Origin: Limosilactobacillus sp. WILCCON 0051
GTDB lineage: Bacteria > Bacillota > Bacilli > Lactobacillales > Lactobacillaceae
Length of the DNA: 64,000 nucleotides
Reading direction: 5' to 3'
Assembly (NCBI RefSeq): GCF_039955095.1
Contig: NZ_CP154878.1
Coordinates: 1,798,001 to 1,862,000, forward strand
Part shown: piece by piece, positions 1-64,000 of the stretch
How the letters are laid out: every line of letters starts with the position of its first letter
Numbering within the stretch: the first letter of the stretch is position 1
Made by a program: the position numbers and the translations under genes
The notes under the pieces: generated by a model
What the model was told of the DNA's origin: nothing
Databases searched by the model: none
The model's input: the letters and a program-made list of their open reading frames with translations, nothing else

Positions 1-22
1 TCGACTGACTACGCGGTGGTTT

Positions 23-1225
23 TTATTTTAGATACATTCGCCGCAGCACCTCTAAAATGCCGACGCTGCCAATCCCACTGGCAAACGGCAGCCAGGTATG
101 CTGACGAACGGCTTTTTGCGGCTGCTTTTTGGGCGTAGGCTTCGTTGATTCAACCAAGGCAGCCGTTTGATGCTGCTGATGGCGTTGACCCGTTCTTGGC
201 CGACTAAGCGATGAATTGGCTGCTTGGCTGACTGGACGATCAAAATGCGTCAGCTGATAGGCTTCAATCAGTTGATTCAGTTTTTGGTCATAGTTAGGAT
301 CCGTAGCATAGCGCCCCTTTAAAAAACTGGTTGCCGATCGATAGGTAGGTGCACTGCTGCGATGAGCCCCGGCATACATCGGCTGATCCAACACGGCAGC
401 ATAATCGCTTAACGAAGCTTTTTCATCGGTATAGCTCTTAAAGGTTCCGGCAACGATGGCTGGCTTACCACCGAGACATTCCTGTGTCATCATTGAAACA
501 CCATGACCATGCCAGGTTCCCTTGATGCCGAATAGATTATGATGAACTCGGCTTAACTCGCTGGTTCCCCAATTGCTTTCCAGAGCGGCCTGGGCAATCA
601 GAACCGAAGCATAAAGATCATGCTTTTGACCAACTTTTTGCGCGATTGGCCCCAGATGCGCGATAAACCGAGCCTGATCCCTGGTCGGACAAAGCGGCGC
701 GTAATGCTGATTTGTGCTTGGCACTTCACTGGCCGCTTGATCAGATGGCAGCTGAGCACTGTCTTGATCGGCTGCCTGTTGTTCATTGCCTGCTGATTCA
801 TTGTTATCGGCACTGTAGTCCGCAACTGTCTGATCATTCAAGACCGGTATGGCATTTTGCTGCGATTCCTGCACGCGCTTTAGCCAATCAGCGTGCTCCA
901 AGGCCAGCTGTCTGCCATCTTTAAAGCCTTGACAATAAGCCGTTTTAATTGGTTCTTGATCTGGCGGCAGCTGCGGCTTAGCGGCCATGGCATCTTGTAA
1001 TCCTTGCTGATAGGCAGTTTGACATTTTGTCAGCCAGTTGTTTTTAAAGTCATCCCCCATGCCGCCATCATTTGAAGAATCAATGACCGCCGGCAGCTGC
1101 ACCTTAAAATCAGTCCCATTCGACTCATTGTCTACTGTTGTCTGGGCTGCCAAAGCCGGTGCCATCAGCTGCAAAACCATCGTCATCGTTGCCAGACTAG
1201 TCAGCCAGATTTGTTTTTTGATCAT
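23..1225 (-). CDS. Secreted GH73 N-acetylglucosaminidase (peptidoglycan hydrolase)
   Basis: A 400-residue exported autolysin that would cleave glycan strands of peptidoglycan. Residues 1-26 form a signal peptide ending in ALA-AQ. Residues about 30-185 are low-complexity and Gln/Asp-rich. Residues about 186-330 match the glucosaminidase fold, with the catalytic Glu in AALESNWG followed by HNLFGIKG. The C-terminal ~25 residues (LPFASGIGSVGILEV then RRMYLK) look like a degenerate sorting signal: hydrophobic stretch plus basic tail but no LPXTG. The start is supported by an AAGGA ribosome site. Family assignment is secure; the natural role (separation or turnover) is inferred. Confidence 0.88.
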   Translation of the reverse strand: MIKKQIWLTSLATMTMVLQLMAPALAAQTTVDNESNGTDFKVQLPAVIDSSNDGGMGDDFKNNWLTKCQTAYQQGLQDAMAAKPQLPPDQEPIKTAYCQGFKDGRQLALEHADWLKRVQESQQNAIPVLNDQTVADYSADNNESAGNEQQAADQDSAQLPSDQAASEVPSTNQHYAPLCPTRDQARFIAHLGPIAQKVGQKHDLYASVLIAQAALESNWGTSELSRVHHNLFGIKGTWHGHGVSMMTQECLGGKPAIVAGTFKSYTDEKASLSDYAAVLDQPMYAGAHRSSAPTYRSATSFLKGRYATDPNYDQKLNQLIEAYQLTHFDRPVSQAANSSLSRPRTGQRHQQHQTAALVESTKPTPKKQPQKAVRQHTWLPFASGIGSVGILEVLRRMYLK

Positions 1226-1340
1226 AGTGAAATCATCCTTTCTTTTGCTCCTGATATTCCATATGTCAAAAAACGCTGATTGGCACTAAAAAACCTGCCC
1301 CAATTTCTTGAGCCAGGCTGAAACTAATTAGCAAAATAAA

Positions 1341-1392
1341 ACAACCGCACTGTCTTAGGCCCAGAAAAAGCTTGAGACAGCGCGGTTTTTAA
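1341..1392. terminator. Bidirectional intrinsic terminator
   Basis: A long imperfect stem of AACCGC-CTGTCT against AGACAG-GCGGTT is flanked by T-rich tracts on both strands. It lies just past the stop of the L,D-transpeptidase gene and would end leftward transcription from it. Confidence 0.75.
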
Positions 1393-1454
1393 ATTAGATT
1401 AACTCTTAAAGATCAATTTGTCCGTTATTTTAATTGGACATGGCATCATCAAGA

Positions 1455-2840
1455 TTAATAAACGATTACCGGTTCATATTGAGTTAATGAATCGTAAGCC
1501 GTTCCCGCGTCACTGGTATGCATATTGACACAGCCATTTGAGCCGTTGTTCAGATAAGCCGTGCTTGACCAGTCCGTTCGCCAGCTGGCATCATGGAATC
1601 CACAGCCGCTATCGGTAAACGGTGCCCAGTAGCTGACTGGCGAGGCATAGGCTGAACCGTTGTCGCTGGTACCGCGCAAAGTAGTGTTTCGCTGCTTATA
1701 CATAATGTACCAGACTCCCTTAGGCGTATCATCGCCACTGCTATGTTTACCAGTAACCACGCTGGCATCAAAAACGCATTTGCCGTCTTTATAGAACCAA
1801 ACGTGCTGATCAGAAATTGAGACTTCTGCATAGGTATTGCCGATACCATGGTTTGATGTCGTGCCGTAGCCAATGCCGCCAGTATTATAGCCAACACCAT
1901 AGACGTCGTTTTTGGCATTGACGCTGGTCTGGTGGTTGATCAAGGCTTTGGTTAAAGTAGCCGCGGCCTTGGTTTCACTAAGCCGCCAGCCGTATGAACC
2001 GCCAGTTGCCGTCTTGATCTGCTTGCCGCTGTGCGTGGTAAACGTAAAGCTTTTGTCCAGAGTCGACTGATTCTTGTTGACCTTTTTAACCAGCTTGTCT
2101 AGAGCCGTGGTATCAAATTGGTATTGATGATTCAGATACGTGGCTTTGGTAATGATGTCATTGGTCGTTAAAGTGTAGGTTTTGTTTTCGACTTGATACG
2201 TCAGCTTTTGATTAAGCAGCGCCTTTAACTTGACGGCTTCCTGCTTAACCGTTTTGCTGCTGGCTGCCAGCGGGTGTTGGTATTGCTTATGCAGCACGAT
2301 CTTAACGTTGGTTGCATTTTGGTCAAAGTCTTTTAAAAGCGCTTCGGTATCGTAACGATTGCCTTTTTGGGCTGGCTTGATCGTAACCTTGCCATTTGCC
2401 AAAACTGCTTTAGCATCAACCGGCGCCTTGCGACCAGCATTTTCTTTTTCGATATTGGCCTTTAAAGCTGCCCGCATCGCTGCAATGCGCGTCTTATCGA
2501 CATAACTTGGGACAACCTTGATGTTCTTGGCCTTGCTGGAAGGAAAGAACGTGACTTGTTTTTTGAGAGCCGTTTGGAATTTGCTCAGATCATTCTTAGT
2601 AAAGCCGGCACTGCTGGCTTGGCCTTTGTAGATCACCTTGCCATCCAGTTTTACCTCGTTGGTCAGCCTGGTCTTTGCTACCTTGTCATAGGCCTGCTGT
2701 GCGGTCAAGCCCCCAACGGCCACGCCATTAATGGTTGTATTCTTATTAAAATGAGTTCTTTGATGCCAGGTCATCACGCCAATCACGATGACCAGCAGCG
2801 TTGCGATAATGCCTAAAGACATTTTCGTGCGCGAGTTCAT
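1455..2840 (-). CDS. Membrane-anchored L,D-transpeptidase (YkuD domain)
   Basis: 461 residues, probably forming 3-3 peptidoglycan cross-links or attaching partners to the wall outside the membrane. A single TM anchor lies near residues 7-26 (SLGIIATLLVIVIGVMTW). Residues ~35-330 contain the repeated binding modules (PG_binding_4 type) seen before YkuD domains. The C-terminal YkuD domain ends with GSNGCVNMH, giving the catalytic Cys, preceded by HDASWR. The ATG at 2840 follows AAGGGAG; a longer in-frame extension to 2936 has no good ribosome site. The gene is apparently monocistronic. Confidence 0.88.
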   Translation of the reverse strand: MNSRTKMSLGIIATLLVIVIGVMTWHQRTHFNKNTTINGVAVGGLTAQQAYDKVAKTRLTNEVKLDGKVIYKGQASSAGFTKNDLSKFQTALKKQVTFFPSSKAKNIKVVPSYVDKTRIAAMRAALKANIEKENAGRKAPVDAKAVLANGKVTIKPAQKGNRYDTEALLKDFDQNATNVKIVLHKQYQHPLAASSKTVKQEAVKLKALLNQKLTYQVENKTYTLTTNDIITKATYLNHQYQFDTTALDKLVKKVNKNQSTLDKSFTFTTHSGKQIKTATGGSYGWRLSETKAAATLTKALINHQTSVNAKNDVYGVGYNTGGIGYGTTSNHGIGNTYAEVSISDQHVWFYKDGKCVFDASVVTGKHSSGDDTPKGVWYIMYKQRNTTLRGTSDNGSAYASPVSYWAPFTDSGCGFHDASWRTDWSSTAYLNNGSNGCVNMHTSDAGTAYDSLTQYEPVIVY

Positions 2841-3157
2841 ATTCCTCAACTCCCTTACCCTTAACCTTGTGCAACGCCAATTATATAACATTCCCAAATT
2901 GAAAGATATTATAATTTCAGCCAGCAAATCATTCATTGATAAACAGTGGCAACCCTAGTAGTCGAAAACGTCTGGATGCCATCAATCAGCAGTCGTCTGT
3001 TGATTTTTACAGTTGCCTAAATAGCGTTTTGATGCGATCGGATTCATTAATCCCATCAGCATTCACTACACAGTCACCGAAGATTATTTGATCATGGCCT
3101 TTAAGATATTTCGACTTTGTGAGAGAAATTAGGTTTTGCCTGACCGTGACTGCGAAA

Positions 3158-3342
3158 TTTACCTACTTTCCGCTGTTTTTTTGCCAAGAGTAGGTAATGT
3201 ATATTCGGCCGGCTCAACTTTACCTACTTTAAAGAGTTTTTTCTCGAATTGTAGGTAAACTTGTATATTTAGCAGCTGATTGGGCCAGACCGACTTTGTG
3301 AATTACCTACTATTATGGTGTTTTCAGCCAATAGTAGGTAAT
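3158..3342. repeat. Hairpin repeat array, left part (three units)
   Basis: Three inverted repeats with arms TTACCTACT and AGTAGGTAA occur at 3158-3198, 3219-3260 and 3302-3342, with loops of 15-25 bases and centres 60-80 bases apart. Two of them are followed by TGTATATT. The fourth unit is on the far side of the IS element at 4921-4962. The rest of 2841-3356 holds no convincing gene. Function unknown. Confidence 0.7.
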
Positions 3343-3392
3343 GTTAGGGTGTCCTATGAAGTGCAAGAGAAAATCCGGACAAACTTTTAAAA

Positions 3393-4289
3393 TTAAGCGG
3401 CCAACTGTTGATTGCGATATTCAACTGGACTCAGACCGTCTGTTTTTAAAGAGATACGAATATTGTTGAAGAACATAATATAGCCGTTTACCAGGCGCTT
3501 GAATTCCTCGATGTCACGAACAAGGGGACGGCCATTGAGCAGTTCAGTCTTTAGAAGATGGAAGAAGCTTTCTACTGGCGCGTTATCGAGGCAGTTAGCC
3601 TTCCGCGACATGCTTTGGGTAAAGTGATGATCGGCTAGTTTTTGGGTATAGTAAGGCAGCTGGTAATGCCACCCTTGGTCAGAATGAATGATCGGCCGGG
3701 CATTATCAGGCAGGTTTTGCAATAATTCATCAAGCGTATCAGTGATTAGTTTACGATTTGGATGGTCGCTGATCTGACAGGCCAGTACTTCTTTGGTGCC
3801 CTCATCAACCATTACTGAAATATAAACTTTTTGTTGATTAGCCAGTTGGGTCTGCGTGATATCGGTGTGAATGACTTTATAAGGCTGGGTTTCATCAAAC
3901 TTTTGCTTAAGCAGGTTCTTGGCGGTTTTTCCAACGGTTCCGCGATATGAGGAATACTTGCCGTTGCGATTCTGATTATAGATTGCGACTTGAACCTTCA
4001 ACTGAGCCATTAGTTTACGGATGGTTTCGCCAGCTAAATGAGCGTTACGCTGATCCAGTTTCTTCTGAATGCGCCGATAGCCAGCGGTATAGCGATCGCG
4101 GACAACGTAGCTTTGGGCGATTTCCATTATTAGTTTTTTGACGTTGACGTATTTATCATATGGATTTTTCATACGTTCGCATTCATCGTAATAAGATGAG
4201 CGCTTCAGATCGATTCGTGCTAACAGATCGCCAATCTTATAACGCCGCTCTTTGGGAAGTGTTTTTTGATATGCTCTGATCTCGGTCAC
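3393..4289 (-). CDS. IS3-family transposase OrfB (DDE integrase domain)
   Basis: 298 residues with an HTH_21-type N-terminus (residues ~50-110) and an rve integrase core: first Asp in VIHTDITQ, second in IIHSDQGWHY, Glu in NAPVESFFHLLK. It starts at GTG 4289, sharing one base with the TAG stop of OrfA. No standard A6G slippery heptamer is visible at the junction, so coupling by restart is as likely as a frameshift. All DDE residues are present, so the enzyme may be active. Confidence 0.92.
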   Translation of the reverse strand: MTEIRAYQKTLPKERRYKIGDLLARIDLKRSSYYDECERMKNPYDKYVNVKKLIMEIAQSYVVRDRYTAGYRRIQKKLDQRNAHLAGETIRKLMAQLKVQVAIYNQNRNGKYSSYRGTVGKTAKNLLKQKFDETQPYKVIHTDITQTQLANQQKVYISVMVDEGTKEVLACQISDHPNRKLITDTLDELLQNLPDNARPIIHSDQGWHYQLPYYTQKLADHHFTQSMSRKANCLDNAPVESFFHLLKTELLNGRPLVRDIEEFKRLVNGYIMFFNNIRISLKTDGLSPVEYRNQQLAA

Positions 4290-4846
4290 TATTTTCGTTT
4301 TGGCTTTGACGCTGAGGCCTTGACCAGAGCTTGGACTTTTTTTGCGATGTCACGATCCATTCTGGCGTAGTAGAGCTCCTTCTTGGTTTTATCAAGTTCG
4401 GCTCTTAAGCGGGCGATTTCAGCCGCCATTTCATGCTTATTACGATCTTCCTTCGTCAGTTGTTGTGTTTCTTTTTGCTTATGCTCCATGGTTTTCGCTG
4501 CCTTCTCTTTCTGAGATGCCAAGGCTTCGTTGCCGTATCTTTGAGCCGTGTTTTTCCAGGAGCTGACCTGAGTAGGACGTACATCAAATCTTGCGGCAAC
4601 TTGTTCCAAGGTTTCCTCATGAGTTTGATAGTAGTCTACCACATCTTCTTTGAACTTCTGACTGAATTTTCGTTTGTTGGGTTGGGTAATGATCTTTCCT
4701 CGAAGCCGATAGTTGCGGATCCACTCGCCAACCCGACGAGGATCAATGTCATATTGCCTGCTTAATTCGCTAATACTGATATCATTTTTGCGTTCAAGGT
4801 ATTCATGAACGATTTTGCTTTTTAACTCTGGACTGTATATATTCAT
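4289..4846 (-). CDS. IS3-family transposase OrfA (helix-turn-helix)
   Basis: 185 residues with two N-terminal HTH units (about 7-52 and 62-110) that bind the IS ends, then a Lys/Glu/Ala-rich leucine-zipper-like coiled coil at ~115-170. It begins 55 bases inside the right inverted repeat and ends at the OrfB start. Confidence 0.9.
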   Translation of the reverse strand: MNIYSPELKSKIVHEYLERKNDISISELSRQYDIDPRRVGEWIRNYRLRGKIITQPNKRKFSQKFKEDVVDYYQTHEETLEQVAARFDVRPTQVSSWKNTAQRYGNEALASQKEKAAKTMEHKQKETQQLTKEDRNKHEMAAEIARLRAELDKTKKELYYARMDRDIAKKVQALVKASASKPKRK

Positions 4847-4920
4847 AAAATATCACCTGCAATTACTAAACTCTTTGTCCGGTAATTGTAGTCCACTTCA
4901 CTAACTCAATATACACTGAT

Positions 4921-4962
4921 TTTTACCTACTTATACATCGATTTTTAGAAAAAGTAGGTAAT
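4921..4962. repeat. Hairpin repeat array, fourth unit
   Basis: TTTTACCTACTT pairs with AAAGTAGGTAA across a 21-base loop. It continues the spacing of the three units at 3158-3342 once the IS is removed. The 250 bases that follow, up to the terminator at 5216, show no feature I can support. Confidence 0.65.
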
Positions 4963-5215
4963 GGTCTTTTTTCGGCAGCCAATATGCAAGATTTTTTGCA
5001 TATACGTACTGCTATTGCTGACATAACTGGCGGCCCGCAGCTTGAGCAACGCACTCTTAACTGCAAACGCTAAACAGCATTGATATTTCATTAAACACCA
5101 GCGGCTATAGTCAATGGCTTGTGAGCAAACACCCTGGCACTTGTTCACTAAGAAAGCCGCAGTTACTGAGAACCTTATCGCAGCCTGGAATAGTTCAGTT
5201 TAATCATATAAATAA

Positions 5216-5250
5216 AAAAGGACCTGGCAGATCAGCTGCCAGATCCTAGA
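5216..5250 (-). terminator. Intrinsic terminator after the uspA-like gene
   Basis: On the minus strand GGATCTGGCAG and CTGCCAGGTCC pair around CTGAT and are followed by a run of six T. It lies 35 bases past the universal stress protein stop codon. Confidence 0.85.
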
Positions 5251-5284
5251 TATTTTGAAAGATCAGCTTTCAAATGGTCAGCTA

Positions 5285-5785
5285 TTAGATTTCTGGATAG
5301 CTTTCCATTTTAACGTTGAGTTTCTTATTGTTTTCATCGGTCTTAATAACCATGACGTCACAGTCGGCTTGACGAATTACGTAAGCAGCCGTAGAACCAA
5401 CGATCATCCGACCAATCATGTTCAGACCCGTGGCCCCAACCAAGATCAAGTCAACATCATGTTCTTTTGCATATCCTTCCGTCAGTTCCATCTTGGCGTT
5501 GCCGATCTTGACATCAGTTACGACATCGCTGACCCCGGCAGCTTCGGCCTTCTTCTTCATCTCGGCCAGTTCCTTGGTCATTTCATCCGTAGCTTTCTTG
5601 TAGATGTCACGATCAACGAATCCATAGCCAACCGTGCTCGTGTTTGGATAGCGTTCACCGTTGACGATGCTCAACAGATGCAGCTTGGCGTTATTGCGCT
5701 TAGCAATGTCGATAGCTTTTTGAACCGCCATCTTGGATTGTTCGGAGCCATCAACACCAACTAACAAGTTCTTGTATTCACTCAT
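5285..5785 (-). CDS. Universal stress protein, UspA family
   Basis: 166 residues of a single Usp domain: N-terminal strand NLLVGVDGSEQSKMAV, and the ATP-binding signature GATGLNMIGRMIVGSTAAYVIR near 115-140 (G-2X-G-9X-G-S/T type). Cytoplasmic nucleotide-binding stress protein; its partner is unknown. The start is the ATG at 5785, five bases after GGAGGTGG. An upstream in-frame GTG overlaps that ribosome site and is unlikely. Confidence 0.92.
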   Translation of the reverse strand: MSEYKNLLVGVDGSEQSKMAVQKAIDIAKRNNAKLHLLSIVNGERYPNTSTVGYGFVDRDIYKKATDEMTKELAEMKKKAEAAGVSDVVTDVKIGNAKMELTEGYAKEHDVDLILVGATGLNMIGRMIVGSTAAYVIRQADCDVMVIKTDENNKKLNVKMESYPEI

Positions 5786-5885
5786 TATTGCCACCTCCAG
5801 AAAACAACCTTATTAAGAAAATCTACATTGGTTTTCCTTGTTATTATTTTACCACGAAAACGGTTTCTTGAACAATATGTTTTCT

Positions 5886-7286
5886 TTATTCAACTACTAA
5901 GTCGTGGATTGCCTGCATATAGATGGCCATTGACTTGATCAGATCATCAACCGGCTGAAATTCATTTGGCTGATGCATCGTGTTTGGCGTATCTGGCATC
6001 AAAGCACCAAATGCTACCCCACGACTCATCAAGCGACCGTAAGTACCACCGCCAACGACTTCAGCTTGGGCAGTCTGATCGCCAGTCTGGTCAACGTAGG
6101 CCTTGAGGAGCGTGGTAACGATTGGATCATCGGCGTCAACATAGTGCGGCACCTCGCCTTGAGTGCGTGAAATGGCAAAATTGTGATCAGCTGCGACCGG
6201 TTTGATGCGGTTTAAGATCTCGTCAGCCGTGATTCCCTCTGGATAGCGGAAGTTCATATCAATGTGTCCGCCAGCCTGCTGATCAAACTTCAAGATACCG
6301 GCATTCATCGTCATCTCGCCCATTTTATCCGTGGCAAAGGCGGCATTGAAATGATTGACGCGCGTATCCAGATGCAGATAGCTGGCCAAAAAGTCGATAA
6401 AGTCGCCAGCATGCCCCCGAATATCAAGCTGCTTTAAAAACGTTGCCAGATAGGTTCCGGCATTGATGCCTTTTTCAGGTTCCATTCCATGAGCAGCCTT
6501 GCCAACCACGGTTAATTTAATTCCGTCAGCATCGCTTTCAATGCTTCCGGTAATCGGATTCTCATCCAAGAAATCGGTAAACGCAGTCGCCACGGCTTCA
6601 TTATCCACGGCTTCAATCGTGGCTTCAGCATCGCGCGGCACCATGTTAAAGCGCAGGCCAGAATCAAAGTACTTTAAGACTACCTCGCCTTCATTGCCGC
6701 CATCAATATCCAAGAGCAGTGAAACCTGCCCTTTTTCACCATTGATCAGCGGAAATTCGGCGTCCGGCGAGAAGCCATAGGTCGGCGCCGGCTCCACTTC
6801 AAAGTAGCGCTTCATTCCTGTCCAGTCGTTTTCTTCATCAGTACCAACGATAAAACGAACCTTCTGCTTAAAGACGGCACCATGATCTTTCAAATACTTT
6901 AAGGCGTAATAGGCAGCCATTCCTGGGCCCTTGTCATCAGAAACGCCGCGTCCATACAGGTTGCCATCCTTGATTACTGGGTTAAATGGATCAGTCTCCC
7001 AGCCTTTTCCTGCCGGCATGACATCCAGGTGAGCCAGAATTGCCAAGGTCTCTTCGCCTTCACCCCATTCGGCAAAGCCAGCTACGTTATCGATGTTTTT
7101 AACGCGGAAGCCATCCTGCTCAGCCATTTCCAAGAAAGCTTTCAATGCCTGGGCTGGGGCTGGGCCAAGCGGATATTCCGGCGTGGCTTCGTCATCATTG
7201 CGCACGCTGGGAATCTTGATCAGCGTGGTTAAATCGTTGAGATATTCTTCTTTTTGAGATTGTGCGGCTTTTAACCAATCAGTCAT
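5886..7286 (-). CDS. pepV: Dipeptidase PepV (M20 metallopeptidase)
   Basis: 466 residues; a cytoplasmic di-zinc aminopeptidase-type enzyme that splits dipeptides imported by the cell. Zinc ligand and catalytic signatures are visible: LAHLDVMPAG, GRGVSDDKGPG, GTDEENDW, and SPDAEFPLINGEKG. The ATG at 7286 follows TTGGAGG by eight bases; a 24-base upstream extension is rejected. The gene lies 41 bases from the prophage attL repeat, so its own promoter region was cut by the phage integration. Confidence 0.95.
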   Translation of the reverse strand: MTDWLKAAQSQKEEYLNDLTTLIKIPSVRNDDEATPEYPLGPAPAQALKAFLEMAEQDGFRVKNIDNVAGFAEWGEGEETLAILAHLDVMPAGKGWETDPFNPVIKDGNLYGRGVSDDKGPGMAAYYALKYLKDHGAVFKQKVRFIVGTDEENDWTGMKRYFEVEPAPTYGFSPDAEFPLINGEKGQVSLLLDIDGGNEGEVVLKYFDSGLRFNMVPRDAEATIEAVDNEAVATAFTDFLDENPITGSIESDADGIKLTVVGKAAHGMEPEKGINAGTYLATFLKQLDIRGHAGDFIDFLASYLHLDTRVNHFNAAFATDKMGEMTMNAGILKFDQQAGGHIDMNFRYPEGITADEILNRIKPVAADHNFAISRTQGEVPHYVDADDPIVTTLLKAYVDQTGDQTAQAEVVGGGTYGRLMSRGVAFGALMPDTPNTMHQPNEFQPVDDLIKSMAIYMQAIHDLVVE

Positions 7287-7326
7287 AAAAAAACCTCCAA
7301 TGTTAGTCAAATTCCTAGATTTAATG

Positions 7327-7342
7327 ATAACATTATTTGGGA
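7327..7342. other. Prophage attachment site attL (16-bp core)
   Basis: One of two identical copies of ATAACATTATTTGGGA bounding the prophage. Host sequence lies to the left (pepV start 41 bases away), phage sequence to the right. Joining 7326 to 48192 would restore a ~115-bp divergent intergenic region between pepV and the NAD(P)HX dehydratase gene. Confidence 0.9.
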
Positions 7343-7452
7343 ACGTCTTTATGAATAATTAGTGATATCTATAATTTTAAGTCATTGATTTAACGCTAAA
7401 TAGAAAACTATAAAATCCTATAAAGTACAACGCTGATGTACTTTTGTTGCAC

Positions 7453-7487
7453 TAAAAAACGGCCGTCATAATGACGACCGCTTTTAT
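7453..7487. terminator. Bidirectional terminator at the left prophage end
   Basis: CGGCCGTCAT and ATGACGACCG form a hairpin with A-rich and T-rich flanks on either side. It ends the leftmost phage transcript before pepV. The rest of 7343-7452 is AT-rich and shows no gene. Confidence 0.8.
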
Positions 7488-7700
7488 TTATAGCTTAGTA
7501 ACTTCATCAGGATTGTCCCAGTCGCAGGCATCGCTTGCATCAATATCTGACTCGTCCCAGTCCTTAGGGTACCAAGTAACCATGTATTCGTTGCCCTGCT
7601 CGTCATGAGCCTGAGCTTCGAAATATGGCTCTTCGTGAGAGCCACTAATGTAGGCGTCCTGGTCTAAGGTTAACTTAAGCCCGTTGTATGTCAGTTCCAT
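7488..7700 (-). CDS. Small acidic phage protein, function unknown
   Basis: 70 residues, strongly acidic, with no TM segment, Cys pair or motif I recognise. An excellent ribosome site (AGGAGG) precedes the ATG. It is the last prophage gene before attL, 15 bases after the 7716-8207 gene and probably co-transcribed with it from the promoter at 8234-8262, so it may be made in the lysogen. Confidence 0.7.
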   Translation of the reverse strand: MELTYNGLKLTLDQDAYISGSHEEPYFEAQAHDEQGNEYMVTWYPKDWDESDIDASDACDWDNPDEVTKL

Positions 7701-7715
7701 TTTAATTACCTCCTA

Positions 7716-8207
7716 TTATTTCACATCAAAGTCAGTAGTTACCGGCTTGTCGCTGATTGCAAACAGTGCTTCGGTGATGCAGTGTTTGACGAGTTCCTTA
7801 GCCTCTTCTTCAGTGCAGTTGATATCAGCCAGATCAATCCAGCCGGTTACATGGCCTAAATCCCAAAAACGGATTCGACCGTTTTTAACGTCTACGCTGT
7901 CCTTCTTAATTTCTACCCTGCCGTCGTAGTAGACGGTAGTAATATGACGGTCGATTTCCTTTTCGACCAATCTCTTTACTGTTTGATTCATTTTAGCTAC
8001 CTCCAATTTTTTGCTAATCTCATACTGCAGTTCCTTTAAGTCCTCCACGTAGTCAGCATGGTTGGCGTTGATATGCTCTTCGGCCTTGCTACCCGGTTTC
8101 GGGTTAACAAAGCTAAAGGCCGTCCGCCTTAACTTCGCATAGCCGGTTCGGTGTGGGTTTTCCTTTTCCCACTTTCGGCTGGCTTGTGTTTGGCTTTTGC
8201 TTACCAT
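7716..8207 (-). CDS. Accessory prophage protein, unknown; possible two-product gene
   Basis: 163 residues with no family I recognise. The N-terminal ~72 residues are basic and helical (SRKWEKENPHRTGYAKLRR), ending in a predicted coiled-coil-like helix. The C-terminal ~91 residues are mixed alpha/beta with several Asp/Lys. An in-frame ATG at 7991 is preceded by AATTGGAGGTAGCTAAA, a strong internal ribosome site, so the C-terminal part (7716-7991) may also be made alone, or two genes became fused. Own promoter at 8234-8262. Confidence 0.7.
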   Translation of the reverse strand: MVSKSQTQASRKWEKENPHRTGYAKLRRTAFSFVNPKPGSKAEEHINANHADYVEDLKELQYEISKKLEVAKMNQTVKRLVEKEIDRHITTVYYDGRVEIKKDSVDVKNGRIRFWDLGHVTGWIDLADINCTEEEAKELVKHCITEALFAISDKPVTTDFDVK

Positions 8208-8233
8208 TCCATCGCTCCCCTTTCTATGCTTCT

Positions 8234-8262
8234 ATTATAACGCCCCGTTAGATATAAATCAA
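8234..8262 (-). promoter_or_regulatory. Sigma-A promoter with palindromic operator (copy 1)
   Basis: TTGATT, a 17-base spacer and TATAAT on the minus strand. The spacer contains the perfect palindrome TAACG-GGG-CGTTA (8238-8250), which overlaps the -10 box. The same operator sits in the promoter at 8702-8730. It drives the 7716-8207 gene and probably the gene after it. Confidence 0.85.
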
Positions 8263-8270
8263 GGACTTTT

Positions 8271-8669
8271 TTAAAAACCTTTGACAACTGATTTCGGTGC
8301 CCACATCGTGATGTTGCCAAAGTCAGTGGTGAAGTTAATCAGCACGGCTTTTGCGGTTTCGCGCTTAGCGTACATTTCGTACGCTTGTTGTGCACCGTCG
8401 TATTCGGCTTGCGTCAGGTTCTTTTGCATCAGCCAGCAAGGAACACCCTTACGACCACACCAGAAGAAAGCAGGACCGTTGTATGACTTGTGCGTTGCGT
8501 TCCATTCAGCACTCTTAAATGCTGAATCGCTCATGCGCTTACGACCGGCCTTTGCCATAGCCCAGATTTGGACCAACGCAAATTTCAGTGCAATTGCGTA
8601 GTTGCCAGTCTTGGCAACCAGCTTCTTTGCCAGCTTGTGTGCTGCTTTCATGATGCTTGCTTTAGTCAT
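8271..8669 (-). CDS. Accessory prophage protein, unknown
   Basis: 132 residues, basic. Residues 1-45 are an amphipathic helical segment rich in Ala/Lys (AAHKLAKKLVAKTG...IWAMAKAGRK); the middle holds WCGRKGVPCW, and the C-terminus reads NFTTDFGNITMWAPKSV. The N-terminal segment recalls a helical module in many small phage and plasmid proteins, from memory only. It has its own promoter with a palindromic operator and AAAGGAAG before the ATG. Position between endolysin and attL suggests a lysogen-expressed accessory gene. Confidence 0.72.
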   Translation of the reverse strand: MTKASIMKAAHKLAKKLVAKTGNYAIALKFALVQIWAMAKAGRKRMSDSAFKSAEWNATHKSYNGPAFFWCGRKGVPCWLMQKNLTQAEYDGAQQAYEMYAKRETAKAVLINFTTDFGNITMWAPKSVVKGF

Positions 8670-8701
8670 AATGATTACTTCCTTTCCTTGATTACATATA
8701 T

Positions 8702-8730
8702 ATTATATAACGCCCCGTTATATTATGCAA
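8702..8730 (-). promoter_or_regulatory. Sigma-A promoter with palindromic operator (copy 2)
   Basis: TTGCAT, a 17-base spacer and TATAAT on the minus strand. The spacer ends with TAACGGGGCGTTA (8708-8720), identical over 13 bases to the operator at 8238-8250. It drives the 132-residue accessory gene. Confidence 0.85.
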
Positions 8731-8805
8731 TAGTTTTTAAAAAGAAAGTGAAAAGAATCAAACGCCTATATATCAACGTTTATATGCGTCATTAAAAAGA
8801 AAGCA

Positions 8806-8837
8806 AAAAGAAAAAGCCCTAGCCGTAGCTAGGACTA
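8806..8837 (-). terminator. Intrinsic terminator after the BppU-like gene
   Basis: AGTCCTAGC-TACG-GCTAGGGCT followed by TTTTTC on the minus strand forms a nine-pair stem. It separates the late operon from the accessory locus. Confidence 0.85.
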
Positions 8838-8841
8838 AACT

Positions 8842-9765
8842 CTATTTTTTAACCGCGCCAAGCGATAGGATCGTCTTTTCGCTAAACAACCCTACAGCGA
8901 ACATCATCTTGGCGAAGTCGACCTCGCCTAAGTCACTACCAGTTGACGTGATACGGCATTTGCTCCAGTCGTACTGCTTAACGTCAGCGTATGGATCGTG
9001 GACAACACACGTCTTCCAGTACTCATACTTATCCGGTGTGGCTTTCTTCATCGCGTCGAGCGTCAGAAACCCGTTGATAAACGACTGTACGTTGCACCAA
9101 CACTGATCATGGACAAACGACTGCATCGTCACACTGCCGTAGCCGGCAGCACCAGTGGCATATAGCGGGACCCACTTAGCAGCCGTCTGTAACTCGACCC
9201 AACAGCCGTTGTCAAACCGGCCGATGATGTTTTGCGTGTCGCTTAAATCGATCCAGACCGACGTAGCCGGCCGTTTGTCAGCATCAGCTTTTAAGCTGTT
9301 GATAAAGTCCTGCTCCGTGCCAGTGTTGCCCAGATCAAGCCACGTCTGATACGCCGACTTGCCAGGCATGGACGTGACGCCCTTCTTAGCGATATCATCG
9401 AGCTTTTTGCTGATCTCGTCAACCGTCATCGGTGGTACGATATCGCCGACAAGGGATGTCACGTTGGATACGATCTGGAGATACGCTTTGCCGTTGCTGG
9501 GATAGATGCGCTGCTTATCGCCAGTAGTCATCCACACCTCAGCAGTATACGTATCTGCCGGCAGGCTCTTTAACTCTGCACTGCTAAAAGCAAGCTCCGC
9601 AAGCGTGATGTCTTTGACGTGTCCGCTGGCATTGGCAAGCTTAAGCGTGTACTCTGCTCCATCGTCAGGGATGAGAGCCTGGCCGTCAATCGTGACTGAT
9701 GCCGTGATCGTGCGGTCGTTGTCATCGATCTTGAGCACGTTCGGCGTTAACTTTAGTTTTTCCAT
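8842..9765 (-). CDS. BppU-like phage protein downstream of the endolysin
   Basis: 307 residues. The N-terminal ~110 residues (tandem beta sandwich with YTAEVWMTTGDKQRIYPSNGKAYLQI) resemble the BppU N-terminal domain of baseplate upper proteins and the N-terminus of the 11483-12661 product (YFVELWISVDDTTAIYPSKGFVSF). A short linker with KSAYQTWLDLGNTGTEQDFINSLK is typical of collagen-like tail proteins. The C-terminal ~130 residues are unrecognised. The ATG at 9765 follows AGGTGAG; a 15-codon extension is unlikely. Its place after the lysin, behind a terminator, suggests separate expression. Confidence 0.75.
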   Translation of the reverse strand: MEKLKLTPNVLKIDDNDRTITASVTIDGQALIPDDGAEYTLKLANASGHVKDITLAELAFSSAELKSLPADTYTAEVWMTTGDKQRIYPSNGKAYLQIVSNVTSLVGDIVPPMTVDEISKKLDDIAKKGVTSMPGKSAYQTWLDLGNTGTEQDFINSLKADADKRPATSVWIDLSDTQNIIGRFDNGCWVELQTAAKWVPLYATGAAGYGSVTMQSFVHDQCWCNVQSFINGFLTLDAMKKATPDKYEYWKTCVVHDPYADVKQYDWSKCRITSTGSDLGEVDFAKMMFAVGLFSEKTILSLGAVKK

Positions 9766-9782
9766 TTTTGTCTCACCTACTA

Positions 9783-9864
9783 AAAAAGGCCCGGCATAAA
9801 GCCGAGCCAAGTTGCGCGATATGGACTAGCCCCGACCAGGTGCGCTGAGTCTGGCCTTTCCATA
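9783..9864 (-). ncRNA. Candidate small RNA with strong terminator
   Basis: Between endolysin and BppU-like gene the minus strand has TATAAT at 9870-9875, then about 80 bases ending in a perfect eight-pair stem GGCTCGGC/GCCGGGCC and six T (9782-9808). Upstream, GGCCAG and CTGGTC can pair. It contains GGCTAGTCC and, eight bases on, CAACTTG, the same two blocks found in the Cas9 tracrRNA nexus region. No good -35 box is seen, so this may be only a terminator with leader. No Cas gene is in the window. Confidence 0.4.
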
Positions 9865-9877
9865 CCGCTATTATACA

Positions 9878-10792
9878 CTATTCAAATTTGCCGTAAGCCT
9901 CGCCCGTACGAGCATTGCGGACAGCTACGTATCCATAGCCGTTGCCACGTGGTTGACGTACGTAGACAAACTCGTTGCCCCGTGACCAGGCATCATACTT
10001 GATCACACTGCCAGCCGGCAGAACTGCGATCGTGGATGCGCTTGGCAGAGCACCCCACCGCAGATGTAAAGCCGTGTTGCTGATAAACTTGCCGTCTTCG
10101 ACGTGCCATACCGCACCCAAGTTGTCCGTCCACGTGGTCTGTGGGTTAACGACTGGCTTAGACTGGTCAACCTTAGGTTGTGGCGCTGGCGTAGGGTTGG
10201 ATACGTTGGCTTTGGCAAACTTGTCCCAAGCAGCTGCATCCAGGTACCAGATAGACCGGTCCATGTCGCCACCGGTGTACTGCCAGCCAGTGATGAACTT
10301 AAACGCGCCACTGGATACCGACATGTTAGGCACCGTCCAGCTACCCCACGTCATGCTTGCGTACTTGGCGACCCACACACCACAGTCACGGGCACAGTTG
10401 GCGACCTGAGCCAGAGCCGACTCGGATACGTAGATGACACACCAGACACCGGTACGATCGTGCACACGGTCGACAAACTTACGGACCCAAGTTGTGTTGC
10501 CAAAGGCGCTGTTTTGATAGCTTTCCCAGTCAATGATCAGCATCCCCGTACCGACATAGCCACTGATGTTGTTGATAAAGTAGTCGGCTTCCGCTACTGG
10601 GTCGCCACCGCCGGCATAGTGGTAGTAGCCAAGCTTTTTACTCAGCGACTTAGCCAACTCGACCTGGTGGTTGCACTTAGGGTTGACGTAGCCCGTGCCC
10701 TGTGTAGCCTTAACGATGACCGCTTGTGCGTGACTGTCTTGGATAATGCTGTCAGGCGAACCGCTGTAAACATCTACACTATACATAACCAT
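9878..10792 (-). CDS. Endolysin: GH25 lysozyme with C-terminal SH3b domain
   Basis: 304 residues. GH25 core from the start: YSVDVYSG, VIVKATQGTGYVNP, LGYYHYAG and the active-site MLIIDWE. A Pro-rich linker near 208-230 leads to an SH3b-type wall-binding domain (ALHLRWGALPSASTIAVLPAGSVIKYDAW). No signal peptide, so release depends on the holins encoded just upstream. ATG at 10792 follows AAAGGAGG by eight bases. Confidence 0.93.
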   Translation of the reverse strand: MVMYSVDVYSGSPDSIIQDSHAQAVIVKATQGTGYVNPKCNHQVELAKSLSKKLGYYHYAGGGDPVAEADYFINNISGYVGTGMLIIDWESYQNSAFGNTTWVRKFVDRVHDRTGVWCVIYVSESALAQVANCARDCGVWVAKYASMTWGSWTVPNMSVSSGAFKFITGWQYTGGDMDRSIWYLDAAAWDKFAKANVSNPTPAPQPKVDQSKPVVNPQTTWTDNLGAVWHVEDGKFISNTALHLRWGALPSASTIAVLPAGSVIKYDAWSRGNEFVYVRQPRGNGYGYVAVRNARTGEAYGKFE

Positions 10793-10793
10793 G

Positions 10794-11144
10794 TTAGTTT
10801 TCCTCCTTTTTGCTTGCCAATCCAGATTTTTCATATGCCGACTGTACGACCGTTTCGGCGTCTTCTGGCGTGATGTGGTGGCCAGAGTTGGCTAACGTTG
10901 TCTGCACCATATCAACTGCCTTAGCATACTTGTCAGCACCAGACAGGTTGCGGCTAGCCATCGTGTTGACGGCTGCCTCTGCCACCTGCTCGGCCAGCGT
11001 CCAGAGTTGACGTGACTGTTCCGTTTTGGCTGTCTTAGCCTTAGCGGCCAGCAACGGTTTTGCGTATGCCCAAAGAAAGGCAACCAATGCTGCCAAAGCC
11101 CCAGACTGGATCAGCCACTCAATGACATCATTTGCTACTTTCAT
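10794..11144 (-). CDS. Holin, LLH family
   Basis: 116 residues with one clear TM helix at ~12-30 (SGALAALVAFLWAYAKPLLAA), then a long charged cytoplasmic part. This layout matches the LLH-type holins of lactobacillus phages, which permeabilise the membrane so that the endolysin can act. It overlaps the upstream gene by ATGA and ends two bases before the endolysin start. Confidence 0.88.
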   Translation of the reverse strand: MKVANDVIEWLIQSGALAALVAFLWAYAKPLLAAKAKTAKTEQSRQLWTLAEQVAEAAVNTMASRNLSGADKYAKAVDMVQTTLANSGHHITPEDAETVVQSAYEKSGLASKKEEN

Positions 11145-11464
11145 TTTTTATCCCCCTTGACGATTACATGTTCTTCAATCCGTGCAAGCTGGATGTCGTG
11201 CTTGTCAGTCGTTGCTTCCAGCTTAGTCAACCTCCGATTTGTTGACTCACGGTCGGCTTTGAGACTGTCCAGAGCCATGTTCACTTTGATCATAGTTTGA
11301 TTTAACTGGGCAATTGAGTCACCCAGTCGGTCAAATTCGGCTTTGTTAGAATCGTGAGCCGTGTGCGTGATTGACGTCTTGACATACGTCATGACAACTC
11401 CAATCAGTGTCACAATACTAACTAATTCACCCCAATCAAAGCCGAATGGTCTATGCATATCCAT
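11141..11464 (-). CDS. XhlA-like small phage membrane protein
   Basis: 107 residues. A short hydrophobic helix near 12-30 (GELVSIVTLIGVVMTYV) is followed by a coiled coil with heptads through ~50-100. This matches hemolysin XhlA-type lysis accessory proteins encoded beside holins. Translationally coupled to the holin (ATGA overlap). Confidence 0.75.
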   Translation of the reverse strand: MDMHRPFGFDWGELVSIVTLIGVVMTYVKTSITHTAHDSNKAEFDRLGDSIAQLNQTMIKVNMALDSLKADRESTNRRLTKLEATTDKHDIQLARIEEHVIVKGDKK

Positions 11465-11482
11465 ATCTCGCCTCGCTTTCTG

Positions 11483-12661
11483 CTATTTAGACGTAGTAGG
11501 AGTTTCGAGCTTTTTGACACGTTCGGTCAGCGCGTCAAGTGCGCTCTTAGACGCATACGTTGCCAAAGCCGATACATCAGCTTTGTTGGCAATCATACTG
11601 TCAACCTGTGCAGCTGTGTAGTAGCTGGACAGCGTAGACTTGTCGACCTTGAGCGCCAGATTTTTGTCAGCATCCGCTGCAAGCATATACTTGCTCATGT
11701 CTGGCTGTGGCAACGTAAAATCAAGGATTGCGTTGGTTGCCGTGCCCGAGTTGGTTACGCTGGCGGTCGTTCCAGCCGTAACCTTGCCGATTGCAACCGT
11801 TGCGTCAACACCGTCCTTAGCTTTTGGCAGTACAACGTTCCAGACTTGCGCCGAATCAGTGCCCACATTGGTGACTGAACCGGTGTCGCCAGTCGTTACC
11901 GTGCCAAGCTTAAGCGACAGTGCTGTTGACCCTGTTGCCCCTTGAATGCCTTGTGGACCCTGGTTACCACGTGGGATGCCGAAGTCGAGCTTAATATTCG
12001 TATTGTCGCCAGAGTTGGTAACCGTTGCAGACTGCCCAGCATCTAGTGTTTTGACGGAATTGATCGTGATTGTTGGGCTGACACCGTCTTTACCTGGTGC
12101 ACCATCAGCACCGTTTGCCCCGTCTTTGCCTGGCGTACCTGCCGAGCCTTCTGCAACATAACCGGTATCCGTGCCATTGATCATCCAGTGCTTAGTAGCT
12201 TTATCGATTTCTGGCGTAGCACCATCTTTACCATCGGCACCTTTAGGCCCAGTCTTGACGTCCGCAACTGCCTTATTAAAGTTGTTGATCAATTCGGTCA
12301 GCGTCAAAAAACTGTACTTATTGGTGACCGTCTGCGTGCTTTCATTGACGGTGAAAGACACGAATCCTTTAGACGGATAAATAGCGGTCGTGTCGTCAAC
12401 GCTGATCCACAGTTCGACAAAATAAGTGCCAGGTGTCAAATCTTTAATATCGGCCGTTTTAAGACTGACCGTACCATCGCTGTTAAGTTGTCCTGGAGCA
12501 CTGGCAACGTAGGATGTGTCGTCCTTAACCTTAAACTGTAGCGTCTTACCAGTCATGGCAACTTTGGTGTCATCATCATATGCGGTATACGTCAGTACAG
12601 CAGACGTATCGCCAAACTTATACTCATCATTAGTCGCATTAACATAATCTAGTTTGCGCAT
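11483..12661 (-). CDS. BppU-domain tail fibre protein with collagen-like stalk
   Basis: 392 residues. Residues 1-115 form a BppU N-terminal domain. Residues ~135-250 hold Gly-X-Y blocks (GPKGADGKDGA, GTPGKDGANGADGAPGKDG, GNQGPQGIQGATG) that would trimerise as collagen-like triple helix. Between and after them is a ~30-residue motif repeated three times, with core ASVTNSGTxTNxxLDF, as in phage stalks. The C-terminus is helical with a coiled coil. It probably projects from the baseplate. ATG at 12661 follows TAGGTGAT. Confidence 0.85.
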   Translation of the reverse strand: MRKLDYVNATNDEYKFGDTSAVLTYTAYDDDTKVAMTGKTLQFKVKDDTSYVASAPGQLNSDGTVSLKTADIKDLTPGTYFVELWISVDDTTAIYPSKGFVSFTVNESTQTVTNKYSFLTLTELINNFNKAVADVKTGPKGADGKDGATPEIDKATKHWMINGTDTGYVAEGSAGTPGKDGANGADGAPGKDGVSPTITINSVKTLDAGQSATVTNSGDNTNIKLDFGIPRGNQGPQGIQGATGSTALSLKLGTVTTGDTGSVTNVGTDSAQVWNVVLPKAKDGVDATVAIGKVTAGTTASVTNSGTATNAILDFTLPQPDMSKYMLAADADKNLALKVDKSTLSSYYTAAQVDSMIANKADVSALATYASKSALDALTERVKKLETPTTSK

Positions 12662-12670
12662 CAGTATCAC

Positions 12671-13708
12671 CTACCAGATAAACATTTGGTTGAATTGGAA
12701 GTACCAGTTGGCATTAGCGGTCTGACCGCCTTGCGTGATATTTTGAATTGACATCGTGGACCCGTTCATTTGATTCCACAACGTGATGCCTAAATCAGCC
12801 GGCGTCTCCCGCATCATCATCATTGGATTCTGGACACCATCAAGGTCTGTGAATTTAACAACCTCAACACGGTCACCCCACGGCTTTAGAGCACGTGGCG
12901 TCCGCATCCCGCCAGAAATTGCTAACATGTGGATTGGCCCGATCTGAACAAGCTGCTTGGTTAAATCGCCACTGGCACCGTTAACGTACTCAATACCTTT
13001 GCTAGATGTTCCGGTATTGCTGAATTTGCTGTTGACTAGCGCTTGAATCTTACCCCAAGCATCCCCGCCAATTGAGCTGGCATTAATCTGGTCAAAGGTC
13101 TGCGTCCCAGTAAATGTGTTGTTGCTTCCGGTTTTAGCAACTCCAGTCGACTCAACTTGAGTCTGATAAGCCTTAACCGCCGTAGATACCGCATCGGCTG
13201 CACTTGATGCACTGTTGATCTTGGTGGTCAACGGTTCAACCAGCGCATTAGCTTGAGCTACCAGCTGGCTGATTTGGCCGATATAGGTCACGCTGTCGCC
13301 AGTAGTCATTGCCAACCCGTCTTGGTAGACGGTAAAGGCAACGTTAATCGTGGATACTACCGTTGAGCCCTGCATAATCCGCAGATAGGCCGATTGGTAG
13401 TCACCGACCGTTTGATAAAAGGCTCCTGGTACTGACAGCAGAATCATGCCCTTAGCAGCGTTGGTTACTGTTGCAGTATTGGTCAGCTTGACGCGACCTT
13501 GATAGTCTTTACCGCCAAGCTCAACGCTCCGGTTAGATAAGTTCCAGGGAGTCGTTACACCACCGCTCGTCTGGACCAGTTGCAGATAGACTGGGCGCAT
13601 GTTGTCGCCTTGTCGGCCTGACAGCTCGTCAATTTTGACCGCCACATCGCCGTTAAAGGTCGTGTCGACCTGCGTATACGTATGTCCGGCATAAGTAGTA
13701 GATGCCAT
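12671..13708 (-). CDS. BppU-family baseplate upper protein
   Basis: 345 residues. The N-terminal 150 residues are a BppU-type domain (DELSGRQGDNMRPVYLQLV, then YLRIMQGSTVVSTINVAFTVYQDGL), a helical linker with Ala/Ser follows, and the C-terminal ~140 residues form an unrecognised receptor-binding-like head ending WYFQFNQMFIW. It lies between the GDSL esterase and the collagen-like fibre gene, as expected for host-recognition parts. Confidence 0.85.
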   Translation of the reverse strand: MASTTYAGHTYTQVDTTFNGDVAVKIDELSGRQGDNMRPVYLQLVQTSGGVTTPWNLSNRSVELGGKDYQGRVKLTNTATVTNAAKGMILLSVPGAFYQTVGDYQSAYLRIMQGSTVVSTINVAFTVYQDGLAMTTGDSVTYIGQISQLVAQANALVEPLTTKINSASSAADAVSTAVKAYQTQVESTGVAKTGSNNTFTGTQTFDQINASSIGGDAWGKIQALVNSKFSNTGTSSKGIEYVNGASGDLTKQLVQIGPIHMLAISGGMRTPRALKPWGDRVEVVKFTDLDGVQNPMMMMRETPADLGITLWNQMNGSTMSIQNITQGGQTANANWYFQFNQMFIW

Positions 13709-13720
13709 CTATATCATCTC

Positions 13721-14812
13721 CTATAAGTTTTTAAGCATTGCATTGATTGCCGTCTGGCAGTCCTTAAACCAGCCGTTGAGCGAATCAACTATATCTTTAA
13801 TCAATAGCGAGTTAGTCAGCGTGTACCCTTCTACGGATACCGACCGGCCGTCACTGTCAGTCGTTTCCGTTGACCCTAGACTGTGCTGAGCGTATCCAGT
13901 GATAGTGCGGACCGATTCGGCAAGATACATGCGCAACCCGCGCGAGTAGCTGCTAAACGTTTCCGTTGGAAAATCCGTTGCATCATCACCGCTTACTTTT
14001 TGTAACGCTGACCAAATCTTTTTAAAATTGCTATTAACGTTATCGATAAAACTCCCAGTACCAACGCTAGTGTTAAGACTGATAGTCTCGGCTGGCTTAG
14101 GCGTTGGTGTGGGAGTTGGGTCTGGTACAACGATGCTCGGTGTCGTAGGTGTACTCGGATTGGTCGGCGTGGCGGGCTTAGTTGGCTGACTAGTCGTTTG
14201 CTGCTCTTCTTCGGCAATCCACGTTGCCAATCGCTTGGCCATCTGTGTTTGTACCGCTTGTACGGGATGGATTTGACCATCGCCAAGCGTCTGATTACGG
14301 TTGTCATATGTGATCAGCGGTTTGTCGCGCCAGTCGTAAACGGGACAATTATTGTCCTTAGCGCATTGTTTAATAGCATCATACATAGTTCGCTCACTAA
14401 TGCCACCGCCATTGAGCGCACCGTCTGTAGCACCATAAACATAGCTTGGTGTAGGCAATTCGACGTAGATATGGATTGACGGATTGTCCGCCCGAATCTT
14501 AGCGATACCTTTAGTCATAGCATCTTGGACTTGCGTAGTCGTGGCATACGGCTGGTCGTCATAGTCGTTGATACCATAGCCCAGTAAAACCACATCATAG
14601 TTTTTAAAGTTAAACTTATTGACCTGTGGGATAAAGTCTTGACCGTCACGGTTGTCAGCATACTTGGTGCCACTGATCGCTTCGTTGTCGACTTCCCACC
14701 CTAACTGGTCCCCGATTGCCTGTGGGATCGTTGGATTGGCACGTGGGTGATTACTCCCAAAGCCAGTCAGACCCCACATAATCGAGTCACCAAGTACGAT
14801 CATCTTGGTCAC
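13721..14812 (-). CDS. Tail-associated SGNH/GDSL esterase
   Basis: 363 residues. GDS at 8-10 is the catalytic Ser block, GYGIND supplies the Asn block, and DGQIHP carries the Asp/His pair, so all SGNH blocks are present. A Pro/Thr-rich linker (TKPATPTNPSTP) near 205-250 leads to a C-terminal domain also found in phage baseplate proteins. It probably removes acyl groups from surface polysaccharide or teichoic acid during adsorption. GTG start at 14812, nine bases after AAGGAG, is preferred to the ATG three codons later. Confidence 0.85.
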   Translation of the reverse strand: MTKMIVLGDSIMWGLTGFGSNHPRANPTIPQAIGDQLGWEVDNEAISGTKYADNRDGQDFIPQVNKFNFKNYDVVLLGYGINDYDDQPYATTTQVQDAMTKGIAKIRADNPSIHIYVELPTPSYVYGATDGALNGGGISERTMYDAIKQCAKDNNCPVYDWRDKPLITYDNRNQTLGDGQIHPVQAVQTQMAKRLATWIAEEEQQTTSQPTKPATPTNPSTPTTPSIVVPDPTPTPTPKPAETISLNTSVGTGSFIDNVNSNFKKIWSALQKVSGDDATDFPTETFSSYSRGLRMYLAESVRTITGYAQHSLGSTETTDSDGRSVSVEGYTLTNSLLIKDIVDSLNGWFKDCQTAINAMLKNL

Positions 14813-14825
14813 TCAAAACATCTCC

Positions 14826-15080
14826 TTAGGCAGTCGTAGTCGTATTAGCAGGCAGTGCCAGATACTTGAGCAGCTTTTGCCGTGCAATCGTCTGGGCCTT
14901 GTCTAAGCCGGTGAAAAACGTCGTGCCGTCTGGCAGTTCGGTCTTGTCTACTCGTACTGTGTTGTTCAGGAATTCGCCCGTGTCAGCGTTTGAACCGTAG
15001 AAGGTAAAGTTGGCCGAGTCAACTTGACCTGGCGTCGTGGATGAAAAGTTAAAAACAATGTTTGATACGTTTACTTGCAT
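14826..15080 (-). CDS. Small tail-region protein, unknown
   Basis: 84 residues, beta-rich (NVSNIVFNFSSTTPGQVDSANFTFYGSN), no motif recognised. AAGGAGG ribosome site, tight spacing within the late operon. Similar short proteins often sit between fibre and esterase genes in lactobacillus phages; a structural or chaperone role is only a guess. Confidence 0.7.
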   Translation of the reverse strand: MQVNVSNIVFNFSSTTPGQVDSANFTFYGSNADTGEFLNNTVRVDKTELPDGTTFFTGLDKAQTIARQKLLKYLALPANTTTTA

Positions 15081-15082
15081 GA

Positions 15083-15259
15083 TTAGTCCTCCTTAGCAGT
15101 ATCTGCTTGCTTAGCCTTTAAATCTTCCAGTTGTTTTTTGAGATCGGCGTTTTCTTTGGTCAGCTGGTCAATCTGCACTTCCTGCAGCGTGTTGTTGGCC
15201 TCTAATGCGCCGAGTTTGCTTGCGTAGTGGTTCTGCAGTTTCTGTAAATCGATATCCAT
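15083..15259 (-). CDS. Small coiled-coil phage protein
   Basis: 58 residues starting at ATG 15259 and ending two bases before the next gene. Nearly the whole chain is a heptad-patterned coiled coil (LQKLQNHYASKLGALEANN, then LTKENADLKKQLEDLK). It resembles short proteins next to tail-fibre genes in many Firmicutes phages. Confidence 0.75.
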   Translation of the reverse strand: MDIDLQKLQNHYASKLGALEANNTLQEVQIDQLTKENADLKKQLEDLKAKQADTAKED

Positions 15260-15273
15260 ACAATCGTTCCTTC

Positions 15274-15423
15274 CTATGAATGAAGCTCAATAGTAAGCTC
15301 TTTAGCAGTCTGTGTTACTCTCGTCCAAGGCTTAACGGACTGCTTCTGCTTTTCTTTCATGCCCATAAATGTTTCTATTTTTTCTGGAGAAACATTGATT
15401 TTTTGTACAGTCTCTTTCCCCAT
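15274..15423 (-). CDS. Very small phage protein, unknown
   Basis: 49 residues with GGAGG before the ATG at 15423. Lys-rich, contains VSPEKIETFMGMKEKQ and ends TIELHS. It is packed between the long fibre gene and the coiled-coil gene, which supports it being real despite its size. Confidence 0.6.
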   Translation of the reverse strand: MGKETVQKINVSPEKIETFMGMKEKQKQSVKPWTRVTQTAKELTIELHS

Positions 15424-15450
15424 AGTTGCCTCCAAAATAAAAAGCCGGCG

Positions 15451-18400
15451 TTAACCGACTTTGGATTCCAGTGTTTTAATGCGTTTGGTCAGTGCCTTAA
15501 CAGCGCCAAACAGTGCTCCGATCATATTGTCATCGTCACGGCTGACTCCGTTCGGCGCGATAAAGTCCTGTGGCGTCTGATACTGAGCCACGTCATGCAC
15601 GTCATCGATGATCAGTCCGATGTGGCGGTGCGTATCGCCATTGGCAACGTCTGTCTTGTACAAGAACGTGGTCAGGTCAGTGCCGTTGACCATCTCAAGC
15701 ATCTTGTCATCATCGACCGACTGGATGTCCGTCTTGGTTGACAGCGCCGAGTGCTGAGAGTGACCAGCCGCCTCAACCCAACCATTAATCCATGCCCAGC
15801 CATCAACTTGTAACTTGGTAGCAGTTGAGCTACTGTCGCCGTCCTTGTAGATGTGGAACACGTTATCACTGCTGAGACAAGCATGAGCCTTGTCAGCTTG
15901 CATATGAATGTTATGAGTGTTGGCTTCCACACGTGCCCACGTGCTGTCTGCACCCCAGACGCCAAGATTGACGTGCCGCTTATCACCATCGACCCAAAGC
16001 CCAGTTGTCTGGCGGTCTGGCGTTGATCTGCCGGATTGGACGAAGCCCACCTGCATAGCTGCCGACGATGCGCAGATACGTGCCGATTCATCTTTGATCG
16101 GCGTTAATGCAAACGACCTATCGTAGCGAACTCGCAACTCATTACCACCAGTGCCATTACGCACCGTAGCAATCGGATTGCCACCAGAGAACTCAATACC
16201 GCCGTTGACTGCGTTGGAGTTGTAGAACTTGATATTTTGACTGTCAATTGTTGTACCGTTACCGCTTGAACGGAAGTCAATCAAGCCACCACCATTGACC
16301 GTCATATACCCAGTTGTGATTTTTCCTTGAGAAATGGTTGTACTATATCCAGTACCGCTATTCTTAACGCCGTTGTAGTCAATGTAAGTCTGGTCACCAT
16401 TCTTAGCTGACGAGTGCAAACCAACGTGGTTAGTGCCAAGTACGCCTAAATCAATCGTGTTACCGTTGCTATCGCCCAAGTGCACCGTACTACCCGTTAG
16501 CGTTCCAGTCTTAATTTTATCGGCAGTTAGATCGGCAATACATGCGACTGGGATAAAAGCTGAACCAGAGAAGACAACTGAGCTTGCGTTCAGCGCCAGT
16601 TTGCCCTTCCCGTTGCTTACCTGAATCAGCGTATTGCCACCCGCCTCTTGATTGATTTGGCTGACAACATTGCCTTTCTGCACCCGCAGATTGATATCGT
16701 TTTTGAGCTGAGTGATCTGCGAGTTGTAGTCGCCACTCGATACCTTAGTGGCAATCAGATTAGACAGTTGAGTAATTTTACTCGACCCGTCTGAGTTGTA
16801 TACGTCAGCTTTGATACCGTCCACACTGGCACTCAAGTTGGTATATTTGTCCGTTAAACCGTTCTTAACTGACGTCAAGTTGGCATTAATACTGTCAGCC
16901 GTTTGTTTGACTTGCGTTTGCGTGTAGGTCTGTGTTGCATAACCCTTAGCATCAAGGTCACTGCTCGACACCTTAGACGCAATCTGGTCAGCCTGTACTT
17001 TAAGCTGTGACTGCAACTGTTGGACAGTTCTATTGGTCTTGTTGACTGTTTCCTGGTCGGCTTTAAGCGCAATGGCTTTTTTATTCTGGTCGATTGCCGT
17101 CGAGTTGGTCGTGATTTTGACATCAGTATCTTCTGGGGCTGGCGACCAGGCATGTGAAACGGTACCTTCTTCAAGCATTAACTTGCCAAACTTCAAATAT
17201 GTTCCTGTACTTAGATCAAAAGCGCTATTTAAGTAGAAAATATCAAACAATCGTACACTATTATCGCTCTTGCCAGGCCACATATAAGTCGAGTAGAGCT
17301 TATATTTATTTTCGCCAAGATTAATTAACGTTGCTGGTTGGCCGTCATGCTCTACACTGGTAAACCATGTAATTTGTATACCACTACTGTTTCCGAGTTT
17401 TGCATCGGTTTCAAACCATATTGTTTGAGTATATGTTGTCCCTTTGGTCAGAGTATGGTAAAAGGTGTGTGGGTATTGTGGAAGAACTTCTCTATTAATA
17501 GTATTTGTTGGCAATTTCAAATAAGCATAGCCATTTTCCCACGTCGTAGTAGGAATTCCATAACCCATCGTATATTCCTGATCAGTACCAATAGCTAGAT
17601 TTCGTCCACCGCCATTGCTGGTAATGTCATCAATCTTGCTGTTGGCATTGGCTAGGCTCGTTTCCATGCCGCTAACTTTAGAACTAAATCCCGATGCAGT
17701 CTGTTTAAGCGTACTGATGTCGCCTTGCGCACTGCTCATCTGACTGGTCAGCGTATTGGCGTCAGCCTGCAGTGTGGCAATATTGCCCGCATGGTCGCTG
17801 GTCGTCTTTTTGAGCCCCGACACGTCCGACTGGAGCGTAGAGATGTTGCCTTGTGCATCGGTCAGCGTGTTTTTAAAACCAGTTGCCGTAGCCTGGAGTG
17901 TGGATATATCACCTTTGGCACTGGTCAGCGTCTGACTAAAGCCTTTGGCGTCCAACTTGATCCGATTGATGTCACCCGCCGTGTTAGCAAACTTAGTATC
18001 AAAACCATCCGCGCGCGACTGCAAGACTGCGATATCGCTCTTGGCATTTGTCAGTGTCTGCTTAGTACCAGTTGCATCCGTCTGGATAACAGCAATATCG
18101 CTTTTAGCGTTGGTAAACTGCGTGTCAAAACCATCGGCGCGCGTCTTGAGCTTGGCGATGTCGCCTTGTGCGTTACTGATTGTCTGCGTCATGCCCTTAG
18201 CGGTAGCCTTGATTTGACTGATATCGCCTGCCGCATCAGCATACTTGGTTTCAAGCTCGCTCGCTGTTGCCGTCACACTGGCTACGTTGCTGTTAGTGTC
18301 CGACAACGCCGCACTGTACGAATTAGCCGTTGCCTGCAAGCTGGAGATATTGCCGGCCGCATCTGACAAGGCTACACTGGCCGAGCTTGCCGACACCTTG

Positions 18401-19194
18401 AGCTGGCTGACATCGCCTTTGGTATCCGCCATGTCCTGCTCAAGCTGTCCGGCTTGGCTCTTTAGGGTAACAATGTCAGCACCATTAGCACTCGCTTGTG
18501 ATGCATACGATGACAAGCTCTTTGCCTGGCTGGTCAGACTGGTCTTGGTATCAGCAATGTCGCTCTTAGCCACCGCAACGTCTGACTGCGTGGCGGTCAC
18601 GTCTGCCTGCACTGCTGCTACGTCTGATCGTACGGCAACGATATCAGCTTGTGCCGCACTTGCCGACGCTTTAGCCTCATCAGCCGCCGCAATCGCCTCA
18701 GTTCGAGCGCTTGAGATAGCCGCACTGGCCGATGCGTAGTTCTGGTTGATTAAGTCGACGTTGGACTGTGCTGCATTCCATGCCCGCAAACCATCGCTCC
18801 TGGCAACCACAGCGTCCGACACGGCATCACTGACAGCTGAGTTGATCTCTACGATTGACTGGCTGTTGACTCGCGACTTTTCGATTGCCTCGTTGGCATA
18901 TGCTACAGCACTGTCAGCCTGCTTAATTGCCGGCTCAACGGTATTGGTTAGTTCTTGATTGACTTTCTCCTTAACCTTCTCATGCAGACCGTTGTTCCAC
19001 AGCCCGTCCGCATCATTCTGATCATACAGGCGACCGTAGATAGTATCCGTTACGTGGAAGGTGTTTCCGTTGTCAAACGAGTAACCACGACCGATTATGC
19101 CCGTCTTGGTATCACGACCAATTTCGCCAATAATCAGCTTGACTTTAACATCATCCACCGCTGTCTTGCCGTTGTTTGTCGACGTATTGCCCAA
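15451..19194 (-). CDS. Long tail fibre / tip protein with S74-type C-terminal chaperone
   Basis: 1247 residues. Residues ~1-60 are a tail-attachment segment. Residues ~95-500 contain about a dozen 21-22-residue coiled-coil repeats with core GDISTLQATA and GFDTQFTNAKSDIA. Residues ~530-690 are a carbohydrate-binding-like module starting GGRNLAIG. Another coiled coil and beta-helical stretch follow, and the last ~110 residues match an intramolecular chaperone / peptidase S74 domain (STKTDIQSVDD, HIGLIIDDVHD, DDNMIGALFGAVKALTKRI). TTG start nine bases after AAGGAGG; it overlaps the upstream gene by 44 bases. Confidence 0.85.
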   Translation of the reverse strand: MGNTSTNNGKTAVDDVKVKLIIGEIGRDTKTGIIGRGYSFDNGNTFHVTDTIYGRLYDQNDADGLWNNGLHEKVKEKVNQELTNTVEPAIKQADSAVAYANEAIEKSRVNSQSIVEINSAVSDAVSDAVVARSDGLRAWNAAQSNVDLINQNYASASAAISSARTEAIAAADEAKASASAAQADIVAVRSDVAAVQADVTATQSDVAVAKSDIADTKTSLTSQAKSLSSYASQASANGADIVTLKSQAGQLEQDMADTKGDVSQLKVSASSASVALSDAAGNISSLQATANSYSAALSDTNSNVASVTATASELETKYADAAGDISQIKATAKGMTQTISNAQGDIAKLKTRADGFDTQFTNAKSDIAVIQTDATGTKQTLTNAKSDIAVLQSRADGFDTKFANTAGDINRIKLDAKGFSQTLTSAKGDISTLQATATGFKNTLTDAQGNISTLQSDVSGLKKTTSDHAGNIATLQADANTLTSQMSSAQGDISTLKQTASGFSSKVSGMETSLANANSKIDDITSNGGGRNLAIGTDQEYTMGYGIPTTTWENGYAYLKLPTNTINREVLPQYPHTFYHTLTKGTTYTQTIWFETDAKLGNSSGIQITWFTSVEHDGQPATLINLGENKYKLYSTYMWPGKSDNSVRLFDIFYLNSAFDLSTGTYLKFGKLMLEEGTVSHAWSPAPEDTDVKITTNSTAIDQNKKAIALKADQETVNKTNRTVQQLQSQLKVQADQIASKVSSSDLDAKGYATQTYTQTQVKQTADSINANLTSVKNGLTDKYTNLSASVDGIKADVYNSDGSSKITQLSNLIATKVSSGDYNSQITQLKNDINLRVQKGNVVSQINQEAGGNTLIQVSNGKGKLALNASSVVFSGSAFIPVACIADLTADKIKTGTLTGSTVHLGDSNGNTIDLGVLGTNHVGLHSSAKNGDQTYIDYNGVKNSGTGYSTTISQGKITTGYMTVNGGGLIDFRSSGNGTTIDSQNIKFYNSNAVNGGIEFSGGNPIATVRNGTGGNELRVRYDRSFALTPIKDESARICASSAAMQVGFVQSGRSTPDRQTTGLWVDGDKRHVNLGVWGADSTWARVEANTHNIHMQADKAHACLSSDNVFHIYKDGDSSSTATKLQVDGWAWINGWVEAAGHSQHSALSTKTDIQSVDDDKMLEMVNGTDLTTFLYKTDVANGDTHRHIGLIIDDVHDVAQYQTPQDFIAPNGVSRDDDNMIGALFGAVKALTKRIKTLESKVG

Positions 19195-20911
19195 TCTCGT
19201 TCGCCTCCTTCTGCGTAATCATGATAGTCTCTGGTTTTTTGTTGAGAGCTGCGTTAATTTTGTCTTGGCTTTCCTGTGATAGTTTCTCAAACGCTGCATT
19301 AAGTTTTTTTGCCTGACTGCTTTGATAATCAAGAACATTTTGAGCATTTGAATTAAGCACTACCGTAGATGGCTGCGTATGACTGTATGGATATTTCTGA
19401 TATCCAACTAAGTCGACTTTAGTAACGTAGTCGGCTGGCCGAATCTCCAACCTTACCATATCGCCTTCGATAATCTCTTTGCCGGGATCAACCGTAAGTT
19501 GCAGTGTGAAGTCTGGGTTGGCTTTGAATTGAGACTCAGCGTAAGCTTTCATCTGCTCTTTATCGGTTATCGTATCACTGGTGATATCATCCCCAACAAA
19601 CAGCCCCCAACGCTGGCGACTGGTTTCGTCGACAAAATAAAAAGGAGCAAAATAGTACTGCTCCTTAGAATCAGCTGTAGATGCCGTCCCATTATCACTG
19701 GATGAACCACTGGCAACGACTTTGGCCATATCATCATTACGCTCCCACCAGCTAGGTGCAAAGGAACTAATTGATTGAGTTTTACACGATTGACCAGGTG
19801 CTGGCTCATAGATCATAGTGCTGTTATCTAGAGCCATGCAGACATGATAACTGGCACCTTTAGATCCGTAGAATCCCATGTCACCCGTCTGTACCTGATC
19901 ACGGCTGATTTCATGGCCATAGGATTCCATTGATACGGTATAAGCTGGGATGTTGATTCCAAAGTCATAGTAGACTCTGCTGACAAAACTCGAGCAATCC
20001 ATGCCGTTGTATGGATTAGCAGTGCCAACTGGTCGGCCACCACCATATACATACGGGACACCGAGATACTTCTTGGCGTCGGCAATCACTGCTTGAGCAC
20101 CACCGCTGGCAGTCAGTGATCCATTAGGCAACCCAGTATCACTGGTAGTCTGGATTTCCTGCGTCGCGCCAACCAAACGAGCAGCGTTTGACATATCAGT
20201 CGTGTCATACTGCAGCTGAACTTCTGATGTATCGCGCAGGTAGTCATAGCGGTGGCCATAGTCTTTGTAAAACTCGTCATGCGAGTAGATACGCAGATTA
20301 AGATTATCTGGCCAAAAGACCGCTGATGACCATGCCTCCAGAATCCGGCTGATAGCATCCTTGCCAGAACCGGCTGCATACGGATTTTCGACCATAGCAT
20401 TGTTAAAGCTCCCAATTACCTGATAGGTAATGTTCCAGTTTTTGCCGTTATCGCCGCCGAAAAAGGCGTTAAGTATATCACCCGGAGATACCGATTGAGC
20501 GACTGTGTCAGTGCTATCCGGTACGTCCAGAGACACATTGCTGTTGCCGGTATGCGAGTACTGTCCCCAATCGACCGGATCACTGCCGTAGATGTGCATT
20601 CTGCTAATCTCACCGGAGATGTGCTGCAACGTAACGGCTGTTGTGCCAATACCGTTGGAGTAGTCCGGCTCACATTGCTTGATAACGAACCATTGCCCGT
20701 CAATTTCGACCATGTTCTGCACCGTCAGCATCTGATAGGCAACCGACTCATCGTCCCAAGCTGTAAAGTACGCTTGGTACGTGTTGTTGACTTCCCAACT
20801 GATATAGATGCTGTCTTCCAGTGCCGAGTGGAGCATGGCAATCTGATCATCACCATCAGGCACCTTCAGAGCATGGTCTTTAGTAGCAGCTACTTTTAAA
20901 GCTACGCTCAT
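19151..20911 (-). CDS. Tail-tip protein with embedded NlpC/P60 peptidase
   Basis: 586 residues. The flanking parts resemble prophage endopeptidase tail (Tal) proteins that form the tail tip. Inserted at about 275-400 is an NlpC/P60 domain: YLGVPYVYGGG, catalytic Cys in MDCSSFVSRV, His in ASYHVCMALD. It would cut stem peptides of host peptidoglycan during DNA injection. The ATG at 20911 overlaps the Dit stop as ATGA. Confidence 0.88.
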   Translation of the reverse strand: MSVALKVAATKDHALKVPDGDDQIAMLHSALEDSIYISWEVNNTYQAYFTAWDDESVAYQMLTVQNMVEIDGQWFVIKQCEPDYSNGIGTTAVTLQHISGEISRMHIYGSDPVDWGQYSHTGNSNVSLDVPDSTDTVAQSVSPGDILNAFFGGDNGKNWNITYQVIGSFNNAMVENPYAAGSGKDAISRILEAWSSAVFWPDNLNLRIYSHDEFYKDYGHRYDYLRDTSEVQLQYDTTDMSNAARLVGATQEIQTTSDTGLPNGSLTASGGAQAVIADAKKYLGVPYVYGGGRPVGTANPYNGMDCSSFVSRVYYDFGINIPAYTVSMESYGHEISRDQVQTGDMGFYGSKGASYHVCMALDNSTMIYEPAPGQSCKTQSISSFAPSWWERNDDMAKVVASGSSSDNGTASTADSKEQYYFAPFYFVDETSRQRWGLFVGDDITSDTITDKEQMKAYAESQFKANPDFTLQLTVDPGKEIIEGDMVRLEIRPADYVTKVDLVGYQKYPYSHTQPSTVVLNSNAQNVLDYQSSQAKKLNAAFEKLSQESQDKINAALNKKPETIMITQKEANEIGQYVDKQRQDSGG

Positions 20912-21750
20912 GACAGGTAGATGAACGGAAAGCTGAACGTGATGTCCACACTGCCGGCTCCTTCGGCAGTAAAGCTGTTCCATCCAGGGTCTAGCGATAT
21001 CGTCCCGTAATCAGTCTTAGTATTGGCAAGATTGCCGTCAAGATAGGTATTGACACCATTGAGCACAACCGTATGACTGCCGTCGTTAGACTGCGTGTAC
21101 TGCCAGCTGGTGCCATTGGTCTTGTTAGTAAGCTTAATGGAATTGCCGTTAAACTTGCATGAGATTTTGAGATCATGGCGCTGATAGTACGGGTCAATCG
21201 TGATATCGCTGGCGTTGTAGACGTCAAAACTCGTTGACGTAAAATGATAGCTTGGCAGATTCTTAGGCAGATTCATGCCGAACTGCCATCCATTAGCCAC
21301 ACTAGGCAATGAATCGCTCCGATAAAGCGAATAACGGTAACCGTTCGGCACGTCAAACGGAATTGAAAAGTTGGCGTCGTTAGACCCTGGGGTAATCGGT
21401 GCAATATCAAATGGCGTTGGAATGCCAAAGTATACCTTGCCTGGACTGGTATCAGTCCGCACCCGAACCAACTTGCGTGAGCCAAACAATCGATAAAGCT
21501 CATGCTTAGCCAACACCAGATCTTCATATCCGCCAAAGCTGAGCCAGAACTTCTCACTGAATGTTCTTTTAGCAAAAGTCTGACCGGCAAATGGCGAACC
21601 ATCAGTACCCGTCGTATCTTGGTACTGATTAGTAAATTGTGGCGACGAGCTGGCGTCGTCCAATCCGAGATAACGCAGTCCGGTTATCTGATCGCAGAGA
21701 TTGATTTCCTGCTGATAGCCAACCTTGATCATGATATATGGATCCGACAT
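20908..21750 (-). CDS. Distal tail protein (Dit, Sipho_tail)
   Basis: 280 residues with the Dit layout: N-terminal belt domain containing RTFSEKFWLSFGGYEDLVLAKHELYRLFG and VRVRTDTSPGKVYFG, then a galectin-like C-terminal domain with FTAEGAGSVDITFSFPFIYL. It makes the hexameric hub that joins the tail tube to the tip. Between the tape measure and Tal genes, as is usual. Confidence 0.9.
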   Translation of the reverse strand: MSDPYIMIKVGYQQEINLCDQITGLRYLGLDDASSSPQFTNQYQDTTGTDGSPFAGQTFAKRTFSEKFWLSFGGYEDLVLAKHELYRLFGSRKLVRVRTDTSPGKVYFGIPTPFDIAPITPGSNDANFSIPFDVPNGYRYSLYRSDSLPSVANGWQFGMNLPKNLPSYHFTSTSFDVYNASDITIDPYYQRHDLKISCKFNGNSIKLTNKTNGTSWQYTQSNDGSHTVVLNGVNTYLDGNLANTKTDYGTISLDPGWNSFTAEGAGSVDITFSFPFIYLS

Positions 21751-21765
21751 CTGCTCATCCCCTTT

Positions 21766-24700
21766 CTAGAATCCTAATTGACGCATACGAGCGTCTTTTG
21801 CTTCCTTTTTGTACAACTGTTGCATATCAAGACTGCCTTGTGCTTTAATTGCGTCTACCTGATCACCGCTCAGACGCAACAAAATATCAAACTTGGACAG
21901 TAACTCGTCTAACTTGTGGCTCAGAGCGTCTGACTGGCGATTATTTTCACCGACAAATTGAGCATTATGGCTCAAAGTAGGATCATCGTTGCGGAATCTG
22001 GTAACGACCTCGCCAAGCAGCTGATATGCACGTGACCGTCTGCTGATGTCGGTCGGGATGACATATTCTGGCATGTTCTTTTCTGCGATCTCATAAACGC
22101 CATGGTTAGAGATCAGACCACCGTTAGCCCAGCCGTGGCCTTGACCGACATTGCCCCAGCCGCCTTCACCGCCGTGTTCCAGAGCGTTGATAGCAGCTAA
22201 GATCTGGTCATATCCATTAAGGATTTGCTTGTGGCCAGGGATTGCCCAGCGGTTAAAAGTGCTTGGAATAAACTGCAGCAGCCCTTGCGCGGGATTGCCG
22301 TTTGCCATGTTAATGTCCCAAACCTTTTGCGGTACGGTTGGATTACCGCCAGATTCGGTCTGGATCTGTTTTAACAGTTTGGAAACTTTAGTGGCGGTAG
22401 CCTCAACCCCCAAAGTCTTGAAGGCTTTGATGATGTAAGGGCGCCAGCGTTCGACACCGGCACCGCCTGGATTGGCAAGCGTCTCAAACTGCTTTTTAAT
22501 CCAGTTGCCCATCTGCTTAGCGATATAAACCGGCACGTCCTTAACCAACTCTGCAGCAAACTTAACCGGCGTGCTGACGTGGACAAATTTTTGGAATACG
22601 GATTCCATAAATTCGACCGGCTTTGACATGATTTTGTCAACCATGCCTAAAACATCATCAGTTGCATCCCCTACTTTGTTGAGCAGAGAGCTAAAAGCAT
22701 TGCCCACACCGTCTGCATAATGCGGAATCATCCCGAACATACGCGACAGCTGATAGCTCCGTTCACCATCAAGCACACTGGTACCCTTAGGCAACGGCAG
22801 AATCAAGTTGCGCTTAGCTGGGAACATCCCAACTTGCCCGTCTTTGGTCATAAACATCTCACGGTAATGTGCCGTTAAGCCGTCATTGACTTTGGCCAAA
22901 CCGCCGGGATGAGTGTCATTGGTACCGTTGGCATAGCTTGGCATTGAAATGCTGAAATCTCCACCAATCTTAGAACCGCCGACTTTATCAAGGATCCAGT
23001 TGATACCGCCCTTGATGTCATCCATCATGGTCTTGAACGGCTTGAGTACGCCATTTACCAGGTCGACAAAGTGGCGATGCACACTGCCGACTGCATTGCT
23101 AACTGCATCTTGGATCTTGCCGAAAATGTCCTGCCAAACCTTAAGCATGTCACCTAAACGACCGTTAGTCATGTCATTCAGCTTGTTGTACATGTCGGAA
23201 AAGATCTTGCGATTGAGCTTAAACATGTCCTGCGCAGTACGTTCGGTGTCTTCACCTAAGCGATCCCAACGCCCCGAAACAAGATCATGCCAAGTAGTAG
23301 TCCGGTCCTCGATAACTTTATAGCCAGCTTGGAACGTAGACTTATGTTTGTTAAACATCTGCTGAGCCGAACGGGCAGTATCGCTGCTCAATCTGTCCCA
23401 ACCACGTTTTACGTTGTCAATGCCATCGCTGGTCTTTTTTTTCAGGTCTTTCCAGCCGTCAGCAAAACTCTTTTTGGTCGAATTCCACCAATTGCCAATC
23501 TCTTTGTTGGTTTCCTTGGTTCGTTTGACGATAAGCGTACCAAGGCCCTTAAAGGCTTTGCCGAAATCTTTGGCGAACTTGCCGATCTGCTTGTGGTACT
23601 TAATGATCAGTGCAAGTGCGACTTCAATTGCAATCATCCATGGATTAAATCCAAGCGTGGCCACCTTGAGCACACGAGCAAAAAGCCCAATCCCCTTGAT
23701 CAGAGCATTAAGGCCAGACATTGCTTTGGTAAAGACAAATGCTGCCGTAACGGCTTTGGCAAAGCCAACTACTACTGCTTTATGTTTGGAACAGTACACA
23801 GCAAAGTTGACAACCGCCATTGAGAGCTTGCCAAGGTCTTTGGCCAAGTCAGCAAATGCCTGTTTAGTAGACTTTTTGCTAAAAGCTTCTGCCAAGGCTA
23901 CTGACGCCTTAGAAATTGCCGGCAGAAGTGCCTGACCAACCTCAATCTGAATTGCTTGCGAGGCATACTTAAATCGGTCTTGAGCACTCTTAGCGGACTT
24001 CATATTGCGCAGAGCTAGCTTGCCGACATAGTCTTCGTTGTACGCAGTCTTAACCTTACCTTCGACTACATCAAGGTCCTTGAGGTTATTAGATAAGATA
24101 ACAGCGGCAGACTGTGCCGACTGGCCGAATGCCTGGTTAAAGACTTTCAGCCGGTCTGCCTTAGGAACCTTTTTATTGATCTGATCAAAGATTTCTGGAA
24201 TCGATTTGAGCTTCCCAGACTTAGTCTTGAAGTCATCAATTGACAATCCATATTCTTTAAATGCCTTTGTTGCACTCTGAGATCCGCTGGACAGACGTAC
24301 AATAATCCGCTGCAGACTGGTACCGGCTTGAGATGCTTCCAAACCGTTGTTGGACAACTCACCCAGCGCTGATGCAGCATCTCTCATCGAGATACCAGCA
24401 CCTTTTGCCGTACCGCCGGCATACTGCATACCAATACCAAGCTTCGAGAAGTCGGTAGACGTAACATCAGCCGCCTTGGCCAGAGTGTTTGCCGTATAAG
24501 ACGTGGCCTGCATCATCTTGTTGGCATTGTCGGACTTCATGCCGAAAGCTTCCAGAGTTGAGGTCGTGACTTCCATCGTGTCATTAAAGTCATCCCCGGA
24601 AGCCTTAGCTGCTTTAAGCAGTTGCGGCATGGCACCCAAGGCCATTTGACTGTCGTACCCACGCTTGATCAGCGTCTGGTAACCTTCGGCGATTTGCTGT

Positions 24701-25716
24701 TGCGATACACCGTATTTGACCGACAAGCTGGAACCATCGGCATACATCTGATTGATTGCCTTCTGGACATCCTTATGCTTTTCGCCGGCAGTCGTCATCA
24801 GGTTGGTGTTGGTGACATACGTATGCTGTATGTCTTCAGCCTTCTTGGCGCCGTCAACCGTATATGCAGTAAATGCGCTGACGGCAACCCCGGCAGCCAT
24901 AACCCCGCTTTTAACAGAATCCCAGAAACTGTTTACTTGGCCTTTAAGCTGTTCCAGCCTTGGCTGAATCTGCTCAGTGTGGTCACGCATCTTGATGATT
25001 GCATTATCAACGCGAGCAATGCCGGTTGGCTCAAGGGATGCTTCCTGTACACGAAGCTGTTTAAGCTCATCTTGTGTTTTAGCAATCGACGTTGCAGTCT
25101 GGTCTAACCGCTGTTTCTGTTTGAGATAAGCGTCAGACGTTTCGCCAGAACGGCTCTTGATTTCCTCAAGCATTCTGGACTGGATTTTATACTGCTGTTG
25201 CAGGTTTTCCAGTCCGGAAGCTAGTTGATGATAGCGTGCAACGGTTTCGGAAGCAGTGCGATGCTCGGCCGCCATACGATCAACGTAGGCTTGTGATGCT
25301 GATTGCGTCAACTTGTACTTGGACTGTAGGTCTGACAAGCCAGACGCTTGATACTCATAGGCTGCTTTAGCACGCTGAGCCTGTGCTTCGTAGCTGGCTA
25401 ATTGACGGTTGGCTTGATTGATCTGCTTCTCAAGTTTCAGCCACTGGTTGGCCTGTTTCTCGTTTGACTGGTCAAGTCCTTCTTGACGACTACGCAACTC
25501 TTCGATTTTGGCACGTTGCAGCTCCATTGCCTGAGTAAGGCCATCAAGTTTTACCTTAGCCGCCTGTGTATAGTCGCCGCTGTTTTTTAAGGCTATTTCT
25601 TGAGCCTTCCAGGCATTGGTTGTGGCTGTGATTGCGTTTCGGAAGGCGGACATGCTTCCAACGGCAGAAATCGTATCAACCGAAATCCGTGTGGCCATTT
25701 CATTCTGTACTTTCAA
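21766..25716 (-). CDS. Tape measure protein with C-terminal lytic transglycosylase domain
   Basis: 1316 residues. Residues ~20-230 are coiled coil; ~260-600 carry the TP901 core (KSGVMAAGVAVSAFTAYTVDGAKKAEDIQ). Hydrophobic helices around 640-700 could span the host membrane during injection. Near residues 1110-1215 is an SLT-like lysozyme segment (QIQTESGGNP, NGNPAQGLLQFIPSTF, LEHGGEGGW). Length sets the tail length. TTG start at 25716 follows GGAGGTGG; the longer TTG start would overlap that site. Confidence 0.92.
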   Translation of the reverse strand: MKVQNEMATRISVDTISAVGSMSAFRNAITATTNAWKAQEIALKNSGDYTQAAKVKLDGLTQAMELQRAKIEELRSRQEGLDQSNEKQANQWLKLEKQINQANRQLASYEAQAQRAKAAYEYQASGLSDLQSKYKLTQSASQAYVDRMAAEHRTASETVARYHQLASGLENLQQQYKIQSRMLEEIKSRSGETSDAYLKQKQRLDQTATSIAKTQDELKQLRVQEASLEPTGIARVDNAIIKMRDHTEQIQPRLEQLKGQVNSFWDSVKSGVMAAGVAVSAFTAYTVDGAKKAEDIQHTYVTNTNLMTTAGEKHKDVQKAINQMYADGSSLSVKYGVSQQQIAEGYQTLIKRGYDSQMALGAMPQLLKAAKASGDDFNDTMEVTTSTLEAFGMKSDNANKMMQATSYTANTLAKAADVTSTDFSKLGIGMQYAGGTAKGAGISMRDAASALGELSNNGLEASQAGTSLQRIIVRLSSGSQSATKAFKEYGLSIDDFKTKSGKLKSIPEIFDQINKKVPKADRLKVFNQAFGQSAQSAAVILSNNLKDLDVVEGKVKTAYNEDYVGKLALRNMKSAKSAQDRFKYASQAIQIEVGQALLPAISKASVALAEAFSKKSTKQAFADLAKDLGKLSMAVVNFAVYCSKHKAVVVGFAKAVTAAFVFTKAMSGLNALIKGIGLFARVLKVATLGFNPWMIAIEVALALIIKYHKQIGKFAKDFGKAFKGLGTLIVKRTKETNKEIGNWWNSTKKSFADGWKDLKKKTSDGIDNVKRGWDRLSSDTARSAQQMFNKHKSTFQAGYKVIEDRTTTWHDLVSGRWDRLGEDTERTAQDMFKLNRKIFSDMYNKLNDMTNGRLGDMLKVWQDIFGKIQDAVSNAVGSVHRHFVDLVNGVLKPFKTMMDDIKGGINWILDKVGGSKIGGDFSISMPSYANGTNDTHPGGLAKVNDGLTAHYREMFMTKDGQVGMFPAKRNLILPLPKGTSVLDGERSYQLSRMFGMIPHYADGVGNAFSSLLNKVGDATDDVLGMVDKIMSKPVEFMESVFQKFVHVSTPVKFAAELVKDVPVYIAKQMGNWIKKQFETLANPGGAGVERWRPYIIKAFKTLGVEATATKVSKLLKQIQTESGGNPTVPQKVWDINMANGNPAQGLLQFIPSTFNRWAIPGHKQILNGYDQILAAINALEHGGEGGWGNVGQGHGWANGGLISNHGVYEIAEKNMPEYVIPTDISRRSRAYQLLGEVVTRFRNDDPTLSHNAQFVGENNRQSDALSHKLDELLSKFDILLRLSGDQVDAIKAQGSLDMQQLYKKEAKDARMRQLGF

Positions 25717-25717
25717 G

Positions 25718-26325
25718 CTATCCACCTCCAAACATCTTAGATAATTGCGCGTGCGCGTCTTCTGGGTTCATTGGCCTATCATCCCTTGACCGCGCATTCA
25801 AAGTTTCCAACAGTTCCAAATAGTTTTGATTGTCCAAATCATCTGGTAAAACGCCACTATTAAGCATCAATTGCTGTTTAAGGTAATTGATGTCTTCTAT
25901 TTCTTGTTTGAGTTCCCAGATTCTTTTGCGGATTTCTCCGCTACCGATTTTGGGGATTCATCCGTAGCTTTAAGTGCTTCTTGTGCTTCCTTTTCGCTAA
26001 TGCCAGACATACGACTCCGCAAGTAAGACAGATAAGCCCCAATTTCTTCTTCGGTGGCGTTGTCCCAAATACGGTCTTCATCAATATGCAACAATTGCGC
26101 GATAAATTTGATTGCGCCATTAATAAATTCAGTTTCCTGATCAATAGCTTCGACAAACTTTCCCTGCGCATCATTATCGTCAATAGGTGTATCATCCGTA
26201 ACCAAGGAAGCCTCTAGCGCCTGTTTCATTAACTGGTTAAGCTTGTACGTCACCCGAACGGTTGGCTTAACCGCAATTGGCTGTTTAATGCCAAACAGGG
26301 ATGCGTCTACTTTAATTTTTTCCAT
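25718..26325 (-). CDS. Tail assembly chaperone gpGT, made by -1 frameshift
   Basis: gpG runs from ATG 26325; near its C-terminus the ribosome can slip back one base at CCCAAAA (25948-25954) and continue for 76 codons in the overlapping frame, ending at TAG 25718-25720. The extension reads IGSGEIRKRIWELKQEIEDI and ends KMFGGG. Phage tail chaperones are commonly made in this way, the fusion binding the tape measure. The stop lies one base before the tape measure TTG start. Confidence 0.82.
25897..26325 (-). CDS. Tail assembly chaperone gpG (zero-frame product)
   Basis: 142 residues, helical, with a Ser/Lys-rich tail (ESPKSVAEKSAKESGNSNKK). Start at ATG 26325, eight bases after GAGGTG; a GTG three codons upstream overlaps the ribosome site. 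It is the abundant form; the frameshifted gpGT shares its first ~124 residues. Confidence 0.85.
   Translation of the reverse strand: MEKIKVDASLFGIKQPIAVKPTVRVTYKLNQLMKQALEASLVTDDTPIDDNDAQGKFVEAIDQETEFINGAIKFIAQLLHIDEDRIWDNATEEEIGAYLSYLRSRMSGISEKEAQEALKATDESPKSVAEKSAKESGNSNKK
25948..25954 (-). promoter_or_regulatory. Programmed -1 frameshift heptamer
   Basis: Reads C CCA AAA on the minus strand in the gpG frame, matching the X XXY YYZ rule. It allows slippage of both tRNAs into the -1 frame, which stays open to the tape measure start. Confidence 0.8.
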
Positions 26326-26387
26326 TTTTGACACCTCATATCAGCCGCCCCATTGGTACTGTGTATTTACTAGGCGACTTAAGTTTT

Positions 26388-27074
26388 TTAGCTTGGAGTA
26401 ACAGTATTGCTGGTAGTAGTGGTAGTAGTGGTTTGGCCATGCTTGGTAATATCGTCACCGGTATAGCCACCGAATACTTCCTTAAGCATAGCTGCAGCAC
26501 TGTATCCAGTTGCTCCGCTGTTCCACTGCTTGTAAGGCTGTTGCGTACCGTCAGAGCTAACAAAGACAGTGTCGTCAATTGGCGTCAAAGCTTGATAGGT
26601 AAATGCAGCATTGGCGTCAGTTTCGTTTTTGTTGTTAGTACCATGATTGCGAGTTGGCATAATCATTTCACCATTGGCGAAACCGTCAAAGTACTTGTTG
26701 CCTTTGAAGTCGTCAGAGCAAATTAGCATTGCCAAGTGTGGCTTTTTGCCCAGCGTTGCACCACCGGTCGCATCGATCTCGTAGCCGTTGCACTTCATGC
26801 CGATTTCGTAAGGCAAGTCAAGGTACGTAACAGCAACTTGCGGCGTTGGAACACCGTGAGACGTACGCTTAACTTTGTTGTTAGCGTATTGTTGCGTACC
26901 TGCTTCTTCGATATTGGTAATGTTGGCAGTCGTGGCACCTTCGCCATCACCGTCCAGCAATACTACGCCGGACTCAGAGAGCCCCTTTTTAGCGTCAGCA
27001 ATAATTTTCCCGGTATCGTCAATCAGTCCCAACGCGATCCAATTGATACCGGAAGTAGAAATACCTGCGGACAT
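26388..27074 (-). CDS. Major tail tube protein
   Basis: 228 residues, phi13/TP901-1 type: GISTSGINWIALGLIDDTGKII at the N-terminus and TYLDLPYEIGMKCNGYEID in the core. A Thr-rich tail (QTTTTTTTSNTV) may be surface exposed. AGGAGG ribosome site. Between tail terminator and chaperone, as expected. Confidence 0.88.
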   Translation of the reverse strand: MSAGISTSGINWIALGLIDDTGKIIADAKKGLSESGVVLLDGDGEGATTANITNIEEAGTQQYANNKVKRTSHGVPTPQVAVTYLDLPYEIGMKCNGYEIDATGGATLGKKPHLAMLICSDDFKGNKYFDGFANGEMIMPTRNHGTNNKNETDANAAFTYQALTPIDDTVFVSSDGTQQPYKQWNSGATGYSAAAMLKEVFGGYTGDDITKHGQTTTTTTTSNTVTPS

Positions 27075-27461
27075 TTAATTCCCCTCCTTGATAATTTCAT
27101 CTTTTGCAAAATAAAAGACCTTCGTCACTTGTTTAGTGTCGGGGTCTTTTATGTGATTCTTCGATTGTTCGACAGTCCAATTATTATCAACAAACAGCCG
27201 TGCCAGTGCCTGTTCGCCATCTAGCGTGCTGATATCGTTATCGAGCTTGTAGAATATCTGAACTTCCACGCCGACCGTCCATCCCTTGAAAGTATGGTTG
27301 GCATAGTAGGTAGGCTCGTTCAGCCATTCAGTAATCAAGCAGATCGTCTTGTCTTCATAATCGGACTCTTCTTCTGGGATTGAATCAGTATAAATCTTAT
27401 TAATCCAGTCAAATTTGCCATCGAGCAGATCTAACGCTTGAAAAACTGGCAGTTCCATCAT
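27075..27461 (-). CDS. Tail terminator / completion protein (DUF806-like)
   Basis: 128 residues: VGVEVQIFYKLDNDIS, then LARLFVDNNWTVEQSKNH and YFAKDEI. This pattern and position fit the DUF806 family in lactobacillus phages, which caps the tail tube. Its start overlaps the stop of the HK97 gp10-like gene. Confidence 0.8.
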   Translation of the reverse strand: MMELPVFQALDLLDGKFDWINKIYTDSIPEEESDYEDKTICLITEWLNEPTYYANHTFKGWTVGVEVQIFYKLDNDISTLDGEQALARLFVDNNWTVEQSKNHIKDPDTKQVTKVFYFAKDEIIKEGN

Positions 27462-27853
27462 TTGACACCGCCATTTCTTGCGTCAAGCACCTTTTTCTCT
27501 GCTGCAAAAACCTTGTCAGCCGAATCACGACGCGCGTTGTCAGCAAAGTGAGTAGCCTTCATCTTAACGGTTCCATCATTCAAGAATCTGGCGATATAGG
27601 CTTTTTGACCAAAGCCGACAACGGAATTGCCGTCATCTTCGCCGTCAATGTCAGTATTTTGAAAACCAACATTGTCTTGCAGGTGGCCATACTTTGGATT
27701 TTTCTTTGTCGAGCGCGGGGTTGCTTTACGCAACTCGTCTGCTAAAACTTTTGCTCCAGCAGCAGTCATTGCTTTCTTCGTAGCATGATCTGGAATGGCA
27801 AATTTTTCGGCATTCTTGCCAAATACCTCTAGCATTTTACCGAGATCATCCAT
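27458..27853 (-). CDS. HK97 gp10-like head-tail joining protein
   Basis: 131 residues with the gp10 pattern: AGAKVLADELRKATPRSTKK, GHLQDNVGF, VGFGQKAYIARFLNDGT and MKATHFADNARRD. Start is taken at ATG 27853, within an overlap with the upstream gene; a GTG at 27862 is possible. Confidence 0.82.
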   Translation of the reverse strand: MDDLGKMLEVFGKNAEKFAIPDHATKKAMTAAGAKVLADELRKATPRSTKKNPKYGHLQDNVGFQNTDIDGEDDGNSVVGFGQKAYIARFLNDGTVKMKATHFADNARRDSADKVFAAEKKVLDARNGGVK

Positions 27854-28205
27854 TAGTAGCACCAGCTTTCTTAGTGGCCTTAAGCGTCAGCAGATCATAA
27901 CGCGCAGTCGTATGGCTCTCATCCCTGGATATGGCCAAGATGTCATAGATCGTACTGTCGTCCTTGAATCTCACCTTGAGCTGTTTGTCAACGTGATACT
28001 GAGAACGGACGGCTACTACCGTTGTATCTGCTAATGCCGTCCCAACCAAAGCATACTGCTGTGATTGAGACCGCTGATAGATTGCGCAGTGCAGAGTTTG
28101 AGTCGGCACAAACTTTTGACGTGAACCGCCTAATGTCCTGCTAGGCACGGTTGATACCGTACCGAGTTCAATTATGTGGTTCAGACGGCTGATTGGTAGT
28201 TTCAT
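27846..28205 (-). CDS. Head closure protein (SPP1 gp16-like)
   Basis: 119 residues, beta-rich: LNHIIELGTVS, QYHVDKQLKVRFKDDSTIYDILAISRDE and a Lys-rich tail. Fits the phage head-tail adaptor family that closes the connector. ATG 28205 follows GGGAGGCG, inside the end of the upstream connector gene. Confidence 0.8.
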   Translation of the reverse strand: MKLPISRLNHIIELGTVSTVPSRTLGGSRQKFVPTQTLHCAIYQRSQSQQYALVGTALADTTVVAVRSQYHVDKQLKVRFKDDSTIYDILAISRDESHTTARYDLLTLKATKKAGATNG

Positions 28206-28512
28206 CTTGGCTCGCCTCCCAAACGTCGTATCGTCCACGCAGCTGACCAATAATGCTGTTGACAGTCAGATCAATCTCGTATGTCTGGATATCTGACATG
28301 CTCAGGCGATATTGGTAATAAGTAGCTGCAAGCGACTTTACTGCCATATCAAACAATGGCGAGACGCTGTTTTGCGTGTAAAATGCATCCCCATCACCAA
28401 TTGCACCTTTAACGTACTGCTCGGCTGCATCAATGTAGGCCTGCAGCAGTACGTCATCGTCCGTGCCGTCAAGGTATAGTACCCTTTTTACATCGTCTAC
28501 TGATACAGCCAT
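28168..28512 (-). CDS. Head-tail connector protein (HK97 gp6-like)
   Basis: 114 residues. VDDVKRVLYLDGTDDDVLLQAYIDAAEQYVKGAIG at the N-terminus and NSIIGQLRGRYD near residue 90 are hallmarks of the gp6/gp15-like connector that binds under the portal. The last ~20 residues are Glu/Gln/Pro-rich. Confidence 0.85.
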   Translation of the reverse strand: MAVSVDDVKRVLYLDGTDDDVLLQAYIDAAEQYVKGAIGDGDAFYTQNSVSPLFDMAVKSLAATYYQYRLSMSDIQTYEIDLTVNSIIGQLRGRYDVWEASQDETTNQPSEPHN

Positions 28513-28521
28513 TTAAATCGC

Positions 28522-29688
28522 CTACTTACCAGCGCCTGCTTGGAAGTTAGCCGTCTGATCAGCAACTGTCGTAAACGATCCAACTGCGTATGCGTCACCA
28601 TCGACTTGTTCGACGTCAAACCGGTCAATGACACGGATCTTGGTTTCGTCATGTTCGTAAGCACCGGCACCGATGTTAGTTGCCAACAGGCTCATGTTTT
28701 CACGGTCAAATAGCGTGATAGCCTGCTTAAAGTCGCCATAGTACAGTGGATGAGCACTGGATACGTCCGGGAGCCAACGGTCAGCAACTACCGTGACTGG
28801 CTTACCGCCAATGCGATAGATTTCTGGGCTGGCTGGGTCGCGTTGTACCAGGTAGTTACCCATTGCGTTCTTAACCTTAGCCAGAACGGCAAAACCAGAT
28901 TGGTTGGTCAAGAACGATGACGTAGCGTTGATTGCAGGGTCAAGTGCGGTCAGTTCCAGATCCTTGATGTCATCAAACTTAGCAATCGTTGGCTTTTTGG
29001 ATGCCGTATTCATAACTGCCAGAATAGCTTGGTTACGAGTAACGACAACCTTGCGGGCAATCCAAGTAGACAGCCATGCAAGAATGTTTTCGGCCGTGTC
29101 CTTCAACAGCGTGTTGGTAACAGTCGTGATGCCGGCGTAACGCTTGATCAGGTACTTGATCGTAGTCAGTTCTGGATCATCGTTGTCGCCGATTGCAGCC
29201 GTTTCATCGTCCAGCGATGCCAATGGCTTGATGTCGGAGAACTTCTCGTAAACCCGCGAACCAGATTCGGTAGTTACGGATTCCACACGAACCAAGTTCT
29301 GCAGAGATGCATATTGACGTACAAGAGTATTGATAGTCGTACGGATGTCATCTGGAATCGTCAGACCACCGTTACCAGTGCCAGACGTGCCCGTAGTAAC
29401 CATGTTCTTAAAGTCCTTAACAAACTTGTCTTTCAGCGACAATTGACTGTCATTCAGCGGTTCCTTGTCGTTGTCGTGCATCTTAACTACTTCTGCTGCA
29501 CGAGCTTCATTAAGCTGGTCTTTCAGAGCATCGCGACGTTCCTTGGCATGGTCGCGTTGTTCCTTTAAATCTGCAAAAGCTGCTTGATCAAAAGAGTCGT
29601 CCATCAGAGCGACGTTAAGCTTATCGTTCAGATCAGAAACCTTTTGGCCGGCTTCAATCCAAGCGTTGTTCAGTTCATTGATTCCCAT
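28522..29688 (-). CDS. Major capsid protein, HK97 fold
   Basis: 388 residues. Residues ~1-85 are a charged coiled coil, the delta domain that acts as scaffold and is removed by the prohead protease. The capsid body shows TTINTLVRQYASLQNLVRVESVTT, STWIARKVVVTRNQAIL, GKPVTVVADRWLPD and LYYGDFKQAITLFDRENMSL. Start overlaps the protease stop by 14 bases. Confidence 0.93.
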   Translation of the reverse strand: MGINELNNAWIEAGQKVSDLNDKLNVALMDDSFDQAAFADLKEQRDHAKERRDALKDQLNEARAAEVVKMHDNDKEPLNDSQLSLKDKFVKDFKNMVTTGTSGTGNGGLTIPDDIRTTINTLVRQYASLQNLVRVESVTTESGSRVYEKFSDIKPLASLDDETAAIGDNDDPELTTIKYLIKRYAGITTVTNTLLKDTAENILAWLSTWIARKVVVTRNQAILAVMNTASKKPTIAKFDDIKDLELTALDPAINATSSFLTNQSGFAVLAKVKNAMGNYLVQRDPASPEIYRIGGKPVTVVADRWLPDVSSAHPLYYGDFKQAITLFDRENMSLLATNIGAGAYEHDETKIRVIDRFDVEQVDGDAYAVGSFTTVADQTANFQAGAGK

Positions 29689-30370
29689 GTTGGGCCTCCT
29701 TTTTGTCTAATAAAATAGCCAGCTTTTCGTCATAAACAGACGGAGCTGGCTTTGGCTGTTCAGCCTTGGCCATAAGCGTCATGAATTTGTTGATTGCGGC
29801 GTGTGAAGGGATACTGTGGACAGCATTGACCACTTGCGGCTGATTTTCGTCAGCAAACATGATTTTGTCAGCAAAACCCTTATCAACGGCATCTTTAGCC
29901 GTCATCCAAGTTTCGTCTGCCATCAGTTTTTCGATTTCATCCCGCTTTAAGCCGGTTTTGGCTTCGTAAGCGTTGATAATCGTTTGGTCAACGGTATCCA
30001 TCATCTTGGAATCATGGTCGAGATCATCGGCGTTGCCTTGCGTTACGGTCCATGCCTTATGGATCATCATCTGCGCGGTTGGCGACATATTGATCTCATC
30101 CCCAGCCATTGCGATGACTGATGCAGCACTAGCAGCTAGGCCTAACACGTTAACCGTAACTTTGCCCGGATAGTCGCGCAGCATCGTATAGATTTCAGAC
30201 GCTGCGTGTACGTCTCCGCCTGGCGATGCAATGTCCACCACCAGATCATCATCAGCGTCGGCTAATGTCCGTTCAACCGCCTGAGGATAGGCTGAATCCA
30301 GATCAAACCAGCTGTAAAATTTGCCGGTCATGTTGTCGACAACGTCACCTTTAATGTTAATCTTGGTCAT
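29675..30370 (-). CDS. ClpP-like prohead protease
   Basis: 231 residues. VDIASPGGDVHAASEIYTMLRDY, the nucleophilic Ser in LGLAASAASVIAMAG and the His in AQMMIHKAWT give the Clp-type Ser/His pair. It matures the capsid. The ATG at 30370 follows AAGGGAGG; the open frame runs 61 codons further upstream inside portal sequence but that part is not protein-like. Overlaps the portal stop by 14 bases. Confidence 0.92.
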   Translation of the reverse strand: MTKINIKGDVVDNMTGKFYSWFDLDSAYPQAVERTLADADDDLVVDIASPGGDVHAASEIYTMLRDYPGKVTVNVLGLAASAASVIAMAGDEINMSPTAQMMIHKAWTVTQGNADDLDHDSKMMDTVDQTIINAYEAKTGLKRDEIEKLMADETWMTAKDAVDKGFADKIMFADENQPQVVNAVHSIPSHAAINKFMTLMAKAEQPKPAPSVYDEKLAILLDKKEAQHGNQ

Positions 30371-31502
30371 CGTTCTCACCTCCCTTCTCTGTATCATCAG
30401 CTCGTGGAAGTTTTGCCGGTAAATACCCAGATTGTTCAAGCACATAAGCAGCCTGATTGCCTGCCAGAGTCCCCGATTTAACCATCGATGCAATCGTGCC
30501 GGCAAACGTATCACCAAGCGGATCAACGGCCGGTCGCAGATCCAGTTTGACATTGCCAGTCAGCTTGTTGCTGAGTTCGCTGTCAATTGCTTTGGCGAAA
30601 CGGCTCAACGACTTGGCATAGTCATTACCCATCATGGCCAACGATGATTGTTGGTCCCCTTGACCATTGATAACTGAGTCAGATACGCCATATACCTTGG
30701 CAATTTGTGCGCCGGTCCAGTTGGCTTGATTCAGCAGTTGAGCAACGTTGCCTTGAATTTCCAAAGGATGATAGTCTTCCAAGTCGTCAAGTACGATTGG
30801 CCCACTCCCTGACGCCTGCATCTGCTGCATAAACTTCTGTGAGCGTTGAGCCTTTTCCTTAGCGTTGAGCAACCCGCCTTTCTGGATCTTTAAAATCCCA
30901 GGCGCGGAAATAGACTGCGCAAGTGCTGAGAGAGTCAGCCGATTGCTTGCCTTGCTGATACTCAGCTCATTAGCCAAAGCTGACAGTGGGCTGATACCAG
31001 TCTTACCGCCATTTTTGGACAAAAGCCGAATGTGGATCATGTCAGACTGTGGTATAGCCTCAACAACGCCAACGCTTGGCTCATCAAACGTAACCGTATA
31101 GATCAGTCCAGAGCCGTCTTCCAGCAAATATGGCGATACCTGCGACGGTCTTAAATATTCCCAGTAGCTGTCAATACCATTGCTATTGCGCCAACGGTAG
31201 GCAAAACACTCACCGCCAAGCAGCAGCTGAGCAAACATTGACTGCCAAAACGCATGTGCGTTGCTAGTGACGGTAGGATTGTCAAGCATCCCTTGCGTCC
31301 GCGACTTTTCAGCAACAAATTTGCCATTTGCTAAATCGGAACTCAGCTGAAAGATCAGCGAGTAGACGTCAGAGTTGTGCAGAGCAGTTGATGCATCCAC
31401 ATAATCGCTAGTGCCATTTGGGTTGAGGAAATTGATAATGCTTTGATCATCAGCGATCGATAAAACAGAGTTAGCTTTGTTTCTCAGTTTAAAAATCGGC
31501 AT
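30357..31502 (-). CDS. Portal protein, HK97 type
   Basis: 381 residues. Contains VYSLIFQLSSDLANGKF, AHAFWQSMFAQLLLGGECFAYRWRN, the stem and crown region with GGKTGISPLSALANEL and ISAPGILKIQKGGLLNAKEK, and VSDSVINGQGDQQSS. It forms the dodecameric DNA channel. AAAGGAGG ribosome site. Confidence 0.92.
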   Translation of the reverse strand: MPIFKLRNKANSVLSIADDQSIINFLNPNGTSDYVDASTALHNSDVYSLIFQLSSDLANGKFVAEKSRTQGMLDNPTVTSNAHAFWQSMFAQLLLGGECFAYRWRNSNGIDSYWEYLRPSQVSPYLLEDGSGLIYTVTFDEPSVGVVEAIPQSDMIHIRLLSKNGGKTGISPLSALANELSISKASNRLTLSALAQSISAPGILKIQKGGLLNAKEKAQRSQKFMQQMQASGSGPIVLDDLEDYHPLEIQGNVAQLLNQANWTGAQIAKVYGVSDSVINGQGDQQSSLAMMGNDYAKSLSRFAKAIDSELSNKLTGNVKLDLRPAVDPLGDTFAGTIASMVKSGTLAGNQAAYVLEQSGYLPAKLPRADDTEKGGENDDQD

Positions 31503-31516
31503 TCAATCACCTCCTT

Positions 31517-31678
31517 TCAGCTTGCGATCATCTCGGTAATCAGGCCGACTACAATCAGCACAATGCCGATTGCAAAGATGCCGGCCGTAATGCTTAGTCT
31601 AAAAAAGCCCCAGACGATAAAAACCGCTGCGGCCAAAAAACATAAAACGTCAATATATTTCCAGATAATTTTTAGCAT
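31517..31678 (-). CDS. DUF1056-like small phage membrane protein
   Basis: 53 residues with two TM helices (VLCFLAAAVFIVWGFF and AIGIVLIVVGLIT) and the N-terminus MLKIIWKYID. The size, sequence pattern and place between terL and portal match DUF1056 proteins of lactobacillus phages. Its role is unknown. Confidence 0.8.
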   Translation of the reverse strand: MLKIIWKYIDVLCFLAAAVFIVWGFFRLSITAGIFAIGIVLIVVGLITEMIAS

Positions 31679-31690
31679 AGGCAACCTCCC

Positions 31691-33562
31691 TTACAGCAAG
31701 CCGGAGTCTTCGTTCTCAAACCAGGCTTTGACTTGCTCGCTGGTCATCAGTTCGACCTGTTTTGATTTGTCGTTGGCAATCCCGAAGTCCTCAAAGTGAT
31801 ACATAGCTTGATAGAGAGCGTCAATAATTGCGTCCACAACGTCAATTTTTAGCGTTGCCTTAGCTTTGTCGACCTGTATGCCAATCTTGTCCTGAATAAT
31901 TTCGGCATTAACAAGCGCTTTTTCCATAATTTCATCATCATCCCGCGTGATTGACGACTCAACAAAGCCCTTCTGCAGGAACTTAGTAGGATCTTTCAGC
32001 TCGCTGGTACGCTGGCGGATAGGATTCAACGGCCATTCAGTATTGATTTCCATCTGTTTGATCGCATTGGTTGCTCCCCACGCGTCATAGCCAAAAAACA
32101 GGACCTTGAGATCATTGTCGGCCACGAAATCAAGCAGCCATTGATAGACCTGGTCGTCATTGATCAAGCCTTGCGGATGACTGGTGATCGTACAGTAGCC
32201 TTTTCTTGCCAATTCCCGATACTCAATCCCGTCTTGCTTTTCTTTTGCCTCGATCGATCCGGCCTTTTGCCATGGAATAAAGCTATGCTGCTTAACGTGC
32301 CATTTCTGATTGCCGTCAGCATCAATATACGGGAAGACAAAGGCAATTGCCGTATTGTCGGAGAACATAGAATAGTCAAAACCGATATAGACTTGTTGGC
32401 CGCGAAAACTGAAATCATCTTTAACCGCTCGCTCAATGTCGGCCAGCTTAAGAAACGAGTTAGTAGCTTCCTGCAGCCACATGTTTAGGTTCTTGTTTTG
32501 AAAATCGCCAACCGTACCGGCTAACATATCCGAATCACGCTTGTCTTGAAGCCCTTGCATTAAAACTTTCTTTTGGCTATCAAGCCCTAATAACGGATTA
32601 CTTTTAATCCAAGTATCCGGTTTAAATGTTTCATCTAGGCTATCCTGACTCCAAATTAGCCCCAGATAAGTGTCACCATCTCGATCGCCATCTTTTTCCA
32701 TTAATTCTTCAATCGTTTTTTCATCTTCATGATATGGAACTGAAGGATCTGGATAAGCGGTAGAAATTTGAATGAATTGACGATTTTTAACCTTCACTTG
32801 GCCAGAAATAATTTTGCTGATTTTCTCACGGCTTGTGACTTCACCAATTTCATCAAAAATAGCGGTCGTAAAATGAAATGAGCCTAGCTAATCATATTGA
32901 CCGGATTCATGAGATATAGCTCGCAATATGTTGTTGGTTTTCTTTTCAATAATTTGATCGTTTTGCAAATGCAAATCTGTTTCTTTAGCCAATTGTTTAA
33001 ACGGGTCAATTGAAGTTACTTTTCTCATCATTGATTTAATGTACCCAAAAATTTTATTGGTTTGTTTAAAGTTAATTGAAGTAACCAAATAATCTTGGTT
33101 AGACAGTCCTATTGATTCAATTAAATATGAGTAGCACATCAAAATAGCCATTAAGAAAGTTTTTCCTTGCCCACGTGAAATAGAAACAATAGCGCGGCTA
33201 AATCGCTTGCCACCCTCGTTGTTTCGCCAACCAATCAATTGAGAAAAAATAAACTTTTGCCAATCCATCAATTTGGCTGGCTCACCAGTGTCAACATCAG
33301 GACACACACTGGCAAATTTCAGCAACTTATTAGCTTCATCAATTGAATAATGATAAGGAAAGTTTGTGCTGTTTTGTCTTGTAAGATCTTGTAAATGGCG
33401 AAAACAAGCAAGTTTAATCAAATATCCTGTTGGAATTTTTTCATCTAGCACATCAAAGCAATAACGAGTACCAGCATCATTGTATTGTTTGCGAATCTCT
33501 GAATAGTCAATCTTATGATATATGCCAAGTACATCATGTGATTGAGTAAGGTCAATATTCAT
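31691..33562 (-). pseudogene. terL: Terminase large subunit interrupted by an in-frame amber codon
   Basis: The frame is open over 624 codons except for TAG at 32888-32890. The N-terminal part (224 residues) has the Walker A-like SISRGQGKTF near 130. Just after the TAG the same frame reads SFHFTTAIFDEIGE, which holds Walker B, then SREKISKII and the nuclease domain (YIGFDYSMFSDNTAIAF, LFFGYDAWGA, DVVDAIIDALYQAMYH). Thus the stop lies between the two ATPase motifs and neither fragment could package DNA alone. The part upstream of ~32800 is visibly more AT-rich than the rest. Either a nonsense mutation or suppressed by read-through. Confidence 0.88.
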
Positions 33563-33582
33563 AGCATCACCCCCTTTCTAAT

Positions 33583-33608
33583 AAAAAAACAGGTTATTAT
33601 AAAACCTG
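33583..33608 (-). terminator. Intrinsic terminator between terS and terL
   Basis: CAGGTT-TTATAAT-AACCTG followed by seven T on the minus strand, a perfect six-pair stem. It overlaps the stop of the 57-residue remnant ORF and lies in the middle of the packaging operon, an odd place for a terminator. Confidence 0.8.
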
Positions 33609-33770
33609 CTCTAAAACTTTATTAACATCTTCGGTGTATTTAATTCTGATTAATCTTATATGGTGTTCTTTACAGAATTTGTTTTTGAATAAATCACGAT
33701 AATGAGTATACTCATTTCCAACTAAATTTTTGACTTGTCGAACAAAGTCTTGATTAGTCTTACGCCTCAT
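33597..33770 (-). pseudogene. Remnant of a homing-endonuclease-like gene
   Basis: 57 residues: an N-terminal NQDFVRQVKNLVGNEYTHY segment, then FKNKFCKEHHIRLIRIKYTED. In intact phage proteins of this kind (large repeat proteins with zinc ribbons and a nuclease-like end, DUF723/HNH-associated; from memory) the first segment begins a repeat and the second ends the protein. Here they are joined directly, as by an internal deletion. A plausible ribosome site (GAGGTAAAGCG) precedes the ATG. AT-rich like the adjoining terL part. Confidence 0.55.
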
Positions 33771-33779
33771 CGCTTTACC

Positions 33780-34232
33780 TCAGCCAAAGAATTTTTCCAT
33801 CGCACTAATTGTATCATCTTTCTTCTCGTGACTAGCAATCTGCATAAGGTCCTGTCTACCCTTAGGCGTCAAACCAAGTTGAATGCCAATTGAGTTAAGC
33901 TGCTTGTTTGCATCGTTCATGATTCCAACAGCCGGATTCTTTCTGTACCCGGTGAAATCCTTACCGATAATTTCGCCGGCTGCGTTCTGCAACGACGTAA
34001 ACAGCTTGGTCTGAATGCCGTTTTCCTGCACGTCAGCATACGCCTGACGGTAGATTTCGTACTGAGTACAGTACTGTTCGACCATGCCGGCGTCGATTCG
34101 CTGGACCCGCTCGGTGCTCTCAAGATAAGGCACTATCTTTCGCCAGCAAGCAGCAGCAATTGGCCCGAAATAATTAGGCGGATTTGGTGGCAAATGGCCG
34201 TGATTTTGCTTATAAAACACCTGTTTTGGCAT
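33780..34232 (-). CDS. terS: Terminase small subunit, P27-like
   Basis: 150 residues: FGPIAAACWRKIVPYLESTERVQRIDAGMVEQYCTQYEIYRQA is the P27 family helical core, and GIQLGLTPKGRQDLMQIAS its C-terminal part. It recognises the packaging site. AAAGGAGA ribosome site. Lies between the cos region and the terminase large subunit. Confidence 0.9.
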   Translation of the reverse strand: MPKQVFYKQNHGHLPPNPPNYFGPIAAACWRKIVPYLESTERVQRIDAGMVEQYCTQYEIYRQAYADVQENGIQTKLFTSLQNAAGEIIGKDFTGYRKNPAVGIMNDANKQLNSIGIQLGLTPKGRQDLMQIASHEKKDDTISAMEKFFG

Positions 34233-34239
34233 TTTTGGC

Positions 34240-34430
34240 TCTCCTTTCTGCAGATTCGGAACGTTCCGGAGCCCCCCTGGGGTAAAAATTTTAAAAATCG
34301 CATTTTTGTAAGAGACGATTGAACTGTGTGCGCTCCTTTTGGCAAGCGATTAGGGGGCGGGGGTAAATTTTAAAATCCGACTTGATAAATTCATCAAAAA
34401 AATTTAAAACGCGCGAGAAAGCAAATATGA
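34240..34430. other. Probable cos packaging region
   Basis: About 190 non-coding bases between HNH nuclease and terS. It contains GGAACGTTCC (a 10-bp palindrome), CCCCCCTGGGGTAAAA and AGGGGGCGGGGGTAAA in an AT-rich background with runs of A and T. In HNH-P27 phages the cohesive-end site lies in this gap; the cut position cannot be read from sequence alone. Confidence 0.5.
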
Positions 34431-34435
34431 GCCTC

Positions 34436-34936
34436 TCACAGCGTCATGAGCTTGGCTATAACGTCCACGTCATGGATCGGCTCAGCACCAGCTATCAACT
34501 GGTTGTCTTTGCCAGTGCCATAGTGCCGTTGCTCCCAAGCTGTCTTGAGTCTATGGCAGTCCCGGCAGATGGTTGCCAGGTTGTCAGTGTCTGCCTGCAG
34601 CTTGCTGTCAAACTCGATTGGTATGACGTGGTCAACGGTCTTGGAGTTTGGCTTGCCACAGTACTGGCAGACATAGTGGTCCCGTTCGAGTACTTGCTTG
34701 CGCAGTGACTGCCATTGTCTCGACTTGTAGAAGTGGTACTGCGCCGACTTGGTATCATCGCGATACCTTGTGACGTTGTTGTACTTGCGTTGGTACTCAG
34801 TGCCGTGTGATCGTGCCCACTTCTGACGGCTGGCTAGGTACTCAGCCTCATGCTCGTAGTGTTGCTTGCAGTAGTGATCAGGTAGCTGGCACATGGTATG
34901 ACATCCCGGATATCTGCATCGTCTAACCCTTGGCAT
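34436..34936 (-). CDS. HNH endonuclease of the packaging module
   Basis: 166 residues. An N-terminal zinc cluster (CRYPGCHTMC, then HYCKQHY) is followed by the HNH core: VCQYCGKPNSKTVDHVIPIEFD, DNLATICRDCHRLK. HNH proteins next to P27 terminase help the terminase cut cos DNA. The ATG at 34936 follows AAAGGAGG; a 49-codon extension upstream overlaps another reading frame and is rejected. Confidence 0.88.
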   Translation of the reverse strand: MPRVRRCRYPGCHTMCQLPDHYCKQHYEHEAEYLASRQKWARSHGTEYQRKYNNVTRYRDDTKSAQYHFYKSRQWQSLRKQVLERDHYVCQYCGKPNSKTVDHVIPIEFDSKLQADTDNLATICRDCHRLKTAWEQRHYGTGKDNQLIAGAEPIHDVDVIAKLMTL

Positions 34937-35100
34937 TGTGGCCACCTCCTTTCCTAGTATGTAGAACTGGTGGCTTGATCGTGTATTCAGCCGGTTTGTC
35001 TTTAACTCGTTCTGGATGCTGCTTGTGATAGATCTTATCAGCAAGCACGAGCAGCTTATGCTCTTCACGAGCAGGCTCCCCAATCCTTGTACGCTCTCAT
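34923..35100 (-). pseudogene. Small phage gene broken by a frameshift
   Basis: An ATG at 35100 behind GGTTGAGGTGGTGAC opens MRAYKDWG and then hits a stop after 11 codons. One base out of phase a protein-like frame runs to TAG 34923: GEPAREEHKLLVLADKIYHK through KPPVLHTRKGGG. Removing one G from the GGGG run near 35077 would join them into a ~58-residue protein. Either a mutation or a sequencing error. Confidence 0.5.
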
Positions 35101-35123
35101 GTTGTCACCACCTCAACCAAAAT

Positions 35124-35147
35124 AAAAAGCCCAGCCAAAGCTGAGCT
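35124..35147 (-). terminator. Intrinsic terminator after the tRNA-like array
   Basis: AGCTCAGC-TTTG-GCTGGGCT followed by TTTTTATTTT on the minus strand; perfect eight-pair stem. It ends the transcript of the tRNA-like array before the HNH gene. Confidence 0.82.
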
Positions 35148-35203
35148 AATGCAAGCATATTATTTGAAATGACGCACTTGCACACCGCTGACCACTAGCG
35201 GAA

Positions 35204-35265
35204 TGACGGCTCACGGAGTCGAACCGTGACATCCCCACCTGAAGTATAGGGATGACCATACCGTC
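35204..35265 (-). other. tRNA-like element lacking a normal D arm
   Basis: A seven-base end GACGGTA pairs with six of seven bases of AGCCGTC. A perfect T arm CACGG-TTCGACT-CCGTG is present. The 30 bases between hold CATCCC/GGGATG around a 13-base loop instead of D plus anticodon arms. Total 62 bases, short of a normal tRNA. No anticodon can be read with confidence. Confidence 0.45.
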
Positions 35266-35318
35266 TGCCTTTCTGAGCCTAAATCGAAAGACAAGAGAGT
35301 GAATTGCGCTACTCTCAA

Positions 35319-35374
35319 CGCAGATACCCGGAATCGAACCGAGATCAGAAGCTCTGCCATTGAGCTATATCTGC
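35319..35374 (-). other. tRNA-like element lacking the anticodon arm
   Basis: A perfect acceptor stem GCAGATA/TATCTGC, a canonical D arm GCTC-AATGGCA-GAGC and a T arm CTCGG-TTCGATT-CCGGG are separated by only TTCTGAT. The loop and 3' half of the anticodon arm are missing; total 56 bases. It looks like a tRNA with a central deletion. Confidence 0.6.
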
Positions 35375-35429
35375 TGCCAATATGCGATTGATATGCAATC
35401 ATACTTTTTGGCTATGCCATTTCTGGCAA

Positions 35430-35520
35430 CGGAAGCAGCAGGATTCGAACCTGCGTAAGTCCTTTTAAAGACTTTACCAGTTCAGCAAACTGGCGCTTTA
35501 AGCCACTCAGCCATACTTCC
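35430..35520 (-). tRNA. tRNA-Ser (anticodon GCT)
   Basis: A complete class II tRNA: acceptor GGAAGTA/TGCTTCC, D arm, anticodon stem CCAGT/ACTGG with loop TTGCTGA (anticodon GCT, reading AGC/AGT), a long variable arm AAGTC...GACTT, T arm GCAGG-TTCGAAT-CCTGC and discriminator G. No encoded CCA. It is the only canonical member of the prophage array. Confidence 0.93.
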
Positions 35521-35666
35521 ACGCTGTCGAGAACCAGCTCCCGTCAGTTCGGTCTTAAGCTGACCATCTAAACACGTTGCCACGCTGTCGGGAATTGGCC
35601 TCGATACGTTGTCCTGGCAGGTATAAGTCGTTGATAAGCAAATGTTAGAAATTAAAGCCAGGAAAT

Positions 35667-35740
35667 GGATAGGTAAGGGACTCGCACCCTTTTTGCGCTG
35701 AGACACGATGGTTAAAACTCAGTGCCCGCCTGGGACCTTC
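35667..35740 (-). other. Partial tRNA-like element
   Basis: A T arm AAGGG-TGCGAGT-CCCTT followed by ACCTATCC lies downstream of a stem CTGAG/CTCAG enclosing TTTTAACCATCGTGT. No 5' acceptor strand matching ACCTATC is found, so the element is incomplete or decayed. Confidence 0.35.
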
Positions 35741-35792
35741 CAGCCGGTATTGGCAGAACACCGACAATGTGCTGCTGTGTGTCAGCACAATA

Positions 35793-35845
35793 CCGCATGA
35801 CGGAGTCGAACCGTCTAGCTAGGTGGAATAGCTAACCGTTTGCGG
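35793..35845 (-). other. D-armless tRNA-like element with CCA anticodon
   Basis: Ends CCGCA/TGCGG pair, a perfect T arm GACGG-TTCGACT-CCGTC is present, and TAGCTA-TTCCACC-TAGCTA forms a perfect hairpin with a seven-base loop that would carry anticodon CCA (Trp). There is no D arm; total 53 bases. Confidence 0.5.
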
Positions 35846-35917
35846 TGCCAAAATTTATGGAGTTAATGTTTGGGATCCAAAATACAAATTAAGTAAGGGT
35901 TCCCGCCTTGACGGGAA

Positions 35918-35945
35918 AGCATCGCGTGGGAGTCGAACCCACTAA
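35918..35945 (-). other. Isolated tRNA T-arm-like hairpin
   Basis: GTGGG-TTCGACT-CCCAC followed by GCGATGC, the 3' half of a tRNA. No matching 5' acceptor strand is nearby. From here to 36206 there is no gene; the stretch holds hairpins (36060-36078, 36091-36106) and loose TTCGAAT or TTCGCGA loops. Confidence 0.4.
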
Positions 35946-36206
35946 ACAGCCACATTTAAAACGATAATTAAGCCTAACCAAATCATCTAATCAGAAAGAA
36001 GGTACTGGTACTGTAATCATGTAGATCGCGAACCATGAACATTGATTTTATTTAAGGATACCGGCTGCCTTGCCCGGTCGATGCATAACCAGACGCCGAA
36101 ACGTCTGTACTGTGATTCGAAGAAAACCAGTTCAGAAAATAGTCACCCATGTGATATTTCTATCACGATATCATTATATGGCGTAAACGCTACACCAATT
36201 CTCTTA

Positions 36207-36755
36207 TCATTCTCCGATTTTTTTAACGAGGTAAACGTAATCATTGCGGTCGAATGAATATCTGGTTTCGAATCCTTCAAACCGTTCGGCAAACTCGCAG
36301 AGCGCGGTTCGCTTGATGTTTTGATATTGCGATGGCGAGTAGCTGAGCTTGTCAGCCATCTGCCAGTCTTTCAGCCCCTCAAGGTAGACCGCCGAGATAA
36401 TCTGATACGTCAGCGGTTCGCAGTTTTCCAACGTATCTTTGATGCACCGGCACATCCGGCTTGCTTCCATACCGTTGATGATTTTATCTTCGGCATGGTT
36501 GCCGCCAGATGATCCGCCGCCTGCTAAGTTGAGAGTCGGTGACTTTAACTGGTTGCGGTGCATCCCCGCCTTGTAAAGATACTTATTGATTCCTTTTGAT
36601 AAAAACTTTCGTGCGTTCTTGGCAGTCTCGTTGTAATCGATCCCCAAGCTTAGATCAGTCTGCACCACAACATCACACTCCCCTGTCTGGTATACTGGTG
36701 ATGTCGATAAATTGGAGAGTCGTGTCATTGTGATGCGGCTTTTTTTAGTTTCCAT
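36207..36755 (-). CDS. ArpU-family phage late transcription regulator
   Basis: 182 residues. N-terminal DYNETAKNARKFLSKGINKYLYKAG and C-terminal HTH-like ILSAVYLEG-type segment (ISAVYLEGLKDWQMADKLSYSPSQYQNIKRTALCEFAERF) are typical of ArpU/RinA-like regulators, which switch on the late (packaging, head, tail) genes. It sits at the end of the early genes, just before the tRNA array and HNH. ATG 36755 follows AGGTG; the frame continues upstream without a ribosome site. Confidence 0.82.
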   Translation of the reverse strand: METKKSRITMTRLSNLSTSPVYQTGECDVVVQTDLSLGIDYNETAKNARKFLSKGINKYLYKAGMHRNQLKSPTLNLAGGGSSGGNHAEDKIINGMEASRMCRCIKDTLENCEPLTYQIISAVYLEGLKDWQMADKLSYSPSQYQNIKRTALCEFAERFEGFETRYSFDRNDYVYLVKKIGE

Positions 36756-36766
36756 ACGCTGCACAC

Positions 36767-36907
36767 CTACAGAAACCAAAGGCTCAGGAAGAAAAAGAAG
36801 AACCTGTACGCTTGACTGTTGGTCGTCATGATTGCCGTTACCGTAATCGTCGCAACGGCAGCATATTTTGCCGTTTTGGCAAGTGCACTCCAAGCTTTGC
36901 TGTTCAT
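36767..36907 (-). CDS. Small phage membrane protein, unknown
   Basis: 46 residues with TM-like segments KYAAVATITVTAIM and FFFFFLSLWFL. GGTGAAGGA precedes the ATG at 36907. Located between two other small ORFs in the same operon. No family recognised. Confidence 0.6.
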   Translation of the reverse strand: MNSKAWSALAKTAKYAAVATITVTAIMTTNSQAYRFFFFFLSLWFL

Positions 36908-36911
36908 TCCT

Positions 36912-37001
36912 TCACCCCCAGATATGCGCCAGTAAAATCACTACAAAAATCCAGAAAATCAAGCATGCACCTAATATCATGCCTAATCCGTTAAATCTCA
37001 T
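36912..37001 (-). CDS. Tiny phage membrane peptide, unknown
   Basis: 29 residues, nearly all one TM helix (GMILGACLIFWIFVVILLAHIW). Its start lies inside the last codons of the upstream gene and its end is four bases before the next ATG. Such peptides are common in phage operons but too short to be certain. Confidence 0.45.
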   Translation of the reverse strand: MRFNGLGMILGACLIFWIFVVILLAHIWG

Positions 37002-37575
37002 ACTTATCCTCATCCTTTGCGTCAAATACTAGATATCTGCTCCGATAAAGCCTGGTAGTTTTGCGTTTACCAGCATTGCTGATTAACGCTGCCGTTGCTC
37101 CGTCACGCCAGCCAAACTTGCGATCGCATAAGATACGCTTTTTGAATTCGTATCGTTGGCAGGTCTTCATGTCAATGCAGATAGTCGTAACTTCGGCAGA
37201 TTCTAATTCTTTATCTTTATGCTGTTCCCTTAGTTGCCGGTTCAAATCTGCCAAATCAGGGTTTCCCCAAAGATGGCGGTCATACGTCATCTTGCTGACC
37301 TTGGCATGGCGCAGTACCCACTCACGGTTCTCACCGTTATCAAGTGCAGCCTTCTGTGCCTTGATGATCCGCTCATCAGTTTTCTTCCACTCTGGTGTTC
37401 GGTTGTCTCTTGGCAGTTGACCGATTTCTCGCAGTCCAATCAACTGACGTTTGAATTCGTGATATCTCACCCTGTCGTCAATCTTGACGTGCAAATCGAG
37501 ATAATCGCAATTTTTCAGGTCCTGCTTATATCGTTTCTCGAAGTAGTCGAGATTTTCGATAAATCTGCTCACCAT
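36991..37575 (-). CDS. Phage protein of the early operon, possible DNA-binding
   Basis: 194 residues, basic and helical. A segment at ~85-110 (NREWVLRHAKVSKMTYDRHLWGNPDL) resembles a helix-turn-helix. No domain I can name. ATG 37575 follows AAAGGA by five bases, and the stop of the previous gene is two bases upstream. Confidence 0.7.
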   Translation of the reverse strand: MVSRFIENLDYFEKRYKQDLKNCDYLDLHVKIDDRVRYHEFKRQLIGLREIGQLPRDNRTPEWKKTDERIIKAQKAALDNGENREWVLRHAKVSKMTYDRHLWGNPDLADLNRQLREQHKDKELESAEVTTICIDMKTCQRYEFKKRILCDRKFGWRDGATAALISNAGKRKTTRLYRSRYLVFDAKDEDKYEI

Positions 37576-37577
37576 TT

Positions 37578-37985
37578 TCATCCTTTCTGTTCCAGTATCG
37601 TTTCCAAATCTGCTCGTGCTTCCACAATCACATCGTCTTCGCTCTCGCCATATAGTATCTGAGCTACTGCATCCCGTACCACGCACATTGCCTGGTCGAC
37701 CGTTAATCCATCAACGGTTGGGTTGCTGCGTGATTTCTGCTCAAACTTAATGTCAGCTAAGCTTGCTCCCTCATAAGTATTCGTGTACGAGACAAGCATC
37801 GCCTTGTAGTATGGCGTGTTATCGCCTCTCTTGTGATACGGGTTTTTAAAGAGCACCAGCCGATATGGTTCGCCGATATCCGGCACGTCAAAATGCTCGC
37901 TAACAAAGTAAGCTTTGCCGGACTGATCAGCATGCTTCCAGATACCAATGTCTTCTAGCTGTCCAAGTTTGACACTCTTAACCAT
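37578..37985 (-). CDS. Phage protein, unknown
   Basis: 135 residues, mixed alpha/beta: HFDVPDIGEPYRLVLFKNPYHKRGD, then a Glu/Asp-rich C-terminal helix (DAVAQILYGESEDDVIVEARADLETILEQ). ATG 37985 eight bases after GGAGG, overlapping the end of the DUF1064 gene. No function suggested by sequence. Confidence 0.68.
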   Translation of the reverse strand: MVKSVKLGQLEDIGIWKHADQSGKAYFVSEHFDVPDIGEPYRLVLFKNPYHKRGDNTPYYKAMLVSYTNTYEGASLADIKFEQKSRSNPTVDGLTVDQAMCVVRDAVAQILYGESEDDVIVEARADLETILEQKG

Positions 37986-38475
37986 TTGCAATTCCTCCTA
38001 ATAAATCTTCGACGCTGTAATCAAGGGATGTCTTGATATCGTAGTAGTCCTTAACGACATCCCCATTCTTCTTAAGTCTTTGATGCATCGGCTGTACCTT
38101 GGTCGTAGTGCCTAAAATTCTGGTTTTGAAGTATGACCGATATGGCGTCACTACTTCGACCGGAATGCCATACTTGCGCCAGAACAGCTTAAATCTGAGC
38201 TGTGCGCTTGGATCAGCACCTTTGTAGTCTACTGATGTCTTAACATCGTAAACGTGCTCTATGGACTTGTCTGGGCCATATACAACGAAGTCTGGATGAT
38301 AGTAGATTGCCCCGACTCGCACCATACCGGCGTCAAAGATAGGCAGCAGCTCGTACTGGGGATGCACTGCATACTCTTTGCCACTGTTCTTGATGTAGGC
38401 GGCGTAGAATGATGCTTCTTTCACAGAATCGAACGTATAGCCGTCCAGTTTTACTTTTCTGCCGTAGTGTTTCAT
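37978..38475 (-). CDS. DUF1064-family nuclease-like protein
   Basis: 165 residues. Starts YGRKVKLDGYTFDSVKEASFY, then YHPDFVVYG and VYDVKT, which keep the Glu, Asp and D-x-K spacing of endonuclease-fold proteins; DUF1064 is linked to Holliday junction resolvases (established for the family). Likely acts in phage recombination or DNA processing. Two adjacent ATGs (38478 and 38475) are both possible starts. Confidence 0.8.
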   Translation of the reverse strand: MKHYGRKVKLDGYTFDSVKEASFYAAYIKNSGKEYAVHPQYELLPIFDAGMVRVGAIYYHPDFVVYGPDKSIEHVYDVKTSVDYKGADPSAQLRFKLFWRKYGIPVEVVTPYRSYFKTRILGTTTKVQPMHQRLKKNGDVVKDYYDIKTSLDYSVEDLLGGIANG

Positions 38476-38744
38476 CATTTCACCGCCTTTGGTTCTTCGC
38501 ATACCGAAATAATCATCTTCGGGTCGATAGCCACCATACCAGTTGTTGGCGTATCGCTGTCAAGACCATAGATTGCCCGGAAACGGAACATGATTCCTTT
38601 GTTCTTGCAATGGTTGATAAGGCTGATTACTTCGCTAAACACGTCATGCAGATGATACGTGTACGGCATAACATCCCCATCGGTTACGGTCAGTGTCAGA
38701 TCTACTTCTTCACGCGGTTTAGTGATTAGCTGATTTGCCGGCAT
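38475..38744 (-). CDS. Phage protein, unknown
   Basis: 89 residues: LTLTVTDGDVMPYTYHLHDVFSEVISLINHCKNKGI, ending in MIISVCEEPKAVK. AAAAGGAG ribosome site and coupling to the DUF1064 gene through ATGA. No recognised domain. Confidence 0.68.
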   Translation of the reverse strand: MPANQLITKPREEVDLTLTVTDGDVMPYTYHLHDVFSEVISLINHCKNKGIMFRFRAIYGLDSDTPTTGMVAIDPKMIISVCEEPKAVK

Positions 38745-38763
38745 TACGCTTCTCCTTTTGGTT

Positions 38764-38949
38764 TTAATATTCTTTGTAGATAACCAGTGCGTCTCGAACT
38801 ACGCAGCAGCTGTCGATATCGTCGACCATATTTGATTGCAGTTTGACATCCACGATGATGTAGTCGGGATGCTTGGCAATCCACTTATTGATTTGCTCGT
38901 CAATGCTGGGATCGTCAAAGCCTTCCATAAAAATTTTTGTTTTGATCAT
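38764..38949 (-). CDS. Cse60-like small protein
   Basis: 61 residues: MIKTKIFMEGFDDPSIDEQINKW, then YIIVDVKLQ and ALVIYKEY. This pattern matches small Cse60/DUF2758-type proteins common in Firmicutes phages (from memory). Function unknown. Confidence 0.65.
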   Translation of the reverse strand: MIKTKIFMEGFDDPSIDEQINKWIAKHPDYIIVDVKLQSNMVDDIDSCCVVRDALVIYKEY

Positions 38950-38961
38950 GTTCGTCCTCTT

Positions 38962-39135
38962 TTAGCCAAAAATTTCAAGTATCAGATAACAGGCAGCTGT
39001 TATAGTTCCGCTGACAAGGCTGATCTGAATGCCTAACATCCAGTCACCCCAGATCGCATACACTCGTCCACCAATCATGATCAAGCCACTGATGATTCCT
39101 GTGATCCATAAGATAGATTTCGAGATAGATTTCAC
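38962..39135 (-). CDS. Small two-helix membrane protein
   Basis: 57 residues with TM helices SILWITGIISGLIMIGGRVYAIW and GIQISLVSGTITAACYLILEIF. The GTG at 39135 is chosen because it overlaps the upstream TGA as GTGA and follows GAGG by five bases; an ATG five codons earlier has no ribosome site. Unknown role. Confidence 0.62.
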   Translation of the reverse strand: MKSISKSILWITGIISGLIMIGGRVYAIWGDWMLGIQISLVSGTITAACYLILEIFG

Positions 39136-39356
39136 TTTCGCCTCATCCAATCAAATAGCTCGTTTAATTCCTTCGCAAGCTCCGGGTTCTGTTTCTCGCG
39201 CTTGTGCCATTCGTAGGCCGACTCAGCACATACAGCTTGCAACAAGTTAACGCCACGAGTCTTGCGATGGTTGTTTAAATGCATCCCCGGCCGATGGTGA
39301 TATTTCTTTTCATACTCAACCAGGCCTTTGTGCTTTCGTGCTCGTCTAGTGCTCAT
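39132..39356 (-). CDS. Small basic phage protein, unknown
   Basis: 74 residues: STRRARKHKGLVEYEKKYHHR, then AYEWHKREKQNPELAKELNELFDWMRRK. Its N-terminus (MS-x-R-RARKH) echoes that of the next upstream gene (MSSKRAKRHQ), hinting at a shared origin. Coupled to it by ATGA. Confidence 0.65.
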   Translation of the reverse strand: MSTRRARKHKGLVEYEKKYHHRPGMHLNNHRKTRGVNLLQAVCAESAYEWHKREKQNPELAKELNELFDWMRRK

Positions 39357-39637
39357 TTAATCGTCCCCATTCCTTTAAGTTTTCCTGCCGGCTCTAACAT
39401 CCAAACCGTAAATCTGATCATCTCAGTTTTATGCTGCTTGTAGCTTCCAGCATATGGATGTTCTCGGCGCCAAACACGCGAAAACTCACTCTGCAAGTTA
39501 TGGCATCGTAGCTTTGGCGTTCTAAACGGCATAAGCGCGACATCATGGATTTTCCTGCCAGCTCGCTTGTTATTAGCACGGCTGCCATTACTAACACGCA
39601 CTATCAGTTGATGGCGCTTTGCTCGCTTACTACTCAT
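39353..39637 (-). CDS. Small basic phage protein, unknown
   Basis: 94 residues, strongly basic: SSKRAKRHQLIVRVSNGSRANNKRAGRK, LRCHNLQSEFSRVWRREHP. TAGGAGG ribosome site. Possibly nucleic-acid binding from charge alone. Confidence 0.65.
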   Translation of the reverse strand: MSSKRAKRHQLIVRVSNGSRANNKRAGRKIHDVALMPFRTPKLRCHNLQSEFSRVWRREHPYAGSYKQHKTEMIRFTVWMLEPAGKLKGMGTIK

Positions 39638-39648
39638 CGTTTGTCCTC

Positions 39649-39852
39649 CTAGTCAATAATCGTTGGTTGTCGAAATGAATCGATGTCGATTTTCTCAGCA
39701 TCAAAATCTGTAATTTGATAAGTGATGCCCGTCTGCCGCCAATGCCGATTAAGATTATCAACAATTAGACCAGCCGCTTGTTTTTCACTTGCAGCAGCCA
39801 CTAGCCAATTACCGATATGCCAGCGAGAAAAAGTTACTCGGTATAAATTCAT
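39649..39852 (-). CDS. Small phage protein, unknown
   Basis: 67 residues: NLYRVTFSRWHIGNWLVAAASEKQAAGLIVDNLN, then an acidic C-terminal part ending QPTIID. Predicted beta-alpha-beta arrangement as in small phage hypothetical proteins. AGGAG ribosome site. Confidence 0.62.
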   Translation of the reverse strand: MNLYRVTFSRWHIGNWLVAAASEKQAAGLIVDNLNRHWRQTGITYQITDFDAEKIDIDSFRQPTIID

Positions 39853-39863
39853 AACTCGCGCTC

Positions 39864-40013
39864 CTAAAAAATCTTTAACAATACCGCCACTATCAACAAT
39901 GCCACTAATAAATCAATATGAAATGCTGAGCTGATTAAAATCGCTGTCATAAAAGCCGAAGCTACAACGGCTATGGCCCACAAAACAGTGATCAAGTCAT
40001 ATAGAATTTTCAT
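39864..40013 (-). CDS. Small membrane protein, unknown
   Basis: 49 residues, two hydrophobic helices (LITVLWAIAVVASAFMTAILI and IDLLVALLIVAVLLKIF). GGAGGAACA before the ATG at 40013. It overlaps the preceding stop by four bases. Confidence 0.62.
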   Translation of the reverse strand: MKILYDLITVLWAIAVVASAFMTAILISSAFHIDLLVALLIVAVLLKIF

Positions 40014-40462
40014 TGTTCCTCCGAGTCGTTTTTCTGCATCTCATCTAGCAGCTCTTTATCCATGCCGTCATCGCGTTCTGGCTCTTCCGCCACATAGTAG
40101 AAGCCTTTCTCGTCAGGAACACCATACTCGCCGGCAGCTGCTGAAACGTGAATTTTCTCGTGGCAAACACGACAGCGGATGTGCTTGTATCCATATGGAA
40201 TCTCTCGCGTGTATGATTCGCCACAGAATGGACACATTACTTTTGCCTTCACTGGTTCGCGCCATCCTGGAACGTCAGCGTAGTTGATGCGGCGTTCTTG
40301 CTTTTGATCATCAGGAATGACTGTAAGGCCATGATTTTCTTGCTCATCCCTAGTTAGTACCTTGCTTGCCAATGCCAGAAAGGCAGTTCCTGTTGCCATA
40401 TCAAACTGTTTTGGAGTTTCCAGTTGCAACCGTGTCCCATTGTTTTCGAATGAAAGCTTCAT
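40010..40462 (-). CDS. Zinc-ribbon phage protein
   Basis: 150 residues. CPFCGESY and CRVCHEK form a four-Cys zinc ribbon at ~82-105; the C-terminus is acidic (EEPERDDGMDKELLDEMQ). ATG 40462 follows AAAGGAGA; a longer open frame upstream lies in the next gene. Role unknown. Confidence 0.7.
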   Translation of the reverse strand: MKLSFENNGTRLQLETPKQFDMATGTAFLALASKVLTRDEQENHGLTVIPDDQKQERRINYADVPGWREPVKAKVMCPFCGESYTREIPYGYKHIRCRVCHEKIHVSAAAGEYGVPDEKGFYYVAEEPERDDGMDKELLDEMQKNDSEEQ

Positions 40463-40463
40463 G

Positions 40464-40763
40464 TTAGTCGTTCTCCTTTTTGTTCTTGTCAGCGCCGGCA
40501 TCGATTTCAGCTTTGGTGTAAGTCCACGAATCCACGTGGTCATCAACCGCCACAAGCGTGATGTACTTGGGATTGATCAGCAGCGTTGAGCAATTATTGA
40601 AGCTCGGATCCACTGACATAATCACGTTGTCCGTCTGATACAGCCGGCCGTCCTTAATGCATTCTTGAATTTTGGCACATTCCTTACTTACGTCAGAAGT
40701 CCAGATGGTCCATGTCTGCTCGCCTGCGCCAGGAATCATGGCGTAGATATCAATTCTTGTCAT
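40464..40763 (-). CDS. Phage protein, unknown
   Basis: 99 residues: VDPSFNNCSTLLINPKYITLVAVDDHVDSW, ends in a Lys/Asp-rich tail. AAGGAGA ribosome site. Tight spacing on both sides. No recognised domain. Confidence 0.66.
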   Translation of the reverse strand: MTRIDIYAMIPGAGEQTWTIWTSDVSKECAKIQECIKDGRLYQTDNVIMSVDPSFNNCSTLLINPKYITLVAVDDHVDSWTYTKAEIDAGADKNKKEND

Positions 40764-40774
40764 GTTTGTTCTCC

Positions 40775-41470
40775 TTACTTGAATTCAGTAACCCATTCAG
40801 CAACATCAAATTCTTTTGCCCACAACTCTGTATGCGGCAGTTTGATGATTTCGCTAAAGCGACTAGGATCTGGCGTGTCGTTGCGGATAAACCAGATATC
40901 CTTCGTCTGGCGTGTTAAGGCATCGCATTGAATAACAACGCCGTTCATCCCCCTAATCGCCATGTTGAATAACAAAAACGGTACTGCACGATCACTCATT
41001 TCTTCTGCCTGGTACCAGTAGCGGCGTGGATCATAAGTTAAAACTGATGCCCACTTTGGCAACTGATGATCTCCGTTCTTGCCTTTGAAGTTCAAAGCGT
41101 CATTTCTTCGATTAAAGTCCCAGTGGCTAATTAAAATCCCACCAGTTCCAGCAGTCGGCTCAAAATAAGTGTGCGTCCCGTCATTGTTTGCTTTGCTTAC
41201 ACGAGCAATATTTGTGTTAACCACTCGACTGAGCAATCTTGCGACACTGTCAGGAGTAAAATCCTGTTTCATCTTTTTTCGCTGTGCCTGCTCGTCTTCA
41301 AAGTACTGATGGAACCAGTCAAACGACAAGTCGCTTGAAACATTCAGAAATTTCTGAAAAAGCGTTTCTCGAGATTCTTTGCCAGAGATTAGTTCCATGA
41401 TTTTGTCCGGCGCTTTATAGGCATCATCAATCCCCAGAATTGAATTAACTGTCTCGACATCAAACTGCAT
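40775..41470 (-). CDS. SAM-dependent DNA methyltransferase-like protein
   Basis: 231 residues. QDFTPDSVARLLSRVV and YFEPTAGTGGILI are the motif X and motif I of N6-adenine methyltransferases (HsdM/Eco57I-like). The expected catalytic NPPY/NPPF is not found; in its place the sequence reads FNMAIRGMNGVVIQCDALT and WFIRNDT. It may bind SAM without methylating, or use a diverged motif. Could protect phage DNA or act with a host enzyme. No restriction gene is nearby. Confidence 0.72.
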   Translation of the reverse strand: MQFDVETVNSILGIDDAYKAPDKIMELISGKESRETLFQKFLNVSSDLSFDWFHQYFEDEQAQRKKMKQDFTPDSVARLLSRVVNTNIARVSKANNDGTHTYFEPTAGTGGILISHWDFNRRNDALNFKGKNGDHQLPKWASVLTYDPRRYWYQAEEMSDRAVPFLLFNMAIRGMNGVVIQCDALTRQTKDIWFIRNDTPDPSRFSEIIKLPHTELWAKEFDVAEWVTEFK

Positions 41471-41473
41471 CTG

Positions 41474-41767
41474 CTATCGTCTCCATTTCACGTAGTCAAC
41501 ATAGTCCAGGATCATTTGATATTGGAAGTCGCTCATCATCGAGCATTGTTTTGTGATTCGGTCTAAGAAATCGCCAAAGCCATCAACGGTAATAACTGGC
41601 TGATATGTCTTCTGATTTACCTTCTGATGCACGAATTCTCTAAATTCATCACGCAATTGATCCTCATTGGTCTCGCTGACTGTCCATCTACCTTTTTCGT
41701 CAAACAGCTTTCCTGATACAAATTTCCGTTTCGGCTGCTTATGCCGGCCATTAATCTCTGCTGTCAT
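41474..41767 (-). CDS. Phage protein, unknown
   Basis: 97 residues: FVSGKLFDEKGRWTVSETNEDQL, then VDGFGDFLDRITKQCSMMSDFQYQMILDYVDYVKW. Start overlaps the recombinase stop as ATGA, ends three bases before the methyltransferase-like gene. Possibly a partner of one of them. Confidence 0.64.
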   Translation of the reverse strand: MTAEINGRHKQPKRKFVSGKLFDEKGRWTVSETNEDQLRDEFREFVHQKVNQKTYQPVITVDGFGDFLDRITKQCSMMSDFQYQMILDYVDYVKWRR

Positions 41768-42729
41768 TGCATATCAGCCAGCTTATCCATCACTGCTCTA
41801 GCATCCCGTTTCTGGTCATGCATTGTTTCGTGAATGTAGACCTTGTTGGTTACACGATCATCAACATGACCAAGCCGAGCTGCAATCGTTTTAGTTGGCA
41901 CACCTTGTGACGCCAAAAATGATGCGTGTTCGTGTCTTAGACCGTGAATGCTCATAACTGGGATGTCGATAAATTTACATATTCTGGCAAGGACATTGTT
42001 CCAGGTGGAATTGAAACCAGAAGTGTTGGTTCCAAAGATGGTCTCATCGTCCTTGCACCCCCCCATTTCGCGCTGAAAGCACCGGGCTGTAATATTGTCC
42101 ATCGCAATCTTACGAACTGAGTATTTATTTTTGGTTGGCTTGAACTCGTTGTAGTGGTCGTCAAGCGATGCATTCCGCTTATAGTCCCACGTTTTGTTAA
42201 TGCTTAAAGTCATCCTTTTAAGGTCAACGTCTTTTGGTGTAATGCCGAAAAGCTCGCCAAATCTCACTCCAGTTCTGATCGTTATCATGAGCCCATCGCT
42301 ATACGTTGATTGATCAAATTCAAGTACTTTAATTAATCGTTCTAGCTCTTCCGGCTCAAGAAACTTCTTTTTCTTCTTTTTGGCTGGCTTGCCCTCAGGA
42401 ACTACAATGCCATAGGTAGGGTCTCGTTTTAGGACTCCTTCATAGGCAAATAGTCTTTTTGCAGGCGCTGCGATTGAGTGCCAGAAATCAAGGGTTGTTG
42501 CGTGCTCATGGTCAACTGAGTATCGGTTCAATATCTGCTGCATATCGTCTGCTGACATGTTGCGGATCTTTAAATCTGGTGCCAGTCTTCTTAAATGGCG
42601 TCCTGCTAAGTCCCACTTTTCATAGGTTCGTTCAGCAACCACGCCTTCTTTGTAAACCGATACCCAATAATCGTAGTAATCGGGATATAGCGTATCCCGT
42701 AGTTTGCTACGTGGGATTGCTTTGATCAT
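41764..42729 (-). CDS. Second tyrosine recombinase, in the replication module
   Basis: 321 residues. N-terminal core-binding domain ~15-100; catalytic domain ~130-320 with Arg in RTGVRFGELFG, Lys in EFKPTKNKYSVRKI, HGLRHEHASF, LGHVDD and the nucleophilic Tyr in KVYIHET. All key residues are present. It is read in the early operon, opposite to the lysogeny integrase at 47028-48110 and unlike it in sequence. Possible roles are multimer resolution, an inversion or excision switch, or a captured integrase. Confidence 0.88.
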   Translation of the reverse strand: MIKAIPRSKLRDTLYPDYYDYWVSVYKEGVVAERTYEKWDLAGRHLRRLAPDLKIRNMSADDMQQILNRYSVDHEHATTLDFWHSIAAPAKRLFAYEGVLKRDPTYGIVVPEGKPAKKKKKKFLEPEELERLIKVLEFDQSTYSDGLMITIRTGVRFGELFGITPKDVDLKRMTLSINKTWDYKRNASLDDHYNEFKPTKNKYSVRKIAMDNITARCFQREMGGCKDDETIFGTNTSGFNSTWNNVLARICKFIDIPVMSIHGLRHEHASFLASQGVPTKTIAARLGHVDDRVTNKVYIHETMHDQKRDARAVMDKLADMQ

Positions 42730-42743
42730 CTGTTTCGCCTTCC

Positions 42744-43469
42744 TTAAATCTTGTAAATCGGGATGTTAGGAATCTCTCGGTTCTTGGCATCCCTTTTCTT
42801 CTTCTGCAATGCTTGCCAGTCGTGCATCGTATAGATGTTCTGGCCTAGCCAGTCATCAAGGATCGTCTTCAGATAGCCATATGGCGTATTAGGCTCCGCG
42901 ATCTTTGTCAGGTCGATTGCTTTCTGGATGACTTTGTCAGACATTCCCTGATGCTTAACGTCTAGGAGCAGACGTTCAATCTTCCCAGTCATGGCACCCA
43001 AGCTGTCTGGCCATGCAACAAGAGGAAGTTTTTCTGTTTGTCGAGAGGAGCTTAATTCCTCTCTCTCTTTATTAATACTTGTAATATTATCTTTCGCTTT
43101 TCCGTGGGGAGGGGTAGTCATTTTTGCGGGGATACCCCCTCCGTTTTTCCGTGGGGAGGGGGTACTGCCCACGATCGGATTACTCAGCGGATACAGTCGC
43201 CGCTCTTTAACCTGCTTGGTATTCGGATAGCAGATAATCTCTCTGTAGAGATACCCGCACTCAACGAGCGTTGATATCCATTTAGATATCGTCTTCTCGT
43301 TGATGTCATAAAGCTCAGCAAAGTAAGCGTTACGGGCAATGCAATACCCATATTTGTTGCTCAGAGCTGTGATTTCGCTGTACAGCTCACGAGCGTTAGG
43401 CTTACCAAGCCGTTTGTCGTACCTGACATTTGCCGGCAGGATAGAGTAGTATGACGGGGTCTCAACCAT
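42744..43469 (-). CDS. Replication initiator with HTH and DnaD-like domains
   Basis: 241 residues. Residues ~1-95 form a replisome-organiser winged helix (YYSILPANVRYDKRL, FAELYDINEKTISKWISTLVECGYL). Residues ~100-145 are low-complexity and carry the iteron-like DNA. Residues ~170-225 are a DnaD-like segment (VIQKAIDLTKIAEPNTPYGYLKTILDDW). It would open the phage origin and load host helicase. ATG 43469 follows AAAGGAG by eight bases. Confidence 0.82.
   Translation of the reverse strand: MVETPSYYSILPANVRYDKRLGKPNARELYSEITALSNKYGYCIARNAYFAELYDINEKTISKWISTLVECGYLYREIICYPNTKQVKERRLYPLSNPIVGSTPSPRKNGGGIPAKMTTPPHGKAKDNITSINKEREELSSSRQTEKLPLVAWPDSLGAMTGKIERLLLDVKHQGMSDKVIQKAIDLTKIAEPNTPYGYLKTILDDWLGQNIYTMHDWQALQKKKRDAKNREIPNIPIYKI
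43097..43163. other. Candidate phage replication origin inside the initiator gene
   Basis: TTTTCCGTGGGGAGGGG(G)TA is directly repeated at about 43098-43115 and 43145-43163. Between them TACCCCCTCCG (43133-43143) is the inverted form. An AT-rich tract (TTAATACTTGTAATATTAT) lies just beyond at 43070-43090. Iterons inside the initiator gene are usual in such phages. Confidence 0.6.
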
Positions 43470-43474
43470 CACGC

Positions 43475-43684
43475 TCACTCCTTTCTCCGTTCGCGTACTT
43501 TATTGCGCACCGTAATAAGCGGCTGTTGCGCAAGTTCTAGGCTTGCAATTGCCATCGACAATCGTTCGATAATCTCTTCTTTGCTGAATTCATTGCAAGA
43601 GATATGCGACAATGAGCCAATGGTTGCGCCAATTTCTTTTAGCGTTTCATCAATTAATGCATTTTCATTTGGTGATAAATTCAT
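43475..43684 (-). CDS. Small phage protein, unknown
   Basis: 69 residues, helical: NENALIDETLKEIGATIGSLSH, EEIIERLSMAIASLELAQQPLI. AAAGGA ribosome site upstream; it ends in the initiator ribosome-binding region. No domain recognised. Confidence 0.66.
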   Translation of the reverse strand: MNLSPNENALIDETLKEIGATIGSLSHISCNEFSKEEIIERLSMAIASLELAQQPLITVRNKVRERRKE

Positions 43685-43727
43685 ATGTTATAATTCCTTT
43701 TGTAAAATATTTTTGTTATTTGCGTAA

Positions 43728-43940
43728 CTAGTGGCGGCTAGTTGCGCTTTTTTGTTGCAGTAAAGCCATCGTGTCTGCCCCAAACAGCTTGACTGCCAAG
43801 CGTGAACGGATGAACGGCTTCCACGCAGCTTCTACGCTAACTAAGGTAGTCAACACAAATGCCGTTGTTGTGAAACCGTCTACCCAGCACCAACAAGCTA
43901 GAGTAACAAGCACAAGCCAGTTAATAATGGTTGCGTTCAT
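43728..43940 (-). CDS. Small membrane protein, unknown
   Basis: 70 residues with two TM helices (IINWLVLVTLACWCWVDGF, AFVLTTLVSVEAAW), then a basic tail. AAGGAGATG ribosome site. The stop codon is part of a hairpin (43721-43747) whose T-run faces the plus strand. Confidence 0.64.
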   Translation of the reverse strand: MNATIINWLVLVTLACWCWVDGFTTTAFVLTTLVSVEAAWKPFIRSRLAVKLFGADTMALLQQKSATSRH

Positions 43941-44052
43941 AACGTTTCATCTCCTTTTCTAATTGACTGATTCGATTCCCTAAAATGCTGTGATCCACTA
44001 GCAGCAATGCCACCATGAGCATTGCAAAAATTACTCCAAATAAATCCATCAT
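43921..44052 (-). CDS. Tiny membrane protein with coiled-coil tail
   Basis: 43 residues: FGVIFAMLMVALLLV is a TM helix, then NRISQLEKEMKRYERNH. GGAGGTACG precedes the ATG pair at 44052. Its 3' end overlaps the next start by 20 bases. Confidence 0.58.
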   Translation of the reverse strand: MMDLFGVIFAMLMVALLLVDHSILGNRISQLEKEMKRYERNHY

Positions 44053-44384
44053 CGTACCTCCTTCGCAATCCAGTTGATCTCATCGTGATGTTCATGCATC
44101 CACGGCCTAGCGTATGGCAGGTAAATCTTAGTTACCTTGCCAGTACCATGAACTCCCATTACCCATGCGCCAGGCTGGCCGTTTTCAACCTGAATTTCTG
44201 GGAATTGGTCAAAGACATACAACCGGATCCAACTCTTTGCCTTGCCAGCAAATAAGTCCGCCCGTATGTCTTCGAGCTTGATCCAGTCCGGCTCTGGCTT
44301 GGATCTTCCTAGAATCTTCGCGATTAGTGGTGCAAGCTGTTTGGCTAGTTCAAGCAAGGATTGCTTTGTCAACTTGATTTCCAT
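44049..44384 (-). CDS. DUF771-family phage protein
   Basis: 111 residues: DWIKLEDIRADLFAGKAKSWIRLYVFDQFPEI and WVMGVHGTGKVTKIYLPYARPWMHEHHDEINW fit the DUF771 family found in the early genes of Firmicutes phages. The core looks like a MerR-type winged helix; a DNA-binding or excision role is possible. Confidence 0.75.
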   Translation of the reverse strand: MEIKLTKQSLLELAKQLAPLIAKILGRSKPEPDWIKLEDIRADLFAGKAKSWIRLYVFDQFPEIQVENGQPGAWVMGVHGTGKVTKIYLPYARPWMHEHHDEINWIAKEVR

Positions 44385-44396
44385 TGATATTTTCTC

Positions 44397-45164
44397 CTAC
44401 AGCCCCAGATCGTTGTCGTCATCAACGATCTCTTTCTTATGTTCCTGGAATTTTTCAATCGCCTTTTCGTTGTAGTAGTAGCGATCACCACTCCAGTAAC
44501 CATATTGACTGCGGTGCCCTTTCGGAGCTTTTAATCCTAAGATCTGGCCCCACTTGCCAATGTTGTAAGCATTAGTGCCGAGCTGTTCGGCAATTGCACC
44601 GGCGGTAACGGCAAGACCGTTTGTGATTGGGAACATCAACTGATTCGTAGCTTCCGTGTAGTACGCTTGGCGATAGCGCTCTTCTTCCTGACGGTCGCCA
44701 ATCTTGATCAGCAGTTCAGCTCGCTTGTTAGCAGCTTCCTGTTCTTTCACCGCTACGTACCGGCGATGATATTCGAGATCTTGGCGTTGGAAATTCAAAT
44801 CTCCGTTCGCAATCAGCTTTCCATTGTGTTCAGCCTCGTACTCGTTAAATAAGCTGACGTACGTAGCAGTAAAGATTGTTCCTTTACGGCCACCCACCTT
44901 GTGGCCCACGAATTCGCAACCCTTTTTGGTTAGCAGGTAGCATTTATAATGCTTACCAGTGCCGGCTTGATAGCTTGATTCAATGAAGAATTGGTCAGAA
45001 TCCAATTTTGGATTTTGATCCAAAACCTCTTTGTAGCTGTCAATATCACGCACCAAATGTGCATGAGTTTTGCCAATCATCTTGGCAACGTCCCGACTAT
45101 CAATTACTTGTTGTTTGGAGTCGCTAATATATTTAATGATTTTGTCAGTATCGAAATTGTCCAT
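44397..45164 (-). CDS. Rha-type antirepressor with KilA-C-like C-terminus
   Basis: 255 residues. Residues ~15-110 are a Rha domain (VIDSRDVAKMIGKTHAHLVRDIDSY, YKCYLLTKKGCEFVGHKVGGRKGTIFTATYVSLFNEYE). The C-terminal part (AGAIAEQLGTNAYNIGKWGQILGLKAPKGHRSQYGYW) resembles the antirepressor C-terminal domain. It would counter the CI-like repressor or regulate lysis genes. Directly follows cro. Confidence 0.85.
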   Translation of the reverse strand: MDNFDTDKIIKYISDSKQQVIDSRDVAKMIGKTHAHLVRDIDSYKEVLDQNPKLDSDQFFIESSYQAGTGKHYKCYLLTKKGCEFVGHKVGGRKGTIFTATYVSLFNEYEAEHNGKLIANGDLNFQRQDLEYHRRYVAVKEQEAANKRAELLIKIGDRQEEERYRQAYYTEATNQLMFPITNGLAVTAGAIAEQLGTNAYNIGKWGQILGLKAPKGHRSQYGYWSGDRYYYNEKAIEKFQEHKKEIVDDDNDLGL

Positions 45165-45404
45165 TTATTTTTCTCCTTTTGAGTTTTTCTCAACGTTTGG
45201 GATAAAAAAATCGTTCAATGGAATGCCCAATTTTTTGCTAAGCAATGGCAATTCGTTCGCTTTGAATTTTTGACAACCATTCTCTCTTTTCAAATAAAGA
45301 GAACGATTGGCCAATCCTAGCGCTTCGGACATTTCTTGAAGTGTATATTTATGTTCCAGACGTTTCTGCTTGATTAGTTGAATATTAATCGAGTAGGTCA
45401 ACAT
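45165..45404 (-). CDS. Cro-like XRE-family regulator
   Basis: 79 residues, mostly one HTH (LIKQKRLEHKYTLQEMSEALGLANRSLYLKRENG). First leftward early gene, directly behind the promoter at 45447-45475. Expected to bind the three operators and turn off the repressor. Confidence 0.85.
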   Translation of the reverse strand: MLTYSINIQLIKQKRLEHKYTLQEMSEALGLANRSLYLKRENGCQKFKANELPLLSKKLGIPLNDFFIPNVEKNSKGEK

Positions 45405-45446
45405 TTCACTTCCTTTTTGGTTGCGATTATCTCAACCACGATTTTT

Positions 45447-45538
45447 ATTATACGTTTCGATTTTAGAAACGTCAACACCAAAATTTCTTTTTTCTCAAAA
45501 ATATGTATCTTTTTTAGAAACATTGCTAAAATAGAAAT
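45447..45538. promoter_or_regulatory. Lysis-lysogeny switch: early promoter and three operators
   Basis: On the minus strand TTGACG (45470-45475), 17 bases, TATAAT (45447-45452). Operators of 17 bp with core GTTTC-n7-GAAAC: O1 45454-45470 inside this promoter, O2 45505-45521, and O3 45522-45538 in the opposite orientation and less exact (ATTGCTAAAATAGAAAT). O2 and O3 adjoin. A rightward repressor promoter must lie here too, but no good -35 is visible. Confidence 0.8.
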
Positions 45539-45583
45539 TGTAAGCGAAACCGTACACACCAGCGATAATAAGGAGGCGTTAAA

Positions 45584-45931
45584 ATGCAAACACAATTAGC
45601 TGCCAGAATAGTAGACCTGCGAGAAAAAGTTAACATGAGTCAATCGGAACTGGCCAAGCGTCTTGGCATCGACAAATCATCAATGAATAAAATTGAAAAG
45701 GGAACCCGAAAAGTTTCTAGCGAAGAGCTTGATAAAATAGCGTCTATTTTTGATGTATCAGCAGACTATTTACTAGGTAGGAGCACGCCAGATAAAAAGC
45801 ATCTGGAGCAGGAAATCGACTTAGATAAGGCTATAGATAACGCAATGAGCTTTGACGGAAAGCCAGTTACTGAGCACGACAGAAAAATGATGAAACAGCT
45901 TTGGAAAGCATACATGGCCGGAAAAGAATAG
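45584..45931 (+). CDS. CI-like repressor (XRE HTH, ImmR type)
   Basis: 115 residues. HTH at ~8-62 (VDLREKVNMSQSELAKRLGIDKSSMNKIEKGTRKVSSEELDKIASIFDVSADYLLG). It has no S24 autoprotease part; the short C-terminus and adjacent ImmA-like protease suggest an ImmR/ImmA pair, where the protease clears the repressor at induction. AAGGAGG ribosome site. Confidence 0.87.
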   Translation: MQTQLAARIVDLREKVNMSQSELAKRLGIDKSSMNKIEKGTRKVSSEELDKIASIFDVSADYLLGRSTPDKKHLEQEIDLDKAIDNAMSFDGKPVTEHDRKMMKQLWKAYMAGKE

Positions 45932-45941
45932 GTGATGTTGT

Positions 45942-46331
45942 ATGGCTGAAAAAGTTGTAGACATCATTAAAGAGCTTGGCGTATCGGTGATTGTTGGCAG
46001 TTTTGATAATCCCGGATACTACGTGCCGGAGCTTAACGCCATTTACATAGACGAAAAGCTTGACGAGTGCCAACACGAAGCGGTTCTGCTGCATGAACTA
46101 GGGCATGCCGCAAAACAGAAAAACGAAATCGATCTATACAACGCAACCAAGACGATGAAGCTTAAAATGGAATGCGAAGCCAATCGCTTTATGATCAGTT
46201 ATCTGTTTCATCGATACATCAAATACACCGGTGAAGAACCATATAGGGTCGACTATCTGGAGTTTATGCGCCAGAATGACATCCCTTTGCGAGATGAGGA
46301 TATCGTTAAAGAGATAATCGCCGACTATTAA
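45942..46331 (+). CDS. ImmA/IrrE-family metallopeptidase
   Basis: 129 residues. Zinc site HEAVLLHELGHAAKQ at ~45-60 with HExxH and a downstream Glu in MECEANRFM. In ICEBs1 and related phages this protease cuts the repressor encoded beside it. Ten bases after the repressor stop, so co-transcribed. Confidence 0.88.
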   Translation: MAEKVVDIIKELGVSVIVGSFDNPGYYVPELNAIYIDEKLDECQHEAVLLHELGHAAKQKNEIDLYNATKTMKLKMECEANRFMISYLFHRYIKYTGEEPYRVDYLEFMRQNDIPLRDEDIVKEIIADY

Positions 46332-46382
46332 TTGCCTACGTCCAAGCGTGATTGACGTTAAAAGCTATTGGGAGGCAATAAA

Positions 46383-46943
46383 ATGTTCGATATTCTTTTG
46401 GCAATCGTTTTTGGATGCCTAGCCTGGGGATCCTGGCATGAATACACAACCAAGCCGGATAAATACGCTAAGTACAGCTCATTTGGTAAAAAGGTAGTTG
46501 TTATTGGTTCTGGACTTTTAGCTGTCATTTTTCTCTGCTCAGGATTATTTGGTGGCCACAGTAAGAAACAGCCCGCTGCCTACTACAAATTGGGCACGCC
46601 AATTTCAAAGGTGGCCAAGAATGCAAAGAGCCATTCTGACGGAGCCTACTATACCGTCAAAAGCAGATCATACGTGCGGTATTATCAAACTACTAATGCT
46701 GACGGCAAAAAGGTTGTGTCAGCCGTTAAATTCAACTATTTCGAGACTGACAGCGCATCAGCCTCAAACAAAAAGGTACTGAAGGACTATCAAAAAGTGA
46801 CCGCATCAGATCTCAAAGAAACATCAAAAGATCATTACGTTTCTAAAAAGACTGGTAAGCATTACTGGTCGTCCGAAACCAAAGATGATAGCGGTAAAAA
46901 CAGTCAAGCAATTATCCATCTGACGTATGACGATCTGAATTGA
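46383..46943 (+). CDS. Lysogeny-module membrane protein, unknown
   Basis: 186 residues. TM helices at ~1-20 (FDILLAIVFGCLAWGSW) and ~40-60 (VVVIGSGLLAVIFLCSGLFG), then an extracellular-type domain (YYKLGTPISKVAKNAK, YTVKSRSYVRYY, HYVSKKTGKHYW). Start at ATG 46383 after GGGAGG. Proteins in this place are often superinfection-exclusion factors or lysogenic conversion products; no family match is claimed. Confidence 0.72.
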   Translation: MFDILLAIVFGCLAWGSWHEYTTKPDKYAKYSSFGKKVVVIGSGLLAVIFLCSGLFGGHSKKQPAAYYKLGTPISKVAKNAKSHSDGAYYTVKSRSYVRYYQTTNADGKKVVSAVKFNYFETDSASASNKKVLKDYQKVTASDLKETSKDHYVSKKTGKHYWSSETKDDSGKNSQAIIHLTYDDLN

Positions 46944-46944
46944 T

Positions 46945-46983
46945 TAAAAATAAAAAATCCCACCCGCCAAAAGCGAGTGGGGA
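46945..46983 (-). terminator. Intrinsic terminator, minus orientation
   Basis: CTCCCCACTCGC-TTTTG-GCGGGTGGGA followed by a long T-rich run on the minus strand. It would stop antisense transcripts entering from the integrase side; on the plus strand it lacks a T-run. Confidence 0.65.
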
Positions 46984-47027
46984 GTAGTTCAAAGCACTGC
47001 CATTATACCACAAGGGAGTGTGCATTT

Positions 47028-48110
47028 ATGGCAAATTTCATGAAACGCAACGGTAAATGGCAAGCCAGAGTTTCCTGGCGAGATGCCGACGGTAAGCTGC
47101 ATCAAAAATCAAAAGCCGGTTTCGCCACCAAAGCTCAGGCCAAGCTGTACGCAACCGAGTTGGAGTCCGAGCTGGGTAAAGGTGTGGATGTCGCAGCTGA
47201 CCCGGTGTTTGCTGACTACTTCGAACAGTGGTACAAGACATACAGAGAGCCACACTTAGCCAAGCGTACTAAGGCTCTGTATGCTACTAACATCAAAAAC
47301 GTCCGGGCATACTTTGGCAACACAAAGATTAAAGCAATCACTCGTGGGAGTTATCAACGTTTTATCAACAAATTTGGCAAAAATCATGCCAAAGGAACAG
47401 TATCAAGCTTGCAGTCTCGGGTTCGTGCTTGTGTAAAGTCAGCAATCGCTGACGGTATCATATCTCGTGATTTTACCTATGGTGCAAAAATCGCCTATAA
47501 CAGCAATTCTGACAATCGCGTTGAGTATCTATCCATTGATGAGCTAAAACGGCTGACCAAAGTCGTGACTGACAATTTATCGCCGGGCAACATCCCCGCA
47601 TACATGATTTTGACGGCAATCTATACTGGTGCACGGTTTGGAGAGATTCTTGCTTTAACGTGGGATGATGTCGATTTTGATGACAAAACGCTTTGTATCG
47701 ACAAGGCGTTCGACTATCACGGCAAACGTGGTTTTATACCAACCAAAACGCCGTCTTCGGTGCGCACGATTCGCGTTAATACCAAGCTGCTAGATCAGCT
47801 GAAAAAAATCCCGAAAACAGCAGACAGGATTTTTGATATAAATGGCACTCCACGACTCGACATGCGCGTCAACAGAGTTTTAAGATCATATCTAGAACAA
47901 GCCGGTATTGATAAATCGTCTTTTCATTTCCACAGTCTCAGGCACACGCATGTGGCCTATCTGCTCAGTCAAGGTGTGGACCTCTACGCTATCAGCAAGC
48001 GACTAGGTCATGCCAATATGTCGATTACCAGCAACACTTATGCTTACTTTATCGATGAGTACAAGCGCAAATCTGATGATCAAATCGAGTCAAAGCTGGA
48101 TAAAATTTAA
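47028..48110 (+). CDS. int: Prophage integrase (tyrosine recombinase)
   Basis: 360 residues. Arm-binding N-terminal domain (MKRNGKWQARVSWRDADGKLHQKSKAGFATKAQA), core-binding ~55-145, catalytic ~160-355 with Arg in YTGARFGEILALTWDD, HSLRHTHVAYLLSQG, LGHANMS and Tyr in NTYAYF. Start ATG 47028 follows AAGGGAG. It ends 65 bases from attR, the usual place for a phage integrase, and would act on the 16-bp core. Confidence 0.93.
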   Translation: MANFMKRNGKWQARVSWRDADGKLHQKSKAGFATKAQAKLYATELESELGKGVDVAADPVFADYFEQWYKTYREPHLAKRTKALYATNIKNVRAYFGNTKIKAITRGSYQRFINKFGKNHAKGTVSSLQSRVRACVKSAIADGIISRDFTYGAKIAYNSNSDNRVEYLSIDELKRLTKVVTDNLSPGNIPAYMILTAIYTGARFGEILALTWDDVDFDDKTLCIDKAFDYHGKRGFIPTKTPSSVRTIRVNTKLLDQLKKIPKTADRIFDINGTPRLDMRVNRVLRSYLEQAGIDKSSFHFHSLRHTHVAYLLSQGVDLYAISKRLGHANMSITSNTYAYFIDEYKRKSDDQIESKLDKI

Positions 48111-48175
48111 GTTGTTGTACGTATGCTGTACACACATGCTCAAAACGCCTGTATATAGCCATTTATGATAGGGTA

Positions 48176-48191
48176 ATAACATTATTTGGGA
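48176..48191. other. Prophage attachment site attR (16-bp core)
   Basis: Second copy of ATAACATTATTTGGGA, between the integrase gene and host sequence. The stretch 48111-48175 contains GTACGTATGCTGTAC, an imperfect palindrome that may be an integrase arm site. Confidence 0.9.
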
Positions 48192-48250
48192 TTGATTTAC
48201 GGATCAATCGTCAGTGGATTTTATTGGATTAAATAAAGGGAGTATCAAAT

Positions 48251-49117
48251 ATGCAAAACTTGGATGAGTCAATTCTGCAAAAAGTCATTAAAACCCGCCC
48301 ACAGGAAAGCTTTAAAGGAACTTTTGGCAAGATCGTGCTGGTCGGCGGCAACGAGAATTTCGGTGGTGCCATCATCATGGCCGCAACCGCAGCAGTCTAT
48401 GGCGGGACTGGCTTGGTTACGGCGGCGACCGACCCAGCCAACTCGGCAGCTCTGCATGCTCAGCTGCCAGAAGCCATGTTTGCCGATTTTAATGACGATC
48501 AGCTGGTTGGCGATCTGATCGTAGCGGCCGATACGGTGGTCGTTGGCCCTGGTCTAGGCGATAACGCGCAAAGCCTGCACATTCTTAAAAACGTTTTTGA
48601 ATACGTGCACGATGGCCAGACATTGGTAATTGACGGCTCGGCAATCACCTTGATGGCCCGGGAAAATCTGAAACAGCCAGCCTGCCAGATCAGTGTCATC
48701 TACACGCCGCATCAAATGGAATGGCAGCGGCTTTCAGGAATCAAGATTGCCGATCAGTCCGTTGAAAACAATCAAAAAGCCGTTCAAAAGCTGAATGCGA
48801 CCGTTGTCTTGAAAAAGCACCATACCGAAATCTATCATGATGACCAGGTCTTTAAGCTGCCAATCGGTTCTGCCGCGCAGGCTGTCGGTGGGATGGGCGA
48901 TACGCTGGCCGGAATGGTCGGTTCGTTTACGGCTGAATTTAAGGATGCCGGTTTGGATGCGGTGTTGGCCGCTGTTTACGCGCACAGTGCCGTAGCTGAT
49001 CAAATCGCGGAAAATCAATACATCGTTTTGCCTCACCAAATCAGTCATGCCCTGCCTGCCTTTATGAAAAAAATTGCCGTGCAGGATTCCAAAACGCATA
49101 TTGGATTTATGGACTAA
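48251..49117 (+). CDS. nnrD: ADP-dependent NAD(P)H-hydrate dehydratase
   Basis: 288 residues of the YjeF C-terminal (ribokinase-like) domain: GKIVLVGGNENFGGAIIMAA, DTVVVGPGLGDNA, VIDGSAI, YTPHQMEWQRL, VVLKKHHTEI and GGMGDTLAGMVGSF. It repairs hydrated NADH and NADPH in the cytoplasm. AAAGGGAG ribosome site. Divergent to pepV before prophage integration. Confidence 0.92.
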   Translation: MQNLDESILQKVIKTRPQESFKGTFGKIVLVGGNENFGGAIIMAATAAVYGGTGLVTAATDPANSAALHAQLPEAMFADFNDDQLVGDLIVAADTVVVGPGLGDNAQSLHILKNVFEYVHDGQTLVIDGSAITLMARENLKQPACQISVIYTPHQMEWQRLSGIKIADQSVENNQKAVQKLNATVVLKKHHTEIYHDDQVFKLPIGSAAQAVGGMGDTLAGMVGSFTAEFKDAGLDAVLAAVYAHSAVADQIAENQYIVLPHQISHALPAFMKKIAVQDSKTHIGFMD

Positions 49118-49140
49118 ACAAAAAAAACCATGACGTTGGT

Positions 49141-50608
49141 GTGTACCCAAAAAGTTGGAATTGAATATTAATTACTTGTAAACTGAATAAAAATTTTTCT
49201 TAGGCAACTAGCCGTGCTTCATATTGAAGTGGGGTCAGGTTGCCTAATTTTGTTTGTATCCGGCGGTGGTTGTAGTAGTCAATCCACTCTTCAATGGCTT
49301 GAGTTAAGTCTTCTTGATTGGCATAATCAGTGTCCGGCTTGATCTCTGCTTTAAGTTTGCTAAAGACGGTCTCGCAGGCGGCGTTATCCAGACACGTTGC
49401 TCGATGGGACATGCTTTGACGAATCCGACCATGCTTTAATAAGACTCGCCAGGCACGATGCTGATACTGCCAGCCTTGATCTGTATGCAGAGTTAATTGA
49501 TACCCAGTGTGCGGTAAAAGATCGATTAGCTTGCGCAAAGGCTTAAGGCTGAATTCCAGGGTTGGATGCGTCCCGATTTCCCAAGTCAGAATCTGGTTGG
49601 TTGCCAGATCCTTGACAATTTCCAGATAAACCTTACTGCCGTCCTTAGCCTTCAATTCAGTAATGTCGCAGACCATCTTTTGATATTTGCGATTGCTCAT
49701 AAAGCGACGACGGATTACGTTTTTAGCCTTCTTACCCGACGGACCTTTGGAAGAATCGTACTTGCGGCGGCGTTTGCTGTATTTCGTACATTGAAGGCCC
49801 ATCTCACGCATCAAGCGGTAAATTCGCTTGTGATTGGGCAGTGGACGATTAATAATTCGGTAGTAGTCACGCACCTGCGCGCTCAGTCGACGAACGCCAT
49901 AGTCGCCTTCAAAATATTCAAACAGGCCCTTGATGACGGATTTAAGCTCTTCTTCGGCTTCATTAGGGTGTTCAAATTTGGCCTGCCAATACTGGTAAGT
50001 TGACATAGAGATTGGCAGTGCTTCAATCAGGTCTTTCAAACGATATTTTGCCTTGAGGTCATAAATTACTTGGGCAAGTTCTTTTTTGGATGCTTTCTCA
50101 AGGCTGCCAATTTTTTTGAGGCATCGAGTTGAATCTTTAAGGATAAGTTCTCTTTTTGGAGAAGCTGATTCTGTTTTTTTAAACGTTGAATCTCTTTCTC
50201 GTGATTTGAGCTCATGTTTTGATTTCCTTCCTGGTCGTAGTTTTAAGAGGGCCGGTGCTCCATGTTCGTTGTACTGACGCTCCCATTGATAGACAGAGCC
50301 TGATGAACGAAAGCCAAAGTGGATACAGGTCTCTGGAATGGAAGCTCGGTTTTGTTGTTTCCACTTTACCAGATTTAAGCGGAAATCCCCAGTTACGGTT
50401 GGTGGATTCAATAGTTTTTCCTTGCCGAAACGTGCATAAATACCCACGCAGATTTGAAAGTCAAGCTTTGCAATCCCGTATTTGCGAGCGATCCCCCGCA
50501 GTGAACTTGCCGTTGTACAGTACTCTTCAATTGCCTTGATCTTAGTCTCTATGCTGATTTTGGTCATAAAAATACCCCCAAAGTTGTGTTTCCAACTTTG
50601 GGGGTACG
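49141..50608 (-). mobile_element. IS3-family insertion sequence with a fused transposase ORF
   Basis: Ends: GTGTACCC...AAAGTTGGAA at 49141-49160 and the inverted form, whose complement reads CGTACCCCCAAAGTTGGAA, at 50590-50608. A possible 3-bp target repeat GGT flanks them (49138-49140, 50609-50611), though the exact ends are uncertain by a base or two. About 1468 bp with one long ORF. Different from the IS at 3357-4900. Confidence 0.82.
49200..50567 (-). CDS. IS3-family transposase, single-ORF OrfAB form
   Basis: 455 residues. HTH part at ~1-120 (IEEYCTTASSLRGIARKYGIA, ETCIHFGFRSSGSVYQWERQYNEHG), HTH_21 ~195-260, rve core with Asp in MVCDITELKAKDG, Asp in LHTDQGWQYQ and Glu in DNAACETVFSKLK. 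Most IS3 members need a frameshift to join OrfA and OrfB; here both are in one frame. Stem region 50583-50605 is a strong hairpin ahead of the start. Confidence 0.92.
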   Translation of the reverse strand: MTKISIETKIKAIEEYCTTASSLRGIARKYGIAKLDFQICVGIYARFGKEKLLNPPTVTGDFRLNLVKWKQQNRASIPETCIHFGFRSSGSVYQWERQYNEHGAPALLKLRPGRKSKHELKSRERDSTFKKTESASPKRELILKDSTRCLKKIGSLEKASKKELAQVIYDLKAKYRLKDLIEALPISMSTYQYWQAKFEHPNEAEEELKSVIKGLFEYFEGDYGVRRLSAQVRDYYRIINRPLPNHKRIYRLMREMGLQCTKYSKRRRKYDSSKGPSGKKAKNVIRRRFMSNRKYQKMVCDITELKAKDGSKVYLEIVKDLATNQILTWEIGTHPTLEFSLKPLRKLIDLLPHTGYQLTLHTDQGWQYQHRAWRVLLKHGRIRQSMSHRATCLDNAACETVFSKLKAEIKPDTDYANQEDLTQAIEEWIDYYNHRRIQTKLGNLTPLQYEARLVA

Positions 50609-50659
50609 GGTCACGTCACAACTGGGCGTCATGGTTTTTTTATGATCGAATCTAATTGA

Positions 50660-50866
50660 TTAAGCGGCAAATAAGTCATTGACCGCTACAACAATCTGCT
50701 TGGGCGTCAGATTATCCTGAACGATCTGCCCAGACGCGCGCAGCTCCAGCTTGGCGTCTTGCGGCTGTTCAGCCAGTTTGGTTAGATCGACTGCTTGGTT
50801 GTTGGTATCCGTAACGTCGAAATGAGACTTCTTCATCTGGTTAATCGTAGTTTCCTTGATTTCCAT
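50660..50866 (-). CDS. Small conserved-type protein, unknown
   Basis: 68 residues, no TM helix: KETTINQMKKSHFDVTDTNNQ, then LELRASGQIVQDNLTPKQIVVAVNDLF. AAGGAAGG lies 11 bases before the ATG at 50866. Convergent with nnrD. I do not recognise the family. Confidence 0.65.
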   Translation of the reverse strand: MEIKETTINQMKKSHFDVTDTNNQAVDLTKLAEQPQDAKLELRASGQIVQDNLTPKQIVVAVNDLFAA

Positions 50867-50966
50867 AATTAAATCAGCCTTCCTTTCTTGTTTGCAACTA
50901 TGTTTTAGCACGACGCGGCCAGTTTGTTAAATAATTTGACCTTTTCTGACCAAAACTTTAGACAGT

Positions 50967-50996
50967 AAAAAAGCCCGCCCCAAAACTGAGACGAGC
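50967..50996 (-). terminator. Intrinsic terminator after the flippase gene
   Basis: GCTCGTCTC-AGTTTT-GGGGCGGGC followed by TTTTTT on the minus strand; nine pairs with some G-U. Nine bases past the flippase stop. Confidence 0.82.
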
Positions 50997-51004
50997 AGAT
51001 TGAT

Positions 51005-52645
51005 TTAATTCATATGCAGCCGTTCGCGCAAAAGCTCAGCCCGCGCGCCCAGCAGATGATCAGCCAGGCGCGATTTCAATGCCAAGTAGCCATAGATGCC
51101 GCCACCAATGGCCACGCCAACGATCAAAAGGAAGAACGCAGCATAGCGGCCGTGCGGATTAACCAGATAGCCCAGGCCGAACATCACCAGCTTGGTAACC
51201 ACAAACATGACCAGAGAAAAGGCCAGAATCTGATTGGTCGGCTTGGCCATTTCTTCAAAGTGCAGGCCAAATTCCATATTAAACGAATGCAAAATCAGGT
51301 AGTTCATCACCACCATGGCCAGGGCCGTTGCCAATAGCGGGCCCATGCCTTTTAAAAGCCAGATGCATGGGAACTGCAAAATCAGCTTGATGATCATGCC
51401 AATTCCTAGAATCTTCATCATCTTGCGGTTTTCTGAAATCCCCTGCATCATCGCGGCCGCCACGCTGTAAAGTCCCATGGCGATCGAGGCAAACGCGGCA
51501 AATTCTAAAATTACGATCCCGGCCTGATTATAACGATAAAAGACCGTGTAGACTTGCGGTGCTACGGCAACCAGTCCCAAGGAGGCCGGCACCATGATAA
51601 AGTAGAACAGCTCCAGCGCGTTTTCAATCTGCGTGCGCATGCCTTCCTGATCGCTTTTGGCGCGCGCGTTGGCCAGCAGCGGAATCACCGTCGTTGCCAT
51701 GGCCGTAGCCACCGCAATGATGATCATGTAGAGCTTGTTGGCATTAAAGCTGAACATGGCATAGACCGTATTCATTTGATAGTAGGTAAAGTGGCCAACC
51801 AACGGCATCATCTTAAAGAAGGTATATTGATCAATCAGTTGGAAGATCGTAATCCCTGATTCAATCACAATAAACGGGATGGCTTGATAAACGATCTTGA
51901 CAATCAGCTGTACCGTCGAGATTTCTGGTGTTGCCAGACTGTTTTCCAACATCTCCTCCATTGGCCGCCGGTAGTGAATCCGCGCCATAATCAAGACCGC
52001 GGCTGCTCCCAAGGCCCCGATAAAGGCAGCAAACGTTGACTGGGTAACCGCCAAGACCCAACTCCCTTTTTGGATCTTCATGACCAGATAGGTGGCTCCC
52101 AGCATATAGATGATTCTTAAGAGCTGTTCGATCAGCTGCGAGATGGCAGATGGCGCCATCCAGCTGTACCCCTGCAGATACCCCCGCGAGATGCTGATGC
52201 TGGGAATCAAGAGTACGGCCCAGGCCAAAGAACGGATGACCGGAATCTCATTAGGGTCCCCGCCATCCAGCAGTGAAGCGCCAAACATCATGATCAAGGC
52301 CGCAATCACCCCGGTTGCCATCGAAACGTACATCCCGGTATGATATAGCTTTTTGCTGATGTTGGTTTGATTGATCCCATTATAATGGGCAACCAGCTTC
52401 GACATCGCGGATGGGATCCCCGCCGTTGCGATCACCAAAAACAGGTTGTAGATGTTGTATCCCTTGGCGTAAAGCGCGTTGGCCTGATCACTGTAGGCCC
52501 CCATCCAAGTTACCCAAGGAATGATATAAAGTGCACCCAGAACTCGCGACAATACACTCCCTGCCGTCATCCAGGCCGACCCACTGAGCATTTTTGCCTT
52601 GGCTGCAGCCTGCTTGCTCGGGGCCGTTTTTTGTTGTGCATCCAT
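51005..52645 (-). CDS. Lipid II / polysaccharide flippase, YtgP (MurJ) family
   Basis: 546 residues and about 14 TM helices of the MOP superfamily. The start MLSGSAWMTAGSVLSRVLGALYIIPWVTWMG is typical of YtgP. Also GYLQGYSWMAPSAISQLIEQLLRI and MNTVYAMFSFNANKLYMIIIAVATAM. It probably moves lipid II across the membrane for wall synthesis; other isoprenoid-linked sugars are possible. Monocistronic. Confidence 0.87.
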   Translation of the reverse strand: MDAQQKTAPSKQAAAKAKMLSGSAWMTAGSVLSRVLGALYIIPWVTWMGAYSDQANALYAKGYNIYNLFLVIATAGIPSAMSKLVAHYNGINQTNISKKLYHTGMYVSMATGVIAALIMMFGASLLDGGDPNEIPVIRSLAWAVLLIPSISISRGYLQGYSWMAPSAISQLIEQLLRIIYMLGATYLVMKIQKGSWVLAVTQSTFAAFIGALGAAAVLIMARIHYRRPMEEMLENSLATPEISTVQLIVKIVYQAIPFIVIESGITIFQLIDQYTFFKMMPLVGHFTYYQMNTVYAMFSFNANKLYMIIIAVATAMATTVIPLLANARAKSDQEGMRTQIENALELFYFIMVPASLGLVAVAPQVYTVFYRYNQAGIVILEFAAFASIAMGLYSVAAAMMQGISENRKMMKILGIGMIIKLILQFPCIWLLKGMGPLLATALAMVVMNYLILHSFNMEFGLHFEEMAKPTNQILAFSLVMFVVTKLVMFGLGYLVNPHGRYAAFFLLIVGVAIGGGIYGYLALKSRLADHLLGARAELLRERLHMN

Positions 52646-52757
52646 AATTTGCTGCTTTCCTACCTTTTTAATTGTTAAAATTTCAAAAAATAATCCTAAC
52701 TATTCTAGCTTGAATTGGCAGTCAGCGCAAATCAATTAACAATTTGTTAAGAAAACC

Positions 52758-53903
52758 TTAACGGGTCGCTGCTAAAGCCTGTTTGATATCGGCAATCAGA
52801 TCAGCCGCGTCTTCAAGACCAACCGACAGCCGCAGCAGCTTAGGCGTAATCCCCAACCGCTGCCGCTGCTCGACTGAAACGTCCGCGTGCGTCTGATAGT
52901 AGGGAATCGTAATCAGACTTTCGATCCCGCCCAGACTCTCAGCAAACGTGATTACCTTAACGTGATCAAGCAGTCTTTCAACCTGATCAGCCTCTTTTAG
53001 ATAAAAGCTGATCATGCCGCCTTTGCCCGGATAAAGAACTTTTTCCACTTCCGGTGCCTGCTTAAGATACTCAACGATGGCCTGGGCATTTTTAGTGTGC
53101 TGAGCCATACGCACCTTAAGCGTCTTAAGACTTCGCAAAAGCAGCCAGGAATCAAACGAATCCAGCGTATCGCCAGTCGTAATGTAGTAGTCGTAGTATG
53201 CCTGAGCCAGTTTTTCATCCTTAACGATCACTGCCCCGCCGAGCAAATCATTATGCCCGGACAGATACTTGGTCGCGCTGTGAATAACTACGTCAGCTCC
53301 TTTTAGCAATGGCCGCTGATAGATTGGCGTGTAAAAGGTATTGTCAACGATCACCTTGATTTGCGGATCATATTCATGAACGGCTGCTGCAACTGCTTGA
53401 ATGTCAATTTCTTTCATGGTTGGATTAGAAGGCGTCTCCAGCCAGACGATTCTGGTTTTAGGCGTCAGCTTGGCAGTCAGATCAGCAAGCGAACCGCCAT
53501 CCCATTGATCAAACTCAATACCGGCATGCCGATTCAGATAATCAAAGTAGCGAAAGTCGCCGCCATACAGATCATCCAGTGAAATCAAGCGATCGCCGGT
53601 TTTTAAAATGCTTAACGAAAGCTGAACGGCCGCCATCCCGGAGCTGAGTGCAAAAGCTGCCGTCCCGCCCTCCAATTTGGCCAGCGTCTTTTCAACGGCG
53701 CGGCGATTGGGCGTTGAAAGGCGCGAGTAGGTATAGTCTTTGGTCGCGTCAAAATTGATGGCCTCTTTTAAGGTTGGGTGACGATAATTAGACGACAGAT
53801 AGATCGGCAGGGCCACCGCGCCACGCTCATCTTCATGATTGCCGGCCTGCGCTGCGATAGTTGCCAATGACGGTTCGGCTTCATTCTTTTGACATTCACA
53901 CAT
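52758..53903 (-). CDS. Cys/Met metabolism PLP enzyme (cystathionine lyase type)
   Basis: 381 residues. PLP Lys in HSATKYLSGHNDLLGGAV; YTYSRLSTPNRRAVE, SSGMAAVQLSLSILKTGDRLI, ETPSNPTMKEIDI are family marks. Could act as cystathionine beta- or gamma-lyase making homocysteine or cysteine. ATG 53903 follows AGAGGG. Read after a second enzyme of the family, 110 bases apart, under one T-box. Confidence 0.9.
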   Translation of the reverse strand: MCECQKNEAEPSLATIAAQAGNHEDERGAVALPIYLSSNYRHPTLKEAINFDATKDYTYSRLSTPNRRAVEKTLAKLEGGTAAFALSSGMAAVQLSLSILKTGDRLISLDDLYGGDFRYFDYLNRHAGIEFDQWDGGSLADLTAKLTPKTRIVWLETPSNPTMKEIDIQAVAAAVHEYDPQIKVIVDNTFYTPIYQRPLLKGADVVIHSATKYLSGHNDLLGGAVIVKDEKLAQAYYDYYITTGDTLDSFDSWLLLRSLKTLKVRMAQHTKNAQAIVEYLKQAPEVEKVLYPGKGGMISFYLKEADQVERLLDHVKVITFAESLGGIESLITIPYYQTHADVSVEQRQRLGITPKLLRLSVGLEDAADLIADIKQALAATR

Positions 53904-54012
53904 AAATAATTCCCTCTTTCTGCTATTTTCTGATTCATTCAACTGGTGATGAGACTGTTTTGATCCATGCGTTCTAATGCTGCATGCCAGTGCTATAAAA
54001 ACCTGCTGATGA

Positions 54013-55158
54013 TCAAATTGCCTTGGCTAATGCCTGATCAAGGTCCGCGATCAAGTCGCGCTGGTCCTCGATGCCAACCGCCAATCTGATCAGCCCCGGC
54101 GTAATTCCGGCTTTAAGCTGCTCAGCCGGTGAAAGCTCCGCGTGGCTCATCTTGCTTGGCAGCTCAACCAGACTTTCCACTGAGCCCAGGCTGACTGCCA
54201 ATTGAAACAGCTGCAGCGAATCAACGAACTTAACTGCATCCACATTGTCAGCCAGCTCGATTGAAAGCACGCCGCCCGCACCCTTGGCCTGGCTGCTTAG
54301 CGTTTCATAGCCTGGCTGGCCGGGCAGACCGGGATAATAGATTTTTTTGACGGCTGGCAGCGGCTGCAGATGAGCAATGATTGCCTTGACGTTGGCCTGC
54401 TGGCGATCCATTCTGACGCTTAAAGTCTGCAGCCCGCGCCGAACCAGATTGCTGTCTTCTGGCGAAAGCACGGCCCCAAGCGCGTTTTGCACAAAGTAGA
54501 GTCGGTCGCCTAATTTTTCATCATTGGTAATCACCGCGCCCGCACTGACGTCGGAATGCCCAGCCAAATATTTAGTTGCACTGTGAATCACGATATCAGC
54601 ACCTAAAGTCAATGGCTGACAAAGATAGGGACTTAAGAAAGTGTTATCGACGATCGTCAGCAAGTCATGTTTTTTAGCAACCTTGGCCACAGCCGCAATT
54701 GACGTCACCTGCAGCAGCGGATTGGTAACTGGCTCAAAATAGACTGCCTTGGTATTAGGCTGGATCGCGCGTTCAATGGCCGCCGAATCTCTGGTGTCAA
54801 CCGGTGTCGCGCTCAGCCCCCAGCGTTCAAAGAACTGATTGAGCAGCCGAAACGTGCCGCCATAGATCTGATCGCCAACGATGATATGATCGCCGGCTTT
54901 AAAAATTGCCAGCGCCGTATGAATCGCCGCCATCCCGGAAGAAAGCGCCAATCCCCGCGTACCATGCTCTAAAGCAGCCAACTGATCCTCAAGATACTGC
55001 CGTGTTGGATTTCCCGAGCGGCCGTAGTCATACTGGACTGCCGCGCCGATTTTAGGATAGCGATAGGTCGTTGAAGTATAGATTGGAACGTTGACGGCTC
55101 CCGTCTGATTGTCATTTTGGGCTGGCCCGTGCACCAGTCTGGTATTAAATTCTGTCAT
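54013..55158 (-). CDS. Cys/Met metabolism PLP enzyme (cystathionine gamma-synthase type)
   Basis: 381 residues. FNTRLVHGPAQNDNQTGAVNVPIY, YGRSGNPTRQYLEDQLAALE, SSGMAAIHTALAIFKAGDHIIVGDQIYGGTFRL, FEPVTNPLLQV and PLP Lys in HSATKYLAGHSDVSAGAV. Perhaps cystathionine gamma-synthase or lyase acting with the next gene in transsulfuration. ATG 55158 follows GGGGAAAG. First gene after the T-box leader. Confidence 0.9.
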   Translation of the reverse strand: MTEFNTRLVHGPAQNDNQTGAVNVPIYTSTTYRYPKIGAAVQYDYGRSGNPTRQYLEDQLAALEHGTRGLALSSGMAAIHTALAIFKAGDHIIVGDQIYGGTFRLLNQFFERWGLSATPVDTRDSAAIERAIQPNTKAVYFEPVTNPLLQVTSIAAVAKVAKKHDLLTIVDNTFLSPYLCQPLTLGADIVIHSATKYLAGHSDVSAGAVITNDEKLGDRLYFVQNALGAVLSPEDSNLVRRGLQTLSVRMDRQQANVKAIIAHLQPLPAVKKIYYPGLPGQPGYETLSSQAKGAGGVLSIELADNVDAVKFVDSLQLFQLAVSLGSVESLVELPSKMSHAELSPAEQLKAGITPGLIRLAVGIEDQRDLIADLDQALAKAI

Positions 55159-55179
55159 GTCTTTCCCCTTTCTCAAGGC

Positions 55180-55450
55180 AATAAAAAAGCCCTGAACCTA
55201 TTGATAGATTCAGGACGACGCAGCTGATCCGACGTGGTACCACCCGATTTTACCGCTGGATTGCCCACAGCGGCCTCAACAACACCAATTGATGTCTGGG
55301 ATGGTAACGGATCCTGCCGGGAATTCAGCCAAACTGACCAAATACCTTGCTCTGAGCTCATCTTCAGCCGCTGGTTCGTGCTGCCCTTTCACTGACGGCA
55401 GTCGCTGAAACACTAATAAAGCGGCCTACTCTTCTCATCAACGCTTTTAT
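55180..55450 (-). promoter_or_regulatory. T-box riboswitch before the PLP enzymes
   Basis: The minus strand has the T-box sequence GGGTGGTACCACG (complement at 55238-55250) and then a terminator CCTGAA...TTCAGG with TTTTTT (55185-55215). Stem I starts near 55445. GCTGAAGATGAGC is the likely specifier loop; it can be read as ATG (Met), which fits the genes, though GAT is also possible. Uncharged tRNA would raise expression. 55451-55565 upstream is AT-rich and likely holds the promoter. Confidence 0.85.
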
Positions 55451-55567
55451 AATTATTATTTAATGAATTTCTTAATTTTCACTCATTATAGTCACGCGAT
55501 TTTCTCATGTCAACTAAATTTTTTCAGTCAGCATTGAAAATTTAGTAAATCATTTTCACCAGCAACC

Positions 55568-55606
55568 TAAAAACGCCGCGGCAATCAGCCGACGACGTTT
55601 GGTTGA
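55568..55606 (-). terminator. Intrinsic terminator after the ABC transporter operon
   Basis: AAACGTCGTCGGC-TGATT-GCCGCGGCGTTTTTAGG on the minus strand, GC-rich stem then T-run, 28 bases after the binding-protein stop. Confidence 0.8.
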
Positions 55607-55633
55607 TTCATATTTTAGCGCAGCCGTCCCCGA

Positions 55634-56491
55634 CTATTTTTGATTAGTCAAGATGATGTCGCTGGCCTTGACTTCCGAGCCAAAGTAAGGCTTCAGTTCC
55701 TGGTTGTAGTCCTTTTCAAAGAAGTTTTCATCGTTAAGCTTGGTAATTTCCTTGTTGGTCCAGTTCAAAAGCGATTTGTTTCCCTTTTTGACGGCTGGGG
55801 CAATGTATGAGCTCTTACCCAGCTGCTTGATGCCAACCGTGTACTTAGGATTGTTCTTAACCCAGGCGTACAGGTAGGAGTTGTCATCAGCCAATGCTTT
55901 GGCGCGACCGTTTTTAAGCGCGTTGAACTGCTGCGTCTTGGAGTCGAACTTCAAAAGGCTGGCGCCGGTCTGGTGTTGAGTAAAGTATTGTTCAGCCGTT
56001 GTCCCCTTGTTGACGATCAGTTTTTGCCCTTTCAGCTGACTGACCTTGGTAACTGGATCGCTCTTTTTAGAAACGACCCCAACGGAAACCTTCATGTATG
56101 GCTTGGCAAAATCAACCGTCTGCTTGCGTTCCGGCGTCACAGTAAAGTTGGCCAAAACCAGATCCGCCTTGTTGGAGTTCAGCGTGTCGACCCGGTTGTT
56201 GGCGTTGACCTGCACGAACTTGGCCTTGACGCCTAAATCCTTGGCAATCCGCCGTGCCAGGTACAGATCATACCCCACGCGCTTGCCATCCTTGTTGACC
56301 CAGCCATATGGCGGCAGGTCGCCAAACACGGCAATCTTAATGTAGCCGCGCTTCTTGATTGCTGAAACCGAACTCTGATTATCAGCGGCATGGGCCGTCA
56401 CAGTGCCTGCCAGTGGTGCAAATGCCAGTAGCAAAGCGCCCAGGGCCAATACCAGCGTCTGAATCAATTTTTTAAAACTCTGCTTTTTCAT
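55634..56491 (-). CDS. Amino-acid ABC transporter, substrate-binding protein
   Basis: 285 residues. Signal peptide 1-35 ending TAHA-AD. SBP_bac_3 core: IKIAVFGDLPPYGWVNKDGK, VGYDLYLARRIAKDLG, ADLVLANFTVTPERKQTVDFAKPY, LIVNKGTTAEQYF. No lipobox Cys, unusual for a Gram-positive binding protein, and no Cys at all in the chain. Last gene of a four-gene operon behind a Cys-codon leader, so cystine or another sulphur amino acid is the likely ligand (inference). Confidence 0.88.
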   Translation of the reverse strand: MKKQSFKKLIQTLVLALGALLLAFAPLAGTVTAHAADNQSSVSAIKKRGYIKIAVFGDLPPYGWVNKDGKRVGYDLYLARRIAKDLGVKAKFVQVNANNRVDTLNSNKADLVLANFTVTPERKQTVDFAKPYMKVSVGVVSKKSDPVTKVSQLKGQKLIVNKGTTAEQYFTQHQTGASLLKFDSKTQQFNALKNGRAKALADDNSYLYAWVKNNPKYTVGIKQLGKSSYIAPAVKKGNKSLLNWTNKEITKLNDENFFEKDYNQELKPYFGSEVKASDIILTNQK

Positions 56492-56518
56492 AATCAGTTC
56501 CCCTTTTCTCAAAAAACA

Positions 56519-57259
56519 CTAAAAATCCATACTCTCCAAAAACTGCTGGGCCCGCTCAGTCTGCGGCTGCTTAAAGAACTGCTGACCCGGCGTATCCTCT
56601 AAAATATGACCATCCTCTAAGAACAATACCCGATCGGCAATCTGGGCCGCAAAGTTCATCTCGTGAGTTACGATCAGCATCGTCATGTCTTCTTCGTCAC
56701 TCAGCCTCTTGATGATCTCCAAGACCCCTCTGACCATCTCAGGGTCCAATGAGGCCGTGACCTCATCAAACAGCATCAGATCCGGATGCATGGCCAGTGC
56801 TCTGACAATGGCGATCCGCTGCTTTTGCCCACCCGACAGCTGGCGCGGGTAGGCCTGCTCATAATCGCTCAAGCCAACCATGGCCAGCAGTTTTTTGGCT
56901 TCTGCCGTTGCTTCTTTTTGTTCGCGCTGCTGAACTTTGGTCGGTGCCAGAATGATGTTTTCCAAAACCGTCATATTCGGAAACAGATCATAGCTTTGAA
57001 AAACCATGCCGATCTTTTGTCGCAGCTTTTGCCAATGCTTTTCATCGGGAATCACGTTCTGGCCTTCAAAAGTGATCTGACCGCTTTGAAAGTCCTCTAA
57101 GCCGTTCAGCGTGCGAATCGTCGTACTCTTGCCCGATCCGGAAGGTCCCAGCAGTGCCAGCACCTCGCCTTTTTTGAGCTCAAAGTTGATATCGAACAAG
57201 ACTTGGCGCTCACCGTAAAACTTGTTTAAATGCGCTACTTTTAAAATTTCTTCAGTCAA
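56519..57259 (-). CDS. Amino-acid ABC transporter, ATP-binding protein
   Basis: 246 residues. Walker A GPSGSGKST, Q-loop VFQSYDLFPN, signature LSGGQKQRIAIVRAL, Walker B LMLFDEVTASLD, H-loop VTHEMNF: a complete polar-amino-acid-type ATPase. Starts with TTG seven bases after AAGGGGG. No Cys. Confidence 0.93.
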   Translation of the reverse strand: MTEEILKVAHLNKFYGERQVLFDINFELKKGEVLALLGPSGSGKSTTIRTLNGLEDFQSGQITFEGQNVIPDEKHWQKLRQKIGMVFQSYDLFPNMTVLENIILAPTKVQQREQKEATAEAKKLLAMVGLSDYEQAYPRQLSGGQKQRIAIVRALAMHPDLMLFDEVTASLDPEMVRGVLEIIKRLSDEEDMTMLIVTHEMNFAAQIADRVLFLEDGHILEDTPGQQFFKQPQTERAQQFLESMDF

Positions 57260-57271
57260 AAGACATCCCCC

Positions 57272-57952
57272 TTAATCTGCTTGCTTGGCATCCATCTTTT
57301 TTGCCCAGCGCGACAATGGATAATCTACCAAAAAGTAAAATACGAAAATCAGGCCATAAACCCAAAAGACCCCTGTTCGATAAAGATGATTGTTGGCCTC
57401 GATAATCTGCTGTCCAATGTTGATGACGTCCATCACGCTGATCATCATCAAAAGCGAGGTCGTTTTAATCACCCGCGTTGCCAGATTGATCGTTGCCGGC
57501 AGCTCCAGTCGAAACGCTTGGGGCAATAAGACGTAGTAAAACAGCTGCTGCCGATTCAAACCCAATGCCAAGCCTGATTCCCGCTGATGCTTTGGAACCG
57601 AGATCAAAGCTCCCCGGACGATATCGCTGAATTCCGCGGCCACCCATAAGGCAAACGCGACGACAGCCATCAACGAGCCGGGCAGATTGGCTGCATGCAT
57701 CATTCTTGGCAGGATATAGTAGGCCAAAAACAATAGCACAACCGTGGGCACGATCCGGAAAAACTCGAGATAAAGCCGCAGAATCAAGCGCAGCAGCCGA
57801 TTCTTAAACGTCCGCAAGATTCCCAGCACCGCGCCTAACGCCAGCCCAATCAGCAAGGACAGCGCCGCGATCCAAACCGTCGTCCACAGCCCGCCCAGCA
57901 GTCGCGCAAAGTTATGTCCTTCCAACAAAACGTTAATTCCCGAATGTGCCAT
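57272..57952 (-). CDS. Amino-acid ABC transporter, permease 2
   Basis: 226 residues, about five TM helices, HisM-type. EFFRIVPTVVLLFLAYYILP near the centre and the coupling segment ALGLNRQQLFYYVLLPQAFR. No Cys. Overlaps the upstream permease gene by 20 bases, so coupled in translation. Confidence 0.9.
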   Translation of the reverse strand: MAHSGINVLLEGHNFARLLGGLWTTVWIAALSLLIGLALGAVLGILRTFKNRLLRLILRLYLEFFRIVPTVVLLFLAYYILPRMMHAANLPGSLMAVVAFALWVAAEFSDIVRGALISVPKHQRESGLALGLNRQQLFYYVLLPQAFRLELPATINLATRVIKTTSLLMMISVMDVINIGQQIIEANNHLYRTGVFWVYGLIFVFYFLVDYPLSRWAKKMDAKQAD

Positions 57953-58592
57953 AGCGAACCTTCCTTTCCAGCCAAGTCAAAATCAAGGACAGGGGAATCA
58001 AGATAATTGCGTAGGCGATCACCAAAACGAAAAGATATTCGTTGGAACGGTAGTAAAGACCGATCAGATCCAGCGCCGTATTCGTTAGTTCCGGAATGGC
58101 AATCACCGAAAAAATCGAGGTTTCCTTAATCAAAAAGATCACGTTGGCAGCCAGGGCAGGTACCGACAGTGCAAATCCCTGTGGAAAGACTACGTAACGG
58201 GCCAGCTGCCAGCTGCTCATTCCCAGGGCCTTGCCGGATTCCAGCTGCGTCTTGGCCACGCCGTTAAAGCCGCCGCTGAATCCTTCTGCCATGTAGGCGC
58301 CCCCTAAAAAGATCAAACCAACGATCCCACAGGCCGCCGCGCTCATTTTCCAGCCAATTACCGGAAATGCATAGTACAAAAAGAACAGCTGAATCAAAAG
58401 CGGCGTATTGCGGGCCAGCTCAACGTAAGCAGCCAGGATGCCAGCCAGATACGGGACCTTGAAATACCGCACCAGACTAACGATGATGCCCACGACCATA
58501 GCGCCTAGAATTCCCACCAGCGACAGCCACAGCGTCAATCGAAAGCCCTTGGCAAATTCAGGCAGGCTCTGCTGAATGATCGTCCAACTCAA
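57933..58592 (-). CDS. Amino-acid ABC transporter, permease 1
   Basis: 219 residues, HisM-type: YVELARNTPLLIQLFFLYYAFP and ALGMSSWQLARYVVFPQGFALS. Starts with TTG ten bases after GGGGAG. The only Cys in the four-protein operon is in its AAACGIVG. First gene after the attenuator. Confidence 0.9.
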   Translation of the reverse strand: MSWTIIQQSLPEFAKGFRLTLWLSLVGILGAMVVGIIVSLVRYFKVPYLAGILAAYVELARNTPLLIQLFFLYYAFPVIGWKMSAAACGIVGLIFLGGAYMAEGFSGGFNGVAKTQLESGKALGMSSWQLARYVVFPQGFALSVPALAANVIFLIKETSIFSVIAIPELTNTALDLIGLYYRSNEYLFVLVIAYAIILIPLSLILTWLERKVRYGTFGN

Positions 58593-58649
58593 AACTTCTC
58601 ACTCCCCTTTTAGACAAATATTTAAATAATGTCTAATCAAAAAATTGCA

Positions 58650-58747
58650 TGAAAAAAGGCCCATTGTCTTTCCATTCCTTTAATCAGCCTTTTGGGACCG
58701 CAAAAACAGTAACCCAAAAAGGCCTCAGATCGAAAAATCGATTGAGG
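58650..58747 (-). promoter_or_regulatory. Transcription attenuator of the ABC transporter operon
   Basis: Three exclusive hairpins follow the leader peptide. A: CCTCAATCGA/TCGATCTGAGG (58723-58747). B, antiterminator: GCCTTTTTGGG (58713-58723) with CCCAAAAGGC (58688-58697). C, terminator: AAAAGGC (58688-58694) with GCCTTTTTT (58652-58660). B and C share the AAAAGGC strand, as in classical amino-acid attenuators. Stalling at the leader's end would cover the start of A and favour B. Confidence 0.75.
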
Positions 58748-58753
58748 AATAGA

Positions 58754-58819
58754 TTAACAACAGGCCATCATTGACGAAAAGGCAGAAATTTCCAATGCTT
58801 TAAATTGATGCTTCAACAT
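58754..58819 (-). CDS. Leader peptide ending in Met-Met-Ala-Cys-Cys
   Basis: 21 codons beginning MLKHQFKALEIS and ending SSMMACC then TAA. GGAGG lies seven bases before the ATG at 58819. The last two codons are both TGT. It lies about 60 bases after a consensus promoter and just before the attenuator, so it likely senses Cys-tRNA (and perhaps Met-tRNA) charging. Confidence 0.75.
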   Translation of the reverse strand: MLKHQFKALEISAFSSMMACC

Positions 58820-58882
58820 AGAAATTCCTCCTTTCGCAATGAAATTCAATAATTAAAAATCTCTTAAAAATTTAATGGCTTT

Positions 58883-58911
58883 ATTATAGCGATCAAGTTT
58901 TCAATTGTCAA
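58883..58911 (-). promoter_or_regulatory. Consensus sigma-A promoter of the ABC transporter operon
   Basis: TTGACA (58906-58911), 17-base spacer, TATAAT (58883-58888): a perfect match to consensus on the minus strand. Such strength fits control by attenuation rather than by activator. Confidence 0.9.
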
Positions 58912-58988
58912 CGTCTTATTTATAGTAAGCTGTTTTACCTAATTGCCTTGAGTGCTTCAAAAGCCTATCCCAACAAGGATCAACGCAT

Positions 58989-59252
58989 TTAATATTTTTC
59001 CAGATCGACTTCAATCAGCCGCACTTCACGATCCGAAAAAGCCGTTTTCAGCTGGTCGATAGGCGTTGCTGCTGGTGCCGGCTCAAAATGGCCCAGCTTG
59101 TCATTGATCACGATCGCCAGCCCCAGCTTGGCATTTTCGATCGCCTCATCCATGGTCTGCCCCTGCGTAAATGCCTCGGGGACATCCGGAAAATCAACCT
59201 GAATCTCTTTTTCGGTTGGGGTAAAGACTGCTCCATAGCTAACCAGTTCCAT
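58989..59252 (-). CDS. HicB-like protein (orphan antitoxin family)
   Basis: 87 residues. SYGAVFTPTEKEIQVDFPDVPEAFTQGQTMDEAIENAKLGLAIVI is the HicB_lk fold, with a C-terminal DREVRLIEVDLEKY. No HicA toxin gene or DNA-binding tail is beside it, so it may be an orphan with another role. Confidence 0.8.
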   Translation of the reverse strand: MELVSYGAVFTPTEKEIQVDFPDVPEAFTQGQTMDEAIENAKLGLAIVINDKLGHFEPAPAATPIDQLKTAFSDREVRLIEVDLEKY

Positions 59253-59276
59253 TGCTGTTTCCTTTCTTTAAAATCC

Positions 59277-59318
59277 AAAAAGGCCAGCCTCGACGCTATC
59301 GAATGCTGACCTTTAAAT
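59277..59318 (-). terminator. Intrinsic terminator after leuS
   Basis: AAAGGTCAGC and GCTGGCCTTTTT pair across a 17-base loop on the minus strand, ten bases past the leuS stop. Confidence 0.8.
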
Positions 59319-59327
59319 TACGTTAGA

Positions 59328-61745
59328 CTATTTAACGACAATGTTGACAATGTGGTTTGGTACAACGATGACCTTCTTGATTTCCTTGCCATCCGTGAAC
59401 TTTTGGACGTGTTCGTTGGCAAGGGCCTTAGCTTGAGCCGTTTCTTGATCGGCATCCTTTGGCATCTCAATTCGGGCCCGCACTTTGCCGTTAACCTGTA
59501 TGATCATTTCAACCGTTGATTCTTCCAAGGCTTCTGGATCGTAGGTTGGCCATGGCTGGTAGGCAATCGTGTCGGAAACGTGGAATTGGCTCCAAAGCTC
59601 TTCGGCAACGTGTGGAATTACCGGCGAGATCATCTTAATCAGGCCTTCCATGTACTCAACCGGCAGATCGTCAACCTTGTAGGCTTCATTGACAAAGACC
59701 ATCAGTTGCGAAATAGCCGTGTTGAAGTGCATCCGCTCAAAGTCTTCCGTAACCTTCTTGACGGTTTGGTTGTAGATGCGCGTCAGCTTGCCATCATTGA
59801 AGTTTGAAACGCGATCACGCAGATGGTTGTTGTCATCCATCATCAGGCGCCATACCCGGTTGATCCACTTGTAGGCACCGTGCAGCCCCTTGGTGTCCCA
59901 AGGCACGGATTCAGTCAGTGGACCCATGAACATTTCGTAGAGCCGCAGCGTGTCGGCACCATATTGCTCAACGATGTCATCTGGGTTAACGACATTGCCC
60001 TTGGACTTGGACATCTTTTCGTGGTTGGAACCCAGAATCATCCCTTGGTTAACCAGCTTCATGAATGGTTCCGGCGTTGGTACGTAGCCCAGATCGTACA
60101 GGACCTTGTGCCAGAAACGGGCGTACAGCAGGTGCAGGACGGCATGTTCAGCCCCGCCGACGTACAGATCGACTGGTGACCAGTAGTCCAGCGCTTCTTT
60201 AGAGGCAAATTCCTTTTCGTTGTGCGGATCCGTGTAGCGCAGCCAGTACCAAGAAGAACCAGCCCATTGCGGCATCGTGTTGGTTTCCCGCAGCCCATGT
60301 CGGCCATTTTCGTCATAAACGTTGATCCAGTCAGTAGCGTTGGCCAGTGGACTCTCACCAGTACCAGATGGCTCAATGTTCTTCATGTCAGGCAGCTTCA
60401 AAGGCAGTTCGTCTTCCGGCACCAATGAGGTCGTACCATCGTCCCAGTGAATAACCGGAATTGGTTCACCCCAGTAGCGCTGACGTGAGAAGATCCAGTC
60501 GCGCAGCCGGTAGTTGACCTTCTTGTGGCCGGCATCGTGTTCTTCCAGCCAGTCGATCATGGCCTTTTTGGCTTCCTTGATCTTCATGCCGTCAACAAAA
60601 CCAGAATTGATGTGCTCGCCATCGCCAGCATAGGCTGCTTCTGAGATATCGGCATCCTTGATGATTGGCTTGATTGGCAGGTCAAACTTCTTGGCAAAGT
60701 CCCAGTCACGCTGGTCACCAGCTGGCACGGCCATCACTGCACCAGTACCATACGAAGCCAGTACGTAATCCGAGATCCAGATTGGCAGTTTTTCGCCATT
60801 GACTGGGTTGATAGCGTAAGCCCCCGTAAATACACCCGTCTTGTCTTTGTTCAGATCGGTCCGTTCCAGATCAGAGCGGCGAGATGTCGTTTCCTTGTAG
60901 GCTTCAACTTCGGCCTTGTGTTCAGGCGTCGTCAGTTCGTCAACCAGATCCAGTTCAGGGGCCAAAACAACGTAGGAAGCCCCAAACAGCGTGTCAGGAC
61001 GCGTCGTAAAGACTTCGATTCTGCCATCATGATCAGCAATGTCAAAGAAGACGGAAGCACCTTCTGAACGACCAATCCAGTTGCGCTGCATTTCCTTAAC
61101 GCTTTCTGGCCAGTCAACCAAGTCCAGATCATCAATCAGACGATCGGCGTAGGCCGTAATCTTCAAAACCCATTGCTTCATTGGCTTGCGGTAGACTGGG
61201 TAGCCGCCCCGCTCCGTCTTGCCGTCAACGACTTCTTCATTGGAGACAACCGTACCGCCCATGAAGTCAGGAGCCCAGTTGACCATGATCTCATCTTCAT
61301 AGGCCAGCCCCTTCTTGTACAGCTGTTCAAAGATCCACTGCGTCCACTTGTAGTAGTTTGGATCAGTCGTGTTGACTTCGCGATCCCAGTCATAAGAAAA
61401 GCCCAGCGATTGAATCTGGTCTCTAAAGTGATCGATGTTTTGGTTGGTGAAGCCCTTTGGATTGTGGCCCGTCTTTAAAGCGTACTGTTCAGCCGGCAGA
61501 CCAAACGCATCCCAACCCATTGGATGCAGCACGTTGTAGCCCTGCATCCGCTTCATCCGCGAAACCACATCCGTTGCCGTGTAGCCTTCTGGGTGACCAA
61601 CGTGCAGACCTTGTCCAGATGGGTATGGAAACATGTCTAAAGCATAGTACTTCTTTTGGTCCTTGTTGATTTCCGCCTTAAAGGTCTTGTTTTTCTTCCA
61701 ATAGCGCTGCCATTTCTTTTCAATCGTTTTGTGATCGTAAGCCAT
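59328..61745 (-). CDS. leuS: Leucyl-tRNA synthetase
   Basis: 805 residues, class Ia. HIGH-type motif in [15 protein letters not shown], editing domain ~220-420 ([34 protein letters not shown]), [14 protein letters not shown], anticodon-binding domain and C-terminal [15 protein letters not shown] 61745 follows AAAAGGAG; a 33-codon extension would run into the T-box. Charges tRNA-Leu in the cytoplasm. Confidence 0.97.
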
Positions 61746-61789
61746 TAGCCCTGCTCCTTTTAAAATTCTGATTGTCAGTAAGTTGATCG

Positions 61790-62035
61790 TATAAAAAAAC
61801 GCCCTGCAACTAAATGCAGGACGAATCAAAATCCGCGGTACCACCTGAATTCCACGCTTTATGCATGGCCCTTGAGATTCTTAACGCGAATTTCACGTTG
61901 CCGCCTACTATTGGTTCAGCGGCAATTTTTTGAGGCCAGTTCACCAACGTCTGCTCCAGGCTTGCACCGCCGCCTGGTCTCTGTAAACAGCTGAGTTGGC
62001 TACTAACTCCTCTACGATCAAAGATTACAAACTAT
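61790..62035 (-). promoter_or_regulatory. T-box riboswitch of leuS
   Basis: T-box sequence AGGTGGTACCGCGG on the minus strand (complement at 61835-61848), terminator CGTCCTGCATTTAGTTGCAGGGCG with T-run (61796-61825). Stem I from ~62030 with GGTGAACTGGCC, where CTG (Leu) is the likely specifier. Binds uncharged tRNA-Leu to allow read-through. Confidence 0.9.
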
Positions 62036-62082
62036 TCTAGCAAGGACCGCCGCTAAGTGCAAGTCTCTTTTCTAATATATTT

Positions 62083-62997
62083 CTAATTTTGTTCATCGAG
62101 TTTCAGCAGCAAAGCATCTAAAGCCCCATACAGGTTGGCGTCGTTTTTGAATTTAGCCGGTTCGATCTTTGGCTTGACCATTTCTTTTTTCACGATCGGC
62201 ATTGAATCTACCAGCTGGTCATATTGATTATTGATCGTCTTAATCAATATCGGCTGCGCGGAGATCCCACCACCGATAACGACCTTGTTTAAATCAACAA
62301 TCGCCTGCATGCTCAAGATCAAGCAGGCAATCTGATAGCAATATTCGTTAAAGACCTTGGCGGCATCCGGATTGCCAGCTTCAATCATCCGAAAGGCCGC
62401 TAAGCCATCCGCACCTTCCGGCAGACCGGATGCCTCAATTACGTCCTGAATCATTTTGACAGAAGAACCGTTAAAGCCTGCCAAGCGATCCGTGCCTTCC
62501 GCCTTAAAGTTGGTTGGCACAAAATTCAGCATTCCGGCACCGGCATGCGCGCCATAGTTCAGTTTGCCATTGGTGATGATGCCGGAGCTGATGTCGGTTC
62601 CCAGCAAAATGGCTGCCGCATCGGTTTCACCATGCAGATTGCCCAGCCATGATTCCGCCAAAGCTGCCGCGCGTCCTTCGTTTTCAACGGCAATCGGCAG
62701 AATCTTACGGTAATGTTCCTTAAACAGTTTTGGCAGATCCCAGTTCTTCAAAAACGGCAGCGTATCGCTAAATACGACCACCTGCTTTTGCGGATCAACC
62801 TTGCCGGGAACGCAGACCGCCAATCCGCTGATCTGAGCTTGGTACTGATCAATAATTGCATAAAGCGACTTCATAAATTCACTCAGGCTGCTGGTAGGCG
62901 TCGGCACCTTGTCTTTTTTGGTAATCTGACCGGCGTTGTTCAGCAGGGCATACTTAATCGCTGTCCCACCGACATCGATACTTAAGAATGAATGCAT
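62083..62997 (-). CDS. ROK-family sugar kinase
   Basis: 304 residues. Phosphate-binding IDVGGTAIKYALL, AVCVPGKVD, IAVENEGRAAALAESW with the catalytic Asn-Glu region, ILLGTDISSGIITNG, and VVIGGGISAQP. The Cys-rich zinc motif of many ROK proteins is absent. Substrate could be glucose, a beta-glucoside or an aminosugar. The gap 62998-63279 to apbE is AT-rich and must hold divergent promoters, none clear. Confidence 0.88.
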   Translation of the reverse strand: MHSFLSIDVGGTAIKYALLNNAGQITKKDKVPTPTSSLSEFMKSLYAIIDQYQAQISGLAVCVPGKVDPQKQVVVFSDTLPFLKNWDLPKLFKEHYRKILPIAVENEGRAAALAESWLGNLHGETDAAAILLGTDISSGIITNGKLNYGAHAGAGMLNFVPTNFKAEGTDRLAGFNGSSVKMIQDVIEASGLPEGADGLAAFRMIEAGNPDAAKVFNEYCYQIACLILSMQAIVDLNKVVIGGGISAQPILIKTINNQYDQLVDSMPIVKKEMVKPKIEPAKFKNDANLYGALDALLLKLDEQN

Positions 62998-63279
62998 GAC
63001 TCTAGACCCCTTCCTTGATTTAACCTTTACGGGTCCATCTTACTCGTTTTAAATGATTTTTACTAGAGATATTGTGAATATTTTAGCAATTATTTGACAA
63101 ATGCCGTGCAAACGGATTCATCGTTGTTTCATCAATTATTTTTTAAACAATAGATTTTAAATTTCCACCTGACTTTTAGACACGTTTGTTTGATAATTAA
63201 CTTAATTTTGCTCGTTTCTAAAAGCCCCTCAAGGTTATAATGACATTAATAAACTGCAAGCGTAGAAAGGACGACTCCA

Positions 63280-64000
63280 ATGGAAAACAAAACCCCTCTT
63301 TGGTCAAACGATCATCCCCAAATCATCAGCAATCTGGCCCAGCATACCATCTCTAAAAGCTATTATGGTCTTGGCACCAACATCGTTTTAACGGCGTTTG
63401 GCAGTGCCGAGCAGCGCGATTTGGACGATGCCTATGCATTGATTGCCCGCTATGAAGACATCCTGACCGTCAATCGCGATCATTCAGAGCTGATGGCCGT
63501 TAATCAGGCAGCCGGCCAGCATCCCGTACAGGTTTCTCATGCCAGTTACCATCTTGCCAAAAAAGCCATTGCCATCAGCCTGGAAGACAATGGTTTTGAT
63601 GCCTTGATCGGTCCTTTGGTAAAACTGTGGCACATTGGCTTTGACGATGCTCATGTACCAAGCGAGGCGGAAATTCAAGAACGCCTTAAACTGATCGATC
63701 CACATGACGTTGAGCTAAACGACCGCGACATGACCATTTTTTTGAAAAAGCCGGGGATGGAGATTGATCTGGGCGCCATTGCCAAAGGTTATATTGCCGA
63801 TCGCATTCGTGACTTATGGCGCTCGCGTGATATTCGCGCCGGCATCATCGATCTGGGCGGCAACATTCTGATGCACGGCACAGCGCCCAAGCACCAGGAC
63901 GGCTTATGGCGAATCGGCGTTCAGGATCCTAGTGCCAAGCGTGGTCAATCGATTTTAGTAGCTGCTCTGCCGGAATGTTCAGCCGTTACCAGTGGAATCT
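63280..64000 (+). CDS. apbE: FAD:protein FMN transferase, 5' part
   Basis: 240 codons are inside the window; the gene runs off the right end. GTNIVLTAFGS, YEDILTVNRDHSELMAVNQAAG, EIDLGAIAKGYIADRIRD and GIIDLGGNILMHG are the ApbE marks for FAD binding and magnesium. Attaches FMN to Thr of partner flavoproteins. Start ATG 63280 follows AGAAAGGA. Confidence 0.9.
   Translation, partial: MENKTPLWSNDHPQIISNLAQHTISKSYYGLGTNIVLTAFGSAEQRDLDDAYALIARYEDILTVNRDHSELMAVNQAAGQHPVQVSHASYHLAKKAIAISLEDNGFDALIGPLVKLWHIGFDDAHVPSEAEIQERLKLIDPHDVELNDRDMTIFLKKPGMEIDLGAIAKGYIADRIRDLWRSRDIRAGIIDLGGNILMHGTAPKHQDGLWRIGVQDPSAKRGQSILVAALPECSAVTSGI

Follow-up and report, generated by a model that had tools for sequence, protein, structure and literature searches.

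The window, by which we mean the whole 64,000-nucleotide stretch of Limosilactobacillus sp. WILCCON 0051 DNA that was analysed, contains on its minus strand a leader element located between a gene for a HicB-like antitoxin and a four-gene ABC operon (Table 1). The element has a predicted ORF, a Shine-Dalgarno (SD) sequence and a promoter, and at the sequence level these are conserved in relatives. The consensus promoter reported by the first-pass annotation, which had named no strand, was found on the minus strand, and the 21-codon ORF behind GGAGG that ends in Met-Met-Ala-Cys-Cys-stop was also recovered there as described.

Table 1. Positions of the leader features, of the genes around them and of further elements of the window
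Feature	Position	Strand	Remarks
Prophage tail genes	15451-25731	-	PhageMin_Tail, Prophage_tail with NlpC/P60, gp58-like
T-box leader before Cys/Met-metabolism PLP enzyme gene	55208-55450	-	88.5 bits (gathering 93)
Solute-binding protein (family 3), relative of L-cysteine receptors	55634-56512	-	PF00497
ABC ATPase	56519-57259	-	PF00005
ABC permease 2	57272-57952	-	PF00528; TIGR01726 above cut-off
ABC permease 1, first operon gene	57933-58592	-	PF00528; TIGR01726 above cut-off
Terminator 3' arm GACAATGGGCC with T6 tract	58652-58668	-	sequence and folds; paired part 58668-58658
Inner hairpin 2, inside terminator loop	58686-58724	-	fold
Inner hairpin 1, inside terminator loop	58725-58745	-	fold
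Leader ORF MLKHQFKALEISAFSSMMACC, then stop	58754-58819	-	21 codons; ATG at 58819
Terminator 5' arm GGCCTGTTGTT	58756-58766	-	holds both Cys codons and the first stop base; folds
Putative sensor codons TGT TGT (two Cys)	58757-58762	-	followed by TAA; TGT TGT TAA at 58762-58754
SD/ORF hairpin, SD paired with codons inside the ORF	58768-58842	-	-26.6 kcal/mol
Shine-Dalgarno GGAGG of leader	58827-58831	-	7 nt 5' of ATG; from sequence
Sigma-70-type promoter, TTGACA-17 nt-TATAAT	58883-58911	-	consensus match 12/12
HicB-like antitoxin ORF	58989-59252	-	PF15919
T-box leader before presumed leucyl-tRNA synthetase-like ORF	61814-62027	-	118.2 bits

The operon and its probable substrate

Public records name the importer merely an amino acid ABC transporter, and no NCBIfam equivalog was above its cut-off among the matches listed for the four transporter proteins (for the ATPase, the best 25 of 190). 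When the binding protein of the window, the only one so compared, was matched against solved structures, the best relatives were 1XT8 and 2YJP (260.2 and 259.9 bits; 268 and 249 residues), followed at a distance by the next-best at 141.6 bits, while the cystine receptor 2YLN reached 69.5 bits. For 1XT8 (CjaA) and 2YJP (Ngo2014) a table of PMC9824665 gives cysteine, and for 2YLN (Ngo0372) it gives cystine. Selective binding of cysteine, and its presence in the purified protein, are described for the C. jejuni and gonococcal proteins in a text which also states that genes for dedicated cysteine importers are not abundant in bacteria (PMC7373191). The operon is therefore likely to encode an L-cysteine ABC importer of the CjaA/Ngo2014 type, with L-cysteine as a more likely substrate than cystine; of the two substrates named by the first-pass annotation, cysteine is thus supported and cystine has become the less likely (260 against 69.5 bits). 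The four transporter proteins hold one Cys in 983 residues, where 7.3 would be expected from a background of 110 in 14,914 residues in 39 other ORFs of the window chosen by us (binomial P(<=1) = 0.006), so that the single Cys counted earlier is right and only the earlier total of 976 residues needs correction. Downstream of the operon, the T-box in front of the PLP enzyme gene reads AUG (Met) at the specifier position. In Paucilactobacillus (L059, 3404-8958) the operon comes directly after what we take to be two genes for PLP sulphur-enzyme-like proteins, and in L157 (2-1009, genome G298) directly after an ORF that is presumably cysteine-synthase-like.

Cys-codon leaders and T-boxes in front of orthologous operons

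An orthologue of the permease is present in 87 of the 396 Lactobacillaceae genomes searched. Among 50 Limosilactobacillus genomes, 24, the window's included, have it (75-100% identity; one partial, 81%), and the remaining 26 have only paralogues near 30-36%. Each of the 24 orthologous permeases has, within 400 nt upstream, a short ORF that follows an SD and contains two or more Cys codons. The conservation check across Limosilactobacillus that had been proposed for the leader was thereby run and passed as far as the Cys codons are concerned, and the reading of a Cys sensor with a Cys substrate is backed by this comparison of sequences. The terminal position expected for the TGT codons is restricted to the L. 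mucosae and L. ingluviei lineages, although Cys codons as such persist in 24/24. L. mucosae shares the last six codons of the window leader (ATG ATG GCC TGT TGT TAA) unchanged, whereas 8 of the 16 preceding codons encode a different amino acid there. As a control, 28 upstreams of 300 nt were dinucleotide-shuffled 100 times each, which produced an ATG ORF with an SD and two or more Cys in 101 of 2800 cases (3.6%), and one with four or more in 7 of 2800. Because of this rate, the two Cys codons of the window leader, which are few, are weak evidence when taken alone, and the strong evidence is their conservation.

Throughout the family, 177 orthologous loci yielded 119 distinct upstreams; rows were dropped when the locus had less than 55% identity or lacked its first residues, L073 was aligned with a frame break, and L034 is rich in N. 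A fixed leader rule picked out 45 of the 119 upstreams, of which 41 have three or more Cys and 42 contain Cys-Cys, and a T-box motif was found in 29, none of which was also picked out by the leader rule. One upstream, from Weizmannia (Bacillaceae), carries a SAM riboswitch, and 44 have none of these. Inspection of the sequence covered 36 of those 44 (all except L034, L045, L160, L161, L162, L164, L165 and L166) and revealed Cys-codon leaders with terminators in L070 and L170, and neither leader nor T-box in the Lactobacillus-type upstreams L033, L038, L043 and L154. In five of the 36, namely L051, L052 and L063 (Lacticaseibacillus), L047 (a MAG) and L185, a Cys-rich ORF overlaps the permease start; in all five it begins 49-55 nt before the permease and ends out of frame at +116 inside it, and it is possibly a translational version of the sensor. 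Furthermore, a permease tree of 69 rows requires four changes of the leader label, at least three of them forced by well-supported branches, and unites the 16 Cys-type T-box rows in one group and L047, L051, L052, L063 and L070 in another.

In 38 distinct leaders, those listed by then rather than all 45 and with L170 left out, Cys makes up 143 of 1121 non-start residues against a background of 0.4%, the leaders having been chosen for Cys; taken with the 24/24 conservation and the shuffle control, Cys codons are over-represented, and UGU accounts for 107 of the 143. The alignments and tests use related sequences, which are not independent. Gly, Trp and Tyr are depleted in the 38 ORFs. By eye, a dyad like CTAACAAAAAGTTAG was seen just 5' of the -35 box in L016, L029, L089 and others, possibly the operator of an additional regulator.

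At the window leader (58650-58911), neither a T-box (RF00230, with its stem I, T-box sequence and antiterminator) nor any other Rfam family matched at the gathering threshold, and a search of 50600-59300 at E up to 1 gave no match at the leader either. Orthologous operons in sister genera do carry T-boxes, of Cys or Met type by the specifier region, so that the T-boxes which the first-pass annotation expected for lactobacilli occur at the same place in these neighbours. Among the 36 inspected upstreams, T-box-like leaders were seen in L030, L062, L147, L150 and L155, of which L030 is backed by the covariance score. Five orthologue T-boxes that were tested scored 62.8 to 84.6 bits, all under the Rfam gathering value of 93, and the search at gathering missed four of the five. 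Whether a T-box was assigned to Cys or to Met was decided from the specifier region: in GAAAGUGCGCUC the Rfam register gives GUG, one base before UGC, and UGC was taken as the specifier on the grounds that TGC is the assignment made for L. paracasei (PMC6004538) and that the ATCC 334 plasmid has the same letters. According to that source, a TGC-specifier T-box precedes glnP2-glnM2-artM2-glnH4 in L. paracasei FAM18149, expression of this operon is higher in cysteine-deficient than in methionine-deficient medium, and strain ATCC 334 has the transport system on a plasmid as well (PMC6004538). Plasmid 1 of ATCC 334, which we infer to be the plasmid meant, has the same four-gene order behind a T-box, with a permease 1 that is 78.4% identical. 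By analogy, the T-box and the expression in the sister species would be an independent sign that the operon of the window answers to cysteine. The two regulators, though placed before the same four-gene order, differ in kind, since a T-box senses uncharged tRNA by RNA contact and not by ribosome stalling.

RNA folding in the window and in its relatives

An intrinsic terminator between the leader and the first gene is predicted from sequence and folds in the window and in relatives. In the window, its base consists of 11 pairs (58766-58756 with 58668-58658) and the stem is extended by 58753-58746 with 58678-58671, the arms being separated by an 87-nt spacer in which two hairpins are nested. The region folds with a z of -6.41 and none of 200 shuffles was equally stable, which together with the T6 tract bears out the terminator reported by the first-pass annotation. 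The three mutually exclusive hairpins of the same annotation were ruled out by folding, as in the minimum-energy structure the SD/ORF hairpin, the long terminator stem and the two inner hairpins all coexist, the inner two nested in the terminator. Because of its long loop, this terminator was unlisted by a simple terminator scan and by a search for hairpins of up to 60 nt, and was recovered by the folds; the hairpin search picked other hairpins in L001, L002, L003 and L027 rather than the terminator of the window type. The Cys codons lie in the terminator arm in four genomes, namely the window's, L. mucosae, MRS-253-APC-2B and L. ingluviei; all 11 pairs persist in the four and variation is confined to the 3' side, as would be expected if the codons hold the 5' side. 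The SD/ORF hairpin forms with different letters in L. mucosae, and in L. ingluviei it is weaker at the SD (pairing 0.49). Since the SD is more paired than unpaired in 26 of 39 leaders, a closing SD is not general.

The predicted structures depend on the position of the ribosome. In the fold model, the terminator probability of the window falls from 1.00 in ribosome-free RNA to 0.00 with a ribosome on either Cys codon, and in relatives the antiterminator is predicted in truncated transcripts. The terminator probability of the window is likewise 0.00 with a ribosome at the leader stop, and because a ribosome waiting at the stop and one stalled at the Cys codons mask the arm alike, the choice between on and off in the window would have to rest on dwell time.

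The other leaders examined mostly fit the classical layout in their sequences, that is, a Cys cluster, a probable antiterminator arm near the stop, and a terminator. In 31 other leaders the Cys cluster lies 33-81 nt before the leader stop, and in 18 of those from Limosilactobacillus and Lactobacillus the bases close to the stop include a segment resembling TTCAG...CGTAC that is able to pair with the terminator 5' arm. The reading frame across this segment differs between the two genera, so that RNA and not peptide is conserved there. In an alignment of 12 relatives, 91.0% of cells in the classical terminator are paired, with 6 pairs changed on both sides and 0 of 500 shuffles as high. The classical antiterminator has 92.2% of cells paired against 23-44% when slid, but its covariation is weak, with one pair changed on both sides. 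A helix between the SD and the region after the stop has 77.9% of cells paired, 4 pairs changed on both sides and 35 of 500 shuffles as high, and is partly fitted to the data because its register was picked after the slide control, the register tried first, with 43.5% of cells paired, having been rejected.

At equilibrium, the terminator of the classical layout wins at nearly every ribosome position, so that kinetic trapping has to be assumed. Of the E. coli controls, thr, trp and his are likewise insensitive to ribosome position, while phe differs, with terminator probabilities of 0.07 and 0.00 at the first and middle Phe codons. In energies of truncated transcripts, all four E. coli leaders show the pattern of the relatives (shuffle p 0.005-0.085). 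A first test of arm capture, by probability for each sequence, was not above the shuffles (mean 0.53 against 0.45). A second, by energies and with six more bases, gave p<0.05 in 12 of 31 leaders by folding and in 8 of 31 by duplex, and capture was without duplex support in L006, L014 and L039 (p 0.75, 0.59 and 0.99); combined p-values are inflated by relatedness and were not used. A covariance model of the classical element matched 12 of 47 genomes of the genus and 9 of 396 of the family, with one copy each, at the importer, most of the matches being its own training sequences or near copies and L124 (genome G413) lying outside the training set. It gave no match in the window's genome, whose design the model does not cover; strict filters were used and few candidates were scored. 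The RNA shape varies between lineages while the Cys-codon ORF persists.

Proposed mechanism, alternatives and meaning

Considering the codons, the folds and the conservation, it is quite probable that the leader is a ribosome-mediated transcription attenuator of an L-cysteine ABC importer and that it senses charged tRNA-Cys. When cysteine is ample, the first ribosome would read TGT TGT, stop and leave before the polymerase makes the 3' arm 87 nt further on, and the SD would pair with the ORF again, which would keep a second ribosome from covering the 5' arm. The arm would then be free to form the terminator and end transcription. When cysteine is low, the ribosome would wait on TGT TGT and cover the 5' arm, no terminator would form, and the importer would be transcribed. 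The level of charged tRNA-Cys would thus set the time that the first ribosome spends on the arm while the polymerase crosses the 87-nt spacer. Both the dwell time and the closing of the SD behind the first ribosome, on which this model of the window rests, are inferred. In most of the other leaders examined, a ribosome waiting at the Cys cluster would free the segment near the stop to capture the terminator 5' arm as a classical antiterminator.

Amino-acid leader attenuators are already known. E. coli trpL, hisL, thrL and pheL share with the present leaders a short ORF behind an SD, in which the regulated amino acid is encoded, and an intrinsic terminator, and the window's relatives in addition a predicted antiterminator and similar energies of truncated transcripts. 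Here, in contrast, the amino acid would be Cys, the host is a Firmicute and the target an importer, and in the window the sensor codons lie inside the terminator arm, for which no antiterminator would be needed. Cys-rich uORFs of actinobacteria are reportedly the subject of Canestrari 2020. The uORFC-8-2 motif before Rhodobacterales cysS has two tandem Cys codons in a stem and a terminator with a U-run, as the window has, and its read-through on Cys-tRNA shortage is described as predicted (PMC8632094). As presented there, it belongs to Alphaproteobacteria and a cysteinyl-tRNA synthetase gene with UGC dominant, whereas UGU prevails in the Lactobacillaceae importer leaders (107/143). By location and host the window leader falls outside this motif, since the operon behind it encodes an ABC importer and the host is a Limosilactobacillus related to L. 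mucosae. Actinobacterial uORFs with runs of Cys codons near the stop precede cys operons, and no terminator hairpins were found in the mycobacterial regions (PMC1262725); translation attenuation is spoken of in M. smegmatis (PMC13236596). The runs of Cys codons are shared, but here intrinsic terminators follow the ORF. Among Firmicutes, the bmrB leader of Bacillus subtilis is alike in that translation of a leader ORF before an ABC transporter controls a terminator within the ORF (PMC4191407), and a His leader is described as replacing a T-box in bacilli (PMC2965389). No Cys leader for Firmicutes was found in the open-licence literature searched, subscription papers being mostly outside it.

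It is unlikely that the leader senses Cys and Met together, or slow translation in general, instead of cysteine alone. Met-Met does stand before Ala-Cys-Cys, Met is 2.6-fold enriched in the 38 leaders (72 of 1121 residues, p 8e-13) although it was not used to select them, and several leaders are rich in Met (e.g. L102, L039 and L025), which lends some support to the earlier suggestion of "perhaps also Met". However, the enrichment of Cys is far stronger, albeit in leaders picked for Cys, Met is variable and in many leaders absent beside the Cys cluster, in one clade the orthologues are preceded by T-boxes whose specifier region contains TGC, and only the Cys codons lie fully within the terminator arm of the window. 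Far less probable is a nascent Cys-rich peptide that would itself be the sensor, binding metal or reacting to oxidation and so stalling the ribosome. Dense clusters such as CCPCC and CCC would suit such a peptide, but the number of Cys ranges from 2 to 6, their spacing varies and the rest of the peptide drifts, TTCAG...CGTAC is kept as RNA across frames in Limosilactobacillus and Lactobacillus, and the controlled genes resemble a cysteine importer. We give just as little credence to an untranslated RNA element, either a riboswitch or a protein-binding terminator, with the ORF incidental to it, since the fact that the leader folds strongly (z -5.56 and -6.41) is set against the lack of any Rfam match there, at gathering or at E up to 1, and against a shape that differs by lineage while the Cys-codon ORF stays. 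That a chance ORF stands ahead of the operon with an unrelated terminator is the least probable of all, as the 101 shuffled cases in 2800 have to be weighed against 24/24 conservation and terminal codons identical in L. mucosae amid drift in 8 of 16 others.

Returning to the attenuator that senses charged tRNA-Cys, three candidate leader designs can be distinguished in the family: one with a classical antiterminator, one in which, as in the window, the terminator stem contains the Cys codons, and one with a Cys-rich ORF that overlaps the importer start. We assume tentatively, with somewhat less than even confidence, that the window's design, without an antiterminator and with an SD that closes itself, is a single-ribosome timer that gauges the charging of tRNA-Cys through dwell time, and that the importer has passed between a Cys-type T-box, a Met-type T-box and these three Cys-codon designs in one family, with a SAM riboswitch in a Bacillaceae relative. 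Since the same gene carries a leader, a T-box or neither in sister genera, these operons would form a natural experiment on regulator swapping. For the leader to respond, ribosomes would have to keep up with RNA polymerase, and in the case of B. subtilis it has been questioned whether they do (PMC7858274). If the proposed mechanism is true, the leader suggests L-cysteine as the substrate of the importer, and in Firmicutes, for which T-boxes are the expected solution, cysteine would join the amino acids that are sensed through ribosomes stalling at intrinsic terminators.
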